Notes under the pieces: model-generated
Databases searched by the model: none
What the model was told of the DNA's origin: nothing
The model's input: the letters and a program-made list of their open reading frames with translations, nothing else
Position numbers and translations under genes: made by a program
Assembly (NCBI RefSeq): GCF_937871615.1
Contig: NZ_CALMPA010000038.1
Location: 1 to 64,000 of the forward strand
Source of the DNA: an uncultured Sphingomonas sp.
Lineage (GTDB): Bacteria; Pseudomonadota; Alphaproteobacteria; Sphingomonadales; Sphingomonadaceae
Length of the DNA: 64,000 nt
Direction: 5' to 3'
Shown: piece by piece, positions 1 through 64,000 of the stretch
Layout of the letters: every line of letters starts with the position of its first letter
Position numbering within the stretch: the first letter of the stretch is position 1

Positions 1-2
1 GT

Positions 3-698
3 CCGTCCAATCTCCGCCAAGCATGCTCAAGCTTCACGATTTTTGCAACAGAGCCCTACACCTATCGCTACCCGCTGCGTGAATGGGGCTGGGGCCGCGA
101 CGCCTGCAACGAACGTATCCGACAAGCCGGGTTCGAGGTGCCGGCAAGCTCGTGCTTCTTTTGCACGGGCATGCAGTGCAACGAGGTTCGCGCTCTGCCC
201 GCATGGTGCCTGAGGCTCATCATCCTCATGGAAGCCCGCGCGAAGCCGCGGCTGAAATCCTGCGAAGGACTATGGCGCTCGACCACCAAGGGCTTGCGCG
301 GCCGTGAGGCGCGGCCTGGATCAATGACCCGGTTCATTCGCGACGAAGGGCTGCTCCCCGCTCATGAAATCGACTGGATCGCCGGCGAGGCGAACGCAGA
401 CCTCGCCGCATTTCTCAGCCGTGCCGCCGCACTTCCCCTCGAAAGGCGCCCGACCATGCGCAGCTGGATCAACGGGTTCATCGCCCATGAGGTTCGCGCT
501 CCCGACCCCCATCCCGAAAAGCAGGAGGATCGAAGGCAATATGATGCTGAGCCGCGCCAGCCATTCCCGATCCCACCACCCTCACAAGCGCGGGCGCACA
601 AGACAAATCCCGATTTCTCCGCCCGCCGATCCGGTCAGGAGTGGAGGGGGAGGGGAGTGTCGGGCTGCGAAGAAGCGCCCCCGACACATGGAGACTGA
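3..698 (+). CDS. PAPS-reductase-like protein, C-terminal part (cut by window start)
   Basis: The frame is open from the first bases of the window, so the N-terminus, which would carry the ATP-pyrophosphatase-type nucleotide-binding loop, lies outside. What is visible resembles the C-terminal half of plasmid- or phage-borne phosphoadenosine-phosphosulfate-reductase-like proteins: YPLREWGW, a Cys, and then the paired-cysteine motif SCFFCTGMQC around position 150-180, followed by MEARAKP and RPGSMTRFI. In this superfamily the cysteines bind a cluster or take part in sulfur or adenylate chemistry. The last ~65 residues are rich in Pro, Arg and Glu and look disordered. The next gene follows after 3 bases. 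The family call is moderate and the substrate is unknown. Confidence 0.55.
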   Translation, partial: PSNLRQACSSFTIFATEPYTYRYPLREWGWGRDACNERIRQAGFEVPASSCFFCTGMQCNEVRALPAWCLRLIILMEARAKPRLKSCEGLWRSTTKGLRGREARPGSMTRFIRDEGLLPAHEIDWIAGEANADLAAFLSRAAALPLERRPTMRSWINGFIAHEVRAPDPHPEKQEDRRQYDAEPRQPFPIPPPSQARAHKTNPDFSARRSGQEWRGRGVSGCEEAPPTHGD

Positions 699-701
699 CC
701 A

Positions 702-1193
702 ATGGCCACACAGAAGATGAACATCGGCCCCGTGCCCTACGACGAAGCCTGCGCCCAGCTTGGCTCGACCCCCGACTTCGCCGAAGTTGCCCGCGCCGAG
801 TGCCATGCCTATCGCGCCGCGCTTATCGCCCACTACGGCTGCCCACCCGAAGGGGCTGAACTGCGCATCATCGGGTCACCTCATGACTTCGGGACATACT
901 ACGAAGTCTACGTCGTCTACGACGCCGAGATCGACACCGCACTCGATTATGCCCTCATCGTTGAACAGGGCCTCGCCCGCTGGGAGGACGCCGGTTTTCC
1001 CGCCCCATTCACTTATGGCGCGCGCGCCAGCACCGTCGAACGCCATTTCGAGAGCCTCACGCAGCTTGTTGCCGCCGTCATCGCCGGCCTCGATGCCGCA
1101 GGTGCCGAAAAAGGCGAAGGGCGCGAACGGCTCGCCCAAACATGGCCCGATGCGGCGGCTATCGCCGCCTCGCCTGTCAACACCACTGACTGA
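702..1193 (+). CDS. Conserved-looking plasmid protein, 163 aa, unknown function
   Basis: I do not recognise the family. The product is a soluble, acidic 163-residue protein with a mixed alpha/beta pattern (ELRIIGSPHDFGTYYEVYVVYD near residues 53-75) and no signal peptide or membrane segment. Start ATG lies 3 bases after the preceding stop, so the two are probably co-transcribed. Third-position G+C bias and steady amino-acid composition support coding. It sits in a run of small plasmid genes of unknown role. Confidence 0.65.
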   Translation: MATQKMNIGPVPYDEACAQLGSTPDFAEVARAECHAYRAALIAHYGCPPEGAELRIIGSPHDFGTYYEVYVVYDAEIDTALDYALIVEQGLARWEDAGFPAPFTYGARASTVERHFESLTQLVAAVIAGLDAAGAEKGEGRERLAQTWPDAAAIAASPVNTTD

Positions 1194-1219
1194 GGTTCGA
1201 ACACCACCGGGGCCGCTTC

Positions 1220-1606
1220 TCAATTGTCGCGTCGCGGCCCCGGCTCGGCCACGCTCCCGCGGTCCCGGATAATAGCAGCCCAGCGATCGAGCAGCAGTGC
1301 CGCTCCCATGTCATGGCGCGCGATATCCAGGCCACGGGTTTCCATTTCCAGTGCAATCGCCTTGACGCAGCGCGCGCTTTCCTCGCGGACCGCACGTTCA
1401 CTGATCGCCGCCATCACCCCAATCGCATGAGCAATGGCATCGCCCGGCAACGCATTATCGGCCCTTTTTTCGTCCTTGCACGGTTCCGTATCCAGCAGCG
1501 CCAGCACCGATCTCAAATGATAGGTCGCAGCTGCATCGCTCGCGATGTCGGGCATCCCTAGCGCTTCGCGCACCAACTCCCGCGCAGCCTCGCGATCCTG
1601 TCTCAT
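1220..1606 (-). CDS. Hypothetical helical protein, 128 aa
   Basis: I do not recognise the family. The ATG at 1606 gives MRQDREAARELVREALG and a largely helical 128-residue protein with evenly spaced Ala, Arg and Glu. The frame stays open upstream to 1792, but that extension is Cys- and Arg-rich and does not look coding, so the internal start is preferred. An AAGGA-like ribosome-binding site lies about 15 bases upstream. It is convergent with the gene ending at 1193. Confidence 0.55.
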   Translation of the reverse strand: MRQDREAARELVREALGMPDIASDAAATYHLRSVLALLDTEPCKDEKRADNALPGDAIAHAIGVMAAISERAVREESARCVKAIALEMETRGLDIARHDMGAALLLDRWAAIIRDRGSVAEPGPRRDN

Positions 1607-2084
1607 GGTCACCACCGGATCCTTTGGGATGCCCAAACATGCACAGCGTTCTACTTCCTCTATCTCAGCACCATCTCGCAAACAGCCGGTAGCGACCGTC
1701 CAACTATGGACGTCGCCAGCCCGAAACCGGACATTGGAAACCTGAAAAGAAGCAATCAGGCGCGAACACCTTTGGGCCTGGGCCTTGGACATACGTGTCC
1801 GCTGCCCGGTAACCGAAGCTGCCGGCTTGCTTCTTTTGGGAAGGTTTCCACGCCTTCACCCGCGTCTCCGCGAGCGGTTTCAAACTATGGCAAAGCCGCC
1901 CGGAATACAATCGAACATTGCACCCTCCGGTCGCCTCCGGCGGCGAGACGGGAAAAGAGCTAAGGGGGAGGTGCATCGTTGAGAGCGCTCGTCCGGCTCT
2001 TTGCCGCATCAGCCTCGTCGCCCCGCACGACAGGCTACCGGCCCCCGAATCCCGTCCCGAAACACTGGTGCAGGAGACACCACC
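1607..2084. other. Divergent intergenic region, no gene supported
   Basis: About 480 bases between a minus-strand gene starting at 1606 and a plus-strand gene starting at 2085. Open frames here on both strands are rich in Pro, Arg and Ser and look like shadows. It presumably holds promoters for both flanking genes. I see no clear -35/-10 pair. A GGGGGAG stretch near 1963 resembles a ribosome-binding site, but no convincing gene follows it. Confidence 0.4.
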
Positions 2085-2561
2085 ATGGTGATTACCTTTC
2101 ACTTCGGCGCAGCCGGCCACCCCGTCAGCTGGATCCTCCACGGGGTCTATGGGACTGCCTATGGCGTGGCGCTCGCCGCTGCGCGCACCTGGCACGCTCG
2201 CATGCTCGAAGAACGACAAATAAAAACGCCGCCGGGCGGACAGTTCGTCATTGCCGTCAATGGGGACTCAGTCGTCCGATCCGACCTCTTGTTTGAGGCC
2301 GATTATTTTTGCCGCCATCAGGAGCCCGACGACTGCTCGTGGCTGTGCCAGTTCCAGGGATTTCCCCTCGCAATTCCCGAACAGGCCAAGCAGGTCGTAA
2401 CCGATGAACTGCGGCGACGCCTCATCGACATCGGATTCCTCATCCCTCGCGCCGAATGGGAAGCCCGATACCCCCAGCAAGCCGACCTCTCGCGCCAGTT
2501 TCGCGCCCTCATGCAGCGCGATTGCACTTCACCTTCCAACGATAGGAGTAACCTGACATGA
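2085..2561 (+). CDS. Hypothetical protein, 158 aa
   Basis: I do not recognise the family. The ATG at 2085 is preceded by CAGGAG about 10 bases upstream, which decides this start over longer in-frame options. The N-terminal half (VITFHFGAAGHPVSW, then GVYGTAYGVALAAARTW) is followed by FVIAVNGDSVVRSDLLFEAD and a charged helical C-terminus. No membrane segment or motif was recognised. Its stop overlaps the next start by four bases (ATGA), so the two are translationally coupled. Confidence 0.65.
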   Translation: MVITFHFGAAGHPVSWILHGVYGTAYGVALAAARTWHARMLEERQIKTPPGGQFVIAVNGDSVVRSDLLFEADYFCRHQEPDDCSWLCQFQGFPLAIPEQAKQVVTDELRRRLIDIGFLIPRAEWEARYPQQADLSRQFRALMQRDCTSPSNDRSNLT

Positions 2562-2863
2562 GCCGATACGAACCCAAAGCGCATGCAGATGCCGTCCGCA
2601 CGCATGGGCCGCTGACTATTGGCATTGGCTGGGACGCCCCCCTCAACACCTATTTCGCCGCAGTCCATAGAGACAACGACAATGTCGACGACGAGCATCG
2701 CGAGATTCTCTGGATCGGGACCTCTTACGGTGAGATCGCAGAGCCGGAGACTGTCATCGATGCGATCACGCACTTTGCGGATGTCGATGGCGACCTGGCA
2801 GCAACCCTTCGCGCCGACCGGCTTCGGGAAGGTCACCGTCCGCGCTCGCCCTGGATTCGCTAA
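2558..2863 (+). CDS. Hypothetical protein, 101 aa
   Basis: I do not recognise the family. It is a small protein with the start MSRYEPKAHADAV and a central GIGWDAPLNTYFAAVHRD stretch rich in acidic residues (DNDNVDDEHREILWIG). The start overlaps the upstream stop by four bases and has GGAG about 10 bases upstream. Small proteins with this FxGWDxPLxTYFA pattern are common on alphaproteobacterial plasmids as far as I recall, but I cannot name a function. Confidence 0.65.
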   Translation: MSRYEPKAHADAVRTHGPLTIGIGWDAPLNTYFAAVHRDNDNVDDEHREILWIGTSYGEIAEPETVIDAITHFADVDGDLAATLRADRLREGHRPRSPWIR

Positions 2864-2877
2864 GACCCCTGATCACA

Positions 2878-2893
2878 GGGCGCGTTCGCGCCC
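2878..2893. repeat. Short perfect hairpin between small genes
   Basis: GGGCGCG and CGCGCCC are separated by TT just after the stop at 2863. There is no T-run, so it is not a standard intrinsic terminator. It could attenuate transcription or protect mRNA ends. Confidence 0.4.
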
Positions 2894-2956
2894 GCTGACA
2901 GGTGAGGGGGAGACGGGGCTGCGAGCTGCGATCATGCGGCTGCGAAGGAAACCGCG

Positions 2957-3304
2957 ATGACCCCCACCGCTCCGAGCGAGCCTGCCTCGCAGGTCACCCT
3001 GAACCCGGAACGCCCGCGCCCGCCGACGCGTGCCGAGCGCGCCAACCCCATCCTTCTGCTCCCCGCGATGCACCAGCTCCGGGCCCTCGATCCCGACGTA
3101 CAAGCGTGCTTGCGCGACCTGTTGCTCGATCTTCAGTGCGATGCCCGATTGCGGGCAAGGGCCAGCTGGGACGCGCACAAACCGCCTATGGCGGCCTACT
3201 GGGCCGCGGTGGGCGTTTATTCCGGTCATATCGCCCGCGTGCTCCGTCGAAATACGCAATCCGGTCGACGGCGCCAGCCGGATTTGTTCGGGAAGGCCGA
3301 ATAA
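2957..3304 (+). CDS. Hypothetical protein, 115 aa
   Basis: I do not recognise the family. A Pro-rich N-terminal ~30 residues is followed by a helical domain (LPAMHQLRALDPDVQACLRDLL) and a basic C-terminus that ends RRRQPDLFGKAE. No membrane segment is present. An AGGAAA-type ribosome-binding site precedes ATG 2957. It lies in a co-directional run of small genes with almost no spacing. Confidence 0.6.
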   Translation: MTPTAPSEPASQVTLNPERPRPPTRAERANPILLLPAMHQLRALDPDVQACLRDLLLDLQCDARLRARASWDAHKPPMAAYWAAVGVYSGHIARVLRRNTQSGRRRQPDLFGKAE

Positions 3305-3305
3305 C

Positions 3306-3485
3306 ATGTCGTGCGATCAACCAGGCGCCCGCGCGACAGCGGCCCCGCGTCCACCGGAATGGGATGATCCACCCGGTTACGACCGCAAGCTTGGCCGAAT
3401 GCGCACGCCGAGCGACGACTTCTACGACCACCGAATGCTTGTCCTCCAGCGCATCCGCCGATCTCTCGCCACATCGAGGAAATGA
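3306..3485 (+). CDS. Small hypothetical protein, 59 aa
   Basis: ATG 3306 lies one base after the preceding TAA and gives MSCDQPGARATAAPRPPEWD and then DDFYDHRMLVLQRIRRSLA. The position and codon use argue for a real small gene coupled to its neighbour. Nothing identifies a function. Confidence is limited by the short length. Confidence 0.45.
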   Translation: MSCDQPGARATAAPRPPEWDDPPGYDRKLGRMRTPSDDFYDHRMLVLQRIRRSLATSRK

Positions 3486-3558
3486 TCGCTTGCGTGCGTC
3501 GGCCTCACTGGCCGACCCCGGACGATCACATCATCACCGCCAGCTCGAAAGGAACACC

Positions 3559-4092
3559 ATGGCCGAACCCTTCGCCGCCCAGAACGCCATCAGATCGGCA
3601 CCCACAATCGTCCGCATCCCGCATATTTTCCTCGATTGCGATGGCGTCCTCGCTGATTTCGACACTTACGCCCGCTCCTATTTCGGTATGCATCCGCGCG
3701 AAGTGGAGGCCGAACTGGGCTCCAGACGCTTCTGGAAGATGCTCGAAGCCAAGGGCAACTTCTATCGGGATCTGCCACTGATGCACGACGCGCGAACCCT
3801 GTTCGACGCTGTCTCGCATCTCAATCCGACCATCCTGACCGGATGCCCCCGCGGCAACTGGGCCGAAGCGCAGAAGATCGCATGGGCACAGGCCTATTTT
3901 CCCGGCGTTCCCATCATCACCTGCCGCAGTGCGGACAAGCGGGATCACGCTATGCCTGGCGATGTGCTGATCGACGACTGGCCGCAATATCGTCACCGCT
4001 GGATCGAGAAGGGCGGCGTATTCATCAGCCACTATGACGCGGAATCGTCGCTGGCGACATTGTGGGCACACTATCCCGAGCTGGTCGCATGA
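3559..4092 (+). CDS. HAD-superfamily 5'-nucleotidase (deoxyribonucleotidase type C-like)
   Basis: The protein has 177 residues. The HAD motif I, FLDCDGVLADFD, lies near residues 23-34 and has the two Asp of the catalytic DxD, in the DxDGVLADF form typical of the NT5C-type 5'(3')-deoxyribonucleotidases. A TILTGCPRG segment supplies motif II and DVLIDDWPQY the acidic motif IV. The start with AAAGGAACACC upstream is preferred to the long frame open before it. These enzymes dephosphorylate (deoxy)nucleoside monophosphates; phage and plasmids carry them for nucleotide-pool control. The next gene starts inside its stop codon (ATGA). Confidence 0.75.
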   Translation: MAEPFAAQNAIRSAPTIVRIPHIFLDCDGVLADFDTYARSYFGMHPREVEAELGSRRFWKMLEAKGNFYRDLPLMHDARTLFDAVSHLNPTILTGCPRGNWAEAQKIAWAQAYFPGVPIITCRSADKRDHAMPGDVLIDDWPQYRHRWIEKGGVFISHYDAESSLATLWAHYPELVA

Positions 4093-4397
4093 CCTTCGAA
4101 AACATGTGCCTCGACGAGCTGCTGCTCTGCATGTCGGCCAAAGCGACCCAGTTCGAAAAACTGGCGGCTGCTAGCTATACCTCGAATCTGCTCCGACGCG
4201 CGGCGGCTCTTTTGAACATGCTCGAAAGTGAACGCGGCGCACTCGCAGCGACACTGGATGCCGCATGCCTCGCGCGCGACACCGTGGGAATTCTCGGGAC
4301 CCCCGCCGAAGCGATCACCATGCTGGGCGAGGAGAACGCCGGGCTCCGAGCCGAGCTCGGCACCCTTCGAGCTATGCCATCCAGGTCCACGCCATGA
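4089..4397 (+). CDS. Hypothetical helical protein, 102 aa
   Basis: It starts by ATGA overlap with the nucleotidase gene. It is almost entirely helical, with a likely coiled-coil section (AAALLNMLESERGALAATLD, later EENAGLRAELGTLRAM). No family was recognised. Its stop again overlaps the next start, so three genes from 3559 to 4726 form one translationally coupled unit. Confidence 0.6.
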   Translation: MTFENMCLDELLLCMSAKATQFEKLAAASYTSNLLRRAAALLNMLESERGALAATLDAACLARDTVGILGTPAEAITMLGEENAGLRAELGTLRAMPSRSTP

Positions 4398-4726
4398 ACC
4401 ATCAGCACCAGTTGACGCAGGAACAGCGCGATTGGCTGACCGTTCGCATCCAGCAACTTCGTTCCCGAATGCGAGCAGCCGGTCCGTTCCGTCAGGCAGG
4501 TATCCATCGAACCATTGAAGGCATGAAGCAACAGCTGCGCTCAGGGATCTGGAAGCCCCACGACCTCACCGGCGATTCCGGCATGGGCACCACGCGCTCG
4601 TCTTCCGCGCCCATCTCGAATGTAGCATGGCCCGCTCCGCCGCCGTCGCCGTTCTGCAGTCCTGCCTCGAGGATCACGCCCTCGGTTGACTCGCCCGGCG
4701 ACATCGCTGACCATCCCGATCCATGA
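4394..4726 (+). CDS. Hypothetical protein, 110 aa
   Basis: The start MNHQHQLTQEQRDWLTVRIQ overlaps the upstream stop. The first ~50 residues are helical and basic (QQLRSRMRAAG); the second half is rich in Pro, Ser and Thr and probably disordered. I do not recognise the family. It overlaps the next gene by four bases. Confidence 0.5.
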   Translation: MNHQHQLTQEQRDWLTVRIQQLRSRMRAAGPFRQAGIHRTIEGMKQQLRSGIWKPHDLTGDSGMGTTRSSSAPISNVAWPAPPPSPFCSPASRITPSVDSPGDIADHPDP

Positions 4727-5052
4727 ACGTCGCACCCATGATCCATCCCGAAGTCCGACAGGCGGTGGCGCGATTGTTCGACCTCGCACAAAGCGACACG
4801 GGCCAGGCACGCCGGGTCGCGGATTTTCTCATGGCATGGTGGAATGCGACGGATTTCGGTGGCTTCGACATCGCCGACCTCTTCTCTCTCGACCGTGCCG
4901 TTGCCGCCGACATGGCCACCGTCTTTGCCTTCCTCGGTAGCCACCCCGGTGCGATCTACGCTGACGCCTTCGAACTCGAAGACGCGATGAAAGCCCTCAT
5001 CGCGCTCTGGCGACCCCAGATGATCACACAAGAGGGTGCCGACAGTGCCTGA
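4723..5052 (+). CDS. Small protein resembling DUF7673 plasmid proteins, 109 aa
   Basis: The sequence MIHPEVRQAVARLFDLAQSD is followed by VADFLMAWWNATDFGGFDIA and a C-terminal helix with FAFLGSHPGAIYAD. The AWWNA...GGFD pattern matches my memory of the DUF7673 family, which is common on proteobacterial plasmids and has no known function. The ATGA overlap with the upstream gene makes it the last of a four-gene coupled unit (3559-5052). Confidence 0.6.
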   Translation: MNVAPMIHPEVRQAVARLFDLAQSDTGQARRVADFLMAWWNATDFGGFDIADLFSLDRAVAADMATVFAFLGSHPGAIYADAFELEDAMKALIALWRPQMITQEGADSA

Positions 5053-5391
5053 CCGCGGCGCAGTGGCAAACGTGGCGCTTACCGCACCGGTGCTCCGCGT
5101 GACATATTGAATTACCCTCAACCCATCGGGTCATTTCGGTAACCGAGAGACCCCCGGATCGGCGTGACGGTCGCGCGACGATCGAGCGCGCAACCATACG
5201 CTGATTCAGCCCGCCATTCCGCAATCGCACCCGTGATCGTCCCGTCCGGGCGGTTCGATGCGATCCCGCCGGTCCCGAAGGGACCGGCGGCCGCAAAATT
5301 ACGGCCCGGCGCACACGAAAACACGCACGCGAAATCCGGCTTCCTCGTCTCTCATCTTACCGGAAATCGCGCCCTTCCCGGAGATCCATCC
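5053..5391. other. Gene-free spacer with an 11-bp perfect hairpin
   Basis: About 340 bases without a convincing gene. CCGCCGGTCCC at 5266-5276 and GGGACCGGCGG at 5280-5290 form a perfect stem with a GAA loop, followed by AAAATT. The hairpin could be a weak terminator for the small-gene operon or a leader structure for the gene starting at 5392. The frame of that gene is open back to 5164, but a ribosome-binding site is seen only at the later start. Confidence 0.45.
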
Positions 5392-6597
5392 ATGACCGTT
5401 CGCAAAGCCGCGCGCTGGTCAGCGCGCGAACTCGCCCTGTTGCGGGCCCACTATCTGACCGAAGGGAGCGATGTCGCCGCCCGGCTGCCTGGGCGCAGTT
5501 GCCACGCGATCCACGTGATGGCGCACAAGCTGGGGCTGGAGACCACCCACCGCAGTCCTGCGCCCACCGCCCGGCTACAGGGTGCCGCGCTCGACGAGGC
5601 GATCCGGCTGCGCGAAGTCGACAAGCTTTCTTTCGCCGCAATCGGGAGGCGCTTCGGGATATGCGAAGCGAGTGCCTGCAACGCCGTAACGATCGCCCTT
5701 TGTGTGCGACGCGGCTATCGCCCCGCCGAGCGAGACGCGCGCGGCCGCCTTACGCCCGCCGGCATCGATCGGTTGCGCTACGCGCTCAAGAAAGGCCTGA
5801 AAGGGATCGATATCCAACTGCGCCTTGGCGTTTCGGCCGCATGCGTCTCCGAGCAGCGGCGGCGCTACAGCCGCGAGCTGCTGGCCCGCGGCAAAGCTCC
5901 ACTCCCGCCGCCCGGCGGCGGCGACGCCTATTCGGGCGTCAAATTGACTTCAGCGCAGCGCAAGGCGGTCGAAGCGCTGTTCATGGAGGGGTTCGGGACC
6001 ACCAAGGTCTCCCAGCGGAGCGGCGTTTCCAAAACCAGCTGTATCCGGATCCGTGAGCGCCTCGTGCGACGCCTGCGCCGCAAAGGCCAGTCCCTGCCCG
6101 GATGTGACGCGGCTGGCGTTCGGCATATTCACGCGGAAAGCGCACGGTTCGTCACCGATGAACAGCGGCGATTGCTGCGCGCGATGTTGCTCGACCGCAT
6201 ACCCGTTCGGCGTGCCGCCCTTGATCTCGCGATCGGGGGCTCCACTGCCTATCGCATCCGCGACGAACTCGCCGCTGAACTCTCCCGCGTGGGGCAGGCG
6301 CTTCCCTCGCCCAATTTTCCCGGACGAGTTCGGTCGCACGCCGCTCCTGACCCCTTCTGGCCCCCGGCAAACCCCAAAGAGATATTTGCCTTCCGCTGTC
6401 TACTCCAGACAATGGGCTTTGCAGAGGCCAAGGACCAGTGGCGGGAGACCCGGCGCGAGGCCCGAAGGGCCGAGCGCGCCGAAAATGCCCACAGGTCGCT
6501 CAGCTTCGACGAGCAGCTTGCCCGCGTCGCCGCCGGCGAAGTTGGGATTACCAGCGCCTTCGTGCGCCACCATCTCCAACCGTTGATCACCGCCTAA
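5392..6597 (+). CDS. Multi-helix-turn-helix protein with SANT/Myb-like N-terminus, 401 aa
   Basis: ATG 5392 follows GGAGATCCATCC. Residues 1-45 (RWSARELALLRAHYLTEG, then LPGRSCHAIHVMAHKLGL) look like a SANT/Myb-type or GcrA-like DNA-binding helix bundle. After that I see four separate helix-turn-helix-like units: SFAAIGRRFGICEASA, IDIQLRLGVSAACVSEQRRR, TTKVSQRSGVSKTSCIRIRE, and VRRAALDLAIGGSTAYRIRD. A C-terminal ~90-residue helical part is rich in Arg and Glu. It is probably a DNA-binding plasmid protein, regulatory or structural. It is not a known replication initiator as far as I can tell. Confidence 0.65.
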   Translation: MTVRKAARWSARELALLRAHYLTEGSDVAARLPGRSCHAIHVMAHKLGLETTHRSPAPTARLQGAALDEAIRLREVDKLSFAAIGRRFGICEASACNAVTIALCVRRGYRPAERDARGRLTPAGIDRLRYALKKGLKGIDIQLRLGVSAACVSEQRRRYSRELLARGKAPLPPPGGGDAYSGVKLTSAQRKAVEALFMEGFGTTKVSQRSGVSKTSCIRIRERLVRRLRRKGQSLPGCDAAGVRHIHAESARFVTDEQRRLLRAMLLDRIPVRRAALDLAIGGSTAYRIRDELAAELSRVGQALPSPNFPGRVRSHAAPDPFWPPANPKEIFAFRCLLQTMGFAEAKDQWRETRREARRAERAENAHRSLSFDEQLARVAAGEVGITSAFVRHHLQPLITA

Positions 6598-7569
6598 TAA
6601 TTCACGCCTGATGCCGGGCAGCGTCCGGGCACCGCGCATAGCTTCGATTCCTATGCCGAGCAGATCGACGTAATCGACATCATTTCCCTCATCGTCGGAC
6701 CAGCTCATATCGGCCTCGTTCTCGCTGATCGCGAACTGGCACTTGATGTGGGTGAAGGTGCGGAATCGTTCGGGGCAGCTTCTGGGTTGGACGGAGATAG
6801 AAAAGAAAGAGAAGGAGGGGAGGGGGCGTCACCCGATCTGCGATCGGGCCGGGCTCTATTGCGCTAGGCTCCCACGGCCGCTGCGCGGCCGCGCTCACCA
6901 AGCTCCACGGAACCTCGTCCTTCGGCCGAGTTTCCGCCCCTTGCGGGGTCACGATCCCTGACGTGGCCGGCTTCGCCGCCTGACAAGACGTCCCTGGCGG
7001 GCCAGCCTCATTTGCCAGACCGGACGGTTCGAGGACGAACCGCCCGGTATCTGCCTCGCACCAGGTCGTTCATCGCACCCTGCGCCACCCCCGCCAGTGT
7101 CCCGGCGTTGCAGACCCCCCCACCGGGGTCGGCGGCAAAGGGGAATCGGCCGCAAGCGGCCGATATTTTTGTTTGTCTGGAAGCCGCCTCAACAGAAATA
7201 CCGGGCCGCAAGCGGCCCTACGGTTTCCACCGCTGCGCGGCGGAGCCTCCGTCATTTCTGTTGACCCCGGCGGAGGTGCCTGCGCCTTGGGCCACAGGCG
7301 AAGGTGGCTCCGGGTGCGATGAACGACGAAGCCCCCGCTTGTGCTCGGCAGATCAGGATGGAGTTGCCCTGACGGGCAACAATTTTTTCGTGGGCCGCTG
7401 CGCGGCCGTTGCAGGCTCAGGTTCACCAGGCACGATGAAATCTGTCAAGAAAACAATGTGTTATGCGTAGTTTGAGGTCTTTGATATAAGGGAATCACCG
7501 GACGGGGACGGTCCCCGGAAGGCTCAACCACCCGGCGCGGGAACGCCGGAACGAAATGGAGTTAAGACT
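6598..7569. repeat. Gene-free kilobase with repeated G+C-rich palindromes
   Basis: No convincing gene. Two palindrome types recur: GGCCGCTGCGCGGCC at about 6877-6891 and 7392-7406, and GGCCGCAAGCGGCC at about 7149-7162 and 7204-7217. A related CCGCTGCGCGG lies near 7233. The copy at 7149 is followed by ATATTTTTG and could terminate transcription; the one at 7392 is preceded by TTTTTTCG. Such clusters are seen as transcription barriers, mRNA-stability elements or plasmid maintenance sites. The last ~70 bases hold the leader of the DUF736 gene. A minus-strand frame near 6600-6783 is readable but runs into the antisense of the upstream gene. Confidence 0.5.
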
Positions 7570-8073
7570 ATGAACCTCGGTAATCTCAAGCTGAACGCCA
7601 ACGGCTTTTTCGTCGGCAAGATCGCCACCGTCTCGGTCGCCATGACCATCTGCCTGCGCCCTTGGGAAGCGCGCAAGGAGAACAGCCCCCGCTTTGAAAT
7701 CCTCGGCCTCACGCCCGCCCGCACCTGGGTTCGCGTCGGGTTCCTGTTCGAGCAGTCCATGAAGGACACCGGCGAGGCTTTCTTGCAGGGTTCGATTGAC
7801 GACCCGTCGATGAGCAAGCCTCTCTATATCGCTTGCTTCCGCGAGGATGACGGCAGCTACAATGTGGCGTGGAGCCGCCCGCGCCGCGCGCGCAACGATC
7901 TGGCCCCGATCGGTGACGCAGCCGATGGCCCCGCCGATGAAGGCGATGGCCTTGGCGAAAGCACCGCCCCGGCTGGTGACCTTGGCTTGCCCCCGGTCGA
8001 GCCGTCGAGCCGTCGCGGCCGCCGCGCCGAACAGGCGCAGGAACAGCAGCAGGAGGAAACCGCCAGCGCATAA
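7570..8073 (+). CDS. DUF736 family protein
   Basis: The 167-residue product begins MNLGNLKLNANGFFVGKIAT and contains VAWSRPRRARN near residue 100, the pattern of DUF736 proteins: a small beta-rich domain common on alphaproteobacterial plasmids and integrative elements, with no proven function. The family usually ends near the WSRPRR motif. This one has a ~60-residue acidic and then Glu/Gln-rich tail. GGAGTTAAG precedes the ATG. It is followed closely by a DUF2493 gene, a pairing typical of such elements. Confidence 0.75.
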   Translation: MNLGNLKLNANGFFVGKIATVSVAMTICLRPWEARKENSPRFEILGLTPARTWVRVGFLFEQSMKDTGEAFLQGSIDDPSMSKPLYIACFREDDGSYNVAWSRPRRARNDLAPIGDAADGPADEGDGLGESTAPAGDLGLPPVEPSSRRGRRAEQAQEQQQEETASA

Positions 8074-8145
8074 GAGAAGGTTGGGCCGGGGCGCGGGAAC
8101 GCTCCGGCCCGATCCGCGCCAGCCAGACGAAATGGAGTTTCAACC

Positions 8146-9180
8146 ATGACCAACACGAACAAGGGGCGGGTTAGCAGGTTCGCCGACTTTGCGGAAGCCT
8201 ATGCCGCCATGACCAGCGCGCAGGACTTTCCTGCCAGCTTCACCGAAACGATTGCCGAATCCCGGCTTTCCATCATCGACGACCCCACCCGCGACCCGAT
8301 GCCCGATGCGGAACTGGCGCGCGGATGCGTCGAGGATTTGACCGCGCAAATCTTCCGCTTGCTTGCCGGAACCCGCATGGAATCTTTCGGCCAGCCCATC
8401 GCTTGGGGTATCGTCAACAGCTTGCATTATGTCGCCAAGCGCATCAAGCGGCAGGAAGACGACGCCGCCGCCGAACTTGGCGAAATGGTCCGCGTGTTCG
8501 ACCCGTCCGAGGTATATCAATCCCGCATGGAAGAACTGCAACAGCGTTGCCAGTCGCTTGCCGAAGCCCGCGCCGCCGTGGAAACCATGTGCAACCACGC
8601 TGCCAACGTCTATTTTGTCGAAACCGGCAAGCCGTTCAATACCATCAAGGGCAGTCGCACCGGAACCGGCCTTACCGCTTCGCAGATCGAGGGTTTCGAC
8701 TATCTGAAAGCCCGCGAAGCCGAGCACAACGCGAAGCACTATCCCGCGCGTCCTGCCGTTCTCGTTTCCGGCGGCGGCGACTGGGAAGATGCAGACATGA
8801 TCTTTCGTCGGCTGGACATGGTGCGCGCGCGCATCCCGCACATGATCTTGTTCACCGGCAAACGCTTCAAGGGCGCCGAGCAGATCAGCACATGCTGGGC
8901 GCATGAACGGGGCGTTCCGATTGTCGGCTTTTCCCTCAACAAGCGCGGCAGCAACGACTACCGCGCAGCCTATCGGCGCAATGAGGTATGGAACCGGCTG
9001 GACGAAATCGTCGAAGCCATGATTTTCCAGCAATCCAAGGTGCAGGAAGATCTTGCCCGCCTGTTGCGCGCCAGAAACGTGCCGCTGCACATCTTTCGCC
9101 TTGCCGAACAGAACAACGGCACCGGCCCGACCGACCTTGCCGCGCTGCGCGCAGAGGAACAGCGCCGCGCACTGGCTTGA
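8146..9180 (+). CDS. DUF2493 (YspA/SLOG-fold) domain protein
   Basis: The product has 344 residues. The first ~180 are helical (family-specific N-terminal extension). The C-terminal part starting VLVSGGGDWEDADMIFRRLD near residue 205, then ILFTGKRFKGAEQISTCWA and VPIVGFSL, matches DUF2493/YspA, a SLOG-like Rossmann domain thought to bind nucleotides or nucleotide-derived ligands. It is common on conjugative elements next to DUF736. The start follows ATGGAGTTTCAACC. The role on plasmids is not established; SLOG proteins include ligand sensors for defence systems. Confidence 0.75.
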   Translation: MTNTNKGRVSRFADFAEAYAAMTSAQDFPASFTETIAESRLSIIDDPTRDPMPDAELARGCVEDLTAQIFRLLAGTRMESFGQPIAWGIVNSLHYVAKRIKRQEDDAAAELGEMVRVFDPSEVYQSRMEELQQRCQSLAEARAAVETMCNHAANVYFVETGKPFNTIKGSRTGTGLTASQIEGFDYLKAREAEHNAKHYPARPAVLVSGGGDWEDADMIFRRLDMVRARIPHMILFTGKRFKGAEQISTCWAHERGVPIVGFSLNKRGSNDYRAAYRRNEVWNRLDEIVEAMIFQQSKVQEDLARLLRARNVPLHIFRLAEQNNGTGPTDLAALRAEEQRRALA

Positions 9181-9294
9181 CCCGGAAAGCCCGCGCGCAC
9201 CAGCGCCGGGCCTTCCCCCCCCCCATCACTCACATAAAGCGCGCCGCCGACCAGCGCCATGCGCCGCCACGCGCGCCGCGAAGGAACCCGAACC

Positions 9295-9441
9295 ATGTAT
9301 GAACTCACTCCCGAAACCGCCGAAACGCTTAAGGAGCTTCTAGGCGACGAATGCCCCCTATTGATCGAGCAGCGCGCAGGCGAAGGCTGGACAGATAGCG
9401 ACTGGCTCGCCGTCTATCGCGATCAGGGATTCGACATTTGA
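9295..9441 (+). CDS. Small acidic protein, 48 aa
   Basis: MYELTPETAETLKELLGDEC and then WTDSDWLAVYRDQGFDI. The ATG has AAGGAACCC upstream. Composition and spacing between two well-supported genes suggest a genuine small gene. No family was recognised. Confidence 0.5.
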   Translation: MYELTPETAETLKELLGDECPLLIEQRAGEGWTDSDWLAVYRDQGFDI

Positions 9442-9490
9442 ACTATGGGCGCGCCGCCGCGCGCGCCCGTTCCACCAAGGAGCAGCCGCC

Positions 9491-9907
9491 ATGATCGACT
9501 TTAGCCGTCTAGGCCGCGAAACCCCCGAAGAACGCGCCGCGCGTGATGCCGAACGCCGACAGACCGAGATTGACGCCGACGCAAAGCGCCGCGCCGAATG
9601 CGTCGATTCGACCATGGCTGCGCGCCTTGCCGAAGATGTCGAATTGCGCTCGACACCGAGCGGCGATACCGTCGCGACCTTGCGTTGCATCGCGCTCAAT
9701 GGCGAAGCCTTCACCGCGATCTATTGGCTTCCGCCGCACCGGGCCGACGCCGCCGACCGTATCGCCGCCACGCTTCGCGCGGGGCTTGGCGTCCGCCTTG
9801 CCGGTTACTGGAAAAGCCGCAAATGGACCGACCGCGACGGCAACCCCCGGCAGGTCCGCGAATTACAGGCGCAGTATGTCGCGCCCTATCGCGAACCGAC
9901 CAAGTGA
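9491..9907 (+). CDS. Hypothetical protein with possible OB-fold, 138 aa
   Basis: The start follows AAGGAGCAGCCGCC. Residues 1-45 are charged and helical. Residues ~55-135 alternate in a beta-rich pattern (TVATLRCIALNGEAFTAIYW, then LAGYWKSRKWTDRDGNPRQV) that resembles the RKWxDRDG turn in single-stranded-DNA-binding proteins. I infer an OB-like fold, but it is too divergent for certainty. It is the last gene before a cluster of strong hairpins. Confidence 0.5.
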   Translation: MIDFSRLGRETPEERAARDAERRQTEIDADAKRRAECVDSTMAARLAEDVELRSTPSGDTVATLRCIALNGEAFTAIYWLPPHRADAADRIAATLRAGLGVRLAGYWKSRKWTDRDGNPRQVRELQAQYVAPYREPTK

Positions 9908-9914
9908 GCAGTCA

Positions 9915-9940
9915 CCAGCGCCGCCCAGGGGCGGCGCTGG
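9915..9940. terminator. Strong 12-bp hairpin after the 9491-9907 gene
   Basis: CCAGCGCCGCCC (9915-9926) pairs perfectly with GGGCGGCGCTGG (9929-9940), leaving a two-base loop. It begins 7 bases after the stop codon. No T-run follows, so it may work as a transcript-end stabiliser or a Rho-assisted terminator. Confidence 0.45.
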
Positions 9941-9996
9941 ACTATCGCGCCATGCCGGAAACGTCGCGCCCAGGTGCAGGGGTTGCGGATAATTTT

Positions 9997-10017
9997 GCGG
10001 CCCGCTTTGCGGGCCGC
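9997..10017. repeat. 9-bp perfect hairpin
   Basis: GCGGCCCGC and GCGGGCCGC flank a TTT loop. It lies between the previous hairpin and the terminator at 10107. No coding function. Confidence 0.45.
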
Positions 10018-10106
10018 GTTGGTGCGCGCGGGGGGTGTCGCTTTGCTGTCCCCGCGCTGTTGAAACGCAGGGAATCGCACACCCGATAAGTGATAGCGCA
10101 CAGGAG

Positions 10107-10144
10107 AAGGGGCGCATGGCGGCCACGCCATGCGCCCCTTTTTT
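10107..10144. terminator. Bidirectional intrinsic terminator
   Basis: AAGGGGCGCATGGC (10107-10120) pairs perfectly with GCCATGCGCCCCTT (10127-10140). The plus strand continues with a T-run and the minus strand reads T after the stem as well. It sits between convergent genes (stop at 9907 plus, stop at 10163 minus), as expected for a shared terminator. Confidence 0.85.
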
Positions 10145-10162
10145 CATCCAGCATGCAGCCGA

Positions 10163-10387
10163 TCAGGCAAGCCGCTTCATGGTTTCCGCAATGCCGAGCG
10201 TTCCGATCCTTTGCGCCAGCTTCGCAAACTCCACTTTACTCAGATCGGCCAGACCAGACGACACCAACGCACTGCCGAAGTCGCTTGCAATGCGCGTCAC
10301 CATCTCTTTTTCCCGCACTTCCAGCGCCGCCCTTTCGTCGGCCAGCGCGCGCAGTTGTTCCGAAGGCTTGAGGCTCTTTCTCGCCAT
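10163..10387 (-). CDS. TraC-like / DUF6437-type small protein
   Basis: A 74-residue helical protein starting MARKSLKPSEQLRALADERA, with a charged coiled-coil-like N-terminus and a KVEFAKLAQRIGTLGIAETM C-terminus. I recall this start pattern from small plasmid proteins annotated as TraC-like or DUF6437; it is not the F-type TraC ATPase. An upstream in-frame extension (to 10450) lacks a good ribosome-binding site. It is divergent from the mobilisation genes across the candidate oriT region. Confidence 0.6.
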   Translation of the reverse strand: MARKSLKPSEQLRALADERAALEVREKEMVTRIASDFGSALVSSGLADLSKVEFAKLAQRIGTLGIAETMKRLA

Positions 10388-10901
10388 GTCGCATATCTCC
10401 ATAGTGCAAAATGGCGTTTGCTGATTTCCCCTATAGCCGACTTCCGCCAAGACCGGAACCGCCGCCGGACGGCTACCGCGTCAAAAGCCCGACGCGGGCG
10501 CAGGAGCGCCACGCTTTCCCGCTGGGGCATCATGGCCTGACGGCCCGGAATGGCCCACCGCGAAAGCCGGAGACGCTCCTGCGAATAGATCAAGCCCACA
10601 CCCCCGACGACGCGAGCGACAACATGGAGCAACTAAGCACACCGAACGCACCTAAAGGTGCATGGGGGTCAAGTAATATCAAAGCCTTAGTTGAATGTGC
10701 TCCCGTATCCCATTGAAACACAAATGCACTGCAATGGGATGTAGCCCAAGAATGGCGCTGATTTCTGCCATTTTTAAGTAACGCTTATGTAATGCAATGC
10801 AATGCGTCCGCCGGGATGCAAAACCGTTGCCCCGGGCTGAAATGTCGCATAGTATAAGGCACTTTCTCAGCCCCTGCCGGCCTCTGCGCGAAGAGGCTGT
10901 C
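10388..10901. other. Candidate oriT / mobilisation control region
   Basis: About 510 bases without a gene, directly upstream of the ribbon-helix-helix, TraD and TraI genes. ATCCCATTG (10707-10715) and CAATGGGAT (10732-10740) form a 9-bp inverted repeat. AATGGC (10751-10756) and GCCATT (10767-10772) form a hairpin followed by T residues. AATGC occurs three times in tandem at 10791-10805. In F-type plasmids oriT carries inverted repeats and binding sites for the accessory ribbon-helix-helix protein and lies next to that gene. No nic site can be assigned by eye, and in F itself traI is far from oriT. Confidence 0.45.
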
Positions 10902-11195
10902 ATGAACCACAACGATCCTCAGATAACCCTCCGGCTCGATCACAGCTTGTGTGATCGGATCGACCGCCTGGCTGCACGCAACGGGCTGACCCGTTCCGCC
11001 ATGATCCGACATGCGCTGCGCTTGTTCGCGACCGAAGCGGAGTCCGCCGGTGCCAGCCAAAGGCGTGTGGCGCGCACCATCGAATATGCCCAGCTGGCGC
11101 TCGACGTCATCATCCGGGACCAATACCCCGATGTGCGGGACAAGCTCCTTGCTGAGACCGACAAGCGCGTGGAGCAGTATCATGCGGCGCGCTGA
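10902..11195 (+). CDS. Ribbon-helix-helix mobilisation accessory protein
   Basis: The start MNHNDPQITLRLDHSLCDRI opens a ribbon-helix-helix domain (beta strand QITLRL, helix SLCDRIDRLAARN, turn GLTRS, helix AMIRHALRLFA) of ~45 residues, followed by a ~50-residue helical tail. RHH proteins next to relaxase genes (for example TraY, TrwA, MobC types) bind oriT and help the relaxase. The gene lies just downstream of the repeat-rich region and overlaps TraD by 14 bases. An earlier start at 10797 is possible but gives a Pro/Arg-rich extension. Confidence 0.75.
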   Translation: MNHNDPQITLRLDHSLCDRIDRLAARNGLTRSAMIRHALRLFATEAESAGASQRRVARTIEYAQLALDVIIRDQYPDVRDKLLAETDKRVEQYHAAR

Positions 11196-13494
11196 TATCC
11201 GCTTCAGCGGCAAGCCCGTTCACCTGCGCCATCATTCCGCGCGCGGAACCGTCCAGCGCAACAGCGGCAACTTCACGCGCGGCAGCCAGCTCCTTACCCA
11301 CGAGGTGCTGATGTGGACGTCGGGAGCGAAAATCCCGTTCATCGTCTGGCTGTTCTGCTTTGCCGCCGCATACTCCTTCATCCTCGTTGTCACCCTGCGC
11401 GAACACGAGATCGAGCTCATCGGCATGAAGCTCTATTCGCTATTTTGGGACTTCATGGAATTCGATCCGATGAAGCGGGTCAACGTCACTTTACCGGACG
11501 GGTCGATCCGCGCGATCGTGATGGCGCAGGTCGCCGATGTCCCGTCCGTCATCGCCGCCTGGGCGAAGGCCATGCGCGGGCTGGTGGGCGCGATCCTCCT
11601 GTCGCTTCTCGCTACTATTCCGCTTGCGCTATGGTTCGTCGACATCTCGCGCAAGCGCGGCAAGTCGATCCTTCAGGAACGCCATGAGCGCGGCGCAATG
11701 CTGGTCGAGCGCGAAGTTCTGCATGCCGAGGTGGTTGCCCACAATCTGCGCGAGTTCGAAGCGGAAGCCGCTCAGCTATTGCCTGGATCGAGCCCCGCCC
11801 AGGTGCGCGCAATGCCGTTTGTCGCACGTAAGCGGGCGGGCATTCATCACCCCTATATCCTTGCCGGCATTCCCTATCCGCACCGCCTCGAGCAGTCGCA
11901 TACGATGCTTATTGGTACTACCGGGGCGGGCAAGACGACTGAGCTCCGGAGCCTGGTCGCACAGATGCGCGCGCGCCGGGATAGCGCCGTCATCTTCGAT
12001 CTCACCGGCACCTATGTCGAGAATTTCTACAACCCTGAAACCGACATCATCCTCAACCCGATGGACCAGCGCTGCCCGGCCTGGTCGATCTTCAACGACT
12101 GTTCAACCCACTCGGAATTCACAGCCGCGGCCGCCGCGTTGATCCCTTCGGACGGGGGTTCGACCGAACCCTTCTGGGCGATGGCGGCGCGCACGCTGTT
12201 CATCGAAATGTGCATCAAACTCCAGGGACGCGGGCAGACTACCAACGCGGATCTCGCCGACAATCTGATGACCGCTGACCTGAAGCGCGTGCACCGTTTT
12301 CTCGCGAACACGATCGCCGATCCGCTTACCGCGCCTGAGGCAGCGCGCATGGCGGAATCGATCCGCGCCGTGTTCAACACCAACGCGCAGGCGCTGCGTT
12401 TCCTGCCCGACGAGGGCGAGCAATTCTCCATCCGCGAGTGGATCTGCCGGCCCGAGAAGCCCGGTTCGATCCTGTTCGTGACCTCGCACTATGTCGACCT
12501 TGCGATGAACCGTGCGCTGCTCACATTGTGGATGGATATCGCCATCACCCGCATCATGACACTGCCGCGGACGCGGGGGCTGAGGACTTGGTTCATGTTC
12601 GATGAGCTGGGAGCCCTGCACCGGTTGCCGGCGATCGAGAATGGCTTGCAGACGGCGCGCGCTTTCGGCGGCGCGATGGTCCTGGGACTGCACAGTTTCG
12701 AGAAGCTGATCGATGTCTACGGCGAACAGGGCGCCAAGAATCTGGCTTCGCTCGCGCGCACCAAGCTCATTCTGGCGACCGCCGATCTCGACACGGCCGA
12801 GCAATGCGCGCGCTATATCGGCAACCGCGAAGTGCGCCAGATGGATGAGGCGTACAGCTATGGATACAACCAGACGCGTGATGCTTCCACGCTGACTCCG
12901 CGCAAGCAGGTCGAGCCGCTTGTGATCGCCGATGACATCACGAACCTTCCGTCCATGCATGGTTTCATCAAATTTCCGGACGGATTCCCGGCCGCACGGA
13001 TCAAGCTTGAATGGAGGGATTACCCAACAGTCGCTCCGGGCTTTCTCATCCGCGAGAACATTGCCCCGACGCGCCGACGGCGGGGGGGTGAACTGGTCGA
13101 GGAAGAAGGTGGGGAAGGGGGCGGCCGCGATGGTGCCGCCCAGGTCATAGAAGAGGTCGATCGGTCCAATGTCGCACGTGACCTCGCCGCAGCAATCCTG
13201 TCCGTTCCCCGAGAGGAGATGGGGCGGGACGATGGGCGCGAACGAGGCGATCCGGACCTCGATCGCGCGCGGCCGGGAGGGCAGGGCGTTGCCGGGCCGA
13301 ACGGTACACGCGGGCGAGGGCAGGTGCCTGGAGAGCGGGAGGGGCGCGAGGAAAACGACCAGCGGCCGCGCGATCGCGCCGAGCCGGGCAGGACGCGCGG
13401 ACCGGAGATCGAGGACCAGACGCTGCGCGAATTGCGCGAAGATTACGGTCCAGACAGATCCGCCGATCACGACGATATGGACATGGGGATCTAG
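11182..13494 (+). CDS. traD: Type IV coupling protein TraD
   Basis: A 770-residue inner-membrane ATPase that brings the relaxosome to the secretion channel. N-terminal membrane segments lie around residues 48-65 (IPFIVWLFCFAAAYSFILVV) and 130-155. Walker A GTTGAGKT is near residue 245 and Walker B WFMFDELGALHR near 470. The TraD-type central domain is followed by a ~120-residue low-complexity tail rich in Arg, Glu, Gly and Asp, ending DDMDMGI. F-type TraD proteins also end in an acidic tail that contacts the relaxosome. The start ATG 11182 overlaps the RHH gene. TraI begins 3 bases after the stop. Confidence 0.92.
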   Translation: MRRADIRFSGKPVHLRHHSARGTVQRNSGNFTRGSQLLTHEVLMWTSGAKIPFIVWLFCFAAAYSFILVVTLREHEIELIGMKLYSLFWDFMEFDPMKRVNVTLPDGSIRAIVMAQVADVPSVIAAWAKAMRGLVGAILLSLLATIPLALWFVDISRKRGKSILQERHERGAMLVEREVLHAEVVAHNLREFEAEAAQLLPGSSPAQVRAMPFVARKRAGIHHPYILAGIPYPHRLEQSHTMLIGTTGAGKTTELRSLVAQMRARRDSAVIFDLTGTYVENFYNPETDIILNPMDQRCPAWSIFNDCSTHSEFTAAAAALIPSDGGSTEPFWAMAARTLFIEMCIKLQGRGQTTNADLADNLMTADLKRVHRFLANTIADPLTAPEAARMAESIRAVFNTNAQALRFLPDEGEQFSIREWICRPEKPGSILFVTSHYVDLAMNRALLTLWMDIAITRIMTLPRTRGLRTWFMFDELGALHRLPAIENGLQTARAFGGAMVLGLHSFEKLIDVYGEQGAKNLASLARTKLILATADLDTAEQCARYIGNREVRQMDEAYSYGYNQTRDASTLTPRKQVEPLVIADDITNLPSMHGFIKFPDGFPAARIKLEWRDYPTVAPGFLIRENIAPTRRRRGGELVEEEGGEGGGRDGAAQVIEEVDRSNVARDLAAAILSVPREEMGRDDGRERGDPDLDRARPGGQGVAGPNGTRGRGQVPGEREGREENDQRPRDRAEPGRTRGPEIEDQTLRELREDYGPDRSADHDDMDMGI

Positions 13495-13497
13495 GCG

Positions 13498-16400
13498 ATG
13501 CTGTCGATCGCGGCGGTGCGCTCGGCTGGCGGCGCCGCCGGCTATTTCGCCAAGGACAATTACTACACGCTGGAGGAATCCTCCGAGGCGAGCAGCTGGG
13601 CGGGAGAGGGCAGTGCCGACCTTGGTCTTGCCGGCGACGTCGGCAAGGAGGGCTTCGAAAAGATCCTCAACGGAGAGCTGCCAGATGGTGAGAAGGTCGG
13701 CCAGGTAGAGAACCGCAGGCCGGGTCTCGACATGACCTTTTCGATGCCGAAGTCAGCCTCGGTCATGGCCTATATCGCCGGCGACAAGCGTATCCTTGCG
13801 GCCCATATGGAGGCGGTCAAGGCGACGATGAGCTGGGTCGAAAAGAACCTCGCCGAGGGCCGCAAAGATATCGACGGGCGCAAGGTGCCGATCCGCACCG
13901 GCAATCTCGTCTATGCTCTATTCCAGCACGACACGAGCCGCGCGCTCGACCCGCAGGGCCATATCCATGCCGTGATCGCGAACCTCACGAAGATGCCCAA
14001 TGGCAAATGGCAGGCGCTCCACAACGGCGCGCTCTGGAAGAACAACAGCGTTATCGGTTCGATCTACCACGCCTTCTTTCGCGATCGGATCGAGAAGCTG
14101 GGTTATGAGGTCACTTCGACCGGGAAGCATGGCACCTTCGAGATTGCCGGCGTCGCCAAGGAGGTGCTCGAGCTGTTCAGCCAGCGGCGCACGGTCATTC
14201 TCGGCAAGGCGCTCGAACTCGGCATCAGGACCGCCGAGGGTCTGCGGGAAATCACCAAGAACACACGCGATCCCAAGCTCAGCATGGGCGATCGCGAAGT
14301 GCTGCGCCAGGAATGGATCGACAAGGCCGCGACAGTCGGATTCGACGGCAAGGATCTGATGGCGGCGGCGATCGAGCGCATAACCCGCAATCCGGACCGC
14401 GGTATCATGGCGCGGGGCTATGAAGCGGTCAGCGAGGCCATCCGTTCCGCGCGCGGGATGGTGGCCAACTTCCTCCGCCCCAACGACCCCCTTGTCGACC
14501 GCGGCCTTGCACGGCTCACACAATCACCGGTCGAGGCCCGCGCGCAGCTCGCGGTTGCTTCGGCGGTCCGGATCCTTTCGCAGCGCGAAGCGGCCTGGGA
14601 ACTCAATGTGCTGGCGAAGACTGCGCTCGACCTGCGCCTCAAGGGCGTGACGATCACCCATGTCGAGAGCCGGATCGGGAATTTGCTGGAGAAGGGCACC
14701 CTGATCCCGGGCAAGTCGCATCGTCATGACGGGATCGTCACCATGGCAACGACGCCCGAAGCAATCCGTACCGAAGAAGCGATCATCTCCGAAATGGAGA
14801 AGGGCAGGGGCATGGTCTCGCCAATTATCGACGCGGCCGATGCGCCCGCGCGCCTGCAGGCAGCCTCGAAGGTGACGCTCAATGCCGGCCAGCTCGCCGC
14901 GGGTGCGATGATCGTGTCATCGCGCGATCGTATCGTCGCTGTCCAGGGTATCGCCGGGGCCGGCAAGTCGACGATGCTGCAAGCGGTGGTCGAGGTGGCA
15001 CATGCTGCGGCGAATATTGCAAAGACCGAGGGGCACAATGTCCTGGGACTGGCCTTTCAGACCAAAATGGTGCGTGATCTCCAGGAGGGGATCGGCGCTC
15101 CCAGCCAGACGATCGCTTCCTTCCTCCTGCGCCACCAGCATGTTTTGCACCGGCAGGAGGGGCCACGATATGAGGCAGCGCGCGAAGCGCTCAAGAATAC
15201 CGTACTGCTTGTGGATGAGAGTTCCATGGTGTCCAGCGAGCAGACGATGAAGCTGGAGCGGATCGCCAACCTACTGGGCGTGGAGAAGCTCGCCCTGATT
15301 GGCGACCGGCAGCAAATATCCTCGATTGACGCGGGCAAGGCCTTTGCACTGGTACAGGCGGCGGGCGTGACCATCGCCCGAATGGACGAGAATCTTCGCC
15401 AACAGGGGGATATTCTGCCTGTTGTCGCAGCGCTCGCCGATCGCGGCCAATCGGGTGAGGCCATCAGGGTCCTTGGCGAAAATGTGATCGAGGATAAGGA
15501 CCATATCGAGCGTGCAGCCGATATGTGGCTGGAGTTGGCGCCCGAAGAACGTGAAAGAACGGCGCTCTTTGCATCCGGCCGCGAGGCGCGAGAGCATATC
15601 AACATGCGAATCCAGGAAGGGCTGACCGCAGAGGGGACGCTTGGCAAGGACAGTCTTGCGCTCACGATATTCGAGCGCGTGAACCTCACCCGCGAAGAGC
15701 TGCGCTACAGTCAAAACTGGCGGGCGGGCCTCAAGCTCGACGTTATGTTCCGGACCGACGAACTCGGGCTCGGCAAGGGCCTTTATGACGTCGTGAAGGT
15801 TCAAAAGAACGGGAAGATCGAGCTATCCGACGGAAAACGTCGGTTCCGGATCGACCCGCAAAAGCTCTCGCCGCATGCCAGCGAGGACCGGCTCGGCCTC
15901 TCGGAACCAAAATCGATCGCGATCCATGAAGGCGAGACAATCCGCTGGACCGCGAACGACAAGGCGCGCGGGCTCGACAACAGCGCACTGGCGAAGATTA
16001 TCGGAATCGGCGCGGCGGGCGTGACCATCGAGACGACGTCGCGCGAGCAGCTCACGCTGCCGCACGGCGATCCGATGCTCTCTCGCCTCGATCTTGCCTA
16101 CGCGCTGAACATGCACATGGCCCAGGGCATCACCGTCGACAAGGCGATCGCGGTCATGTCGTCCTTCGAGCGGTTCCTCTCGAACCAGCGGCTGTTCAAC
16201 GTCACAGTGACGCGTGTGCGCGAGGCGCTGATGCTTGTCGTCGATGACAAGGATCGTCTCATAGCTCAGATCGAGCGCACGCCGGGGAACAAGACGTCGG
16301 CCCTCGAGACGACCGGGAAGATCGATGTCGACGGGCGAAGCGAGCAATCGGCGGAGATGTTGGCGGGTATGCTGGGCGAGACGGTGGATTTCGACCCAGG

Positions 16401-16596
16401 CGAAATCCCGCTAGACGATCTCGCGGCGCCGATTGAGGGCTGGTCGCCAGATAATCCCAAGGGTGACAAGCCGGCGACCGAAGGGCAGGGGAAAGAGGCG
16501 AAGCCGGGGAGCGACCTTCGGGCACCCGATCCTGACCCCATCGATCTCGACAGTCTGCCGCCGCTACCCGAGCGCACCTTGGGGCTAGACCTGTGA
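13498..16596 (+). CDS. traI: MobF relaxase-helicase TraI
   Basis: The product has 1032 residues. The N-terminal TrwC/TraI relaxase domain has the tyrosine-rich start (GYFAKDNYYTLEE, residues ~19-31), DMTFSMPKSASV near 78-89 and the metal-binding histidines in QGHIHAV (His155, His157). The C-terminal half is an SF1B (RecD-like) helicase: Walker A GIAGAGKST near 484, Walker B LLVDESSMV near 568, and a late AYALNMHMAQGITVDKA motif. It nicks oriT and unwinds the transferred strand. It is shorter than F TraI (~1756 aa) and close to TrwC in size. The next gene begins in its stop codon. Confidence 0.92.
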   Translation: MLSIAAVRSAGGAAGYFAKDNYYTLEESSEASSWAGEGSADLGLAGDVGKEGFEKILNGELPDGEKVGQVENRRPGLDMTFSMPKSASVMAYIAGDKRILAAHMEAVKATMSWVEKNLAEGRKDIDGRKVPIRTGNLVYALFQHDTSRALDPQGHIHAVIANLTKMPNGKWQALHNGALWKNNSVIGSIYHAFFRDRIEKLGYEVTSTGKHGTFEIAGVAKEVLELFSQRRTVILGKALELGIRTAEGLREITKNTRDPKLSMGDREVLRQEWIDKAATVGFDGKDLMAAAIERITRNPDRGIMARGYEAVSEAIRSARGMVANFLRPNDPLVDRGLARLTQSPVEARAQLAVASAVRILSQREAAWELNVLAKTALDLRLKGVTITHVESRIGNLLEKGTLIPGKSHRHDGIVTMATTPEAIRTEEAIISEMEKGRGMVSPIIDAADAPARLQAASKVTLNAGQLAAGAMIVSSRDRIVAVQGIAGAGKSTMLQAVVEVAHAAANIAKTEGHNVLGLAFQTKMVRDLQEGIGAPSQTIASFLLRHQHVLHRQEGPRYEAAREALKNTVLLVDESSMVSSEQTMKLERIANLLGVEKLALIGDRQQISSIDAGKAFALVQAAGVTIARMDENLRQQGDILPVVAALADRGQSGEAIRVLGENVIEDKDHIERAADMWLELAPEERERTALFASGREAREHINMRIQEGLTAEGTLGKDSLALTIFERVNLTREELRYSQNWRAGLKLDVMFRTDELGLGKGLYDVVKVQKNGKIELSDGKRRFRIDPQKLSPHASEDRLGLSEPKSIAIHEGETIRWTANDKARGLDNSALAKIIGIGAAGVTIETTSREQLTLPHGDPMLSRLDLAYALNMHMAQGITVDKAIAVMSSFERFLSNQRLFNVTVTRVREALMLVVDDKDRLIAQIERTPGNKTSALETTGKIDVDGRSEQSAEMLAGMLGETVDFDPGEIPLDDLAAPIEGWSPDNPKGDKPATEGQGKEAKPGSDLRAPDPDPIDLDSLPPLPERTLGLDL

Positions 16597-17117
16597 GCGG
16601 GCGTGAGCGATCAGGCGCCAGGCGTGGCATGCATCTCCTCGGGCGCGTAAAGTGCCATATGCGACTCTCCAGACGCGCGGGAGGGGCGCTGGTCCTTGGT
16701 TTGCTACTTGGGTCCGCCATGCTCTCTGGATGCAACAATGATGCGGATGCGCAGGGAGCGAGGGGCACGCCTTGCTCACGCCCTTACGTCTATGACGGAG
16801 ATTACATTCGGTGCGACGAGTTCGGGCGTTCACGGCTATACGGCATAGATGCGCCCGAAATGCCGGGGGCCTGCCGGCCCGGCCGGAACTGCGTGCCGGG
16901 CGACCCCTACGACAGCCGCGACAATCTGCGCGCGCTGGTTGCGAAGGGGAACATCATGTGCCGTCAGCTTGACACCGACCGCTACGGGCGGCCGGTCCTG
17001 CAGTGCTGGAACGAGGACGGCGATCTCGCCTGCCAACAGGTGGCGGCGGGGCAAGCTGTCCCGCGTTATGGTCGTTTGGAGTGCCCGCCGAGCTATCAAT
17101 CAAGCTCGCCGGAGTAG
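16593..17117 (+). CDS. Secreted lipoprotein nuclease (staphylococcal-nuclease fold)
   Basis: The start is GTG 16593 overlapping the traI stop (GTGA), or more likely ATG 16659, which gives a classic lipoprotein signal: basic RLSRR, hydrophobic GGALVLGLLLGSAM and lipobox LSGC. The mature part has YVYDGDYIRCDEFGRSRLYG and IDAPEM, the SNase (thermonuclease) core with catalytic Arg and Asp, and RDNLRALVAKGNIMC and DRYGRPVLQC. Six or more cysteines suggest disulfides in the periplasm. Such nucleases are often carried with conjugation genes; the target is unknown. Confidence 0.75.
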   Translation: MSGRERSGARRGMHLLGRVKCHMRLSRRAGGALVLGLLLGSAMLSGCNNDADAQGARGTPCSRPYVYDGDYIRCDEFGRSRLYGIDAPEMPGACRPGRNCVPGDPYDSRDNLRALVAKGNIMCRQLDTDRYGRPVLQCWNEDGDLACQQVAAGQAVPRYGRLECPPSYQSSSPE

Positions 17118-17160
17118 CAGCGATGCCAGGTCGCACGTCGCAGGGCATGTATCGCTTTGC

Positions 17161-17631
17161 TTAAAGCTCTCCCACCCAAGCGCGTTCGGATGCCGCAAGC
17201 CATTCGACGGCCAGCTCAAAAGTTTCGGGAAGATCGTCAAGCGGTTCGGGCCACTTTATGCGTTCGCCATTGCGGTAAAGCCCGCTATGCGCTTCGCGCA
17301 AGTCCAGCAGGGCCTTGCAGACAACCTTCGTCCATTCACTATCGCGAGCAAGCTGACCTTGAGGCAGGAGCCTCAGGCGCTCCTCTAAATTCTGCACCGC
17401 TTCGGTAAAGGATCCCCCCGTCACGACAGGGAGCCAATTTGCGGAGAAGACGTAATCCATCGCTGGAAAGAGGATTTGATCCTCGCTGTCCCACGAAAGG
17501 TCGCGCACAATATCAACATGGTCCTGCCAAAATCCGAGCGCGGCCCAGACACCCTTTCCATAGTGGTCCTGCCAGCTCTGGAAGGCATAGCCTTCTTCCG
17601 TTACGAGTTTGTCGATAAGTTCAAAGGTCAT
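17161..17631 (-). CDS. Hypothetical protein, 156 aa
   Basis: I do not recognise the family. It is an acidic soluble protein (MTFELIDKLVTEEGYAFQSW, GFWQDHVDIVRDLSWDSEDQ, and a helical C-terminus with FELAVEWLAASERAW). The start has AGAGGGGGC upstream. Codon use looks genuine. It is convergent with the nuclease gene, with 43 bases between the stops. Confidence 0.6.
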   Translation of the reverse strand: MTFELIDKLVTEEGYAFQSWQDHYGKGVWAALGFWQDHVDIVRDLSWDSEDQILFPAMDYVFSANWLPVVTGGSFTEAVQNLEERLRLLPQGQLARDSEWTKVVCKALLDLREAHSGLYRNGERIKWPEPLDDLPETFELAVEWLAASERAWVGEL

Positions 17632-17784
17632 AGCGCCCCCTCTTGGTGATTGACCATATCGCCGATGACGAGGCTGTCATATCCCATATTCAAGTCTATC
17701 ATGCCGAGTTTCAGCGGTTTTCTTTCCGGAATGTCCTTCCGTAGATGATCGCATCATATGTTCAATTGCGCTATAGTTCGGTCC

Positions 17785-17976
17785 ATGACCGAACTCGATC
17801 CTCATACGCTTCGCGTCGCCGCCTCGCTCGTGCGCTCGCGCATCGACAGCCTCAAGCGTGATCCGCGTATGGACGGTCTTCAGCGCCTCGGAGCGCACCG
17901 AACGCTTACCCAGCTTGCGGTCGATCTCGAGGTGTCTGCCGAACATGTCGGACCGCGCCGCCGCCGCACGACATGA
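17785..17976 (+). CDS. Small hypothetical protein, 63 aa
   Basis: MTELDPHTLRVAASLVRSRI and then DGLQRLGAHRTLTQLAVDLE: a small helical, charged protein. A TATAGT box lies 13 bases before the ATG, which would make transcription leaderless or nearly so. The function is unknown and the call is tentative. Confidence 0.4.
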   Translation: MTELDPHTLRVAASLVRSRIDSLKRDPRMDGLQRLGAHRTLTQLAVDLEVSAEHVGPRRRRTT

Positions 17977-18009
17977 CGCCGACCCGCCTTTTCGGGGTGA
18001 TTTCCGCGT

Positions 18010-18561
18010 TTAGCCTGCGTCGGCGTCGTTTGGCGGCGCAAAGGCTGGTGTGAGAACAGAGCGCTTTGCGCGAGGCGCCCGGGCTGGGCCGCGTTCCTGC
18101 GTGGGACTGCCGGCCGCTGGCCCCTTTTTCGTCCTGGCTGCAGGAGCGGACGCTACCTTCGGCTTGCGGCCGAGACCAATCTTCTTGGCGAGCGCGCGGC
18201 GCTTTTCGGCATAGTTGGGCGCTACCATCGGGTAGTCGGAGGGCAGGTTCCACTTGGTGCGATATTCGGCTGGCGTGAGCTGATAGTGCGTCATCAGGTG
18301 CCGCTTCAGCATCTTGAGCTTCTTGCCATCCTCGAGGCAGACGATGTGGTCGGGCTTCACCGAAGCCCGGATCGACACTGCAGGTTCCTGTTTCGCTTCC
18401 GGCACTGTATCGGCCTTGCCGAGACGTTTTAGCGCATCGTGCACATTCTGGATCAGCGACGGCAGATCACTCACGGCAACACTATTGTTGGTGACATGCG
18501 CGGCCACGATGTCGGCGGTCAACGTGATGAGTGTGCTGTCGCGTTCGGTTGCTTCGGTCAT
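18010..18561 (-). CDS. MucR/Ros-family transcriptional regulator
   Basis: The product has 183 residues. The central MucR domain is clear: DHIVCLEDGKKLKMLKRHLM, then THYQLTPAEYRTKWNLPSDY and PMVAPNYAEKRRALAKKIGL. The zinc-finger site keeps one Cys and the two His, while the second Cys of Ros is Asp, as in several MucR proteins. The N-terminal ~60 residues form the oligomerisation-type helix; the C-terminal ~50 are Pro/Ala/Arg-rich. MucR proteins bind AT-rich or T-A-stepped DNA and silence horizontally acquired genes. It is divergent from the 18833 gene across a palindromic operator. Start ATG 18561 was chosen because the longer frame has a non-coding-looking extension. Confidence 0.85.
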   Translation of the reverse strand: MTEATERDSTLITLTADIVAAHVTNNSVAVSDLPSLIQNVHDALKRLGKADTVPEAKQEPAVSIRASVKPDHIVCLEDGKKLKMLKRHLMTHYQLTPAEYRTKWNLPSDYPMVAPNYAEKRRALAKKIGLGRKPKVASAPAARTKKGPAAGSPTQERGPARAPRAKRSVLTPAFAPPNDADAG

Positions 18562-18706
18562 GCTTTGCTGGCTTTCCAGGCTAGGCAGAGAGGATCGGTG
18601 AAGCCGTGTGGCTAGCGGGAAGTGGCGTGCTTCGCAATAAGCGTCGCAACGTCCCGCTTCATGGAGAATTCTGCCTGAAGCGCCCACTTTTTGAGGCAGC
18701 AACAAA

Positions 18707-18755
18707 TGACATCTATGTCACTTTACCACCAAAGCCCTGAGCTAAAGTGACATAG
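18707..18755. promoter_or_regulatory. Palindromic operator between mucR-like and winged-helix genes
   Basis: CTATGTCACTTTA (18713-18725) and TAAAGTGACATAG (18743-18755) are 13-bp perfect inverted arms, 17 bases apart. An additional TGACAT at 18707 pairs with ATGTCA at 18715, making an inner palindrome. The position between two divergent genes argues for an operator used by one of their products; MucR autoregulation is the simplest guess. Confidence 0.65.
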
Positions 18756-18832
18756 GTGGCAAAGGCGGTTCGCCGGTCTGCATGAGCAATTGGGGGATTC
18801 ACAAGAGTCCCGCTTTGTGCTTGATTCGTTCC

Positions 18833-19435
18833 ATGTTCCAGCAGGATCTCTTCGCATCGCCGGCCTCCCAGCCAACGACAAGCATGCCGGACATAGTCCG
18901 CACGATCGCGGAGCATTCCGCGCGGCCGCGCTACACCTTCATGGTGCTGGACCTTATTGCACGTGTCGCCCGGCCGAACGGGCAGGCGGGCCCTCTCGTT
19001 CGAGAAGGCGAGGCGTTGGTGCCGATCCGGGAGTGGCTGGCTGCGGCAATCGCGCCGAGCGGCGCGCGCTATCATCATCGCCGCATGACCGCGGACAAGG
19101 TACGGGCGGCGCTCGAGGCCAAAGGGGAATTGCCGGATGACCGGGACGAGGCCGAGCGTCTCGTTGACGCACAGATCGGTGAGCGCATCCGGGAAACCGG
19201 CATGACGGCGATCAGCCGCGCGGTATCGGAGCTGGTGCGGGCAGGGCTCATCAAGCGCCATTACCAGGGCTGTTGGGTCGACCACGAGAACCGCGGCGCT
19301 CAGCGTCATGCGGTCTATACGGTGACGGACCCCGTCCGCGCCGCGCTCCAACCGAGCATCGCCACCAGCGAAAATCAGCGCAAACCCTATGTGCGCGGTG
19401 CGCACGGTCAACCTCGAACGGCGGCGGCGCGGTAG
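18833..19435 (+). CDS. Winged-helix-like plasmid protein, 200 aa
   Basis: I do not recognise a named family. The start MFQQDLFASPASQPTTSMPD is preferred; an ATG at 18782 is also in frame and neither has a good ribosome-binding site. The middle has LVPIREWLAAAIAPSGARYH. The C-terminal part (TGMTAISRAVSELVRAGLIK, then RHYQGCWVDHENRGAQRHAV) reads like a winged helix: helix-turn-helix followed by a beta wing. The divergent MucR gene and the operator suggest plasmid control or partition. Replication initiation is possible but unproven. Confidence 0.55.
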   Translation: MFQQDLFASPASQPTTSMPDIVRTIAEHSARPRYTFMVLDLIARVARPNGQAGPLVREGEALVPIREWLAAAIAPSGARYHHRRMTADKVRAALEAKGELPDDRDEAERLVDAQIGERIRETGMTAISRAVSELVRAGLIKRHYQGCWVDHENRGAQRHAVYTVTDPVRAALQPSIATSENQRKPYVRGAHGQPRTAAAR

Positions 19436-19449
19436 GTTCTTAAATGCCC

Positions 19450-19920
19450 TTAGCCTTTGGGTTCGCCGGTCTCGCTGGGGCGAACGCGCCGTGAGGTCTT
19501 CGCCTTGAGAAGCTTCACCGTTCTGGAATCTCGTGTTCCGCCGAACCAGCGGTCGAGTGCTGCCGCGATCAGGGGATGAGTGCTGGCGGCTTCAAATAAT
19601 GTCAGCGACGAGTGAAGCTTCATCGCGTCGACCGTGCCGAACACGGCAATCGGATCATTGGTTGCCAGGTCCTGTAAGGCTGTGACGCATTCGATATACC
19701 GTGGCCCCAGGACCGGATGATTGAAATAGGCTTGTGCCTCATCCAACGATTGAAGCGCGAACTGCCGTGAAGTCGAGCTTTGCCCCAGGCCCGAGAGCTG
19801 CGGGAAAATCCACCACATCCAATGGGTGACCTTCTTGCCACGGCGGATTTCGGAAAGTGCCGGCGCATAAGTGAGCGTCTGCATCTCGACGAAACGTTCG
19901 GACACGTGATTGGCGGTCAT
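19450..19920 (-). CDS. DUF1810 family protein
   Basis: The 156-residue protein has RFVEMQTLTYAPALSEIRRG, KKVTHWMWWIFPQLSGLGQS, and HPVLGPRYIEC in order, matching DUF1810. It is a small all-helical family found in many bacteria with no established function (sometimes annotated as calpastatin-like). It has the usual length. It is convergent with the winged-helix-like gene, 14 bases between stops. Confidence 0.85.
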   Translation of the reverse strand: MTANHVSERFVEMQTLTYAPALSEIRRGKKVTHWMWWIFPQLSGLGQSSTSRQFALQSLDEAQAYFNHPVLGPRYIECVTALQDLATNDPIAVFGTVDAMKLHSSLTLFEAASTHPLIAAALDRWFGGTRDSRTVKLLKAKTSRRVRPSETGEPKG

Positions 19921-19993
19921 AAAGGCTCCAGCGACACCTGGGCCGCGAGCGTATCGACTAGCACCTTGATGACGAAATTAGAGAATTCGCCGT

Positions 19994-20881
19994 TCATGGC
20001 TGGGCCACTTCGCCGGAGGGCGGAGGCAGTCTGTCCAGCTTGGCAAGGAAGAAGCGTTCGCTCCAGAGATCGACCGATTTGAGTTCGGCCGGGCGCAGGA
20101 AACGGCGCACATCGTCGGCAGCACCCTTCCAGTCGATCTTCGCGATCGTGTTCCCCAGCGCTTCGTTCAGCCACGCCATGTCGACGGCGATGCGATCATC
20201 GCCCGCCCAGGGGCCGGCTTGGATGAGCGCCGTGCGCAGAAGCGGCAGATTGGGCGCTACTCCTTTGGCGACATACCAGGAGAAATCGAACCAGTCCCTG
20301 CCCTTGAGAAAGCCCCGACAAAGGAGGGCATGAATCTTGAGCGCGAAGTTGGATGCCAGATCCTGGTGGCGAACCTCATGGTCTGCCGGGAAGTCGAGGA
20401 AGGTCGACGCCTCAGTGGAGCCCGCAGGCGGGTTGACGTCGATCTCAAGCTTGATCCGGATCGTCTTTGGCTTGCCCGTTCCGGCGAAAGACAAGTCGAG
20501 CTGGCTCGCGATGGAATCGTTCTTGATCAGCGCCTGGCGGATAGTCTTGTCCATCTTCGCCTTGGGCAGCGCATCGAGCTTCAGCCCGAACTGGCCGAAC
20601 ACCTCGATCAGCGTCTTGAGATAGGGCGTCCAGTCGAAATCCGGGTCGGGTTCCCGCAGCAGGAAGTCGAGATCCTCGGAGAAGCGCGGCAGGCCGTGGA
20701 GGATGCGCAAGGAGGTGCCGCCCTGGAAGAGCGCGACGTCGAAGAAGTCGCTGCGCCAGAGGGCATAGAGCGCGATTTCCTGGAGGATTTCCTTGACCGC
20801 GTTCTCTTCCTCGAGCGCGTTGGCGGCATCGTAGCGGCGCAGTCTCTCCTGGATGATGTCAATCATATGCTGACGGTCCAT
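19994..20881 (-). CDS. abiEii: AbiEii-type nucleotidyltransferase toxin
   Basis: The product has 295 residues. GGTSLRILHGLPRFSEDLDF at about residues 54-73 is the signature of the AbiEii/AbiGii nucleotidyltransferase (DNA polymerase beta-like fold; GG and DLD residues bind metal and nucleotide). Type IV AbiE toxins modify tRNA or other targets and give phage abortive infection or plasmid stabilisation. It overlaps the antitoxin gene by 23 bases. A later in-frame ATG at 20866 is an alternative start. The length is normal for the family, with no sign of damage. Confidence 0.88.
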   Translation of the reverse strand: MDRQHMIDIIQERLRRYDAANALEEENAVKEILQEIALYALWRSDFFDVALFQGGTSLRILHGLPRFSEDLDFLLREPDPDFDWTPYLKTLIEVFGQFGLKLDALPKAKMDKTIRQALIKNDSIASQLDLSFAGTGKPKTIRIKLEIDVNPPAGSTEASTFLDFPADHEVRHQDLASNFALKIHALLCRGFLKGRDWFDFSWYVAKGVAPNLPLLRTALIQAGPWAGDDRIAVDMAWLNEALGNTIAKIDWKGAADDVRRFLRPAELKSVDLWSERFFLAKLDRLPPPSGEVAQP

Positions 20882-21536
20882 TCCTGGCCGTCAGCACGGC
20901 GCTTTCGAGCGAGGCGAGGAAGGTGCTCACCGCCTTGTGCTTGTAGACCGGTTTCAGCTTGGCGAAGTCCTTTCGCCGGAGCCCGAGGAGCATGTCTTCG
21001 TCGACCCGCATGCCATCGGTCAGCCACTCGATTCCCGTCCACTGTTCCTTCCGCAGGGCGACCAGATCCAACAGGGCCCTTAGCGGCTGCGCGACGAAAG
21101 CGGTGAGCTTGCCCACTTGCACCCGATCGACGCCGGTCAGAAAATGATAATCCGCGATTGCGAGCGGATGAAAACTGAAGGGTCCGAAATCGGGCGTTTC
21201 AAAGCGGAGTGTCTTGCGGCCGGGCGACACGCTCGCGGTCACGAAGACCGCCTCGGGGATCCAGCCATGATGGGCGAGCGCGCTTTCGAACGAGACATAG
21301 CTGCCCGGTACGAGAGCTTGCGCAACGGGGAAGGGATGGATGGCCTCGCTGCGATAGCGCTTGCCCAGCAGATAGGTGCCGCGCTTCACGCGAAGCAGGG
21401 AGCCATCCTTGAGCGCGCGGTTGACGAGGCCGTAGCGCCGCGCGTCACCGCCACCCAGCAGATTGCCGAGCTGGCGCTCGCTGAGGATATGATCGGCCAG
21501 ACCCGCTGCTGTGACCTGTTGTGCCAAGGATGACAT
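20859..21536 (-). CDS. abiEi: AbiEi-type antitoxin
   Basis: The product has 225 residues. The N-terminal winged helix (LGNLLGGGDARRYGLVNRAL, then GSLLRVKRGTYLLGKRYR) is followed by the AbiEi_3-like domain with GSYVSFESALAHHGWIPEAV and QPLRALLDLVALRKEQWTGI. AbiEi blocks the toxin and represses the operon by binding repeats in the promoter. AGGAA lies just upstream of the ATG, and the AT-rich segment 21537-21590 contains GGAAACTTTC and TTGGAAG elements that could be its operator. Confidence 0.85.
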   Translation of the reverse strand: MSSLAQQVTAAGLADHILSERQLGNLLGGGDARRYGLVNRALKDGSLLRVKRGTYLLGKRYRSEAIHPFPVAQALVPGSYVSFESALAHHGWIPEAVFVTASVSPGRKTLRFETPDFGPFSFHPLAIADYHFLTGVDRVQVGKLTAFVAQPLRALLDLVALRKEQWTGIEWLTDGMRVDEDMLLGLRRKDFAKLKPVYKHKAVSTFLASLESAVLTARNGPSAYD

Positions 21537-21648
21537 GAAATTCCTGATACTTCCAATTTATGAAAGTTTCCAGAATTTTCTTGTCCTGGATATCGTAGAG
21601 CAAGAGGGGCAACCGCAGGTAAGGCATATATCGCCGAGCCTGATCGAT

Positions 21649-21906
21649 TCAGGTGGCTAGCGTGTAGCCCGACAAGCGCGAGAACTCCCTCGCAGTCGCT
21701 TGGACTTTCGTGGCATCAATGCCCATCACTTCGACGAACTGCCGTTGCAGATCGGGGCTGACTTCCAAGAAGAAGGAGAACACGGGCGCGTTGAAGTCGC
21801 TGGCGCTCTTGGGGTCGGCGATCAGCGCGGCGAGTTGACGCGCGGAGAGGTTCGCTCCGTAAGGAGCGTTCACCGTCGCCAACACCAAGCTTGCCGCCTT
21901 TGCCAT
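21649..21906 (-). CDS. Hypothetical protein, 85 aa
   Basis: MAKAASLVLATVNAPYGANL, then SARQLAALIADPKSASDFNA and a C-terminal FSRLSGYTLAT. It is soluble and mostly helical with good codon bias, and no family was recognised. It lies upstream of the AbiE pair on the same strand but 112 bases away, so it is probably a separate unit. Confidence 0.5.
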   Translation of the reverse strand: MAKAASLVLATVNAPYGANLSARQLAALIADPKSASDFNAPVFSFFLEVSPDLQRQFVEVMGIDATKVQATAREFSRLSGYTLAT

Positions 21907-22034
21907 CTCAAACCTGTACCATGATCCTGTCAGTCACACCGCGTATATAGCCGTGGGCATTATCAAACTAGCATTACAGTTGCATTTTTGATTGAACTCT
22001 GGATCAAAAGGTCTCCATGGTTTGGAGGCTGTGG

Positions 22035-22196
22035 ATGACGGGTGCATCGATCGAAACGACGCTGGAACTGTGAGGTCCTCGCTGCGGGACGTAAAGAGCC
22101 GCATGCGCGGATTGTTCACGCAGTAGCGAGTTGCGGTGTCGGCGAATCTGTTTCTGGACGGTTTGTTGAGCGATGAGCGCCGCAAGACAGGCTGAC
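22035..22196 (+). pseudogene. Decayed N-terminus of an IS701-type transposase
   Basis: Reading across one frameshift and an internal TAG, the DNA encodes MTGASIETTLEL, then SLRDVKSRMRGLFTQ, a stop in place of the expected Glu/Asp codon, and RVAVSANLFLDGLLSDERRK. This is the start of IS701-family transposases as I recall them (…RPLFTQ.RVAAS…FLDGLLG.EPRKTGW). The match stops at about 22196, where integrase sequence begins. The rest of the transposase, including the catalytic residues, is absent. Confidence 0.6.
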
Positions 22197-22718
22197 CTCG
22201 ATCGCAAGGTGGAGGCTGACGGCCATCACCTCGTGCCACTCACCTCCCAAGCCGTTGCGGTGCTCAGGGTGCTATGGCCGCTCACCGGCAACGGCGAGTT
22301 GCTGTTCCCTAGCAATCGCCACACGCATCGGTCGATGAGCGAGAACGCGGTCGGCTACCTTCTCAACCGTGCCGGCTATCATGGTCATCACGTGCCGCGC
22401 GGCTTACGTGCCGCTTTCTCGACCATCATGAACGAGTGGGCCGAGCGGCAAGGCAAAAGTCATGACCGCAAAATCATCCACTTGATGCTAGCCCACGTTC
22501 CGAAAGAGAAGGTCGAGAGTGCTTACAGCCGCGCCGCCTACATGCCACGCCGGCGGGAGCTAGCGAAGGTGTGGGCCGACATGTTGAGCGATAGCTTGCC
22601 CGATCCGGGCGCCCTTATCCAGCGGCCCGTGAAGGCGATCGGGTCGCAATCGCGCCGGTCGATCGCGTCGCTCGTTGACGGCGACTTCCGATTCCCGGCT
22701 CGTCGCCCCGTCGCCTAA
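22197..22718 (+). pseudogene. Tyrosine integrase remnant (C-terminal catalytic part only)
   Basis: The open frame can start at 22173, but its first ~8 codons are transposase DNA in another frame. The integrase part begins LDRKVEADGHHLVPLTSQAV and keeps HHVPRGLRAAFSTIMNEWAE (His/Arg box), LMLAHVP (second His) and SAYSRAAYMPRR (catalytic Tyr), as in P4-type integrases next to tRNA-borne islands. The N-terminal DNA-binding domains and the first catalytic Arg are missing, so it cannot be active. It marks an old island end. After it, 22719-23016 holds no gene that I can see. Confidence 0.75.
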
Positions 22719-23016
22719 CGACGTGGCGCGGCGTCGCCCGGTTGTCACCCGCCAGAAACCGCATGACCCTTGCCGGGTTCTGCTGGCCAGAAACACATTT
22801 GGGGCTGAGAATAGGGGAAAGCGTGCCGCGCCGGCTCTGCTGATTAGATAGATTTGCGTTGCTGGAACCCGGATTGGGATCATCTCGCGACAGGCGCGCC
22901 GCACCTCGGGAACGCCCTCGCAGACGACGGAGCCCAGAACAGCACCTGCAGGGTTGCAGATCATATTCGCCGGCGCGCATCATGTCGCCATGGCCCCGAA
23001 ACGAGACGTGGAAGCT

Positions 23017-25764
23017 TTATACGATAATCCCCATCTGTCTGGCACGTTTGACGGCTTGCGCGCGACGGCTCACACCGATCTTTCCATAGATTCGATTGAG
23101 GTACCATTTCACAGATCCCTCTGTGAGCCCGACGGCATCAGCTATCTCACGATTAAGTTGACCGTTGCCGACGCGTCGCAAGATATCGACCTCACGTTCG
23201 GTAAGCGCGTCGAGCGCAGAAATCAGGTCGCTTTCGCCGAAGAACCGGTCGGTCTTGGCGGCGTTGGATGGCAAATTGCCTTGTTCGCCGTTCCACCGCT
23301 GGACCAGCATCGCTAGATAGCCGTCGAGACTCGACCCCTCCTCTCCCGTGGCGCCGTCGACGCCGCGCCCCGCGAGGAGCGACATGACGACTTCGCCGCC
23401 GTCGAGAAAGCTGCGTACGAGTCCGGCGTCGCGACCGTGCAGCGCCGCCCCGAGCAGCGTGCGACGCGCCTGGCTGCGGTCGCCGTTCAATGCCTCCAAA
23501 GTCGCCGCGCGTACGCTCCATCGCACTGCCGCGGTTCGCCAGCCGCCTTTCAAGTAGAGATCCGCCCAGCGGCTGGCGACTACTGCGGCGTTGGCGAACT
23601 CGCCTCGCGCTTGCGCAAGCCGGACCGCCAGCAGCGCTCTTGCCTCATCCAGCAGCGATTTCTGAGCGGCGGGGAAATGGTCCTTCAACTCGGTCGAGAC
23701 GTCACCTCGGCGAACGAAACGACCGATGCGATCCAGCCTGCCTTCGAGTAGGTAATGCCGAGCCGCTTCGGCAGCGACAGAGAGGCGGAGCCGTTCGAAA
23801 CCATGCGCCGACGCGAGCGCCGCTGCATCGGCGAGGAGGTGTTCCACGATCTGCGTTTCTTTGCCGATCTGACGCAGGCGAACGGCAACCATCAGGCTCG
23901 CCACGCGCTGGTCGACATAGCCTAGCCCACGGCCGAGCTCCTCGTAGGTAGCGATAAGCCGCGCGGCCTCGGTACGGTCGTCCCTCTCGTAATGGACTTC
24001 CGCCATGAGCAAGCCTGGGATCGCCGCGAGCTCCGAGGTCTCACCCGCCAATCGCTGGGCCGAAGCCATGGCGAGTTCGAGCGCCGGCAATGCGCGCGAC
24101 AGGTCCCCGCGGCGAAGGAGCGCCAGTCCGACCACCGAATGGTGCCAGATCCGAACGAAGATGCTGCCGGTCCTGCGGTAGTGCTGCTGCGCTTGTGCGT
24201 CGAGATCGTCGATCTCGCATCGGGCCGGCCGCTGCAGGCCGTGATACAGATGCGACGTGTAGACTGTGCCGAGAATGTAGTGATCGGAGATGGGTTCCGC
24301 CGTTTCGAGCTGAGCAAGCAGTTCTCTCGTCTCGGTCATCCGGTCGGTGAACAGCGCGAGCATCATTTCGCGATGGATTTGCAGGAATTGCAGCGATGCG
24401 CGATCGGTGCGATCGTCGACGCCGGCCTCGTCGAGTTGCCTCAGGCGGTCTCGGCTGGCGGCCAGGACGTCTTCCGCCTCCGAGAAGCGCCAACTGATGA
24501 TCAAGAGCCAGGCCTGCGTGAAAAGGATGTGGGGGAACTTGTTGAGCGCCGCGGCGGGTAGTTGTTCGGCGAGTCCGACGAACGATCGTAGCTCTCCGCT
24601 GTAGAACATCGATTGGCAACGGCGATCGAGGATCAGCGCTGCGAGGTAGGGGTCGTTCGCGAGCATCGCATGTTCGAACGCTTCGGGGAGCAGGTCGTTG
24701 TCAGCGAACCAGCGTGCGGCTTCTCCGCACCGCCGCGCCATGCCGCCGGGCTCACGCGCCTCGAGTCGACGCTTCAGAAAGTCGCTGAACAGATGGTGAT
24801 AGCGATACCACTGCCCGTCCTCGTCGAGCGCGACCAGAAACAACCCCGCCGATTCGATTTCGGCGAGAAGGCCGGCAGCGTCCTTGTTACCCGTCACTGC
24901 GTTCGCCAACGACGCGCAGACACGACCCAGACACGCCGTCGAAAGAAGAAATTCCTGCACCTCTGGTGAGCGATTGTTGAAAACCTCTTCGGCGAAGAAG
25001 GCGGCATATTTTCGCCGGCTTCCCTTCTCCGGTTCCAGCAACGGCACGTCGTCGCCGTCGGCGATGGCGAGGCTGAGAAGCCGCAGGCCGGTCGCCCAGC
25101 CTTCTGTCGACGCGTTGATCCGGGCGATGTCGTCCCGCGAGAGATGAGTCTGGCCGGCCTGCTGAAGAAACGCTTCGGTCTCCTCGTCGGCGAACCGCAG
25201 GTCGTGTTCGTAGAGCTCGACCAGCTCGCCTCGCGACCGCAGCCGCGCCAGCGGCAGGTCGTGCACCTCGCGCGACCCCATGATGATGTGAGCGTTGCCG
25301 GGAAGGTCGCGCAATAACGCGACGAGCGCGCTCTTCGCCTCCGACCGCAATAGAAAATGGAGATCGTCCAAGAAGATGAAGACGTCGCTGTCGATCGTCG
25401 CGATGGCGTCGCTGATCGCCGCGACCAGCACGTTGTTGGCCGCGAATCCTTCGGCCGACAGCAAGACCTTGATCTCCTCGATCGTGACGTCGGCCGCTTC
25501 CAGCGCTTTCGCCAATGCCTCGAACAGATCGCGCGAATCTCCGATCGTCGCGTCGATCGGGACCCATAAAGCTATTCCCCGTTCCTTGCTCAGCCGCCGA
25601 TACCACTCGGCGAGCAAGGTGGTTTTCCCATAGCCGGCGGCGGCTTGCACTAGCGTGACCTTGGCGTCCCGGATCGCCGACTCACGATCGAGCAGCCGCT
25701 CGCGCTGTACGAGGAGCGCGGAACTCGCCGGCGGCCGATACCTAACGCGGGCGGTACGCATCAC
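23017..25764 (-). CDS. MalT-like (LAL-type) LuxR-family activator of the catabolic island
   Basis: The product has 915 residues. The N-terminal STAND-type ATPase has Walker A AAAGYGKTT (residues 41-49) and Walker B VFIFLDDLH near 130. The middle ~500 residues are helical repeats (TPR-like) that would bind inducer. The C-terminal LuxR helix-turn-helix reads LTEREVDILRRVGNGQLNRE and IADAVGLTEGSVKWYLNRIY. Such regulators activate catabolic operons on binding ATP and an effector. It is divergent from the TonB-receptor gene, with 164 bases between, and is therefore the likely regulator of the whole plus-strand cluster. The effector is unknown. Confidence 0.88.
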   Translation of the reverse strand: MMRTARVRYRPPASSALLVQRERLLDRESAIRDAKVTLVQAAAGYGKTTLLAEWYRRLSKERGIALWVPIDATIGDSRDLFEALAKALEAADVTIEEIKVLLSAEGFAANNVLVAAISDAIATIDSDVFIFLDDLHFLLRSEAKSALVALLRDLPGNAHIIMGSREVHDLPLARLRSRGELVELYEHDLRFADEETEAFLQQAGQTHLSRDDIARINASTEGWATGLRLLSLAIADGDDVPLLEPEKGSRRKYAAFFAEEVFNNRSPEVQEFLLSTACLGRVCASLANAVTGNKDAAGLLAEIESAGLFLVALDEDGQWYRYHHLFSDFLKRRLEAREPGGMARRCGEAARWFADNDLLPEAFEHAMLANDPYLAALILDRRCQSMFYSGELRSFVGLAEQLPAAALNKFPHILFTQAWLLIISWRFSEAEDVLAASRDRLRQLDEAGVDDRTDRASLQFLQIHREMMLALFTDRMTETRELLAQLETAEPISDHYILGTVYTSHLYHGLQRPARCEIDDLDAQAQQHYRRTGSIFVRIWHHSVVGLALLRRGDLSRALPALELAMASAQRLAGETSELAAIPGLLMAEVHYERDDRTEAARLIATYEELGRGLGYVDQRVASLMVAVRLRQIGKETQIVEHLLADAAALASAHGFERLRLSVAAEAARHYLLEGRLDRIGRFVRRGDVSTELKDHFPAAQKSLLDEARALLAVRLAQARGEFANAAVVASRWADLYLKGGWRTAAVRWSVRAATLEALNGDRSQARRTLLGAALHGRDAGLVRSFLDGGEVVMSLLAGRGVDGATGEEGSSLDGYLAMLVQRWNGEQGNLPSNAAKTDRFFGESDLISALDALTEREVDILRRVGNGQLNREIADAVGLTEGSVKWYLNRIYGKIGVSRRAQAVKRARQMGIIV

Positions 25765-25928
25765 GCATTTCCGGAAAAAACGTCCTTACCAACCTTCGTT
25801 AGGTGACCGGGGTGCCACGCGGTCGTTAGCCTGTCAATTGCATGAAGTTCCTGACCGGTCGCTGACCTCATCAGGGAGAGTCGCGCAACGCAGCCAGACG
25901 CCAAGATCTGGCCAGGAGGGGATAGACA
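25765..25928. promoter_or_regulatory. Divergent control region of the catabolic island
   Basis: 164 bases between the activator gene and the TonB-receptor gene. CCAGGAGGGG about 8 bases before ATG 25929 is a strong ribosome-binding site. No sigma-70 boxes or clear inverted repeat could be assigned by eye. By position this should contain the promoter and activator site for the plus-strand series. Confidence 0.5.
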
Positions 25929-28349
25929 ATGGCTGACCAGATCACGGATACCGTTTGCCCGCGCCGCCGTCTTCGCATCGGCGGTCTGCACCAGCTGCTG
26001 CTCTGCAGCGCCATGGCGATCTTCCCGGCTTCGGGCGCTTTCGCGCAGGCGACACCGGGGCCGGACGCCCCCGCGCCGCAGACTGGCACTACGGCAGCCC
26101 CCCAGACGAGCGAGGCCGACGAGGATTCGCTGACAGGCGACATCATCGTCACCGCGAACCGGCGCAACGAGAGCGCGCAAAGGACCGCGCTTTCCATCAC
26201 GGCGTTCAATGGTGACCAGTTGACGCGTCTGGGAGTGACGAACGCGAGCGACATCGCGAAGATCACGCCGGCGGTCAGCATATATCAGATCCATCCGTCG
26301 GTCACGAATATCAACATCCGTGGCGTGTCGCAAAACTACTTTGCCGACCATCTGGAGGCGCCGATCGCCGTCTATGTCGACGATGCCTATATCGGCTCGA
26401 CGAGCGCGATCGGCGTGCGCAGCTATGACCTCGAGCGCGTCGAAGTGCTTCGCGGACCGCAGGGCACCCTGTTCGGACGCAACGCGACCGGCGGCCTCAT
26501 CCAATACGTGTCCAAGGGCCCGACCGAAACGCTGAGCGCCTACTTCCAGGTCACCGGCGGCGGCTATGAATATGGCAACGGCTTCGTGCAGACCGAAGGT
26601 GCGATCGGCGGCCCGATTGCTAACGGCGTTCGCGCGCGCTTCTCGTTCGCCACCAACAACGACGAGGGCCCCTGGCACAACGGCGTCGGGGCCAATCCGG
26701 GTAACACCAACGAATATGCGGCGCGTCTCCAGTTCGAATTCGACCTGGGCCCGAAGACGACGCTGAAACTGATCGGCTCCACCGACCTCAACCGCGACTC
26801 GCGTGGCGCCGCCTACACGACGCAGGCGGCGGGTGTCGGGCCGAACCAGCTTGGCTTCCCGCTCGCCCCCAATCAGATCGGCACGTACGTGAATCTGGCG
26901 GCGTTGCCGACGCTCGCCTTCATCAATTCGCCCTGCGCAGGTTGTGATCTGACCGGCTACCGCCAGGGATCGAACCCGTTCCGCATCAATTTGAGCAATC
27001 CCGGCGAGTTCGATCGCAGCATCTACTCGATCACCGGCAAACTCACCCATGATTTCGATGGCGTGACCCTGACTGGGGTCAGCAACTACCAGAACATCAA
27101 GAAGATATTCTCGCTCGACAGCGACGGTGGTCCGTCCCATCTGTTCGATTACGGCACCGAGATGAAATATGATCAGTTTTCGCAGGAGCTGCGGCTAAAC
27201 GGCAGCTCGTCAAAGCTGAAGTGGGTGACAGGTGCCTACTATCTCGACATGAATGGTCGCTACGGCGTCGATGGACTGTTCGACCTCGGTCCCTATATCG
27301 GGCTCACCTGCACCGCTCCGGCCTGCACCGCCGGCTCGCCGGTTACGGATGCCTTCCGCGCCGACTACACGCTCAAGGTCCATAGCTGGTCGGTGTTCGG
27401 GCAAGCGGACTATTACGTCACGCCCGAATTCTACGTCACCGCGGGGCTCCGCTACACGCACGATCGCAAAAAATTCGACTATCGCTGGCGCGACCAACTC
27501 GGCTTCCAGACGGTGCTGACGGGCGGACCGGCGAACGTCGTCTACAATCCATCGACTGACCCGACCGCGGACCGATCCTTCAACAACGTGTCGGCCAAGG
27601 CGCAGTTGAACTACGCGCCCGACGCAAACACGCTTTTCTACGCCGGCTATACCCGAGGGCATAAGGGCGGCAACTGGTCGGGTCCGATCTTCCCGCCGAT
27701 CGATGTCTCCTCGCTTCCACACAGGCAGGAGGTTCTGACCTCCTACGAAGCGGGCGCAAAGATCAGGTTCCTCGACGGCCGCGCGACGCTGAACGGATCG
27801 GTGTTCTACTACGACTATAAGGACTATCAGGCGTTCGCGATCGTCAATCTCGTTCAAAAGATCTTTAACGTCGACGCGACCAACTATGGCGGCGAGGTCG
27901 AATTCAAGGTCAATCCGACCCGCGGCCTCGACCTGGCGGTGTCGGCCGCCGTCAGCCACAGCAAGGTGAAGGACGTCCCACTACCCGACGGCGCGTTGGC
28001 GGATCGCGAATTGCCCAACGCCCCAGGACTCTCGCTGACCGGGTTCGCGCGGTACTCCTTCGACGCGCTCGGCGGTAAGCTCGCCGGCCAGGCGAACGTC
28101 AACTATGTCGGATCGCATTATCTGACTGCACTCAATGAACCGACCAACTTCCAGAAGGCGTATACGACGGTCGACTTGCGGGTGGACTACACCTTCCCGG
28201 GCGATCGTTGGAACGTCGCCGCCTTCGTGCGCAACGTGAACAACGAGAAGTACCGCATCTGGGGTCTCGACGTGTCGGCGTTGAGCTACGCGGCGAGCAT
28301 CTACGGCCAGCCTCGCACCTTCGGCGTGACGCTCGGCTGGAAGTATTGA
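25929..28349 (+). CDS. TonB-dependent outer-membrane receptor
   Basis: The product has 806 residues. A long signal peptide ends near FPASGAFAQA. The plug domain follows (DIIVTANRRNESAQRTALSI, VEVLRGPQGTLFGRNATGGL), then a 22-strand-type beta-barrel whose last strand ends RTFGVTLGWKY, with a C-terminal aromatic residue as needed for BAM recognition. It imports a ligand across the outer membrane with energy from TonB-ExbBD. In sphingomonads such receptors often serve aromatic and lignin-derived compounds. Being first in the cluster, it probably takes up the pathway substrate. The ligand cannot be read from the sequence. Confidence 0.9.
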   Translation: MADQITDTVCPRRRLRIGGLHQLLLCSAMAIFPASGAFAQATPGPDAPAPQTGTTAAPQTSEADEDSLTGDIIVTANRRNESAQRTALSITAFNGDQLTRLGVTNASDIAKITPAVSIYQIHPSVTNINIRGVSQNYFADHLEAPIAVYVDDAYIGSTSAIGVRSYDLERVEVLRGPQGTLFGRNATGGLIQYVSKGPTETLSAYFQVTGGGYEYGNGFVQTEGAIGGPIANGVRARFSFATNNDEGPWHNGVGANPGNTNEYAARLQFEFDLGPKTTLKLIGSTDLNRDSRGAAYTTQAAGVGPNQLGFPLAPNQIGTYVNLAALPTLAFINSPCAGCDLTGYRQGSNPFRINLSNPGEFDRSIYSITGKLTHDFDGVTLTGVSNYQNIKKIFSLDSDGGPSHLFDYGTEMKYDQFSQELRLNGSSSKLKWVTGAYYLDMNGRYGVDGLFDLGPYIGLTCTAPACTAGSPVTDAFRADYTLKVHSWSVFGQADYYVTPEFYVTAGLRYTHDRKKFDYRWRDQLGFQTVLTGGPANVVYNPSTDPTADRSFNNVSAKAQLNYAPDANTLFYAGYTRGHKGGNWSGPIFPPIDVSSLPHRQEVLTSYEAGAKIRFLDGRATLNGSVFYYDYKDYQAFAIVNLVQKIFNVDATNYGGEVEFKVNPTRGLDLAVSAAVSHSKVKDVPLPDGALADRELPNAPGLSLTGFARYSFDALGGKLAGQANVNYVGSHYLTALNEPTNFQKAYTTVDLRVDYTFPGDRWNVAAFVRNVNNEKYRIWGLDVSALSYAASIYGQPRTFGVTLGWKY

Positions 28350-28391
28350 ACCACCCGATGTCTCCCTTTTATTTCGCAAGAGATCCACGAC

Positions 28392-29603
28392 ATGGCAACG
28401 CAACCATCCGGCTCACCCCCGACGACTGACATCGACCTGTTCGCGGACGAAACCCTGCTCGACCCGTACGAGTCTTATCGAACCTGGCGAGACGCCGGTC
28501 CTGCTGTATGGTCGACCAGACACGAGGTCTGGATCCTGTCTCGGTTCGACGACGTCAAGCGCGCGTTGGCCGACAACGAGACCTACATTTCGGGCAAGGG
28601 CGTCGGCCTGTACGGACCTGCCAATGAGGCGCTTGAGGGTACGGTGATCGCCAGCGATCCGCCCGAACATGGCGCTCTCCGTCGCGTGCTGGCCGATCGC
28701 ATGTCGCCCCGCGGGATCCGTGCTCTGCAGCCCGAGGTCGAAGCGGCGGCGAACTCCCTCGTTGACAGCATCGTCGCGAAGGGGTCCTTCGACGCGATGC
28801 CCGACCTGGCTCGGAAGTTTCCGCTGATGGTGATGGCCGACCTCATCGGGCTGCCCGGAGACGATCATGGCAGCTTGCTCGGCTGGGCCGATGCCGGCTT
28901 CAACACGTTCGGCCCGGCGAACGATCGTGCAGTCTCTTCGATGCCGATCGTCGGCGAGATGTTCGGCTACATCGCGAGCCTCGACGCCGACCCGTCGAAG
29001 TTGCGCGAAGGCAGCATGGGGCGCGAGATCTACGAGGCGTCCGAGCGCGGCGAACTTAAGTTCGAGCAGTGCGGGCGTCTCATGGCGGCCTATCTGATGG
29101 CGGGACTCGACACCACCATCTCTTCGATCGCCAACGCCGTCTGGCTGTTCGGACGGAATCCCGAGCAGTGGACGATCGCAAGGAGCGACCCCGCGCGCAT
29201 ACCGCACGTCTACAACGAGATCCTGCGCATCGAGTCGCCAGTCCAAACGTTCCGACGGACGCTGACGAAGGACGTCCAATTGGGCGATGCGCTGATGCGC
29301 GAGGGCGACGCCGTCCTGCTGCTCTACGGTTCGGCCAACCGGGACGAACGCCATTGGCAAGATCCGGACAAGTTCGACGTGCGACGTCGCTCCGCCGATC
29401 ACCTCGCGCTCGGTTTCGGGATCCACAATTGCGCGGGGCAGGGCGTCGCCCGTCTCGAGGCGCACTCGCTGCTCGCGGCGCTGGCGCGCAAGGTCGAGCG
29501 GTTCGAGGTCGGGACGCCGAAGCGCCACCTGAACAATCTGATCCGCAACTTCGACAGTCTGCCCGTGACGCTGGTGCCGGCAGCGGAGATGGAAAATGCC
29601 TGA
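28392..29603 (+). CDS. Cytochrome P450, probable oxidative O-demethylase (CYP199-like)
   Basis: The product has 403 residues. I-helix oxygen-binding motif AGLDTT near 237-242, ExxR in EILR near 276-279, and heme-binding FGIHNCAG with Cys347. N-terminal DIDLFADETLLDPYESYRTW and C-terminal RHLNNLIRNFDSLPVTLVPA resemble class I bacterial P450s of the CYP199 group, whose known members O-demethylate 4-methoxybenzoates. It needs a ferredoxin and reductase; both lie downstream in the same cluster (39239, 40859). Formaldehyde-oxidising genes downstream support a demethylase role. Substrate assignment is inference. It overlaps the next gene by 8 bases. Confidence 0.9.
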   Translation: MATQPSGSPPTTDIDLFADETLLDPYESYRTWRDAGPAVWSTRHEVWILSRFDDVKRALADNETYISGKGVGLYGPANEALEGTVIASDPPEHGALRRVLADRMSPRGIRALQPEVEAAANSLVDSIVAKGSFDAMPDLARKFPLMVMADLIGLPGDDHGSLLGWADAGFNTFGPANDRAVSSMPIVGEMFGYIASLDADPSKLREGSMGREIYEASERGELKFEQCGRLMAAYLMAGLDTTISSIANAVWLFGRNPEQWTIARSDPARIPHVYNEILRIESPVQTFRRTLTKDVQLGDALMREGDAVLLLYGSANRDERHWQDPDKFDVRRRSADHLALGFGIHNCAGQGVARLEAHSLLAALARKVERFEVGTPKRHLNNLIRNFDSLPVTLVPAAEMENA

Positions 29604-30825
29604 GAAGCCCCGTGTTCTCCTGATCGTCACGCAGGATACCAAGAAGATCGAAGGCGCGTTCCTTCGCGACTGCCTGGAGGAAGCCGGCTGCGAGGTCATC
29701 CACCTCGATCCCAGCGTCCGCCAGACGGTCGGCGGCGCCGAAATCGGACCTGACGAAGTCGCCGCGGCCGCCGGGAAGTCGATCGAGGAGATCCGGGCGA
29801 TCGGTCACGAGGGCAAGATCCAATTGGAGATGATCGCCGGCGCGACCAAGCTGGCGCTTGCCCGCCATGAGCAGACTCCCTTGTCGGGGATCATCTCGAT
29901 CGGCGGGTCTATGGGCACGACCCTGGGTACCGCGGTGATGCGCGCGTTCCCCTACGGCATGCCGAAGGTGATGATCTCGACCCTGGCCTCCGGGTTCACG
30001 GTGCCGTTCGTGGGCATCAAGGACATCGTGATGCACAATTCGGTGTGCGACATATCCGGCATCAACAGCATCACCCGCGACGTGTACCGCAACGGCGCGT
30101 TCGCCGTGGCCGGCATGGCGCGGCATTACGCGCCCGGCGTCGCCGAGAACAAGCCGCTCGTCCTCGTGAGTACGCTCGGCACGACCGAGAAGGGGATGCG
30201 CCGCCTGCGCGAAAGTCTCGAAGCCGACGGCTACGAGGTGATGGTGTTCCATACCACCGGCATGGGCGGCCAGACGCTCGACGCGATCGCCTCCGAGCGG
30301 GATGTCGCCGCCATCGTCGACATGTCGCTGGTCGAAGTGAACGACCTTTTGCACCAGGGAATCTGCAGCGCGGGGCCCGACCGCTCGAAAGCGGGGCCCA
30401 AACGCGGAATTCCCGTCGTCTTCGCCCCCGGCAACATCGATTTCTATATCATGCCGTCACCGATGGCGGTCGGCGACGATCCCTTCGATGGCCGCCGGTT
30501 CCACATCCACAACGCTGCGCTCACGGCCGTCAGAACGGGTGAAAAGGACTTGGAGATGCTCGCCGATCACATGGCCGAGCTGGTGCGCGGCGCGAAGGGA
30601 CCGGTACGCTTCTACGTTCCGCTTCATGGCTTCTCTAGCCACGACAGCGAGGAAGGGAAACTGCACGATCCGTCGCTGCCGCCCAAGTTCGCGGAGTATG
30701 TCGAGAAGGTCATGCCCGACAACGTCGATGTCCGCACGTTCGACGCTCATATCAACGATGCGGCCTTCGGTGACGCGCTGGCCGACGCCGTGCGCGAGAT
30801 GGTTGCCAATAAGATCGAAGCATGA
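29596..30825 (+). CDS. Tm-1-like ATP-binding domain protein (UPF0261)
   Basis: The product has 409 residues, the normal length for UPF0261. Start RVLLIVTQDTKKIEGAFLRD, then GIISIGGSMGTTLGTAVMRA and GMPKVMISTLASGFTVPFVG, and later EVMVFHTTGMGGQTLDAIAS and GIPVVFAPGNIDFY, match the family throughout. The N-terminal domain of the tomato homologue Tm-1 binds ATP. The bacterial reaction is not established to my knowledge. It sits between the P450 and the biotin-dependent carboxylase and overlaps the carrier gene by four bases. In the related acetovanillone pathways a kinase acts before the carboxylase, so an ATP-dependent activation of the substrate is a reasonable guess here. Confidence 0.85.
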   Translation: MPEKPRVLLIVTQDTKKIEGAFLRDCLEEAGCEVIHLDPSVRQTVGGAEIGPDEVAAAAGKSIEEIRAIGHEGKIQLEMIAGATKLALARHEQTPLSGIISIGGSMGTTLGTAVMRAFPYGMPKVMISTLASGFTVPFVGIKDIVMHNSVCDISGINSITRDVYRNGAFAVAGMARHYAPGVAENKPLVLVSTLGTTEKGMRRLRESLEADGYEVMVFHTTGMGGQTLDAIASERDVAAIVDMSLVEVNDLLHQGICSAGPDRSKAGPKRGIPVVFAPGNIDFYIMPSPMAVGDDPFDGRRFHIHNAALTAVRTGEKDLEMLADHMAELVRGAKGPVRFYVPLHGFSSHDSEEGKLHDPSLPPKFAEYVEKVMPDNVDVRTFDAHINDAAFGDALADAVREMVANKIEA

Positions 30826-31307
30826 GCACCGAGCCCATTCTTACCCCCGAAGATGTCGCCGACATCGTCGCCATTCTCGATGGCACGTCGTACGAGCGTA
30901 TCGACATCACCACGAGCCGGTTCACCCTGCGCGTCGCGCGGTCGGGTGACGGCTGGACGCAGGACTGGTCCTGGAAGCAGGATGAGGATGCCCAGGCAGC
31001 ATCGGCAGGCCCGATCGAGCCGCTGTCGTCGGGCAGTGCGACCGGGGTGCCCGATGACGGCACTGTCGCCGTGCGATCTCCCTTGCCCGGCGTGTTCTAT
31101 CGTTCGCCTCAGCCTGGTGCGGCGCCGTTCGTCGACGTCGGCGACACCGTCGCACCGGACACGGTCGTCGGCATTATCGAAACGATGAAGCTCATGAACC
31201 CCGTCCACGCCGGCATCGCCGGCACGGTGGCCTCCTGGTCGGTCGACAATGCCGAGCAGGTCGATAAGGACGGAGTCATTCTGCGCGTCACGCCGGTGCC
31301 GGCGTGA
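30822..31307 (+). CDS. Biotin carboxyl carrier protein subunit
   Basis: The product has 161 residues. The C-terminal biotinyl domain has the biotinylation motif IIETMKLMNP with the modified Lys at residue 123 (E-T-M-K-L instead of the common A-M-K-M) and the matching APDTVVG and KDGVILRV strands. The N-terminal ~75 residues (LTPEDVADIVAILDGTSYER) resemble the AccB N-terminal helix and linker. It carries carboxybiotin between the biotin carboxylase (next gene) and the carboxyltransferase (32634). It overlaps both neighbours by four bases. Confidence 0.9.
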   Translation: MSTEPILTPEDVADIVAILDGTSYERIDITTSRFTLRVARSGDGWTQDWSWKQDEDAQAASAGPIEPLSSGSATGVPDDGTVAVRSPLPGVFYRSPQPGAAPFVDVGDTVAPDTVVGIIETMKLMNPVHAGIAGTVASWSVDNAEQVDKDGVILRVTPVPA

Positions 31308-32641
31308 TCAAGCGGCTCTTCATCGCCAATCGCGGCGAAATCGCGCTGCGCATCATACGAACGGCGCGTCGGATGGGGATCACCACGATCCTCGGCGTAT
31401 CGGAAGCGGATCGCCAGTCGATGCCGGCGCGCGCCGCCGACGAGACTGTCCTGGTCGGGCCGGCCCGGTCGAGTGACAGCTATCTCTCGATCGAGCGCGT
31501 GGTCGCGGCGGCCCGGGCGGCTCGCGCCGACGCCGTGCATCCGGGCTATGGCTTCCTGTCCGAAAATGCTGCGTTCGCCGAAGCGCTTGCCGAAGCCGGG
31601 ATAATCTTCGTCGGACCCGAGCTGGCCAGCCTGCGTGCGATGGGTGACAAGCTGATGGCACGGAAGGTCGGGATCGAGGCCGGCCTGCCGGTGGTCCCGG
31701 GCGGCGAGGCGGCCGACAAGGACGCCGCACGCGCCCGTGCCGGAGAAACCGGCTACCCGCTGTTGCTCAAAGCCGTTTCCGGCGGCGGCGGGCGAGGGAT
31801 GAAGCGCGTGGACGCGCCCGAGCAGCTGGATTCGCAAATCGACATGGCGATGGCCGAGGCGCTCGCCGCGTTCGGCGATGCTCGCGTCTATGTCGAGCGC
31901 TACATCGCACGCGGCCGACACGTAGAGGTCCAGGTGCTCGGCGACGGCGTCGATGCGATCCACCTCGGCACCCGCGACTGCTCGATTCAGCGACGCTTCC
32001 AGAAGCTCGTCGAGGAAGCGCCGGCGCCGGGCATCCCGCGCGAGAAGCACGAAGCCCTGATGGAGGCCGCGGTCCGGCTCACGCGCCATCTTGGCTATCG
32101 CGGCGCCGGGACGGTCGAGTTTCTCGTCGATGCCGAGACGTTCGACTTCTTCTTTCTCGAGATGAACGCGCGCATTCAGGTCGAGCATCCGGTCACGGAA
32201 GCGATCACCGGCGTGGATTTGATCGAGCAACAATTGTTGGTCGCGGACGGCCAGCGGCTCGGCCTCGCCCAGGACGACGTTTCGATCACCGGTCACGCCA
32301 TCGAGACGCGTATCAACGCGGAAGAATGGACGGCCGACTTCCGGCCGTCGCCCGGAACGGTGCAGCGGGCGGCGTGGCCTGCCGGCGCCGGCATCCGAGT
32401 CGATAGCCACATCGCGAGCGGCGACGAAGTCCCGCCGTTCTACGACTCGCTGATCGGTAAGCTGATCGTCCTTGGAACCGACCGCGCTGAAGCGGTCGAA
32501 CGCCTCGACGGTGCGCTTCGGGCCATGCAGATCGAAGGGGTCGCGACCACCGTCGACCTTCACGGCCGGATCGTAGCCGATCCCCGCTTCCGCGCGGGCG
32601 GCGTCGACACGCGCTTTTTCGAAGGACTGGCACATGGCTGA
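31304..32641 (+). CDS. Biotin carboxylase subunit
   Basis: The product has 445 residues with a GTG start inside the carrier stop (GTGA). The AccC-type order is complete: IANRGEIALRIIRTARRMGI at the N-terminus, HPGYGFLSENAAFAEA near 80, ATP-grasp glycine loop SGGGGRGMK near 158-166, and catalytic EMNARIQVEHPVTE near 285-298. It carboxylates the carrier-bound biotin with ATP and bicarbonate. There is no fused carrier domain, so the enzyme is of the three-subunit type. Its partner CT is PYC/OadA-like rather than AccAD- or PccB-like. Confidence 0.92.
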   Translation: MIKRLFIANRGEIALRIIRTARRMGITTILGVSEADRQSMPARAADETVLVGPARSSDSYLSIERVVAAARAARADAVHPGYGFLSENAAFAEALAEAGIIFVGPELASLRAMGDKLMARKVGIEAGLPVVPGGEAADKDAARARAGETGYPLLLKAVSGGGGRGMKRVDAPEQLDSQIDMAMAEALAAFGDARVYVERYIARGRHVEVQVLGDGVDAIHLGTRDCSIQRRFQKLVEEAPAPGIPREKHEALMEAAVRLTRHLGYRGAGTVEFLVDAETFDFFFLEMNARIQVEHPVTEAITGVDLIEQQLLVADGQRLGLAQDDVSITGHAIETRINAEEWTADFRPSPGTVQRAAWPAGAGIRVDSHIASGDEVPPFYDSLIGKLIVLGTDRAEAVERLDGALRAMQIEGVATTVDLHGRIVADPRFRAGGVDTRFFEGLAHG

Positions 32642-34111
32642 AATCGGCCTCGTCGACGTCTCCATGCGAGACGGGAATCAAAGCTGTGGGGCGCGACCGG
32701 TCTGCGGTCCGCGCAGATGCTGGAGATCGCGGGGAAGCTCGACCGAGCCGGCTTCCGCGCGATCGACTTCACGTCTTCGAGCCACATGGCGGTGGCGGTT
32801 CGCTACTTTCGGGACAATCCATGGGAGCGTATCCGGCGGATGCGCGCCGCGATGCCGCGAACGCCGCTGCAATTCATCACGACTGGCCTGCGCTTCATCG
32901 CCTGGCAGCAGGCCGATCCCGACTTCATGCGGATCGTCTACCGGCGCTTGCAGGCTAACGGCATCCGTCGGTTCGTGATGCTGGACCCGATGCATGACGT
33001 CGCCGCCGTTTTGGAGGCAGCACGCATCGTCAAGGAAGAGGGCGATGCGGAGGTGATGGCCGCTCTCACCTTCACACTGTCCGACGTTCACGACGATGCG
33101 TTCTACGCCAACTTCGCCGCGCAGCTGGCGGGCAGCCCTGACATCGATCTGTTCTACATCAAGGATCCGGGGGGCTTGCTGTCCCCGGAGCGCGCGAAGA
33201 CGCTGGCACCTGCGATCAAGGCGTCGATCGGCGACAAGGCGCTCGAGATCCATCCGCATTGCACGATCGGCTTCGGCCCCGTCGCGGCATTGTCCGCGGT
33301 CGAGACCGGCGCGGTCTCCGCCGTGCACGTCGGGATCGGCCCGCTCGGCGACGGCAGCTCGCTGCCCGAAGCCGGTCGCATGCTCGCGAACCTCGCGGAG
33401 GCCGGTCATCCGGTACCGGTCGACGCCGGGCTGCTCTCCGAGATCAGCGACTATTGGTGGCGGCTCGCGCGGGCGGAGAAGCTGGAACCTGGCACCCCGC
33501 AGAGCTACGATGCGAGTTTTCTGCGGCACCAGATCGCCGGCGGCGTGATGACGACGACCAAGCGCCAGTTGCAGGAACTCAACCTGCTGCACCGTCTGCC
33601 TGAAGTCATCGCCGAAACCGAGCGGGTGCGATCCGAGCTCGGCCAGCCGATCATGGTGACGCCGTTCCCGCAGATGGTCATGAGCCAGGCTCTGTTCAAC
33701 GTCATCGGCACGGGCCGGTATGCCCAAGTGTCCGATCAAGTGCTCCGCTACGTGATGGGGAAATTCGGTCGGCCGACGCGGCCGGTCGATCCCGTGGTCG
33801 AAGCCGCGATCCTCAACCGCAACCGGGCTGCGGAAATCGCCGCGGAGCCGGATTTTCCGACACTCGCCGATCTGCGCCGCCGCTTCGGCGCGTCCATGGA
33901 CGACGAGGAATTCCTGCTGCGTGCGGTGATGCCCGGCGAGCAGGTCGATGCGATGCTCGCGGCGGGGCCCAGCTTGGCGCGGTACAATCCGGGGGCCGTC
34001 CCCATGCTTGAGTTGCTGCGCGCGCTCGCCGCCCGCCCGGCCGCCAGAGACATCGTCGTCGAGCGCCCGGGGTTGCGTTTGGCGCTTCACGCGGGAGACG
34101 CAATTGCCTGA
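32634..34111 (+). pseudogene. HMGL-type carboxyltransferase subunit with an apparent one-base deletion
   Basis: The N-terminus starts at ATG 32634 (overlapping the BC stop by 8): MAEIGLVDVSMRDGNQS, with the RDGNQS motif whose Asp binds the active-site metal in pyruvate-carboxylase/oxaloacetate-decarboxylase-type CT domains. At 32684 the frame breaks: restoring one C gives LWGATGLRSAQMLEIAGKLD and joins to the frame open from 32717 to 34111, which holds the rest of the TIM barrel (FYIKDPGGLLSP, EIHPHCTIGFGP for the other metal ligands) and the C-terminal PYC-type domain. It would transfer CO2 from carboxybiotin to the pathway ketone. Either this is a sequencing error or the carboxylase is inactive. 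No classic slippery site is present. Confidence 0.8.
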
Positions 34112-34958
34112 GCTCTCTCCCTTGTTGGCGGACAGGATCGCCGCGGCGTCGGCGTTCGTCTTCGACATGGACGGCACGCTGGTGCTCGGCGACGCCGCGA
34201 GCGGCGGGCATCAGTCCTTGCCTGGTGCCGCTGCGCTGCTGTCCGAGTTGAGGGTGCGCGGCACGCCGTTTCGTGTTTTCACCAACGGCACGGCAAAGCC
34301 ACCCGAAGTCTACGCATCGAGCCTGCGCCACGCCGGGCTCGACGTCGCCGACCACGAGATGATGACGCCGTCCACGGCCGCCGCAGCCTGGTTCGTGGCC
34401 AAGGGGATAAAGCGCGTCCGCGTCCTCGGCCTCGCGGGCGTTCAGGCGCCGTTGATCGAGGCGGGCCTCGACGTGATCGGTCCTTCGGAAAAGGCGGAAG
34501 GGGTCGAGGCGGTCTACACCGGCTGGTTTCGCGAATTCACGTTCCCGGACCTCGAAGCGGCATACAAGGACGTGTGGGCGGGCGCGATGTTGACGACCGC
34601 GTCGAACGTACCGTTCTTTGCGACAGCGGGTGGTCGCGCGATCGGCGCGAGTTATGCGATCAACGCGATGATCCGCGCAATGACGGGCAAGCGCGCCAAG
34701 GTCCTCGGGAAGCCGTCGCGCGAGGCCCTTCGCAGCGCACTGACGCTTATGAAATTGCCGGTCTCCGCCGAGGCGTCGACGGTGATCGTCGGCGACGATC
34801 CCGCGCTCGAAATGCGCATGGCGCGCTCGGCTGGGGCGATCGGTGTGGCTGTCACGACCGGGCTGTGCAGCCGCGACGACTTCATGGCGCGCGGTTCGCC
34901 GGAGCGGGCTGACGCGATCCTGCCGGGACTGCAACCGATCCTGGAGGCCCTGAACTGA
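34104..34958 (+). CDS. HAD-IIA phosphatase (NagD / 4-nitrophenylphosphatase-like)
   Basis: The product has 284 residues. It has a TTG start with GGGAGACGCAA upstream, 8 bases inside the preceding gene; the long open frame before it is antisense-like. Motif I is FDMDGTLVLGD, motif II FTNGT, motif III Lys in GKPSREAL, motif IV VGDDPALEMRMARSAG. HAD-IIA enzymes hydrolyse aryl and sugar phosphates. In the acetovanillone pathways a phosphatase (AcvF, HpeD) removes the phosphate that protects the phenol; this gene holds the equivalent place, next to the carboxylase. The family equivalence is inferred. Confidence 0.8.
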   Translation: MPELSPLLADRIAAASAFVFDMDGTLVLGDAASGGHQSLPGAAALLSELRVRGTPFRVFTNGTAKPPEVYASSLRHAGLDVADHEMMTPSTAAAAWFVAKGIKRVRVLGLAGVQAPLIEAGLDVIGPSEKAEGVEAVYTGWFREFTFPDLEAAYKDVWAGAMLTTASNVPFFATAGGRAIGASYAINAMIRAMTGKRAKVLGKPSREALRSALTLMKLPVSAEASTVIVGDDPALEMRMARSAGAIGVAVTTGLCSRDDFMARGSPERADAILPGLQPILEALN

Positions 34959-35401
34959 TGTACGTCAACCGCCGGCGGGTCACCATCGAATGGGGCGACT
35001 GCGATCCCGCCGGGATCGTTTTCTATCCGCGCTACTTCGCCATGTTCGACGCGTCCACCGCGCATCTCTTTGCAGCGGTGCTCGGAATGCACAAACGCGA
35101 AATGATCGCCAAGTTCGAGATGATCGGCTTCCCAATGGTCGACACGGCAGCTCGCTTCTTCGTCCCGAGCAAGTTCGGCGACGAAGTGACGATCGAGACC
35201 CAGGCGACGGACCTCGGCCGTAGCAGCTTCGGCATTTCACACCGCGTGTTCCGCACAGGTGGCGTGCTGGCGATCGAGGCGACCGAGAAGCGGGTCTGGG
35301 CCGGTGTTCATCCCGAAGATCCGCATCGCATCACTGGTATTCCCATTCCCGAAATCGTTCGCGCGGCGCTCGAAAGCGGGCCGCTCGAGCGTCAACCCTG
35401 A
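34958..35401 (+). CDS. 4-hydroxybenzoyl-CoA-type hotdog thioesterase
   Basis: The 147-residue protein has the 4HBT signature WGDCDPAGIVFYPRYFAMFD with catalytic Asp16. It starts by one-base overlap (TGATG) with the phosphatase stop. Members hydrolyse aryl-CoA esters such as 4-hydroxybenzoyl-CoA. Directly before the beta-keto acid cleavage enzyme, it parallels the VceA/VceB pair of Sphingobium SYK-6, where VceB hydrolyses vanilloyl-CoA. The expected product here is the free aromatic acid. Confidence 0.88.
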   Translation: MYVNRRRVTIEWGDCDPAGIVFYPRYFAMFDASTAHLFAAVLGMHKREMIAKFEMIGFPMVDTAARFFVPSKFGDEVTIETQATDLGRSSFGISHRVFRTGGVLAIEATEKRVWAGVHPEDPHRITGIPIPEIVRAALESGPLERQP

Positions 35402-35412
35402 CTGGAGTAGAC

Positions 35413-36294
35413 ATGTCGAAGGTAATGATCACGGTGGCGCCGACCGGCGGCATGGCGTCCAAGGCGCAGAACCCGAACCTGCCCACGCAACCGGGCGAGA
35501 TCGCCGAGTCGGTGTACAAGAGCTTCAAGGCGGGCGCGTGCATCGCGGCCCTGCACGCGCGTCGGCCCGATGACGGCGCGACGTGCAACGCCGACATCTA
35601 CCGCGACATCAACGAGCGCATTCGAGCCAAATGCGACATCGTCATCAACAACTCGACCGGCGGCGGCTCCAGCGGCGACATGCTCATCGAGCGCCAGGAC
35701 GGCCTTTACGAGTCCAGCTTCGAGGAACGATTGAAGGGTTGCGAGGCCGGTGCCGAAATGGCCACATTCGACGGCATGACGTTCGTGGATGTGCACGGCG
35801 GGAAGGAAATTCTCGTTATCACGCCGCCTAGCCGTTGCGAGACGCTCGTCAAGCGCATGACCGATCGTGGCATAAAACCGGAGTGGGAAGTCTTCGCGCC
35901 GAACCACATCCTGCAGGACGTCACCCGCCTGATCCAGAAAGGCTATGACAAGCCGCCTTACTACATCAACATGGTCCTCGGCGCCGACAAGGGCTTCCAG
36001 GGCGCGATGCCTTACAGTCACGACGTGCTGACCGCGATGGTCGCGGCGCTTCCGCCGCAATCGATCTTCTGCGTATCGGCGATCGGGCCGGCGCAATTGC
36101 CCGCGACCACGCAGGCGATGCTGTTGGGCGGTCATGTCCGCGTAGGCCTCGAGGACAACAACTATTTCAGCAAGGGCGTGCTCGCGACCAACGAGATGCT
36201 CGTCGAGCGCACGGTGGGCATCGCCAAGGCGCTAGGACTGCAGCCGACGTCCCCCGCCGAAGCGCGCGACATTCTAGGACTCGCCCAGCGGTGA
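35413..36294 (+). CDS. Beta-keto acid cleavage enzyme (BKACE, DUF849)
   Basis: The product has 293 residues with GGAGTAGAC upstream. The family turns a beta-keto acid plus acetyl-CoA into an acyl-CoA plus acetoacetate on a zinc ion. Seen: N-terminal ITVAPTGG...NPNLPTQPGEIA, STGGGSSG near 77, YYINMVLGADKGFQG, and the metal Glu in GLEDNNYF (Glu247). The zinc pair usually reads HxH at positions equal to 46 and 48 (VIHLHIR); here it reads AALHAR, so the first His is Ala46 while His48 remains. Its placement after a carboxylase that would make a beta-keto acid fits well; compare VceA. Confidence 0.88.
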   Translation: MSKVMITVAPTGGMASKAQNPNLPTQPGEIAESVYKSFKAGACIAALHARRPDDGATCNADIYRDINERIRAKCDIVINNSTGGGSSGDMLIERQDGLYESSFEERLKGCEAGAEMATFDGMTFVDVHGGKEILVITPPSRCETLVKRMTDRGIKPEWEVFAPNHILQDVTRLIQKGYDKPPYYINMVLGADKGFQGAMPYSHDVLTAMVAALPPQSIFCVSAIGPAQLPATTQAMLLGGHVRVGLEDNNYFSKGVLATNEMLVERTVGIAKALGLQPTSPAEARDILGLAQR

Positions 36295-36323
36295 GAGCAT
36301 CACGATCAACCGGCGAGGCTTCG

Positions 36324-37103
36324 ATGACTGATTTGTCGGCGATGTTCCGTCTTACCGGCCGTACGGCGATCGTCACCGGCGCCGCTGGCGGGCTGGGGCG
36401 CGCGATCGCGGTCGGGCTCGCGGAAGCGGGCGCCGACGTCGCGGTTATGGACATCGACGCGGCGGGATTGGGAGCGACGGCCGCCGCGATCCGAACCGGC
36501 GGACGGCAGTCCATTGAGATCGTCGTCGATGTCGGCGACGAGGCGGCGGTCGAAGCAGCCTTCGCCGAGTTCGACCGCGGATTCGAGCGGCTCGACATCC
36601 TGGTTAACAATGCGGGGATCGCGGACACCGTGCCCGCGCCCCTTCACGATTGCCCCACCGATGTCTGGCATAAGGTGACCGCAGTGAACCTGCACGGTGT
36701 CTTCCATTGCGCACGCGCAGGACTGAACCGCATGTTGCCACGCCACAGCGGGAAAGTCGTCAATGTCGCTTCGATGTGGGGTCTGGCGGGAAGTTCGAGC
36801 GTCGCGCCGCTACCGGCCTATGCTGCGACCAAGGGAGCTGTCGTCAATCTGACGCGCGAACTAGCGCTCGAATATGCGCCACACGGCATCACCGTGAACG
36901 CGATCTGTCCCGGCTTCTTCCGCACGGCATTGGGTCCCTATGACGATCCAGATTTTCTCGCCGCGACGCAGGGTTTCACGCCGGCAGGGCGGATCGCCGA
37001 GGCCGACGAGATCAAGGGCACCGCGGTGTATCTCGCCTCGCGGGCGTCGGATTTCGTGACCGGTGCGACCTTGGTCGTCGACGGGGGATGCATGGCGAAA
37101 TGA
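36324..37103 (+). CDS. Short-chain dehydrogenase/reductase
   Basis: The product has 259 residues from ATG 36324 (GGCGAGG upstream); GTG 36291, overlapping the BKACE stop, is an alternative giving 11 more residues. Classical [11 protein letters not shown] cofactor loop, acidic residue after beta-2 (MDID), NNAGIAD, catalytic Ser in [12 protein letters not shown], and YAATK. The acidic residue at the end of beta-2 suggests NAD rather than NADP. It may oxidise a secondary aryl alcohol to the ketone that the carboxylase uses, but the sequence does not show the substrate. Confidence 0.88.
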
Positions 37104-38125
37104 CCGGTGCGTCGACGGATTGGTCGCTCGAGGCGATCCGCGGGCTTTTCGAGCTTCCGTTTCTCGACCTGGTGGCTCGTGCGCACGACGTGCATGGCCG
37201 ACATCATGCGGCGAACGAAGTCCAGCTATCGACCCTGCTGTCGATCAAGACCGGGGGATGCGTTGAGGATTGCGGCTATTGCAGCCAATCGATCAAGGCG
37301 AAGTCGGGGCTGAAGGCCGAGAGGCTGGCGAGCGCCGACGCCGTAGTCGCCGCTGCTCGCGCGGCCAAGGCGGCCGGTTCGACGCGGTTTTGCATGGGCG
37401 CGGCCTGGCGGAGTCCGAAGGAACGCGACATGCCCGCGCTGCTTGCCATGGTGGCGGAGGTCAAGGCGCTGGGCCTGGAGACCTGCATGACCTTGGGCAT
37501 GCTCGATGACGGACAGGCGGAGCGCTTTGCAGGCGCGGGCCTGGATTTCTACAACCACAACATCGACACCAGCCCCGCATATTACGATCGCGTCATCACG
37601 ACGCGGACCTTCCAGGATCGGCTCGAGACGCTCGAGCGCGTTCGCGCCGCCGGCATCGCCGTCTGTTGCGGAGGCATTCTCGGCATGGGGGAGAGCCGGG
37701 AAGACCGCGTGGCATTCATCCACGCGCTCGTCTCCTTGCCCGAACCACCGCAGAGCGTTCCGCTGAACGCGCTCGTTCCCATCGCGGGGACGGCGTTGGG
37801 TGACCGGCTATCGACTTCGCAGCAGGTGCGGATCGACGACATCGAGTTCGTCCGCACCGTCGCCGTCGCCCGCATCGCGATGCCGAGGTCGATGGTCCGG
37901 CTGTCGGCAGGTCGCGAAAGCATGTCGGATGCCACGCAGGCGCTCTGCTTCTTGGCCGGCGCCAATTCGATCTTCACCGGCGATCGGCTGCTCACCACGA
38001 GCAACGCCGGAGCCGGCGCCGATGCGGACCTGTTCCGAAAACTGGGACTGACGCCGTCATCGCTGCCAGAAAGCGCCGCCGGTCGCGAGGCCGGTCGTCT
38101 CGATTATGAAATGGAGAGAATTTGA
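37100..38125 (+). CDS. bioB: Biotin synthase BioB
   Basis: The product has 341 residues with an ATGA overlap with the SDR. Radical-SAM cluster CVEDCGYC near residues 54-61, [30 protein letters not shown] and the conserved late Arg in RLSAGRE are all present. It inserts sulfur into dethiobiotin, the last step of biotin synthesis. Finding it in the middle of this cluster, with overlaps on both sides, shows it is expressed with the biotin-dependent carboxylase, presumably to meet its cofactor demand. Confidence 0.95.
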
Positions 38126-39237
38126 TGAAGTCGCGTGCAGCCGTCGCGTTCGAAGCCAAGAGGCCGCTGGAGATCGTCGAGGTTGATCTCGAGGGACCGA
38201 AGGCGGGCGAGGTGCTCGTCGAGATCATGGCGACGGGGATCTGCCACACCGACGCCTATACCCTCGATGGCTTTGACAGCGAAGGACTGTTTCCCTCGAT
38301 TCTCGGTCATGAAGGCGCGGGCGTCGTGCGCGAGGTGGGGGCGGGCGTCACCAGCGTGTCCCCGGGCGACCATGTCATCCCGCTCTACACACCGGAATGC
38401 CGCCGGTGCAAATCGTGCCTGTCGGGCAAGACGAACCTGTGCACGGCGATCCGTGCCACGCAGGGGAAGGGGCTGATGCCCGACGGGACGAGCCGGTTCA
38501 GCTACAAGGGCCAGCCGATCTTCCACTACATGGGCTGCTCGACCTTCTCGAACTTCACTGTCCTGCCCGAAATCGCCGTCGCCAAGATCCGCCAGGACGC
38601 GCCGTTCCAGACCAGCTGCTACGTCGGCTGCGGCGTCACGACCGGCGTCGGTGCGGTGACCAATACCGCCAAGGTCCAGGCGGGCGACAATGTCGTGGTG
38701 TTCGGGCTCGGCGGGATCGGGCTCAACGTCATCCAGGGCGCGAGGATGGTCGGCGCGGGCAAGATCATCGGCGTCGATATCAATCCCGATCGCGAGGAAT
38801 GGGGCCGCAAGTTCGGTATGACCGACTTCCTCAACTCCAAGGGCCTGAGCCGCGAAGAGACGATCGCAAAGCTCCTCGAACTGACCGACGGCGGCGCCGA
38901 TTACACCTTCGACGCCACGGGTAATACCGAAGTGATGCGGACCGCGCTGGAGGCATGTCATCGCGGCTGGGGCACCAGCATCATCATCGGCGTCGCCGAA
39001 GCCGGCAAGGAGATCGCGACGCGGCCATTCCAGCTCGTCACCGGGCGCAACTGGCGCGGCACTGCGTTCGGCGGGGCGAAGGGCAGGACCGACGTGCCCA
39101 AGATCGTCGACTGGTACATGCAGGGGAAGATCGCGATCGACCCGATGATCACGCACGTCCTCGGCCTTGAAGAAATCAACAGGGGATTCGACTTGATGCA
39201 CGCAGGGCAGAGCATTCGTAGCGTGGTGGTCTACTGA
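38122..39237 (+). CDS. frmA: S-(hydroxymethyl)glutathione dehydrogenase (class III ADH)
   Basis: The product has 371 residues with an ATGA overlap with bioB. Class III zinc alcohol dehydrogenase: catalytic zinc in [13 protein letters not shown] and LGHEGAG, structural zinc cysteines in [16 protein letters not shown], and Rossmann [13 protein letters not shown]. It oxidises the glutathione-formaldehyde adduct with NAD to S-formylglutathione. Together with the hydrolase at 40017 it forms a complete formaldehyde-detoxifying pair, which indicates that the pathway releases formaldehyde. Confidence 0.95.
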
Positions 39238-39238
39238 C

Positions 39239-39556
39239 ATGGCCAGCTTCTTCGTCACGACGCGCGAGCGCGAAGTCATCGAGGTGGAGGGGATCGACGG
39301 ACTGTCGGTCATGGAGCTCATCCGGGACGCCGGAATCGACGAACTGCTCGCCCAGTGCGGCGGTTGCCTGTCGTGCGCCACCTGCCACGTTCAGGTCGAT
39401 CCGGCCGATAGCGACCGTCTGCCGCCGATGAAGCCGGATGAAGACTATCTGCTCGACAGTTCGGATCATCGCGTCGCGACATCGCGATTGTCCTGCCAGC
39501 TGCCTTTTTCCAGCGAGCTCGACGGTCTGCGCGTCACGATCGCCCCCGAGGGCTGA
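39239..39556 (+). CDS. 2Fe-2S ferredoxin (adrenodoxin type)
   Basis: The product has 105 residues and starts one base after the frmA stop. The cluster ligands are [10 protein letters not shown] (C-x5-C-x2-C) and a distal Cys in [22 protein letters not shown] is the usual segment after the cluster. It is the electron donor type for class I P450s and is the likely partner of the P450 at 28392, reduced by the reductase at 40859. The C-terminus ends EG without a long tail. Confidence 0.92.
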
Positions 39557-39614
39557 CGGGTACCACGGTATTCGAACGCGTGGCTAAGTCCGCGCGGTCG
39601 ACAGGAGACTGAGT

Positions 39615-40013
39615 GTGGCGGTCATTTCAGGGGATGGGATCTTCACTCGCGCGATGCTCCGGGCCAGGGACCTTGATGCCTCGGCGAGGTTCTACGATGC
39701 CGCATTGTCTCCCCTCGGGTGGAAGATCCTCGGCCCGTTCGACGACGAGAGGATGCCTTGGGACAGGAACAAGCCCGCGTTCCCGGTCGTGCGGCCCGGT
39801 ACCGGCGAGGCGTCGTCAAGCGGCGTGACGATCGGGTTCGCGGCGGAAGCGACCCGGGGCGTCGACGCCTTTCAAGCGGCGGGGCTCGCGGCCGGCGGCA
39901 CCGACGAGGGCGCGCCAGGACAACGCAGGCATCTGCCCGGGGCCCATGCGGCCTATCTTCGGGACCCAGGCGGCAACAGAGTGTGCGGCTATGCCTTCGG
40001 CGACGGCAACTGA
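39615..40013 (+). CDS. VOC (glyoxalase-fold) family protein
   Basis: The product has 132 residues with a GTG start after GGAGACTGA. It has the vicinal-oxygen-chelate layout: LRARDLDASARFYDAALSPL, a central beta segment, then AAYLRDPGGNRVCGYAFG. VOC genes are often found between frmA and the formylglutathione hydrolase gene, so a link to glutathione or formaldehyde handling is plausible. The reaction is unknown. Confidence 0.8.
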   Translation: MAVISGDGIFTRAMLRARDLDASARFYDAALSPLGWKILGPFDDERMPWDRNKPAFPVVRPGTGEASSSGVTIGFAAEATRGVDAFQAAGLAAGGTDEGAPGQRRHLPGAHAAYLRDPGGNRVCGYAFGDGN

Positions 40014-40016
40014 CCG

Positions 40017-40862
40017 GTGGAGGAGGTCAGCACCAACCTGGCCTTTGGCGGCGTCCAGGGCGTCTATCGCCACCCCTCCTCGGCGACCGGCACCGACATG
40101 ACCTTTTCGGTGTTCGTTCCCGCCCATCCGGCGGGACAGACACTGCCGGTGGTATGGTTTCTGTCGGGCCTCACCTGTACGCACGCCAACGTGACCGAGA
40201 AGGGCGAGTACCGCAGGGCGTGCGCGGAGCTCGGCCTCATCTTCGTGGCACCCGATACCAGTCCGCGCGGCCAGAATGTCCCCGACGATCCTCTCGGCAG
40301 CTACGATTTCGGCCTGGGTGCCGGTTATTACGTCGACGCGACCGAACCCCCGTTTTCGGCGAACTATCGGATGAGATCCTATTTCGAGGAACTCTCCACG
40401 CTCGTGTTCGACCGGTTTCCCGGCGATCCGTCGCGCCAGGCGATCATGGGCCATTCGATGGGCGGCCACGGTGCGCTGACCATAGGTTTGTCCGAGCCGG
40501 GCCGCTTTCAATCGGTGAGCGCCTTCGCACCCATCGTGGCGCCGACCCAGGTGCCGTGGGGAATCAAGGCGCTCCGCGGTTATCTCGGGCACGACCGCGC
40601 CACCTGGCGATCACACGATGCCGTCGCCCTGATCGAGGACGGCGCGCGCGTGCCCGTCATCCTCGTCGATCAGGGAACGGATGATCAGTTCCTGACCGAG
40701 CAGCTGCGGCCCGATCTCCTCGAGAATGCGTGTCGCGAGGCCGGTATTCCGCTGACGCTTCGGCGCCAGGCCGGATACGATCACAGCTATTACTTCATCT
40801 CGAGCTTCATGGCGGATCATCTGCGTTGGCACGCCGCGCGACTTGGAGGCGCGGCACGATGA
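40017..40862 (+). CDS. frmB: S-formylglutathione hydrolase
   Basis: The product has 281 residues with a GTG start 3 bases after the VOC stop. Esterase-D family alpha/beta hydrolase: oxyanion segment [13 protein letters not shown], nucleophile elbow GHSMGGHGA, Asp in DQGTDDQF and His in GYDHSYYF. It hydrolyses S-formylglutathione to formate and glutathione, finishing the formaldehyde branch. It overlaps the next gene by four bases. Confidence 0.93.
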
Positions 40863-42106
40863 TGCGGAGCGACCCTCGCCACTTCGACGTGGTGATCGTC
40901 GGCGCGGGACATGCCGGTTCCCAGCTCGCCATCGCGCTTCGCCAGCGCAAGTTCCAAGGGTCGATCGCGTTGCTGGGCGACGAGGGCGATCCGCCTTATG
41001 AACGACCGCCGCTTTCGAAGGAATATCTGTCGGGCGAGAAGACGTTCGATCGACTGTTGATCCGGCCGCTTGAATTCTGGGCTGTCCGCGACGTCACGCT
41101 CCTGCTGTCACGGCGGGCTGACGCGGTGGATCCCGCCGCTCGGACGCTGCAGGTTTCCGATGGCACGACGATTTCCTACGGCAAGCTCGTCTGGGCGACC
41201 GGTGGGCAGCCGCGTCGATTGACGTGTTCCGGGCACGACCTGCGTGGTGTTCACGCCGTCCGCTCTCGCGCCGACGTCGACCGCCTGATCGCCGAACTGC
41301 CGTCGGTGACTCGCGTGATCGTGATCGGTGGCGGCTATATCGGCCTTGAAGCCGCGGCGGTGCTCACCAAGCTTGGCAAACCCGTCACCGTGCTCGAGGC
41401 GCAGGACCGCGTTCTCGCGCGCGTCGCTGGCGAGGAACTGTCGCGGTTCTACGAGGAGGAGCACCGGTCGCACGGCGTCGATCTGCGTACAGGCGTGTCG
41501 ATCGAATGCATCGACGAAGAAGCGGGTGCCGCGTGCGGTGTCCGGTTGGCAGACGGTTCGACGATCGCCGGCGAGATGGTCATCGTCGGAATCGGCATCG
41601 TTCCGGCGGTCGCACCATTGGTCACCGCAGGGGCGAGAAGCGCAAACGGGGTCTGGGTCGACGAGTTCTGCCGCACCAGTCTCGATGACGTCTATGCCTT
41701 GGGCGACTGTGCGGCGCATGCCAACCGGTATGCAGACGGAGCGGTGATCCGGCTGGAATCGGTTCAGAACGCGAACGACCAGGCGGCGACGGTGGCCAAG
41801 GCGCTGATGGGCGAGTTCGAAGCCTATGACGCGGTGCCCTGGTTCTGGTCCAATCAGTATGATCTGAAGCTCCAGACCATCGGGCTTTCCACTGGTTTCG
41901 ATGCCACCGTCGTCCGTGGCGACCGGGCGGCACGCAGCTTCTCGATCGTCTATCTGCGCGCCAGCCGCGTGATCGCGCTCGACTGCGTCAATTCGACCAA
42001 GGACTACGTGCAAGGGCGGGCGCTCGTCGCCACAGGTGCGGTACTGAGCCCGACCCGATTGGCCGACGCAAGCGTACCGCTCAAGGAGATGGTCCCCGCA
42101 GCGTAG
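40859..42106 (+). CDS. NAD(P)H-dependent ferredoxin reductase (FAD)
   Basis: The product has 415 residues, start ATG 40859 (ATGATG) inside the hydrolase stop. It has an FAD-binding [13 protein letters not shown] at the N-terminus, [15 protein letters not shown], a second Rossmann motif [12 protein letters not shown] for NAD(P)H, and the C-terminal FAD motif [13 protein letters not shown]. Its shape is that of putidaredoxin reductase/rubredoxin reductase-like proteins. It passes electrons to the ferredoxin at 39239 and on to the P450. It is the last intact catabolic gene. Confidence 0.93.
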
Positions 42107-42212
42107 CCCGTCGGGGGAAACGTCCCCGCGCGCCGGTTCTTCTTGCTGTACCTACACACTCACCGCTTGTTCGAAATCTTGCCAGTCCCATCGCATCCCG
42201 ACACACGATCCT

Positions 42213-42865
42213 ATGACCGAAACAGCTCCAGTACCCACTTCGAACGGCTCCGAAGAGGCTGTTTCCCGAGCGCTCGAGGATAACCTCGAGCGGTTGTCCC
42301 GAGCAAATCGGCGCCGTCGCCTGATACTGCAGCGAGGCTCCGCTTTTTCGTCGAATGACTATATCGGTTTGAGCCGCACGCCCCGTCTGGCGCGAGCGGT
42401 CGTCGAGACGATCGGGCGCGGGGTCGGGGTCGGCTTGGGCGGCTCGCGCCTGTTGCGCGGCAGCGACCCGGAGCATGAAGCGCTCGAGCACGAGGCTGCG
42501 GCGTGGTTCGGCAGCGAGACGGCGTTGTATTTCGCGACGGGCTATGCCGCAAACGCCGCTCTGTTCGCGACGTTGCCCCAGCGCGGCGATCTGATCGTTT
42601 ACGATGTCCTCATCCACGCGAGCGCGCATGAAGGCGTGAAACTCAGCCGTGCCGACGCCTTGGCGGCTGGCCACAACGATGCCGGCTGTATCGACGACGC
42701 GATTGTGCAGTGGCGCGCGGGCGGCGTGTCGGGCGGCCGTGGATCGCCGTCGAAAGCCTTTACAGCATGGATGGCGACGAGGCGCCGCTTCACGACCTCG
42801 CCGATATCGCCGCGCGACATGACGGCGTTCTGATGATCGACGAAGCGCATGCGACCGGCGTCTTC
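42213..42865 (+). pseudogene. bioF: Broken bioF (8-amino-7-oxononanoate synthase)
   Basis: The N-terminal 170 residues are BioF-like: SSNDYIGLSRTPRLA, GVGLGGSRLLRGSDPEHEAL, EHEAAAWFGSETALYFATGY. At about 42731 one G seems missing, after which the other frame gives RPWIAVESLYSMDGDEAPLH and LMIDEAHATGVF. Homology ends there at ~42865, before the PLP-lysine segment, and toxin-like sequence follows. The gene is therefore dead whatever the explanation of the frameshift. Its ATG lies 106 bases after the reductase stop. Intact, it would have made a biotin precursor. Confidence 0.75.
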
Positions 42866-43057
42866 GATCGCATCGCCGGGCGCGAAACGCCATGGCGCGT
42901 CATTCCGGCAGAGTTCGGGGTCGATGGCTTCTTCGGCCGCCATGAGCATCACTATGTCTATTGGCGGGTCTTGTCCGATGGTTCGGTTGGCATCGTGACG
43001 GTGCTGCACGAGCGCATGCATCAGATGGACCGGTTTCGCGAAGATATCGCGCCCTGA
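42866..43057 (+). pseudogene. Remnant of a RelE/ParE-type toxin (C-terminal part) fused to bioF
   Basis: In the same frame as the second bioF piece the sequence becomes ETPWRVIPAEFGVDGFFGRH, EHHYVYWRVLSDGSVGIVTV and LHERMHQMDRFREDI, the C-terminal strands of ParE-like toxins (YRVxxDGSVxIVxxLHxRM). The toxin N-terminus and any antitoxin are absent. The junction near 42865 is the right boundary of the catabolic segment. Confidence 0.65.
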
Positions 43058-43109
43058 GCGCAGCAAGATCGGGAAAGCCGCAAAACCGCCCTCCCCGCGC
43101 CATTTTCGC

Positions 43110-43138
43110 ACTTACCATAATCAAACATTATGGTAAGT
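43110..43138. repeat. Perfect palindromic site next to a tyrosine recombinase gene
   Basis: ACTTACCATAAT (43110-43121) and ATTATGGTAAGT (43127-43138) are 12-bp perfect inverted arms around CAAAC. The form (11-12 bp arms, short AT-rich centre, CATAA/TTATG inner ends) resembles XerC/XerD dif-like or integrase core sites. It lies 129 bases upstream of the recombinase gene at 43267, in an otherwise gene-free 209-base gap. Confidence 0.6.
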
Positions 43139-43266
43139 ATATGGTTGCGAAAGCGGCAGGGAAGGGCAAATTCACCGATGATGACGAGCCAGGATAAACC
43201 ATGCGGCACAGATGTGCCGCGCTTTGTGCCGCACCCTGACAAAGCCTGGGGGTACGCTGGCCGCTA

Positions 43267-44466
43267 ATGGCTGAGGAACCCGCGGAACTCTCCAAGGGAG
43301 AGATTATCGTCGTAAGAACGCAGGATGCGGCGCTCCCGACGCGTTCGCGCAAAGCGGAGGCGGAACCGGTCGATGCACGGCTGCTGCGCGCGATCGGCAG
43401 CATCGTTCCGCCCGACCTGCCGCCGATCAGCCAGCTCGGGCTCGAAACCGCGCTGGCGGCCATGGCTGATGCATCGAAAGCGGCGATAGCCTCCGATCTC
43501 GACTGCTGGCGCGACTGGTGCGGCGAGGAAGGCCGCACGCCATTGCCCGCCGATCCCGAAGATATGGTGCGCTATGTGAACGCGCTCGACATCAGGGGCA
43601 AAAAGCCCGCAACGCTGGCGCGGCGGATCGCGAGCCTTGGCTCGGTCCACCGGCTGATGGGTTTGGCCTCGCCCGCCGCGCCGACCGATGCCCCGATGGT
43701 CCGCGATGCACTGAAGGCCGTCCGCCGGCGTAGAGGTGCGCTCCAGCGACAGGCGACCCCTCTGCGGCTGGGCAAGGCGCTTGATCCCCATGCCGCAAAG
43801 GGCTTCACCCTGACCGCCATGCTCGACGCTTGTGGCGGCGACCTTCAGGGCCTGCGGGACGCTGCCCTGCTATCGCTTGGCTATGATGCGGGCTTGCGTG
43901 TCAGCGAACTCACTGTGGTGGAAGGATTGCATATCGATCCGCAGGAGGATGGTTCGGCGACGCTGTTCATCCCCTTCTCCAAGACCGACCAGGAGCAGGA
44001 AGGCGCCTGGGCATGGCTGTCGGCTGAGACGATGCGGCGGGTTGGCGCGTGGCTCGAAGCAAGCGGCATCAAAGAAGGCCCTCTGTTCCGCAGGGTCGGC
44101 GTCGACCGGCGGCGCGCGCGGGAAGCCGAACCGGAAACCGCCCTGGCGCGAACGACCTATTCCATTGGAACGGCGCCCCTGACGCGGCAGGGTGTCAACG
44201 GCATCTATCGCCGCGTGGCTTATGCAGCTTATGAGCAGGGACTGGTGACATTGCCCGCAGGCAAGTTAACCGACGCGGTGAAGGCCTTGTCCACCCATTC
44301 GCTGCGCGTCGGCTTGACCCAGGATCTTTTTGCGGCGGGTGAGGACGGCGCTGGCATTGCCCAAGCGCTGCGCTGGAGCTCGCCGACCACCGCGCTGCGC
44401 TACGGCCGAAAGCTCGCGGTGCGCAGCAATGTCGCAGCGCGGGTGCTCTCGAGGGTTCGCAGATGA
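43267..44466 (+). CDS. Tyrosine recombinase (XerC/D-like)
   Basis: The product has 399 residues. The N-terminal SAM-like core-binding domain (SDLDCWRDWCGEEGRTPLPA, ATLARRIASLGSVHRLMG) is followed by the catalytic domain with Arg in DAGLRVSELTVVEG, HSLRVGLTQDLF (His-x-x-Arg), RW in QALRWSSPTTALRY and the nucleophile Tyr in ALRYGRKL. It is complete, in contrast to the remnant at 22197. With the palindromic site upstream it probably resolves plasmid multimers or integrates an element. It ends 20 bases before the convergent RES toxin gene. Confidence 0.88.
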   Translation: MAEEPAELSKGEIIVVRTQDAALPTRSRKAEAEPVDARLLRAIGSIVPPDLPPISQLGLETALAAMADASKAAIASDLDCWRDWCGEEGRTPLPADPEDMVRYVNALDIRGKKPATLARRIASLGSVHRLMGLASPAAPTDAPMVRDALKAVRRRRGALQRQATPLRLGKALDPHAAKGFTLTAMLDACGGDLQGLRDAALLSLGYDAGLRVSELTVVEGLHIDPQEDGSATLFIPFSKTDQEQEGAWAWLSAETMRRVGAWLEASGIKEGPLFRRVGVDRRRAREAEPETALARTTYSIGTAPLTRQGVNGIYRRVAYAAYEQGLVTLPAGKLTDAVKALSTHSLRVGLTQDLFAAGEDGAGIAQALRWSSPTTALRYGRKLAVRSNVAARVLSRVRR

Positions 44467-44486
44467 CGCTAATTTCCGCGGCCCAC

Positions 44487-45170
44487 TCAGACTTCGAGAT
44501 TCCGCTTCTCGTAGACGGTCGATATGACCCGGCCATCCCAGACATAGCAGAGGTGGCGTTCCTGGCGGCAATTGGACAGAAGCCGGGGGCGGAATACCGC
44601 CACGCATTCCCCGCTTTCGTCACGCACGCTCCCGTAGAGGATACCATCCGAGCCAGCGCCGCGCAGGTCACGGGCGAGCGCCTGCGACATCGCATAGTTC
44701 GCCGGATCATAAAGATCGGGATGGCTTTCGCGCATCGCGCGAATGTCATGTATGTCGGCGGTCAGGTCGACCGCATAGACCCGCATGTCCAGTTCCTGCG
44801 CCGGTTCTTCGGTAGCCATGAGAAAGCGCGTGCGATGCCAGGCCGTTTCGGCAATCGCGGTTTCCAGGGCCAAGCTTGCATAGAAGACACCGTAAGATCC
44901 GTCGGTGAAGCGATCGCCAAGCGGATTGAGGTGGGTGAAAGCAGCCATGATCGGCGACGTGCCAGGACCAGACACCCTGTCCTCGATCGGAACGAGCGCA
45001 AGGTCGCCGGCCTCCTCGCGCAGCCGATCGTTGGTCATCGCCTCGATCTGGAAGACCGCGTCGAGGTCGGCCGGGTCGGCGACGGCCTCGAACAAGGCGA
45101 TAGGCGGAAAACGGCTGGGCACGATCCGGTAGCAGGGATGCCACCGGACGGCTGCGACAGGAATATCCAC
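44487..45170 (-). CDS. RES-domain toxin
   Basis: The product has 227 residues. GTG 45170, two bases after the antitoxin stop, is the likely start; the frame open upstream is antitoxin DNA. RES features: YRIVPSRFPPIALFEAVADP near the start (Arg), DGSYGVFYASLALETAIAET (Tyr and Glu), and a late Ser in GSDGILYGSVRDESGECVAV. RES toxins degrade NAD and stop growth. It pairs with the Xre antitoxin encoded just before it. Confidence 0.88.
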   Translation of the reverse strand: MDIPVAAVRWHPCYRIVPSRFPPIALFEAVADPADLDAVFQIEAMTNDRLREEAGDLALVPIEDRVSGPGTSPIMAAFTHLNPLGDRFTDGSYGVFYASLALETAIAETAWHRTRFLMATEEPAQELDMRVYAVDLTADIHDIRAMRESHPDLYDPANYAMSQALARDLRGAGSDGILYGSVRDESGECVAVFRPRLLSNCRQERHLCYVWDGRVISTVYEKRNLEV

Positions 45171-45172
45171 CC

Positions 45173-45559
45173 CTAGCCGCGCTGCGCGTCGATATATTGG
45201 CGCACCACATAGAGATCGGCGACATTGCCCGACGTCATGCGCTGGAGCGCGGAACCGCCGCCGAACAGGGCTGCCATGTTCGGCTTGCGGACCCACTCAT
45301 CCGCCGTCTTGGGCAAGAGAATATGCAGGCCTTTGTAGATTCCGAGGATGTAGGAGATGCGTTCTAGTGCATCCTTGGGGATCGCGGCGACCGCCCCGCG
45401 CTTCCAAGCCTGCAACGTCGAACGGCTGTCGAGCCCGAGCAGGCTCATCTGCTCAGGCTCCTTGAGGCCCCAGGCCTCCGCGATACGGAAGAACGTCCGG
45501 AGCGCCGGCCCCGTGAGATCCTTGCGGCCTTTCGCCGTGTCATGCGATGCGCTCGCCAT
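45173..45559 (-). CDS. Xre/MbcA/ParS-family antitoxin
   Basis: The product has 128 residues. The N-terminal helix-turn-helix (TFFRIAEAWGLKEPEQMSLL, then GLDSRSTLQAWKRG) is followed by the C-terminal toxin-binding domain (DALERISYILGIYKGLHILL, FGGGSALQRMTSG). AAGGAGATC precedes the ATG by ~9 bases. It neutralises the RES toxin and represses the operon, and adds to plasmid stability. Confidence 0.88.
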   Translation of the reverse strand: MASASHDTAKGRKDLTGPALRTFFRIAEAWGLKEPEQMSLLGLDSRSTLQAWKRGAVAAIPKDALERISYILGIYKGLHILLPKTADEWVRKPNMAALFGGGSALQRMTSGNVADLYVVRQYIDAQRG

Positions 45560-45665
45560 GAGAACCTGATCTCCTTTCGACAGGAGATATGTTCAATATC
45601 TGAGCAAAAATCAAGATAAGAACGAAATCTGAACATTTCTCCCTTTTGCGCCCTCTTGAGGGTGC
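45560..45665 (-). promoter_or_regulatory. Promoter/operator region of the Xre-RES module
   Basis: On the minus strand, TTCAGAT and CTCAGAT elements lie about 30 bases apart and TGTTCA/TGAACA form an inverted pair. TTGATT could serve as a -35 box with CATATC 17 bases on. ATCTCC (45569-45574) and GGAGAT (45583-45588) form a small hairpin over the ribosome-binding site. This arrangement suits repression by the Xre antitoxin. Boxes assigned by eye only. Confidence 0.35.
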
Positions 45666-45689
45666 GTATAGCGTCTGAGCGATCAGCCA

Positions 45690-46370
45690 TTAGGACGGTG
45701 GCGACGCGCGAAGCCTCGCAATCCCAGAGCCGGCCGCTTTGACTTTCGCCTCAAGATCGGCCAATTTGGCATATAATCGCGCCAAGACCCTATCATGAGG
45801 AAGGATGTACCGCGCGAGCCAGCCGCGCCGTTCGATCTCGCTGATGCGGTCGCGAAGGCGTGCTATTGTCCCTGCCACCGCATCCCGCTCCATCACCAAG
45901 GTGTCGATCTTGCGCTGCCACGCTTTCGACCGCGCCCTCGCGCGACGCACTTCATCGCGCTCGGCCTTTTCCGCCCGACGCCGGGCTTTGGTCGCAGCTT
46001 CTTGCTCAATCCGCTCTCTTCTGAGGCGCTCTATCTCGGCCCGTCGGGCTAATGTCTCACTCGAATAGCGCGCAAAGGCCGGACTGCCGATTGGCCCGAC
46101 ACATCGAACGAACCAGCTCAGCCTGCGCCGTGCCTTATGCTCGATCTGCCCAACGCGTTGTGCGGAAAGACCCATGGCTTCGCCGATCTGGCGAAACGTC
46201 TTGAGATGTTCCCTCCCAAGCCCATAGCGATAGCGAACAACCTCCTCCTCCTGCGCAGACAAGAGGGAAAGCACCGTATTGACGGTCGTGTCGTCACTTG
46301 CTTGGCTCGCAGCCTTCATTGCTTCGACGGCTTGCCGCGCTCCCTCGGCAGCATCCTCGAGAATGCCCAT
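45690..46370 (-). CDS. Sigma-70 region-4-like DNA-binding protein with coiled coil
   Basis: The product has 226 residues. Residues ~32-82 read like sigma factor region 4: SLLSAQEEEVVRYRYGLGRE, then FRQIGEAMGLSAQRVGQIEH and KARRRL, the helix-turn-helix that contacts -35 boxes. No region 2 is present, so it is not a complete sigma factor. Residues ~110-215 are strongly charged helix (Arg, Glu, Ala), probably a long coiled coil, with RRGWLARYILPHDRVLARLY inside. It could modify transcription on the plasmid. The family is not named to my knowledge. Confidence 0.65.
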   Translation of the reverse strand: MGILEDAAEGARQAVEAMKAASQASDDTTVNTVLSLLSAQEEEVVRYRYGLGREHLKTFRQIGEAMGLSAQRVGQIEHKARRRLSWFVRCVGPIGSPAFARYSSETLARRAEIERLRRERIEQEAATKARRRAEKAERDEVRRARARSKAWQRKIDTLVMERDAVAGTIARLRDRISEIERRGWLARYILPHDRVLARLYAKLADLEAKVKAAGSGIARLRASPPS

Positions 46371-46395
46371 CGGCTCTGTCCTGCCTCATCCCGCG

Positions 46396-46629
46396 CTAGA
46401 ACCAGCCGTCGCGCCGGCCCTCGCCATTGTCGCGCAGGCTGCGACCGTCGAGCGCGGACCGGCGGATGTTGAGCTCGACCTCACTGCCCCTACGGGCGAT
46501 CTGGACATCGCGCGGATCGAGATTGTTGCGGCGGGCATAGTCATCCGCTGCCTTCTCGCTGCCGAACTTGCCGGCCTGTTCGAATTCCCACGCTATCTTC
46601 GTCTCCTTCGCTTTCTGAGGGGCGCGCGC
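46396..46629 (-). other. Gene-like frame without a usable start codon
   Basis: On the minus strand, from just after the stop of the 46629-46838 gene, the frame reads APQKAKETKIAWEFEQAGKF, then SEKAADDYARRNNLDPRDVQ and VELNIRRSALDGRSLRDNGE and ends at 46396. It looks coding, but the frame has no ATG, GTG or TTG before its body. It may be translated by frameshift from the gene before it, or its start may have been lost. Confidence 0.4.
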
Positions 46630-46838
46630 TAGCGGCCAAGGCGAGGCCGAGCTGTCACAAAGTCACCTTTCAACGCTTGCTCAGCTCGGCAGCGCAGCAC
46701 GAGGTAGAGTGTGCCGGCATCCCGCTCGGCATCGATCGGATCGCGCGTCAATGCGGCGCGCAGCGCGGCCTTGAGCCAGAAGCTAGTCGCAGGATCGCCC
46801 AGCAGCTTCTCGATTTCTGATCTCTTCTGTTTAGTCAC
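46629..46838 (-). CDS. Small hypothetical protein, 69 aa
   Basis: GTG 46838 is preceded by GGAGGAAAA, an excellent ribosome-binding site, which decides this start over a longer non-coding-looking frame. The product VTKQKRSEIEKLLGDPATSF, then WLKAALRAALTRDPIDAERD, is helical with a charged start. The function is unknown. It is divergent from the small membrane protein at 46931. Confidence 0.6.
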   Translation of the reverse strand: MTKQKRSEIEKLLGDPATSFWLKAALRAALTRDPIDAERDAGTLYLVLRCRAEQALKGDFVTARPRLGR

Positions 46839-46930
46839 TTTTCCTCCGATGCGGATTATTCGTTGCGAGCCAGTTCCAATGTTTGAGATTGCTGTCGTTC
46901 GTGCTATGTTCAATCTCGGAGGTAGGTTCG

Positions 46931-47143
46931 ATGAGCCGGTTCGACTGGGGCACGTATAACGCGACAAAAGACAGCGCTGGCGGTCCCGTGTATTCGTGGG
47001 AAACGGACTGGGATGAAGTCGTGCCCGGAGTAAATGCGGACGAGACTTTCGCGGCTCCGCAGTCGTCATGGCAGCTCGCCCTCGCAATTGCGTTTGTGGT
47101 AGCGCTCGTGGCGTTTTTCGGATTTCTCTCAAGCGTCATGTAG
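46931..47143 (+). CDS. Small single-span membrane protein, 70 aa
   Basis: GGAGGTAGGTTCG precedes ATG 46931. The N-terminal ~45 residues are polar (MSRFDWGTYNATKDSAGGPV) and the C-terminus is one membrane helix (LALAIAFVVALVAFFGFLSS). It would be tail-anchored with the polar part in the cytoplasm. It is convergent with traG, 6 bases between stops. No family was recognised. Confidence 0.6.
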   Translation: MSRFDWGTYNATKDSAGGPVYSWETDWDEVVPGVNADETFAAPQSSWQLALAIAFVVALVAFFGFLSSVM

Positions 47144-47149
47144 GATGCG

Positions 47150-49945
47150 TCATTCGCGTAACTTTGGATCGTTGAAGAAGCCGACGTTGTGACTGTCCGA
47201 CACTTCCGACCTCGCACGTGATCCCCCTTGCCTGTTGACAGCTCTTCCCGTCTGCGCAGCAGCGCGACCTTCATCGATTTCCTTTCGACCCTCATTGATG
47301 ATCGCGGCAGCCGCGCCGGGATCGTTTCCGCCTCCCGGGCCCGAGGGTCGCCGGCCACCTCCTGAAGGTGTGTAGTGACCACGGACGTCGCTCTCGGATG
47401 CGACATCGGGACGCTGAACAGACACGAGATTCGGTTCATGAAGCTCCGATCGGATTTCATTGCGGATGGTATCGAGACGATCATCCATCCACCTTTCGAT
47501 CATCGCGCTGCGCGTGGCGCGATCATGCGCCGACAAGTCAGTGGCCCAGAGGTCGGGGACATTGATTGCTGGGTTACGCGCCTGCTCCGCGCGATACCAT
47601 TGGGCCAGATCCTGGCTCAGGTTTTCGCTGAGATTGAGCCCATGGGATTCCGCATAGCTGGCGTCGCGCGACAGGGATTGCGCGATCTCGTCGAGTTTCT
47701 CGGCCGATCGTTGGTAAGATTGAGCAAGAGCAAGGCTTTCTTCGGAAATCCTCGCGCTGGAGTCCGTAATGGACGACCGGCTGAAACTGCCCGAACGATC
47801 ATAGGTGCCGGCGGACTCACTGGCGCTGGAGCCGCTCGCATGATCGTCGCGGAAGCTGCTCGACGCTGCGCTGCGATCCTCGCTTGAAATATTGCGATTA
47901 GTCGAGTGGCTGAGGTCGGATTGTTGCATGCCACGTCCACCAACGCTCGCACCCAGCGAGCCAGACAGCGGACTACCGCCACCGGCGCGCCCGCGACCGC
48001 CCGTTCCGGCGCCGACAGAGCCTTCGACGGATTGTTGCACTATGGCTTGGCGCCCGCGGTTGTCCGTGACCGAGAAGCGGTCGGTGTCGGCATTTGATTG
48101 CTCGATCCCTTCGGACGTATTGGCGGTTCGGCGATCGAAGCGATCGACCGACGTGGCCGATTGGGAGCCACTGGCGCTTTCGACGCCTGACGTCGTTTCG
48201 CTGGAGCGCGTGTGAACCGACGCGTCCCGATCGGTGGCAGTAAGGAGAGTGCTTGCCGTGTTGCGGTAGGATTCCGCCTGCCGTCTTGCCTCGGAGGCAA
48301 CTTCGCGCATCTCGGCGACACTGTTCGTCGACATGGTCGGCGTGAACGCAAGCCGCGAGATTGCCCCCGTCGTGTCGATGACTTCCTGGCCGTTGCCATA
48401 GCTCGAGATGATCGCCCCGTTGTCGGCGCGGTAATCCAATCTCGGAATGCCGGCCATGTAGCTCGGCGCCGTCGACCATTGATCCGACTGGCGCATATTG
48501 GCCGAACTGTTGGCGTAACTGACATTTCCGTAGGAGTAGTTTCCCGTCGTCTGCTCGAGCGCCGCCGCTTCGGCGGCATTCTGTGCGGGGGCCAGCATCG
48601 CCATCGAATGGCTCGCGATCCCCATCGCGCCGCGAGCCATCCCCGCTGCGAGGAATGGCACGCTCATCAGGAGGAAGCCCGCGATCGTCGCGGTTTCCTC
48701 ATTGACCGCGCCGATTCCCGCATAGGTCGAGAGCGTCACGCCGCTGGGTGCCATTGCCGCGGCCGAGCCGGTTGCCCGGCTCATGATGATCATGTGCAGC
48801 ACGACGTAGAGCGGACCCCAGGCGGCCAGGTAAAAGAATCCTGCCGTGTAGCCCTTGAGCGTCGGTACGCCGGTTCGCGGCATGAGGAACAGCGGAAAGA
48901 TGACCGGGAACATCGCGAAAAAGACGACGGTCAGCACGACGTTGAGAATAGGAACCCAGCTCATTGCCTGCTGCGCGATCGAGCCGTACGTATTGCGCGC
49001 CTGGATATCGGCCCGTGTCATAGCGAATGTGTCGATCGCCGCCGCGCCGGTACTCCCGGACATCGAATTGCGCGCCTGCATGAAAGCGTTGATCGCGGTG
49101 CTTTGCCGCAGGATGCTCACATGGCCGCCCGCGGTTCCGGTGAAGGCCTGGGTGATCACCGGCACGTCGTCGCGCAGCTTCTGGGCGGCCAGTGCATTGC
49201 TGAGCCTGGGATAGAGTTCCTTACCCCAGATCAGCAGGTTGGCCTCGATCATCGGCGTCCACTGCCCATCGAGCGCCGAATAGGCATCGTTGCATGTCCG
49301 GATATGACTTTCGACGCCGCCACCCGAAACGCGCGTAATCCAGATCTGCGAGCGCGCCGGTGAACCGGGACCAATCGCGGCCCACAGATCCGGAGAGTTG
49401 GCGAGGTCCGTCATCGACTTGAAGCCGAGCATCACGTCATAGAAGACGCATGCCTTGAAATGCTCCTCAAGGTTGGTCGAAAACTCGGCATCGCGGATAC
49501 GCAGGTTGCGCGTCGCATCGAACAGCCGCGCGCCATAGACCATGCCGTTGGTGGTATAATTAAGCGATGTCGGCATGACGAACACCGTCTCGGCGGTGCG
49601 GGTCAGATAGTCGCCTACCTGGCTTGTGAAGCTGGCGATCACCCCAAGTCCGATTGGAACATTGTCGATCGTCGCCGGTGCCAGCGAAGGATTGAGGCGG
49701 TCCGTAACCTTGATGTCCACGGTGGGCACCATCAGGCACATGTAGATCGCGGTCGCCTGCAGGAACCAGTTCAGCCAGGCACGCCAGTCGAGGTTGAACG
49801 CCACCACGAGGAGCGAATAGATGAGGCCCATCACCATGACGACGCGCAGCATCGACCGGTAGCCCCCTCCTCCAGCCCAGGCCGCAACCGCGTTGAACGT
49901 GTTGACGAAGTATTCGCCGCCGCCGATCGTGAAGACTTCGAGCAT
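47150..49945 (-). CDS. traG: F-type conjugation protein TraG
   Basis: The product has 931 residues. The N-terminal half is an inner-membrane domain (MLEVFTIGGGEYFVNTFNAV, MVMGLIYSLLVVAFNLDWRA, later VLTVVFFAMFPVIFPLFLMP and FLLMSVPFLAAGMARGA), matching TraG_N. The long periplasmic C-terminal half is rich in Ser, Gly, Asp and Arg and probably takes part in mating-pair stabilisation and entry exclusion, as in F. The size is close to F TraG (938 aa). ATG 49945 was chosen because the earlier frame overlaps traH. It is the last gene of the transfer operon. Confidence 0.9.
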   Translation of the reverse strand: MLEVFTIGGGEYFVNTFNAVAAWAGGGGYRSMLRVVMVMGLIYSLLVVAFNLDWRAWLNWFLQATAIYMCLMVPTVDIKVTDRLNPSLAPATIDNVPIGLGVIASFTSQVGDYLTRTAETVFVMPTSLNYTTNGMVYGARLFDATRNLRIRDAEFSTNLEEHFKACVFYDVMLGFKSMTDLANSPDLWAAIGPGSPARSQIWITRVSGGGVESHIRTCNDAYSALDGQWTPMIEANLLIWGKELYPRLSNALAAQKLRDDVPVITQAFTGTAGGHVSILRQSTAINAFMQARNSMSGSTGAAAIDTFAMTRADIQARNTYGSIAQQAMSWVPILNVVLTVVFFAMFPVIFPLFLMPRTGVPTLKGYTAGFFYLAAWGPLYVVLHMIIMSRATGSAAAMAPSGVTLSTYAGIGAVNEETATIAGFLLMSVPFLAAGMARGAMGIASHSMAMLAPAQNAAEAAALEQTTGNYSYGNVSYANSSANMRQSDQWSTAPSYMAGIPRLDYRADNGAIISSYGNGQEVIDTTGAISRLAFTPTMSTNSVAEMREVASEARRQAESYRNTASTLLTATDRDASVHTRSSETTSGVESASGSQSATSVDRFDRRTANTSEGIEQSNADTDRFSVTDNRGRQAIVQQSVEGSVGAGTGGRGRAGGGSPLSGSLGASVGGRGMQQSDLSHSTNRNISSEDRSAASSSFRDDHASGSSASESAGTYDRSGSFSRSSITDSSARISEESLALAQSYQRSAEKLDEIAQSLSRDASYAESHGLNLSENLSQDLAQWYRAEQARNPAINVPDLWATDLSAHDRATRSAMIERWMDDRLDTIRNEIRSELHEPNLVSVQRPDVASESDVRGHYTPSGGGRRPSGPGGGNDPGAAAAIINEGRKEIDEGRAAAQTGRAVNRQGGSRARSEVSDSHNVGFFNDPKLRE

Positions 49946-49965
49946 GGCCGGCCTTCCCTTCCTTG

Positions 49966-51417
49966 CTATTGCAAGCCTTGGGCGCTGAGTCCGCGGGAGA
50001 AGTTGAGCGCGGCCGACATCCCCGGCGTCATCGTGTTCTGAAGCGTCGATTCCAGCATGATCGAGCGATCGATGATCTGCATCGTCACTTGCAGCTTTTG
50101 ATCGAGCCGCACGCCGCGCTGCTGAAATTTCTGCCGCGTGGCCGCAATCTGCTGGCGCCACTGCGCCGCGGTTTCCTGGTCGAAGGTCTGATAGTGGATC
50201 TTCGCCTGCTCGACGCGATCAAGCATGTTGTCGATCATGGCATTGAGGATATCGACCGAGACAATCTCGGCGAGCGTCTGGATCTCGCCGTCGGTCAGCG
50301 TGTAGCGTGCAGCCGACTGCACCGCGAGGATCTTGAAGAGCGGGATGCTCGACATATTGAGCAATTGCTTTTCGGCCGCGTCGATCGCCACATCCGTGCG
50401 GATCTTCGTCGCGATATCCTTGATCATGGCGGCGATGCGCGGGCGCAATGCCGCGCTTTCAGGAATCGAGAGGGTCTGGGTCGAGATGTTGAGACATAGC
50501 GTCTCTTCATCGCAGCGCAGGATGTTGACCGTCGCGCCGCCTGACGTGCCGTCCAGCAACGCGGTCACGACCGCTTCCTCAGCTGGCCCGACCATCGTCA
50601 CCTGGCCCCCGACACTTGGATCGGTCGAAGGTCGCGTCACGACGGTCCCTACCAGCGTCATGATGTATTCGCTGAATTCCTTGTCGAACGCGCCGAACTT
50701 TTGCGATTTGCGGAGCGCCTCCCAGGTATAGTTGTGCGGCTCGCCGACGAGTTGGTCCTTCATTGCCGGATCGCTGTTGGCCGCGATCGTCGAATCTCGC
50801 CGATTGCCGTTGTTGCAGTTCTGCCGGGCCGCCGCCCAATCAGAGAATATGCCCTGGCTGTTCCCGACCGCCTCGCAGATCGTGGCGCGGGTCGTGTCCA
50901 TTTGCGGCCAAATACCGCCGACCAGCGCCTGCGCCGTCTCGCAGCTCGAAATATTCATCTGGTTCAGGAGCTGTGCCTTTTGCGCGAACTCGTCCATCAC
51001 CTTGCCGATCTCGGGGCTGATGGAATCGATCGCCAGCTTGAAGGCAAAACCCAATGCATTGTTGGCGGTCGCCTTCAGCATGGCGACGATCTCGGACGTG
51101 TTGATGAAGGAGAAACTGCCCGAGAAGAGATCGATGCCGCCGCAGCCCGCGCGGGCCGATGGCAGCTGCAGATTGAACGGCGAAACGGACTTCTGGGGAA
51201 AGCGCGTCCACAGATTGCCAAGCGAATAGTAGCCCGCCGACTGGCCTTCGAAGGCACTGGGCCCGGTGACGTTGGCCGCGCCGCCAGCGTCGTTGAAGAA
51301 CGCGTTCATCTCGCTTGCCACACCGGCATGTGCCGACGGCACTGCGAGATGGAGCGACGCAAGAAGGGCCGCCGCGGACGCCGCAGACCGGAACCGGGAG
51401 CGAAGAGAATGGCTCAT
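49966..51417 (-). CDS. traH: F-type conjugation protein TraH
   Basis: The product has 483 residues. A cleavable signal peptide (SAASAAALLASLHLAVPSAH AGVA region) is followed by the TraH pattern: NAFFNDAGGAANVTGPSAFE, GCGGIDLFSGSFSFINTSEI, and the cysteine-containing SSCETAQALVGGIWPQ. It is a periplasmic outer-membrane-associated component for pilus assembly and mating-pair stabilisation. It starts by one-base overlap with the traF stop. Confidence 0.92.
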   Translation of the reverse strand: MSHSLRSRFRSAASAAALLASLHLAVPSAHAGVASEMNAFFNDAGGAANVTGPSAFEGQSAGYYSLGNLWTRFPQKSVSPFNLQLPSARAGCGGIDLFSGSFSFINTSEIVAMLKATANNALGFAFKLAIDSISPEIGKVMDEFAQKAQLLNQMNISSCETAQALVGGIWPQMDTTRATICEAVGNSQGIFSDWAAARQNCNNGNRRDSTIAANSDPAMKDQLVGEPHNYTWEALRKSQKFGAFDKEFSEYIMTLVGTVVTRPSTDPSVGGQVTMVGPAEEAVVTALLDGTSGGATVNILRCDEETLCLNISTQTLSIPESAALRPRIAAMIKDIATKIRTDVAIDAAEKQLLNMSSIPLFKILAVQSAARYTLTDGEIQTLAEIVSVDILNAMIDNMLDRVEQAKIHYQTFDQETAAQWRQQIAATRQKFQQRGVRLDQKLQVTMQIIDRSIMLESTLQNTMTPGMSAALNFSRGLSAQGLQ

Positions 51418-52238
51418 CAGAAATCACTCCCCACAGTCATGTTGGTAAGCGTGAAGATGCGGTCCATGATCTCGTCGGCCGAGAGGATGCCGTAGCCTAC
51501 CGGTATCGTCCGCTTCGTCACCGTGTCGAACAGGACGAGCGCCGGGGTTTCCTTGCCGGGGATGCCCATGCGCTCTCGTTGGCCACTGTCGACGAGATAG
51601 TTGGGAAAATCCTTCGATGGGCCACCGTCCATCGACACAGCCATCACCGTCAGACGGTGGCTGTCCGCCACCGACCGCAGAATGGGTCCAGCGACATCGC
51701 AGGCGGCGCAGCTCTGTGCGTAAAAATAGAACAGGCCATAACGCTCACCGAGGCGGGTCAGAACCGCGTCGCGGTCCGCCTTGCGGTTATCGATCCATGT
51801 CCGTTTGCCCAATGTCGAGACCGGGCGTTGCAAAGTGTAGTCCATGTCCGGATGCTGCCAGATCGCCCGCTGCCAGACGTCGGAGAAGGTCGAGGCGCGG
51901 TCCAGCTGCTCGCGCTGGAAGCGGACATAGGCCACAACATTCTCCTCGCTTGGATCGAGGATCGCGCGTGCCTTCAGCTCATCAAGCGTGGACCTGACAG
52001 CAGCAAGCTGTTCGGCCGCCGGCACCGGCGGGGACACCGGCTTGTCCTTCGGTGCTCGCCGAGCAGGATCACAATAGAACCATGTGCCGAGGCGCCGTTC
52101 ACCGCAATAGAAGGGGTCGCCGGCAGATTGTTCCCCGCCTTCCTCGCCAGCAATAGCCGCTGGGCCGGACGTGAACGCCGTAACGGCAATCGCCAAAGCA
52201 GTCAGCAGGGCAGGAACGGGGCGGTGCGATGCTCCCAT
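51417..52238 (-). CDS. traF: F-type conjugation protein TraF (thioredoxin-fold)
   Basis: The product has 273 residues from ATG 52238, which gives a standard signal peptide (ALLTALAIAVTAFTSGPAA). A longer in-frame start at 52334 would overlap traN. FYCGERRLGTWFYCDPARRA is the conserved TraF N-terminal pair of cysteines. The thioredoxin-like domain keeps a CAAC redox site in FYAQSCAACDVAGPILRSV. Many F-type TraF proteins lack the redox cysteines. It acts in the periplasm in pilus assembly. Confidence 0.88.
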   Translation of the reverse strand: MGASHRPVPALLTALAIAVTAFTSGPAAIAGEEGGEQSAGDPFYCGERRLGTWFYCDPARRAPKDKPVSPPVPAAEQLAAVRSTLDELKARAILDPSEENVVAYVRFQREQLDRASTFSDVWQRAIWQHPDMDYTLQRPVSTLGKRTWIDNRKADRDAVLTRLGERYGLFYFYAQSCAACDVAGPILRSVADSHRLTVMAVSMDGGPSKDFPNYLVDSGQRERMGIPGKETPALVLFDTVTKRTIPVGYGILSADEIMDRIFTLTNMTVGSDF

Positions 52239-52305
52239 CTCGCGGGCAACGGAGTGCCGACGCCAGAAGACGCCGGGGATACAAAGCGGCGAAGTGCGGC
52301 GCGGA

Positions 52306-54180
52306 TCAGCCGCCGCCAGGAGCGGATCGGGCATAATATTCCTCTATCTTCTTCTGGATGTCGGACATGGTCTGGACTTCATCAGGCAGCTTCGCGGCGT
52401 CGATGAACTCGGCGTAGACCTCGGTGAAATCCATCTTCGACAGGTCGAGGCTCGCGAACTCGTGGATGCTGAATCCGCGGCATTGCTCGTTCTTGGGTTT
52501 GCCCCAGGGCTTGCCGAGCTGGATGCGGCCCTGCTCCTGCAGGATGCGTGAGAGCTTGCTCTCGAAGCAGCAATAGGCCGTCCGCCTGGTTTTGCAGATG
52601 CCGAGAAAGCTACTCGAGCAATAGGTTCCGACCCTGTAGCAGAAACCCATGCGATCCTTGATGTCGAGCATCTTCTCCTGGGTGGAGCAGGCGAACAGAG
52701 TGAGGAATGGCGTCGCAAGCGCCGCTATGGCAGCCGGTCCGCCGGCGAGCGCAGCCGCTCCGGCACCGACAGTGAGCAAGCCCGACACTTTGCCGGCGCA
52801 GCAGTTGATGAGGCCGAACACCGGCTTGTGGCAGGTCTCGCGCTCGCCGCTGAACACCGTCAATTCGTCGGGATTGAACTCCTCGCCCGCCTGGCCGATC
52901 GCGTGCAGCGCAACCAGTGCATCCTTGAGTTCTGTCGAAGCCTCCCGTTCGATCGTCTCGCATTCGCCGTTGAGGCAGTAGACGTCGTTTCCGCAGATAT
53001 ATTGCTGTTCGTCGGAAGCTCCGCCGGACCCTGGCGTGGGACACCTGTAGATCCGCTCGCGCACTTCGCAGCCGGGCGAGGCTTCATCGTCGTCAAGACA
53101 TTCTTCGCGGACGAACGTGCATTGGGGGTTCGCCTCGAGGGACGGACAATCGTTGCCGGCGGAGAGTGTATGGCACAGATAGGTCCGGTTCCACGCCCAG
53201 CAGGGCTGTGTAACGGCCACGCCGTCCACGATCCGCGTGACGGGATCGCTTGATGTGCAAACCTCCTCTTGCTGGACACACATCCTGTCGCCGGCGAATG
53301 CGGCGCAGGCCGCCTCATTGCGCGTTGCTCTGACATTGGTCGCTTCCGCGTCCTTCGACAGCCAATATTCGCCCGTCGCGATGACGATGCCGGGATGATA
53401 GTAGCCGGGCGTGATGCCTTGCGCCGGGCCGCTGCATTTTAGCTCATAGGCGGTGTGGCCGAGCGACGGGCAAGAGGTTGCGGCAGTAAATCCGAAGGGG
53501 CCGAAATTGCTGCAATAATCGATTGCACGTGTTTCCTGACAGATACCGTTTGCCACCTCATCGTCGAACGCCGCCCGGGCAGGATAGACACCGCCGTCCG
53601 TGGGCATCGTGCTCATGCGTCCGGCCCAATAGGTATAGGTTTCACGCTTTTCGACCGAAACGCTAAGCGGGATCGTGCAGGATCGGACATGCTCGGTGAG
53701 CTTGCTGCCAACATTGCAGCTGGTCTCGTACCAGCCCTGCGGTTTCTCCCCAGGTGGAAGCGGGACGCAACTGCCCTGCCCGCCGCTGATATCCTCGCCT
53801 TCGAGATATGCCTGCGGATCCTCCTCGATGGCTCGACCGCGCGCGATATCGGCCTTGATTTCGGCTGCATCGAACTTTGGGCGGACGCGATCACCTTCGA
53901 TGATCGTCCGATAGCCCTCATGCGAGCCGGTCTGCGACGATGCGTCTGACACCATCCGGTCGGGATCATCGAAATAGGAGGATTGAGGCAGCGTGGTGCC
54001 CTGATAGCCCGGCACCTCTAGTGCCTGGCCATCCGAGTCCGGAATAAGCGTGCCGTCCTGGCGGAAGGCTTCGGCCATCGCCTTGCCCTCAGCTCTTGCA
54101 TCCGCGGTCGTTTCCTGCGCCAGCGCAGGCGCCGCGGCCGCGAACGCGGCGAAGGCCAGCAAGACGCGACGCAGGCTCAT
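52306..54180 (-). CDS. traN: F-type mating-pair stabilisation protein TraN
   Basis: The product has 624 residues with a signal peptide LLAFAAFAAAAPALAQ. It has more than 30 cysteines, and the C-terminal block KPVFGLINCCAGKVSG, CSTQEKMLDIKDRMGFCYRV, TYCSSSFLGICKTRRTAYCC and FESKLSRILQEQGRIQLGKP is the conserved TraN signature. It is an outer-membrane protein that contacts the recipient surface. It overlaps trbC by four bases. Confidence 0.92.
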   Translation of the reverse strand: MSLRRVLLAFAAFAAAAPALAQETTADARAEGKAMAEAFRQDGTLIPDSDGQALEVPGYQGTTLPQSSYFDDPDRMVSDASSQTGSHEGYRTIIEGDRVRPKFDAAEIKADIARGRAIEEDPQAYLEGEDISGGQGSCVPLPPGEKPQGWYETSCNVGSKLTEHVRSCTIPLSVSVEKRETYTYWAGRMSTMPTDGGVYPARAAFDDEVANGICQETRAIDYCSNFGPFGFTAATSCPSLGHTAYELKCSGPAQGITPGYYHPGIVIATGEYWLSKDAEATNVRATRNEAACAAFAGDRMCVQQEEVCTSSDPVTRIVDGVAVTQPCWAWNRTYLCHTLSAGNDCPSLEANPQCTFVREECLDDDEASPGCEVRERIYRCPTPGSGGASDEQQYICGNDVYCLNGECETIEREASTELKDALVALHAIGQAGEEFNPDELTVFSGERETCHKPVFGLINCCAGKVSGLLTVGAGAAALAGGPAAIAALATPFLTLFACSTQEKMLDIKDRMGFCYRVGTYCSSSFLGICKTRRTAYCCFESKLSRILQEQGRIQLGKPWGKPKNEQCRGFSIHEFASLDLSKMDFTEVYAEFIDAAKLPDEVQTMSDIQKKIEEYYARSAPGGG

Positions 54181-54920
54181 TGCCGCTTCCGGAGATTGGC
54201 GAGCGCCACGCCGGCGACCGTCGCGCCGGGGCCACGACCATCGGCAAAGGATGTCAGCGCATGTTCGACAGTGACATTGCCAGTGAGGCGATCATTGGGC
54301 GGGACCACCGTCTTGCAGCGAAAGCCTTCGCACAGGTCGAAATCGGACCCGACGGCGATGTAAGTCGGGACGGCCTGGACTTCGAATGCCCGGAATAGAC
54401 GAGGGTCGATCCCTATGCTGGCATAGTCGGCCTCGTCCTTGACCAGTCGCGCGATCGCGGACTGGAACGCTTTCATGGAGTTGTCCGGGAAACCGCGAAA
54501 CACGACAACGCCGCCCGCGCGCGAGACGTCGGCAATCATTCGCTTCAGGGACTCCTCCGGCATGGACAGGCTGGCGAAGGCGATGAACTGCGGGGCTTGT
54601 CCACGCGGCGCATCGATATTTCCGACCGCGCCGGCGACCAGTTCGTCGAAGTCGACGACGCCCTTGGGACCGACGGGCAGGTCCGCGGGCGAAAGGCGTC
54701 TCAGGTTTTCCCTGCCGCCATCGGCCGTCGCCGTGGCCTCCTCGCGCAGGGCATCCCCGCGATCCTTGACATGCGCGACGAACGTCTCGGCGTCCTCTGC
54801 CATCGCCGCGGCGCGGGCCTTGATTGCCTGAACGTCGATTTCGTCGGTGGTCTGCGCAAGCAGCGCGGAGACACCAACAACCCCTGTAAGCGCGACACAT
54901 GTGATGAGAATCCTGCGCAC
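54177..54920 (-). CDS. trbC: F-type conjugation protein TrbC
   Basis: The product has 247 residues with signal peptide RILITCVALTGVVGVSALLA. The TrbC_Ftype core is clear: APQFIAFASLSMPEESLKRM, GGVVVFRGFPDNSMKAFQSA, FEVQAVPTYIAVGSDF, with a thioredoxin-like fold lacking a CxxC. It is a periplasmic pilus-assembly factor that works with TraW. It starts 12 bases after traU. Confidence 0.9.
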   Translation of the reverse strand: MRRILITCVALTGVVGVSALLAQTTDEIDVQAIKARAAAMAEDAETFVAHVKDRGDALREEATATADGGRENLRRLSPADLPVGPKGVVDFDELVAGAVGNIDAPRGQAPQFIAFASLSMPEESLKRMIADVSRAGGVVVFRGFPDNSMKAFQSAIARLVKDEADYASIGIDPRLFRAFEVQAVPTYIAVGSDFDLCEGFRCKTVVPPNDRLTGNVTVEHALTSFADGRGPGATVAGVALANLRKRQ

Positions 54921-54932
54921 GGCCCCCTCCCC

Positions 54933-55946
54933 CTACAGCACACAGCAGTTGCGCTTGCGCCAGACCAGGTAGCCCATGTCCTCGCCGGCGGCCGGATAGG
55001 CGCGGCCGGCGTCGGGCGGCATGGTCGACGCGCCGATCGGCGAACAGGCATAGCGCCCCGACACCGTCGTGATCGGGTTGGTCATCTGGAAGCGATACTG
55101 CTGCTTGCGCATGATCGGCATGAGGTACTTCTTGCAAAGGCCCTTCGAGCCCATCGTCCCCCAGGCCAGCCCCATCCGGTGCATCTTGTACGCGAAGCGC
55201 GAGAGGGCGAGCCGCGAGGACTGCACATGGCCGATATGCGAAGGGATGTTGCCGTTAAGCGGGTACATCGTCCCCTGACAGCCCGCGCACCAGAACAGCG
55301 AGTCGAGCGGCAAATTGACGGTCGAGGTGACGCAGTCGCCGGCACAGGCGGCGACTGCGAGTGGATTGGCAAACACCACCGCCTCGGGATTGATAAGCGC
55401 GGTCAGGGTATCGTCCTGCCAGAGCGGATCGATCTCCGTCATATAGGCGATATCGAACGACGCCTGCTCGAAGCAGAGGAAGTCCGTCAAAATCTCCATC
55501 CAGTAGAGCAGCGGGTAAACGTACCAGTGGACGTGCCACTTCGCCGTGTTCTGGCTCTTGCCGCCGACCTGGCTCGGTCCCGCAAGCATGCCCTGGCCGA
55601 TGTCGAAGCCGGGCGCGATCTTCTTCCCGCCGAGGTTTACGAAGCACCATGGCTTCATAGTCACGTCCGCCAGCCTGACCGGCTCCCAGAACCCGACCGA
55701 AATCCCGATACGCGGCAAAGGATCGGCACACGCGCAGATTGGCGACGCTGGATTGTTGGTGTCGGGCCTGCCGCTCGGCCAGATCTTGAGGCCACCGACC
55801 GACAGCGGGAACAGGCAAGACCAGCAGACGTCCGTAACAGGATTGACGAACTTGCCCGAGCATCCGACCGCTTCCGCGCGGCCCGGCAGGAGCGCAACCG
55901 AGCCGAACAGGGCCAAGATGGCGGCAAGGAGACGGAGCGGTCTCAC
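54933..55946 (-). CDS. traU: F-type conjugation protein TraU
   Basis: The product has 337 residues with a GTG start overlapping the preceding small gene; signal peptide LLAAILALFGSVALLPGRAE. TraU signature: GKFVNPVTDVCWSCLFPLSV, WEPVRLADVTMKPWCFVNLG, and many cysteines including NLPLDSLFWCAGCQGTMYPL. It is periplasmic and needed for DNA transfer and pilus assembly. Confidence 0.93.
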   Translation of the reverse strand: MRPLRLLAAILALFGSVALLPGRAEAVGCSGKFVNPVTDVCWSCLFPLSVGGLKIWPSGRPDTNNPASPICACADPLPRIGISVGFWEPVRLADVTMKPWCFVNLGGKKIAPGFDIGQGMLAGPSQVGGKSQNTAKWHVHWYVYPLLYWMEILTDFLCFEQASFDIAYMTEIDPLWQDDTLTALINPEAVVFANPLAVAACAGDCVTSTVNLPLDSLFWCAGCQGTMYPLNGNIPSHIGHVQSSRLALSRFAYKMHRMGLAWGTMGSKGLCKKYLMPIMRKQQYRFQMTNPITTVSGRYACSPIGASTMPPDAGRAYPAAGEDMGYLVWRKRNCCVL

Positions 55947-56218
55947 GGCTCGACCTCTCCATGTCGACCGGCAAGCCAGGCATCGTCGGCGGCGTTCTTT
56001 GCCCGGAAGTAGCGGATGCCACAGAGAAGTGCGGCGAGCAGCAGCACGGCGCAAACGAGGCCCGCGGCATTGCCCGCGAGCGCGCGAAGCGGTTGCAGGC
56101 AGAGGATCGAGGCCGCAAGCGCGATGCACAGGAGTTGCCACAAGTGGCGCCTGCGGCGGAGCATCCTTGTCTCGGGCGCTGCCATCGGTGTGCGCAGCAT
56201 GTCGAGCCAGATCGGCAT
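55943..56218 (-). CDS. Small membrane protein of the transfer operon, 91 aa
   Basis: Start ATG 56218 within the traW stop; stop overlaps traU. Two hydrophobic helices (LWQLLCIALAASILCLQPLR and AAGLVCAVLLLAALLCGIRY) with basic flanks. There is no equivalent in the F operon between traW and traU as far as I recall; it may be a local accessory. The function is unknown. Confidence 0.65.
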   Translation of the reverse strand: MPIWLDMLRTPMAAPETRMLRRRRHLWQLLCIALAASILCLQPLRALAGNAAGLVCAVLLLAALLCGIRYFRAKNAADDAWLAGRHGEVEP

Positions 56219-56865
56219 CACTTCGCCCCCTGCCGCGCTAGGACATGCTCGCGCACCTGCATGACCTTGCCTTGCTGGCTCACGACTGCCGGCGTGTGGC
56301 GAATGCCGAACCGCTCGGTCAGCACGCCGTTCTGATCGAAATAGAAGCGGCGCTTGCGGTTGGTCATTTCATCGATCGGAGAGCCGGCAACGAGGATGAT
56401 CTTGGCGTCCGTTGCGTTCCAGCGCCCGGTCGCCCACGCCATCTGCCTGGCATCGTCGCCATCGACGAAGACGAGTGCCTGGCGCACCGTCACGAAATCG
56501 AGAGGGTTCACGCGCTGCCCAGCGGCTGCGATGAGATTGCCCTTCTGGTCGCGGATGTCCCGCTCGACGACCATCGCCGGATCGAATTGCCAGCTCCGCT
56601 CCCGGATCGCCGGGGTTATCCCGGCGACCGGCTTAGGCCGACGCACGGATTGCTCGACGCGGCGCGCGAACTGTTGATTGAGCGCGTCGATCTGGCCCGA
56701 TGACTGGAGCCGGGCCAAGCGGGCCTCGATCGTCGCCAGCAGGTCTGGCTCGATTATCGGAAAGGCTTGTGCCTGCGTCCCATAGTCGCGCGCCTGGGTG
56801 GACGCGGTGGCGCCGACGGCGACGAGAAGGCCTGTCCCAACTATGCGAAGGACGGGAGCTCTCAC
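56218..56865 (-). CDS. traW: F-type conjugation protein TraW
   Basis: The product has 215 residues with a GTG start in the stop of the S26 peptidase gene. Signal peptide (VLRIVGTGLLVAVGATASTQ), then RDYGTQAQAFPIIEPDLLAT, conserved in TraW, and GQRVNPLDFVTVRQALVFVD, FYFDQNGVLTERFGIRHTPA. It is periplasmic, works with TrbC in pilus assembly. Confidence 0.92.
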   Translation of the reverse strand: MRAPVLRIVGTGLLVAVGATASTQARDYGTQAQAFPIIEPDLLATIEARLARLQSSGQIDALNQQFARRVEQSVRRPKPVAGITPAIRERSWQFDPAMVVERDIRDQKGNLIAAAGQRVNPLDFVTVRQALVFVDGDDARQMAWATGRWNATDAKIILVAGSPIDEMTNRKRRFYFDQNGVLTERFGIRHTPAVVSQQGKVMQVREHVLARQGAK

Positions 56866-57383
56866 AACACCGCCTCCCCGGTGCCGAGGATTTGCGGGCG
56901 GCAGATGAACCCGATTTCGCCGTAGCGGCTGTCAAAGCTGTCGGGATGCGGAGTTCCCACGAAATAGCAGCCCTCCGGCACCGTGCCGATCGGCCCAGGT
57001 GTCAGCTTCTCGCCGCGCCGCGTCACTTCCTTCATCGAGCCGACGAGATGCCCGTTCACCAGGACTTCTGCGCCTCGATGCTCGACGAGATCGCCGGGCA
57101 TGCCATAGACGATCTTTCCGAATGCCCCTGGGTTCTCGCCGAAATGCGCGCGCACGAGCGCGTTCACGGGCGGGACGAAGAAGAGATAATCGCCGCGCTT
57201 GGGCGCTCTGCCCCGGTCGATGGTGAAGGCCCAGTTGGGCAGGGATTCAGAGGCGTTGATGAACAATGCGTGGTTCTCGCGCCAGGACGACAGCGCGCTC
57301 GCGGCGATGCCGCCAATCCCAATGAGGCCGAGCAGCAGCCAGCGCCGCCTAGCCGGTCCGCGGGTTTCAGTTGGCGGGGCCAT
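56862..57383 (-). CDS. S26-family signal peptidase of the transfer operon
   Basis: The product has 173 residues from ATG 57383, which gives a short cytoplasmic N-terminus and one membrane anchor (WLLLGLIGIGGIAASALSSW). NASESLPNWAFTID holds the nucleophile Ser and KIVYGMPGDLVEHRG the general-base Lys. GCYFVGTPHPDSFDSRYGEI is the LepB-type box E. It resembles TraF/TrhF-type peptidases, which process or cyclise pilin, and is likely to mature the pilin here. Confidence 0.85.
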   Translation of the reverse strand: MAPPTETRGPARRRWLLLGLIGIGGIAASALSSWRENHALFINASESLPNWAFTIDRGRAPKRGDYLFFVPPVNALVRAHFGENPGAFGKIVYGMPGDLVEHRGAEVLVNGHLVGSMKEVTRRGEKLTPGPIGTVPEGCYFVGTPHPDSFDSRYGEIGFICRPQILGTGEAVL

Positions 57384-57936
57384 CGGGCGCGCTCCCGAAA
57401 GGTGAGGCCGTTGCAGGTGCGGTCTGCGGTGCAGCCGGTGCGGGAGCGGGAGAGCCACCACCTATCCTGGCCTGGAGTTCGGCAGGTGAGGCAGGACGCG
57501 GAATAGCGATGCCACTCGCATAAACCGCCCTTCTCACTTCATCGGTGATATCCGGGACATTGCGCGTGAGGACCGCTTCCGCGACCAGGACCGTCTCGCC
57601 CTTGGCGGCGCGCACAGCCATCTGGCCATCAAGCGATGCCATGAAGGCACGCATCTCGTGCTCGACCTGATCGGGCGGCGACGCGCTACGGGCCTGTGCC
57701 TGGATATACTCGCCGACAAGGCCGGACAGCTTTACCGCAACGATGCGCTGTTGCGATGGCGGTGAGAGTAAGGAGCGCGTCACCCACATGCCCCAGGCGA
57801 GAGCGGCAAGGAGGATCGCCAGGGCTGCGAGCTGCAGCACCGACAGGCCTGCAAACGCGGTCCGGCGCTTGCGCGGCTGCTCCGTGCCGACAGGGCGTGG
57901 GAGATCGAGCTCAGGTTCGTGTGAAAGATCGGTCAT
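57367..57936 (-). CDS. trbI: F-type conjugation protein TrbI
   Basis: The product has 189 residues from ATG 57936; the longer frame contains only antisense-like sequence. A membrane segment (LSVLQLAALAILLAALAWGM) is followed by RIVAVKLSGLVGEYIQAQAR and TDEVRRAVYASGIAIPRP, typical of TrbI_Ftype. It is an inner-membrane protein that affects pilus retraction and length. The C-terminal 25 residues are Pro/Ala-rich. Confidence 0.85.
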   Translation of the reverse strand: MTDLSHEPELDLPRPVGTEQPRKRRTAFAGLSVLQLAALAILLAALAWGMWVTRSLLSPPSQQRIVAVKLSGLVGEYIQAQARSASPPDQVEHEMRAFMASLDGQMAVRAAKGETVLVAEAVLTRNVPDITDEVRRAVYASGIAIPRPASPAELQARIGGGSPAPAPAAPQTAPATASPFGSAPDGPAN

Positions 57937-58292
57937 GTCGTCTCTCCCCCCGATGATCCGGATTGCCGCAGGGCATGCCAGCGGAGCACACCGACGATCA
58001 GGAACAGAATGGCAACCAGCCCGACCAGCAGCAGTTGGAACGAGCCTTGCCGCTGTGCACCCGCCTCGAGATAGCGCGCCGAAAGATTGCTCAGCTGGAG
58101 GAAGAAGCCATCGAAGCTGAGATTGCCGAGCAGAGCCAGGAAGCAGACGAACAGGCCGAGGACTACGAGCATGTTGGTTGCAGCCCATCCCGCTGTGCGA
58201 AGCCCATGATAAATCACCGCTTGCCAGTTCAGTACACGGCGACGCCGTGGAGGACGGTGGCGGTGCAGCACGATGCGTTCGGGGACCGGCAT
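57933..58292 (-). CDS. Small two-span membrane protein of the transfer operon, 119 aa
   Basis: A basic N-terminus (HRHRPPRRRRVLNWQAVIYH) and two membrane helices (ATNMLVVLGLFVCFLALLGN and FQLLLVGLVAILFLIVGVL). It is ATGA-coupled to trbI and lies 2 bases after traC. It is not a member of a named F-type family that I recognise, though small membrane proteins at this place are usual in related operons. Confidence 0.65.
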   Translation of the reverse strand: MPVPERIVLHRHRPPRRRRVLNWQAVIYHGLRTAGWAATNMLVVLGLFVCFLALLGNLSFDGFFLQLSNLSARYLEAGAQRQGSFQLLLVGLVAILFLIVGVLRWHALRQSGSSGGETT

Positions 58293-58294
58293 GG

Positions 58295-60880
58295 CTATTC
58301 CGCCGCGAGCGTAACCTTGCCGCTCGCCTCCTGTCCGTTTGCTTCTATCGCCGGTTCGAGCAACCGTTCGATTGCTTCCTCGATCGTGAGTCCCTCGCGT
58401 ACCCCCGCTTCGATCGCCGCGAAGGTGCGTGGGCTCGACGAATAGACCGCCGCCGAGAAGGGATCGAGCACGAGCCGGCCCAGCGCCAGCGTGTCAGGGC
58501 CTTTGATCAGAAGGTCGGAATATTCCGTGCCGTTGCGTTTCAATGATCGGAGCAGCGCGTCGGTATGGCTGTCCATGTCGAAACGGTCGTGTTTTTTGAA
58601 ATCGGCGATGGTTTCCGGCTTCTGCTGAAGAATGACGAACCAATCGCTGTTCTCAAGCGCGGCCTTTGATCCGTCCGACTTGTAGTAGTCGTTCAATGAC
58701 TGGGTCGCGGTGATGAGCGACGCGCCATATTTGCGGCATGTCCGGCTGTAGGTCTCGATGAAATCGGCCATCGCGCCGCCGCGCAGCATCTGCCAGGCTT
58801 CGTCGAGGAGCAGCGCCTTGGGGATCGCGCGGTCGATTCGGCGCATCGCCTGCGATGACATGAACATGATCGCGGTCAGCACGACCGAACGCAGTTCCTC
58901 GCGGGATGCAAGGTCGGAAAGCTCGAACACGGTGAAATCGGCCTCGAGACGGAAGCTCACGTCCCCGCTGAAGAAGCGGCCATAGGTGCCCGCGCTCGAA
59001 AATGGGCGCATGGCGATGGCGAGATCTCCGGCAAGCATGTTGCCGGTGGCATCGAGCGCGGCGATCACATCGTCGACGCTGCCCGCCCTGCCCTTCTCGT
59101 TCCAGATCTGGTTGACAGCGCCGTCGATCAGTCCCCGCTCGGTATCATTCAGCCGGTCCATATGGCGCGCCATCTGCGAGACGATCGCCTTCAGCATCGC
59201 CATGCAGTCGAGCAGATAATCCTCGTCCTCTTCCGCCCGCGTGCCGTCGATCATGGCAAAGGGATTGAGGCAGAAGCCGGACGACATGGTGAATTCGACG
59301 AAGGCACCGCCCTGGAGCCTTGCAGAGTGCTCAAAGGAACGTCCGTCGTCGATCACCACCACTTTCGCCCCGGCACCGCATAGCGATGCGCACAGTTCCT
59401 GAAGCGCAACCGATTTGCCTGAGCCCGACTTACCGAACACTGCGACATTATGATTGCCGGCGGCATTTTCGAACGGCGACCAGAAGAAGGGCTGTCCACG
59501 CCGGCCCACCAGCAGGAGATGCGGGATCGGACCGCCCAGATACTCGCCCTGCAAGGGCGCGAGATTGCAGGCCGTGGTCGTAAGCATCGTGCGCATGCGC
59601 TTCATGCGCTCGAGATCGCGTGAGAGACCATCGGCGAGTGTGATCGGCATGGCGCAGAGCAGGCCCATGATCTGCAGATAGCGATCGTCGTGAAGGTCCC
59701 AGCCTGCGGCGCGATAGACGGACTTCACTATTCTCTCATGGGCGTCGCCCTGCCCCTTGGGCGAGAACGACGTCAGCGAGTAGAAGCAGCGCACAAGCTT
59801 GCGGCCCTGTCGGAGCTCATCCTGGACATACTGCCATTCGCGCGACTGTTCGCGCAGCTGCGGCAGGAAGCGCGCCGATTTAGAATCGGCGAGGCTGGTG
59901 GTCCGCATGAACTTGTAGCCCGCCTTGCTCGCGGACGCCTGTTCGTCGGGATATTGAAGACAAAGCACGGTCGCAACCGGACAGGGCATCCGCAGCTTGT
60001 CCGTGAACAGGTCGCCGATTAGCCTCGCCACATCCCAGGGCGCCCAGCGGCTCGGCAGGTTGCGCACCGAGAAGGAGCGCAGGTCGAACGTGTCGGGATA
60101 GATTTCGCCGATCTCGGGCGCACCATCGACATCCGCACCCGTCGGACGGAAGCGCTCGGTACGCAGCAGGAGCCGGTCGGGCTCGATCCTGAGCTCGATG
60201 TCGCGCCGGACGGCCTGGTCGGCGATCGGGTCGAACGGACTGTAGCTGGTCGGATCGTCACCCGCTGCCGTTGTCGGAGACGTCATGTCGTCAATGAGCG
60301 CAATGAGTGCGACGGGATCGAGGACGCGGGTCGGCACATCGATCGACTGGAGCGTCGAGACGAGGCCCTCTCGTACCGAAACCAATGCGTCGGTCGTTAC
60401 CGATGCAGTATCGGGGACGCTCACCGAAATCACGATACGGTGATTGCGAAGATGGAAGGGGGCATCGGCCGACAGCGACCGCCAGACGCCGGCGCTCAGA
60501 TAATCGGCGCGGTGTCGTGCCATGCGCTCGTAGATGCCACGGGCCCGGTAGCGGGGCACGAACCATTGCGAAACCCGGTCCCCGATCCGGGGCGACATCC
60601 AGTGAAGGATCTGGACGCAGCATTGCGCTGGGATGGCCTCCGAGAGGAACTGGGTCAGGATCTCGGCCGTCCGCTCGTCTCCGCCGACCAGCGGCGCCGC
60701 CTCGATTGCAAAACCCCGCGACCCGCTGTTGAAGAACAGCGACGTTTTCTGGTCGAAACTGCGATAGGGCAACCAATGTGCGAGCATTGGGACTCCGTGA
60801 CTGGGCGGGCGCGTATCGGGCTTGCCGTCCGCGCCAAGAACCCGCTCGACGATCCCGCTGAAAAGACCGGGTCCAGTCAT
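58295..60880 (-). CDS. traC: F-type secretion ATPase TraC
   Basis: The product has 861 residues, ATG 60880 overlapping the traV stop (ATGA). A VirB4-like ATPase: Walker A VFGKSGSGKSVALQ near residue 481, Walker B KALLLDEAWQML near 687, followed by ATQSLNDYY. The N-terminal TraC_F_IV domain contains LAHWLPYRSFDQKTSLFFNS. It drives pilus assembly and substrate transport at the inner membrane. Confidence 0.95.
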   Translation of the reverse strand: MTGPGLFSGIVERVLGADGKPDTRPPSHGVPMLAHWLPYRSFDQKTSLFFNSGSRGFAIEAAPLVGGDERTAEILTQFLSEAIPAQCCVQILHWMSPRIGDRVSQWFVPRYRARGIYERMARHRADYLSAGVWRSLSADAPFHLRNHRIVISVSVPDTASVTTDALVSVREGLVSTLQSIDVPTRVLDPVALIALIDDMTSPTTAAGDDPTSYSPFDPIADQAVRRDIELRIEPDRLLLRTERFRPTGADVDGAPEIGEIYPDTFDLRSFSVRNLPSRWAPWDVARLIGDLFTDKLRMPCPVATVLCLQYPDEQASASKAGYKFMRTTSLADSKSARFLPQLREQSREWQYVQDELRQGRKLVRCFYSLTSFSPKGQGDAHERIVKSVYRAAGWDLHDDRYLQIMGLLCAMPITLADGLSRDLERMKRMRTMLTTTACNLAPLQGEYLGGPIPHLLLVGRRGQPFFWSPFENAAGNHNVAVFGKSGSGKSVALQELCASLCGAGAKVVVIDDGRSFEHSARLQGGAFVEFTMSSGFCLNPFAMIDGTRAEEDEDYLLDCMAMLKAIVSQMARHMDRLNDTERGLIDGAVNQIWNEKGRAGSVDDVIAALDATGNMLAGDLAIAMRPFSSAGTYGRFFSGDVSFRLEADFTVFELSDLASREELRSVVLTAIMFMSSQAMRRIDRAIPKALLLDEAWQMLRGGAMADFIETYSRTCRKYGASLITATQSLNDYYKSDGSKAALENSDWFVILQQKPETIADFKKHDRFDMDSHTDALLRSLKRNGTEYSDLLIKGPDTLALGRLVLDPFSAAVYSSSPRTFAAIEAGVREGLTIEEAIERLLEPAIEANGQEASGKVTLAAE

Positions 60881-61623
60881 CAATCTTCCTCCGGAGCGCC
60901 CGGCAATCCCGGCGCGCGTATGGGTACCGCGCCCGTAGCGCTGGCCTCGGGCGAAACGGCTTGCGAAGGAATGGAGGGGGACGGCTTCGAATCAGGGTCA
61001 GTATCGTGCTTGGGCCTTGCAAGCACCGCTTCGACTTTCGCGCGGACCTCTTCGACAGAAGTAGGTTGGCGCACAGCTTCCGTCGCGACCTGCCCCGGTA
61101 TCTCGGCATCGGCGGCTGATAGGGTATTGCCGTACCGCAAGGGCGGAGCTGCCATCGCCGTGCCGGCGAGTGGTGCAGCGACGCGTGGTGTTGCACCACT
61201 TATGGCATCCGGGACGTGCGCCACCTCGCCTGCCGGCACCCAGTCTCCACTCTCGACGACGGTGTGAATCGCGCTCGCTTCATGGAGGCGGCCAAGGTCG
61301 TCGATATAGGACGGGAACATGATGCGCAGCACCTTTTCCCCGGAGCGGCGCTGCGGTGCGTTGACGGCTCTCGCCAGGGTGTTGCTGCACTGCCCACCGG
61401 CGCAGCGGGTGGCCGCCGGCTTGGCTTCTTCTGCGGTCTCTCCCACCAGCAGCGCGACTGCTGCATCATCGATGCGCGAGGTGGGCGCGCAGGTTCCGTC
61501 GGGCGCACGGCACGCGAAATTGCCCTTCACATTGCCGTTCAGTATCGAGCAGCCGCCAAGCAGGCCAAGCACCAGGATAGGCGCTGCCATGCGCGCCCGA
61601 AATGCGATCGATCGGCCTCGCAT
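60880..61623 (-). CDS. traV: F-type outer-membrane lipoprotein TraV
   Basis: The product has 247 residues with an ATGA overlap with the dsbC-like gene. Lipoprotein signal ILVLGLLGGCSIL with lipobox GG-C, then the conserved NVKGNFACRAPDGTC. APQRRSGEKVLRIMFPSYID is the TraV-type middle segment. The C-terminal ~90 residues are Pro/Ala-rich. It forms the outer-membrane core with TraK and TraB. Confidence 0.88.
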   Translation of the reverse strand: MRGRSIAFRARMAAPILVLGLLGGCSILNGNVKGNFACRAPDGTCAPTSRIDDAAVALLVGETAEEAKPAATRCAGGQCSNTLARAVNAPQRRSGEKVLRIMFPSYIDDLGRLHEASAIHTVVESGDWVPAGEVAHVPDAISGATPRVAAPLAGTAMAAPPLRYGNTLSAADAEIPGQVATEAVRQPTSVEEVRAKVEAVLARPKHDTDPDSKPSPSIPSQAVSPEASATGAVPIRAPGLPGAPEED

Positions 61624-62492
61624 CACCGCGCTCCCTTCAACCAGGCGGCGAGCGCGTCTTTAGGGCGGTAGCCCTCGATCATCGCGCCGTCGCTGCGCAC
61701 GATGACCGGTGTGCCTGCGATGCCGTTGGCGGCCGCGAACTTCTCGTTGGCATCAAGCCCCGAGGTATCGCAGTTCGCTGGTTCAAGCGTATCGCCGGCG
61801 TAGGCCCTGCGTAGTGCGCGGGCCGGGTCCTTCGCGCAGTAGACGCGCTCACTCAGCGCGCGGCTTCCAAGGATCGAGATCGGCCGTTCCACGACGCGAA
61901 CATTGAGCTCGGAGAGTACGCTGCTGAGCGCCCGGCAATAGGCGCATGTGAAATCGCTGAACACGGTGACCGTCGGACCCGACATATTGCCCCAGATGAT
62001 CGCTCCCGACTTGGGGAGCCCGGTGAGCGACAGGGCGCGGTCCGGCCGCGCGCGCATTGGCTCGCGCGCGGCCGCCGCTGGCGAAGCGACCGCGGGAGCT
62101 GGGAGATCTTCGCCATCGGAAGTCCCGCTGCTGGCCGCGCCGCCGAGCAGCATGGCAGGATTGAGTTCGAGGAGGCGCGCAGCCGTCAGATCCTGACGCG
62201 ATTCCATGTCGTAGACACGGCCGATCACCAGATAGCGCGCGGACGCATCGACATAGAAGAGATTGCTGCCGGCAACGACCTCACAAAGGCCACCGATCCG
62301 TGCGCAGTCGACCTTGGTGATCTCCGTCTTGGGCAGCCGCGCCTTGAGGAGGGCTGTGACCTTGTTGCCATCGGGCCAGGCAATATCGTTCGCAAATGCG
62401 ACGCCGACACCGGCAAGCAGCAATGCGCCGGCGACAAGTCCAGCGTGAATGGAATAGCGCCGTAGCGGGAACCGGGGCTCAGTTGCGGACAT
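61623..62492 (-). CDS. DsbC-type disulfide isomerase of the transfer operon
   Basis: The product has 289 residues; ATG 62492 with CTGGAGGG upstream is preferred to a start 30 bases earlier. A membrane-spanning or signal segment (SIHAGLVAGALLLAGVGVAF) is followed by a DsbC-like dimerisation domain and a thioredoxin domain with CAYC in VFSDFTCAYCRALSS. It shuffles disulfides in the many cysteine-rich Tra proteins (TraN, TraU, TraH). It overlaps traB by 14 bases. Confidence 0.88.
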   Translation of the reverse strand: MSATEPRFPLRRYSIHAGLVAGALLLAGVGVAFANDIAWPDGNKVTALLKARLPKTEITKVDCARIGGLCEVVAGSNLFYVDASARYLVIGRVYDMESRQDLTAARLLELNPAMLLGGAASSGTSDGEDLPAPAVASPAAAAREPMRARPDRALSLTGLPKSGAIIWGNMSGPTVTVFSDFTCAYCRALSSVLSELNVRVVERPISILGSRALSERVYCAKDPARALRRAYAGDTLEPANCDTSGLDANEKFAAANGIAGTPVIVRSDGAMIEGYRPKDALAAWLKGAR

Positions 62493-63777
62493 AGGCGCCC
62501 TCCAGGAAAACGATCTCGACATCGATGCCCGTCGGCATCTCGATTACCGGCTGATATTGTTCGGCACGCTCGATCAGATATTGCGAGACCATGTCGCCGG
62601 TTTGCGCGACCCCCTCGCCGAATCCGCCCTCAAGGATTTCTCCGGTTGAAAGCCGCTGGCGTTTACCATCCGTCGAAATGTTGGTTCCGGAGAGAAGGGA
62701 ACTCGTATTGGCGCTGAAGCCGCGGCCGAACCCACCGACCAGCCCGGCGAGAAACGCCTGGGTGACAAGGGAGCCTTCCCGGCTCACGACACGTCCGCGT
62801 ACGCCGGTCTTTCCAGCGAAGGCGATGAAACCCTTTACTTCGGACACAGCGACACGGCCGCCAGGCTGCTCGCAGGTCATTTTCTGGAGTTTCACGTAGA
62901 CTTTCTCGGACGAAAGATCGCCGCGCGCCGCGCCATTGACCAGGCAGCCCTCAATCCGTGTCGTCAGCACACGTCCGTTCTGGACGACCGAACGTGCCGG
63001 GCCCGTGATGCGCAGGACTACCGGGAGCGGATCGGTCTGGCTGTTGACGCCAGCACCTGCATCGACGCCGACGATGACACGCGCCGAAGCGAAGCTGTTC
63101 GGCGGCAGATAGTCGGGACTGTCCGAATAGACCGTGTTGCCGCGCTCGACGCGCGCGGCTCCGCCTGTCTCAAAGGCCACCACCTTCACCTGAGACACAG
63201 GCGTGGCGGCAAGAGCCGCAGTTCCGGGAGGCTGCTGATAGGTGCCCGGCGAACCCGAACCGTACATCGCTGCGGGTCCAGGCGCGGGCGTCACTGGGGG
63301 GGCGGCCCTTGCCGCGTTTACTTGCGCGCGCAGCTGTTCGTTTTCCTGCTGATAGGCGCTGAGCACCCGCTGGCCGTCGGCGGCCATCGACTGGTTCTGG
63401 CTCTGGAGGGCTGATACCTGCTGTGCGAGCTGGTCAATCCGCTGCTGCTGCATCCCAACCGACTTCAGCTGGTTTTCGGTGGACTGGAAACGGTTTTCCG
63501 AGGCGGCCATCCATTCGCGCTCGGATATGTTGCGATTGACCATATCATCGGTGGCAATCTTTACGTCCTGCGCGCCGGAGGTTTCGGCGTCGGGCGTGTC
63601 ACCATCGTCAAAGATCCAGAAGGCCGACGCGATCAGAAGGACACCGGAAGCGCCGCCCAACAGCAGGCGCTGCCTGCGGCGCACGGCCTCGTTGCCCGCA
63701 AGATCGTCACCAACCGGAGAAATGTCCGCGGCGTCGAGCGGCTTGCGCTCGCGTGAGAAAAGCGTGCGCAGGTTCAT
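62479..63777 (-). CDS. traB: F-type conjugation protein TraB
   Basis: The product has 432 residues. One membrane segment near residues 38-55 (LLLGGASGVLLIASAFWIFD), a coiled coil (ENRFQSTENQLKSVGMQQQR, IDQLAQQVSALQSQNQ), a Pro-rich linker, and the VirB10/TraB barrel domain (SDSPDYLPPNSFASARVIVG, GCLVNGAARGDLSSEKVYVK). It spans both membranes as the core scaffold. It overlaps traK by four bases. Confidence 0.93.
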   Translation of the reverse strand: MNLRTLFSRERKPLDAADISPVGDDLAGNEAVRRRQRLLLGGASGVLLIASAFWIFDDGDTPDAETSGAQDVKIATDDMVNRNISEREWMAASENRFQSTENQLKSVGMQQQRIDQLAQQVSALQSQNQSMAADGQRVLSAYQQENEQLRAQVNAARAAPPVTPAPGPAAMYGSGSPGTYQQPPGTAALAATPVSQVKVVAFETGGAARVERGNTVYSDSPDYLPPNSFASARVIVGVDAGAGVNSQTDPLPVVLRITGPARSVVQNGRVLTTRIEGCLVNGAARGDLSSEKVYVKLQKMTCEQPGGRVAVSEVKGFIAFAGKTGVRGRVVSREGSLVTQAFLAGLVGGFGRGFSANTSSLLSGTNISTDGKRQRLSTGEILEGGFGEGVAQTGDMVSQYLIERAEQYQPVIEMPTGIDVEIVFLEGAYVRN

Positions 63778-64000
63778 GGCCGTTCCCCGGTACGAGTGAC
63801 GAGATAGGCAGTGGTCACCTGGCCGGGCGCCAGGCGCGGCTCGGCGACCGAAACGGCAACCGCACTCGCAGGCGCTATCGTTGCGCCGTCGAGTTCGACC
63901 GTCTCCTTTCCGCGATTTTCGATCCGCAGCACCCGGCCGTTGAGTTCGGCGCCGCGATACTCCGCGATCATCTGCACCCGCAGCGTGCCGACCTGCACCG
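63774..64000 (-). CDS. traK: TraK, C-terminal part (cut by window end)
   Basis: About 75 residues are visible. VLRIENRGKETVELDGATIA and PGQVTTAYLVTRTGERP match the C-terminal immunoglobulin-like domain of F-type TraK (VirB9-like), an outer-membrane core secretin-like component. Position upstream of traB agrees. The N-terminus, and presumably traE and traL, lie beyond the window. Confidence 0.75.
   Translation of the reverse strand, partial: VQVGTLRVQMIAEYRGAELNGRVLRIENRGKETVELDGATIAPASAVAVSVAEPRLAPGQVTTAYLVTRTGERP

Follow-up and report, generated by a model that had tools for sequence, protein, structure and literature searches.

Family profile scans of the window, a 64,000-nucleotide stretch of DNA from a Sphingomonas sp., resolved one plus-strand gene series at 25929–42106 running from a TonB receptor to a ferredoxin reductase. 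Its genes overlap or lie at most 42 bp apart, with the sole exception of 460 bp between the ferredoxin and FrmB. The series begins with a TonB-dependent receptor (25929–28349; PF00593, PF07715; 65% identical in the related G381 operon described below) and a cytochrome P450 (28392–29603; PF00067 and PDB matches). These are followed by a UPF0261/Tm-1-like protein (29596–30825; PF06792, PF23189; 482 bits to PDB 9mpy), a biotin carboxyl carrier protein (BCCP; 30822–31307; PF00364, ETMKLM motif), a biotin carboxylase (BC; 31304–32641; PF00289, PF02786, PF02785), and a PYC/OadA-type carboxyltransferase (CT; 32634–34111) that is frameshifted near its 5' end according to domain scans and frame reading. 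Next come an HAD-IIA (NagD-like) phosphatase (34104–34958, start inferred), a 4HBT thioesterase (34958–35401; PF13279, PF03061), a beta-keto acid cleavage enzyme (BKACE; 35413–36294; PF05853 at 261 bits, cut-off 24.8), a short-chain dehydrogenase (SDR; 36291–37103; PF13561), and the biotin synthase BioB (37088–38125; TIGR00433 at 371 bits, cut-off 225), of which the genome has a second copy elsewhere. The phosphatase matched PF13344 and PF13242, with TIGR01460 at 83 bits under its cut-off of 100, and NagD is among its solved-structure matches. The series closes with the S-(hydroxymethyl)glutathione dehydrogenase FrmA (38122–39237; TIGR02818 at 605 bits, cut-off 544), a 2Fe-2S ferredoxin (39239–39556; PF00111), the S-formylglutathione hydrolase FrmB (40017–40862; TIGR02821 at 396 bits, cut-off 282), and an FAD ferredoxin reductase (40730–42106; PF07992, PF14759), whose true start is probably near 40860. 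FrmA and FrmB, both above their equivalog cut-offs, form a pair for glutathione-dependent formaldehyde oxidation.

The co-directional series announced in a preliminary description of this DNA is thus real, and each part named there, from receptor to reductase, was matched. That description had overlooked the UPF0261, SDR and BioB genes and had missed the broken frame near the start of CT. The operon is carried by a conjugative plasmid. Divergent from it, on the minus strand, lies a gene for a large MalT-like LuxR-type regulator (23017–25764; NCBIfam NF003420 at 282 bits, below the cut-off of 537), which is 100% identical in two near-identical copies of the locus (L007 and L034) and has a 48–49% identical relative in the same place in two genomes with a diverged operon, G381 and G397. 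This gene likely encodes the regulator of the operon.

The UPF0261 protein, carboxylase, phosphatase, thioesterase and BKACE make up a core whose predicted chemistry follows the known Hpe/Acv/Mar logic. This assignment is well supported by the module and its relatives, and the kinship to Acv, Hpe and Vce proposed earlier stands. In 21 of the 29 loci scanned, BCCP and BC come immediately after UPF0261, and 19 of these are complete through CT and HAD. G381 and G397 carry, on nearly identical stretches, a diverged operon of the order TonB receptor-P450-UPF0261-BCCP-BC-CT-HAD-TE-BKACE-SDR, with P450s 74% identical to ours. Because this matching order recurs in two other genomes, the gene series is more than chance. 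Neither Frm genes nor ferredoxin, reductase or BioB were found beside P450 and core in G381 and G397, with at least 10 kb read on each side. What is unusual in the window operon is its TonB receptor-P450 front and its FrmA-ferredoxin-FrmB-reductase end. Upstream of the G381 operon lies a BVMO/esterase/SDR block, from which no clear substrate emerges.

Both trees place locus L020 as the sister to the window copy (100/99 and 100/100). At its entry L020 has a cytochrome c together with a flavoprotein resembling p-cresol methylhydroxylase, and it has no P450. Another locus, L008, has an upstream FAD_binding_4 flavoprotein 35% identical to that of L020. The SDR is kept in L020, and it follows BKACE in three distinct operons, those of the window, L020 (67% identity) and G381 (61%). 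A single origin of the P450-core pairing was rejected, as both trees need two changes, be it by loss, swap or two gains. The hydroxyphenylethanone core presents itself as a mobile unit whose entry enzyme can be exchanged.

The kinase slot, empty in the earlier gene list, would be filled by the UPF0261/Tm-1-like protein, probably an aryl-ketone kinase of the MarK type acting on the 4-hydroxyl. The protein is 56% identical to PDB 9mpy, which in turn is 83–85% identical to the UPF0261 proteins of seven Novosphingobium loci where UPF0261 precedes BCCP-BC-CT-HAD; judging from the PDB title and this neighbourhood, 9mpy is probably MarK. A profile search for PPDK_N (PF01326) gave no match in the genome that harbours the window, while matches were obtained in 13 of 14 control genomes, so the two-component kinase type of Hpe and Acv was not found here. 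To judge from PMC12167813, HpeI is probably of the PPDK_N type. UPF0261/Tm-1-like proteins are a poorly understood family, which the operon ties to a putative catabolic kinase role.

About 50 kb from the operon, the same contig bears an intact second core module near homologues of lignostilbene dioxygenase and PobA. The same arrangement occurs on pBAR1, the bisphenol A (BPA) plasmid of S. bisphenolicum AO1, where the 30 kb read held the second module only and plasmid searches gave no window-type copy. This second module suggests that BPA plasmids carry a lower pathway by which the 4-hydroxyacetophenone half of BPA is broken down.

The P450 is probably either an O-demethylase or a benzylic hydroxylase. 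The CYP199A enzymes CYP199A2 and CYP199A4 are 4-methoxybenzoate demethylases, and in CYP199A2 an R-P-P-S and a V-R-S motif take part in carboxylate binding. The window P450 has kept both the heme-Cys region and the DT of the I-helix and is about 40% identical to CYP199A2, but in the alignment both it and the G381 P450 lack these two motifs, and membership in CYP199A was rejected on that ground. With the carboxylate-binding motif missing, the substrate could plausibly be neutral, namely a methoxylated aryl ketone or alcohol, although such absence is common: the R-P-P-S segment is wholly missing in 11 of 19 aligned P450 relatives, and both motifs are complete in three (L047, L049, L054). In the window lineage the two Frm genes alternate with those for the reductase and the ferredoxin, the latter being the probable P450 partner. 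An FrmA-ferredoxin-FrmB cassette is also present on a plasmid of Sphingomonas aliaeris (87, 64 and 69% identity). This interleaving and the absent motif render plausible the earlier idea that O-demethylation comes first. Against it stand the P450s of G381 and G397 with no Frm genes nearby, the flavoprotein at the entry of L020, and a second FrmA above the cut-off elsewhere in the genome, owing to which formaldehyde oxidation does not depend on the operon. Aminobacter MSH1 has FrmA and a 31% identical BKACE 5–7 kb from its P450; neither this neighbourhood nor that of R. opacus 1CP settles the substrate.

We propose, with roughly even confidence, that this plasmid operon encodes a variant Hpe/Acv/Mar hydroxyphenylethanone pathway with a route from a 4-methoxylated aryl methyl ketone. 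Read from the observed gene content, order, homology and conservation, the reactions and substrate would be as follows. The TonB receptor would import the neutral ketone or its 1-arylethanol, which the SDR, probably a 1-arylethanol dehydrogenase, would oxidise to the ketone. The P450, receiving electrons via ferredoxin and reductase, would take off the O-methyl group as formaldehyde for oxidation by FrmA and FrmB. The UPF0261 kinase would phosphorylate the freed 4-hydroxyl, the methyl group would be carboxylated by the biotin-dependent carboxylase, and the phosphate would then be stripped off by the HAD enzyme. With acetyl-CoA, BKACE would then turn the beta-keto acid into 4-hydroxybenzoyl-CoA and acetoacetate, and the thioesterase would free 4-hydroxybenzoate. 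The recurrent UPF0261-BCCP-BC order, the likeness to 9mpy, the missing PPDK_N match, the Frm cassette, a P450 that fits a neutral substrate and the second core copy placed as on pBAR1 all favour this proposal; the frequency of motif loss among P450 relatives, the Frm-less G381 and G397 operons, the second FrmA, the L020 entry and the CT frameshift weigh against it. Only tentatively do we extend it to a self-contained, plasmid-mobile pathway from an O-methylated aryl methyl ketone (possibly derived from O-methylated BPA). In it a dedicated P450 would O-demethylate the substrate, genes of the operon itself would provide for formaldehyde oxidation and the supply of biotin, the UPF0261 protein would act as kinase and BKACE would carry out the cleavage; the core would stay constant while P450 and flavocytochrome replace each other as entry enzyme.

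The main rival reading is benzylic hydroxylation, since in the sister operon a p-cresol-methylhydroxylase-like flavoprotein takes the place of the P450. The P450 would replace that flavoprotein and hydroxylate a 4-ethyl arene, taking 4-ethylphenol to 1-(4-hydroxyphenyl)ethanol, which the SDR would convert to 4-hydroxyacetophenone for the core; the Frm genes would have come with the ferredoxin/reductase cassette. The L008 flavoprotein, the SDR shared by three operons and the G381 P450 without Frm genes agree with this, yet FrmA and FrmB, interleaved with the redox partners, would be superfluous, and we consider it rather unlikely. An aliphatic ether or N-methyl compound may be the substrate, but relatives of the core adjoin genes for phenolics (the flavoprotein, lignostilbene-dioxygenase and pobA homologues). 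It is very unlikely that the P450 attacks some other compound of the BPA route, such as a bisphenol or its methyl ether, leaving the resulting acetophenone half to the core. An identical stretch occurs in Sphingobium bisphenolivorans YL23, a strain that turns BPA into products of P450 hydroxylation, and BPA-type genes lie on the same contig; however, the plasmid searches gave no window-type copy on pBAR1 of the BPA degrader AO1, and the hydroxylation of BPA is attributed to a different P450, bisdAB. The genome has six P450 matches.

The CT frameshift bears on whether the operon works at all. BCCP, BC and CT genes are present in order, but the N-terminal part of CT, with its DVSMRDGNQS segment, falls in the frame of 32634–32978 and outside the main frame (32717–34111) that holds the remainder. 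CT is contiguous at the break site in the 12 other relatives whose N-terminus was read, namely 11 search rows, three of them with the same residues there, and G381. The break is common to the window, L007 and L034, the latter two matching the window over 21-kb stretches with 0 and 1 mismatches; since two other assemblies carry the same DNA, an assembly error is unlikely. Classical programmed frameshifting was rejected as well, there being no in-frame X-XXY-YYZ heptamer in the CT stretch tested. The carboxylation step of the window copy is therefore probably dead or served in trans by the second module. One frameshift shared by three assemblies with near-identical 21-kb stretches, with no classical slippery site, would suit a recently plasmid-spread operon decayed into a relic. 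We regard this as improbable: no other gene of the series looks broken in family scans, and complementation is possible because the carboxylase subunits are separate proteins and the contig has the intact paralogous module, its CT 73% identical.

To call this a new system, as was done before, is too strong; the locus joins a new front end, a P450 oxidation step with formaldehyde disposal, to a known type of hydroxyacetophenone pathway, with CT frameshifted in this copy. The Mar pathway of Novosphingobium aromaticivorans, with its MarK kinase, was reportedly described by Hall et al. in 2025, and the Acv/Vce system of Sphingobium SYK-6 by Higuchi et al. in 2022. In the latter system VceA and VceB provide a BKACE-like and thioesterase ending. 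Closest in logic to the sister operon L020 is the anaerobic p-ethylphenol pathway of Aromatoleum aromaticum EbN1, to our knowledge without P450 or Frm genes. There, 4-hydroxyacetophenone is the substrate of the carboxylase XccBCA, which is homologous to HpeCBA (PMC9618137). Hpe of Rhodococcus rhodochrous GD02 shares the four-step logic predicted for our core, namely phosphorylation, biotin-dependent carboxylation, dephosphorylation and beta-keto acid cleavage, but it phosphorylates with a two-component dikinase, HpeHI, has no P450 among the eight operon genes described in that account, and ends with an acyl-CoA synthetase and beta-keto hydrolase (HpeE/F) where the window has BKACE and a 4HBT thioesterase (PMC9618137). 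Acv has the same kinase, carboxylase and phosphatase logic and differs by its two-component AcvAB kinase and by an operon of six genes, given without a P450, the last two steps being encoded elsewhere (PMC13101465, PMC9618137). In the seven Novosphingobium loci, P450, ferredoxin, FrmB, BioB, thioesterase and BKACE were not found and FrmA matches were weak (25–28%). These loci share the UPF0261-BCCP-BC-CT-HAD order with the window, and in Mar, as outlined in PMC13101465, the single-component MarK stands ahead of a very similar pathway.

The co-directional series recognized in the preliminary description is present as a single plus-strand run of 15 compactly arranged genes, from position 25929 to 42106 of the window, on a contig of 141,960 bases. 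In order, they encode a TonB receptor, a P450, a UPF0261 protein (29596-30825, plus strand, directly 5' of the carboxylase genes), BCCP, biotin carboxylase (BC), carboxyltransferase (CT), HAD-IIA phosphatase, 4HBT thioesterase, BKACE, an SDR, BioB (371 bits to TIGR00433, whose cut-off is 225), FrmA, a 2Fe-2S ferredoxin, FrmB and ferredoxin reductase. All the parts listed originally are there, but UPF0261, the SDR and BioB had been overlooked. Neighboring genes overlap or lie at most 42 bp apart; the only large gap, 460 bp between ferredoxin and FrmB (39557-40016), contains a 132-aa ORF without a family match. A MalT-like LuxR-type regulator (23017-25764) is divergent from the operon.

The three carboxylase subunit genes also stood up to inspection, but a frameshift in the carboxyltransferase had escaped notice: the N-terminal DVSMRDGNQS segment lies in the frame of 32634-32978 and the rest in that of 32717-34111. 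Sphingobium bisphenolivorans YL23 (L007) and Aurantiacibacter xanthus (L034) share this break. Across window positions 19596-40822, which exclude the reductase, L007 differs from the window by 0 mismatches in 21,227 bases and L034 by one, at 26948. Because the break is identical in both, an assembly error is unlikely. No slippery heptamer of the classical type was found in the stretch checked for one. Intact copies exist: the N-terminus is contiguous at the break site in all 12 other relatives read (L008, L010, L015, L016, L017, L019, L020, L021, L022, L025, L029 and genome G381), with L015, L016 and L021 carrying the same residues.

The chemistry of the core is not new. It is described for Hpe (PMC9618137) and HpeHI (PMC12167813) and, through citing text, for the Acv and Mar pathways (PMC13101465, PMC9618137); in the portions of the open-licence literature searched, we found no description of a P450/Frm front end on a hydroxyphenylethanone core. 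According to a 2026 paper, MarK, a single-component kinase, opens a very similar pathway in N. aromaticivorans (PMC13101465). We infer that UPF0261 is MarK. Among solved structures, chain 9mpy (title "UPF0261 domain-containing protein") scores 482 bits to the window protein (56% identity, using the identical L007 protein), 578 bits to a second copy in the same genome, and shares 83.0-85.2% identity with UPF0261 of seven Novosphingobium-labelled loci (L022, L023, L025, L027, L029, L030, L033), in all of which UPF0261 lies 5' of BCCP-BC-CT-HAD. PPDK_N, the domain expected in a kinase subunit of the HpeI/AcvAB type, had no match in the window's own genome (completeness 100), whereas 13 of 14 control genomes gave one. 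The two UPF0261 and two BKACE matches in this genome all fall within its two modules.

Using both UPF0261 proteins as queries, we collected 29 loci. BCCP and BC lie directly downstream of UPF0261 in 21, with CT and HAD also present in 19; the other two (L018, L024) stop at a contig end. The contig ends within UPF0261 in L031 and L035, a diverged carboxylase lies less than 10 kb away but not adjacent in L011-L014 and L032, and no carboxylase was seen near UPF0261 in L009. Thioesterase and BKACE adjoin the core in six loci (L007, L015, L016, L020, L021, L034). Of the 29, just two have the P450 beside the core, and these (L007, L034) are the copies of the window operon.

Both trees place L020 of Sphingobium sp. 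YR768 as sister to the window copy (100/99 for UPF0261, 100/100 for BC+CT). L020 retains thioesterase, BKACE, SDR and BioB. No P450 was seen there; in its place the operon opens with a cytochrome c and a flavoprotein (L020:6280-8273), the latter scoring 545 bits to p-cresol methylhydroxylase and 840 bits to its best match, 9ffk, an FAD-binding oxidoreductase. The entry enzyme therefore varies around a constant core. The pair would fit conversion of 4-ethylphenol through 1-(4-hydroxyphenyl)ethanol to 4-hydroxyacetophenone, making L020 a candidate 4-ethylphenol operon.

The genome search suggested in the preliminary description recovered the TonB receptor-P450-core arrangement in L007 and L034 and, diverged, in a nearly identical stretch of genomes G381 and G397, but in the latter two without its full complement: FrmA, FrmB, ferredoxin, reductase and BioB are all absent from the operon stretch read. 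Identities to the window are 65% (TonB receptor), 74% (P450), 75% (BC), 77% (CT), 89% (BKACE) and 61% (SDR), and a 48-49% relative of the MalT-like regulator occupies the same position. Upstream in G381 lie a Baeyer-Villiger-type monooxygenase, an esterase and another SDR (L056:11747-15200). In both genomes the closest ferredoxin (65-66%) is on a different contig; the sequence read there, 14 kb for G381 and 3.3 kb for G397, contains no FrmA. The P450 query matched at least 19 of 397 family genomes (E <= 1e-80), 2 of 14 in the genus of G381 (E <= 1e-120; G381 and G397) and at least 1 of 385 in the class (E <= 1e-110; the own genome), the family and class counts being lower bounds from draws on larger groups with four candidates scored in many genomes. 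Just two of the matches scored in the family exceed 44% identity, namely those in the window's own genome (100%) and in G381 (74%).

For the window P450, O-demethylation, as proposed initially for a methoxylated aryl methyl ketone, is favored because FrmA and FrmB interleave with the P450 redox partners. A second FrmA elsewhere in the genome counts against it, and benzylic hydroxylation by this P450 is a serious rival. A similar FrmA-ferredoxin-FrmB cassette (87/64/69%) sits among glycoside hydrolases on a Sphingomonas aliaeris plasmid, with a ferredoxin-FrmB gap of about 10 bp in contrast to 460 bp in the window; another P450 (38%) lies elsewhere on that plasmid. The window P450 and CYP199A2 share about 40% identity (157/391), but in the alignment the window protein lacks the R-P-P-S and V-R-S motifs of CYP199A2, which bind the benzoate carboxylate; this argues for a neutral substrate rather than methoxybenzoate. 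The R-P-P-S segment is missing in 11 of 19 aligned relatives, and its absence is therefore no special mark of the window operon.

The operon probably resides on a conjugative plasmid or element, since conjugation proteins (TrwB, TrwC relaxase, TraG, TraH, TraC and TrbI types; six of ten surrounding proteins scanned) flank it at 11011-16596 and 47150-63777 and an AbiE-like toxin-antitoxin pair (19994-21536, minus strand; AbiEii by Pfam, AbiEi below its cut-off) lies upstream. Just downstream is a phage-type integrase (43267-44466), 38% identical to one near pobA on pBAR1. About 50 kb downstream, the same contig carries a second complete module, TE-BKACE-UPF0261-BCCP-BC-CT-HAD (L005, contig positions 82000-100000, at 10324-17108, minus strand), with identities to the first of 55/84/61/46/71/73/55% in that order. 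Nearby are homologues of lignostilbene dioxygenase (L006, 1669-3108; 550 bits, below the cut-off of 800) and PobA (6523-7704; 660 bits, cut-off 539). The second module is a candidate lower pathway for the 4-hydroxyacetophenone half of bisphenol A. Modules of this second type also occur in S. bisphenolivorans, Croceicoccus bisphenolivorans and A. xanthus, and the annotation of plasmid pBAR1 from Sphingomonas bisphenolicum AO1 shows a gene set of the same kind.
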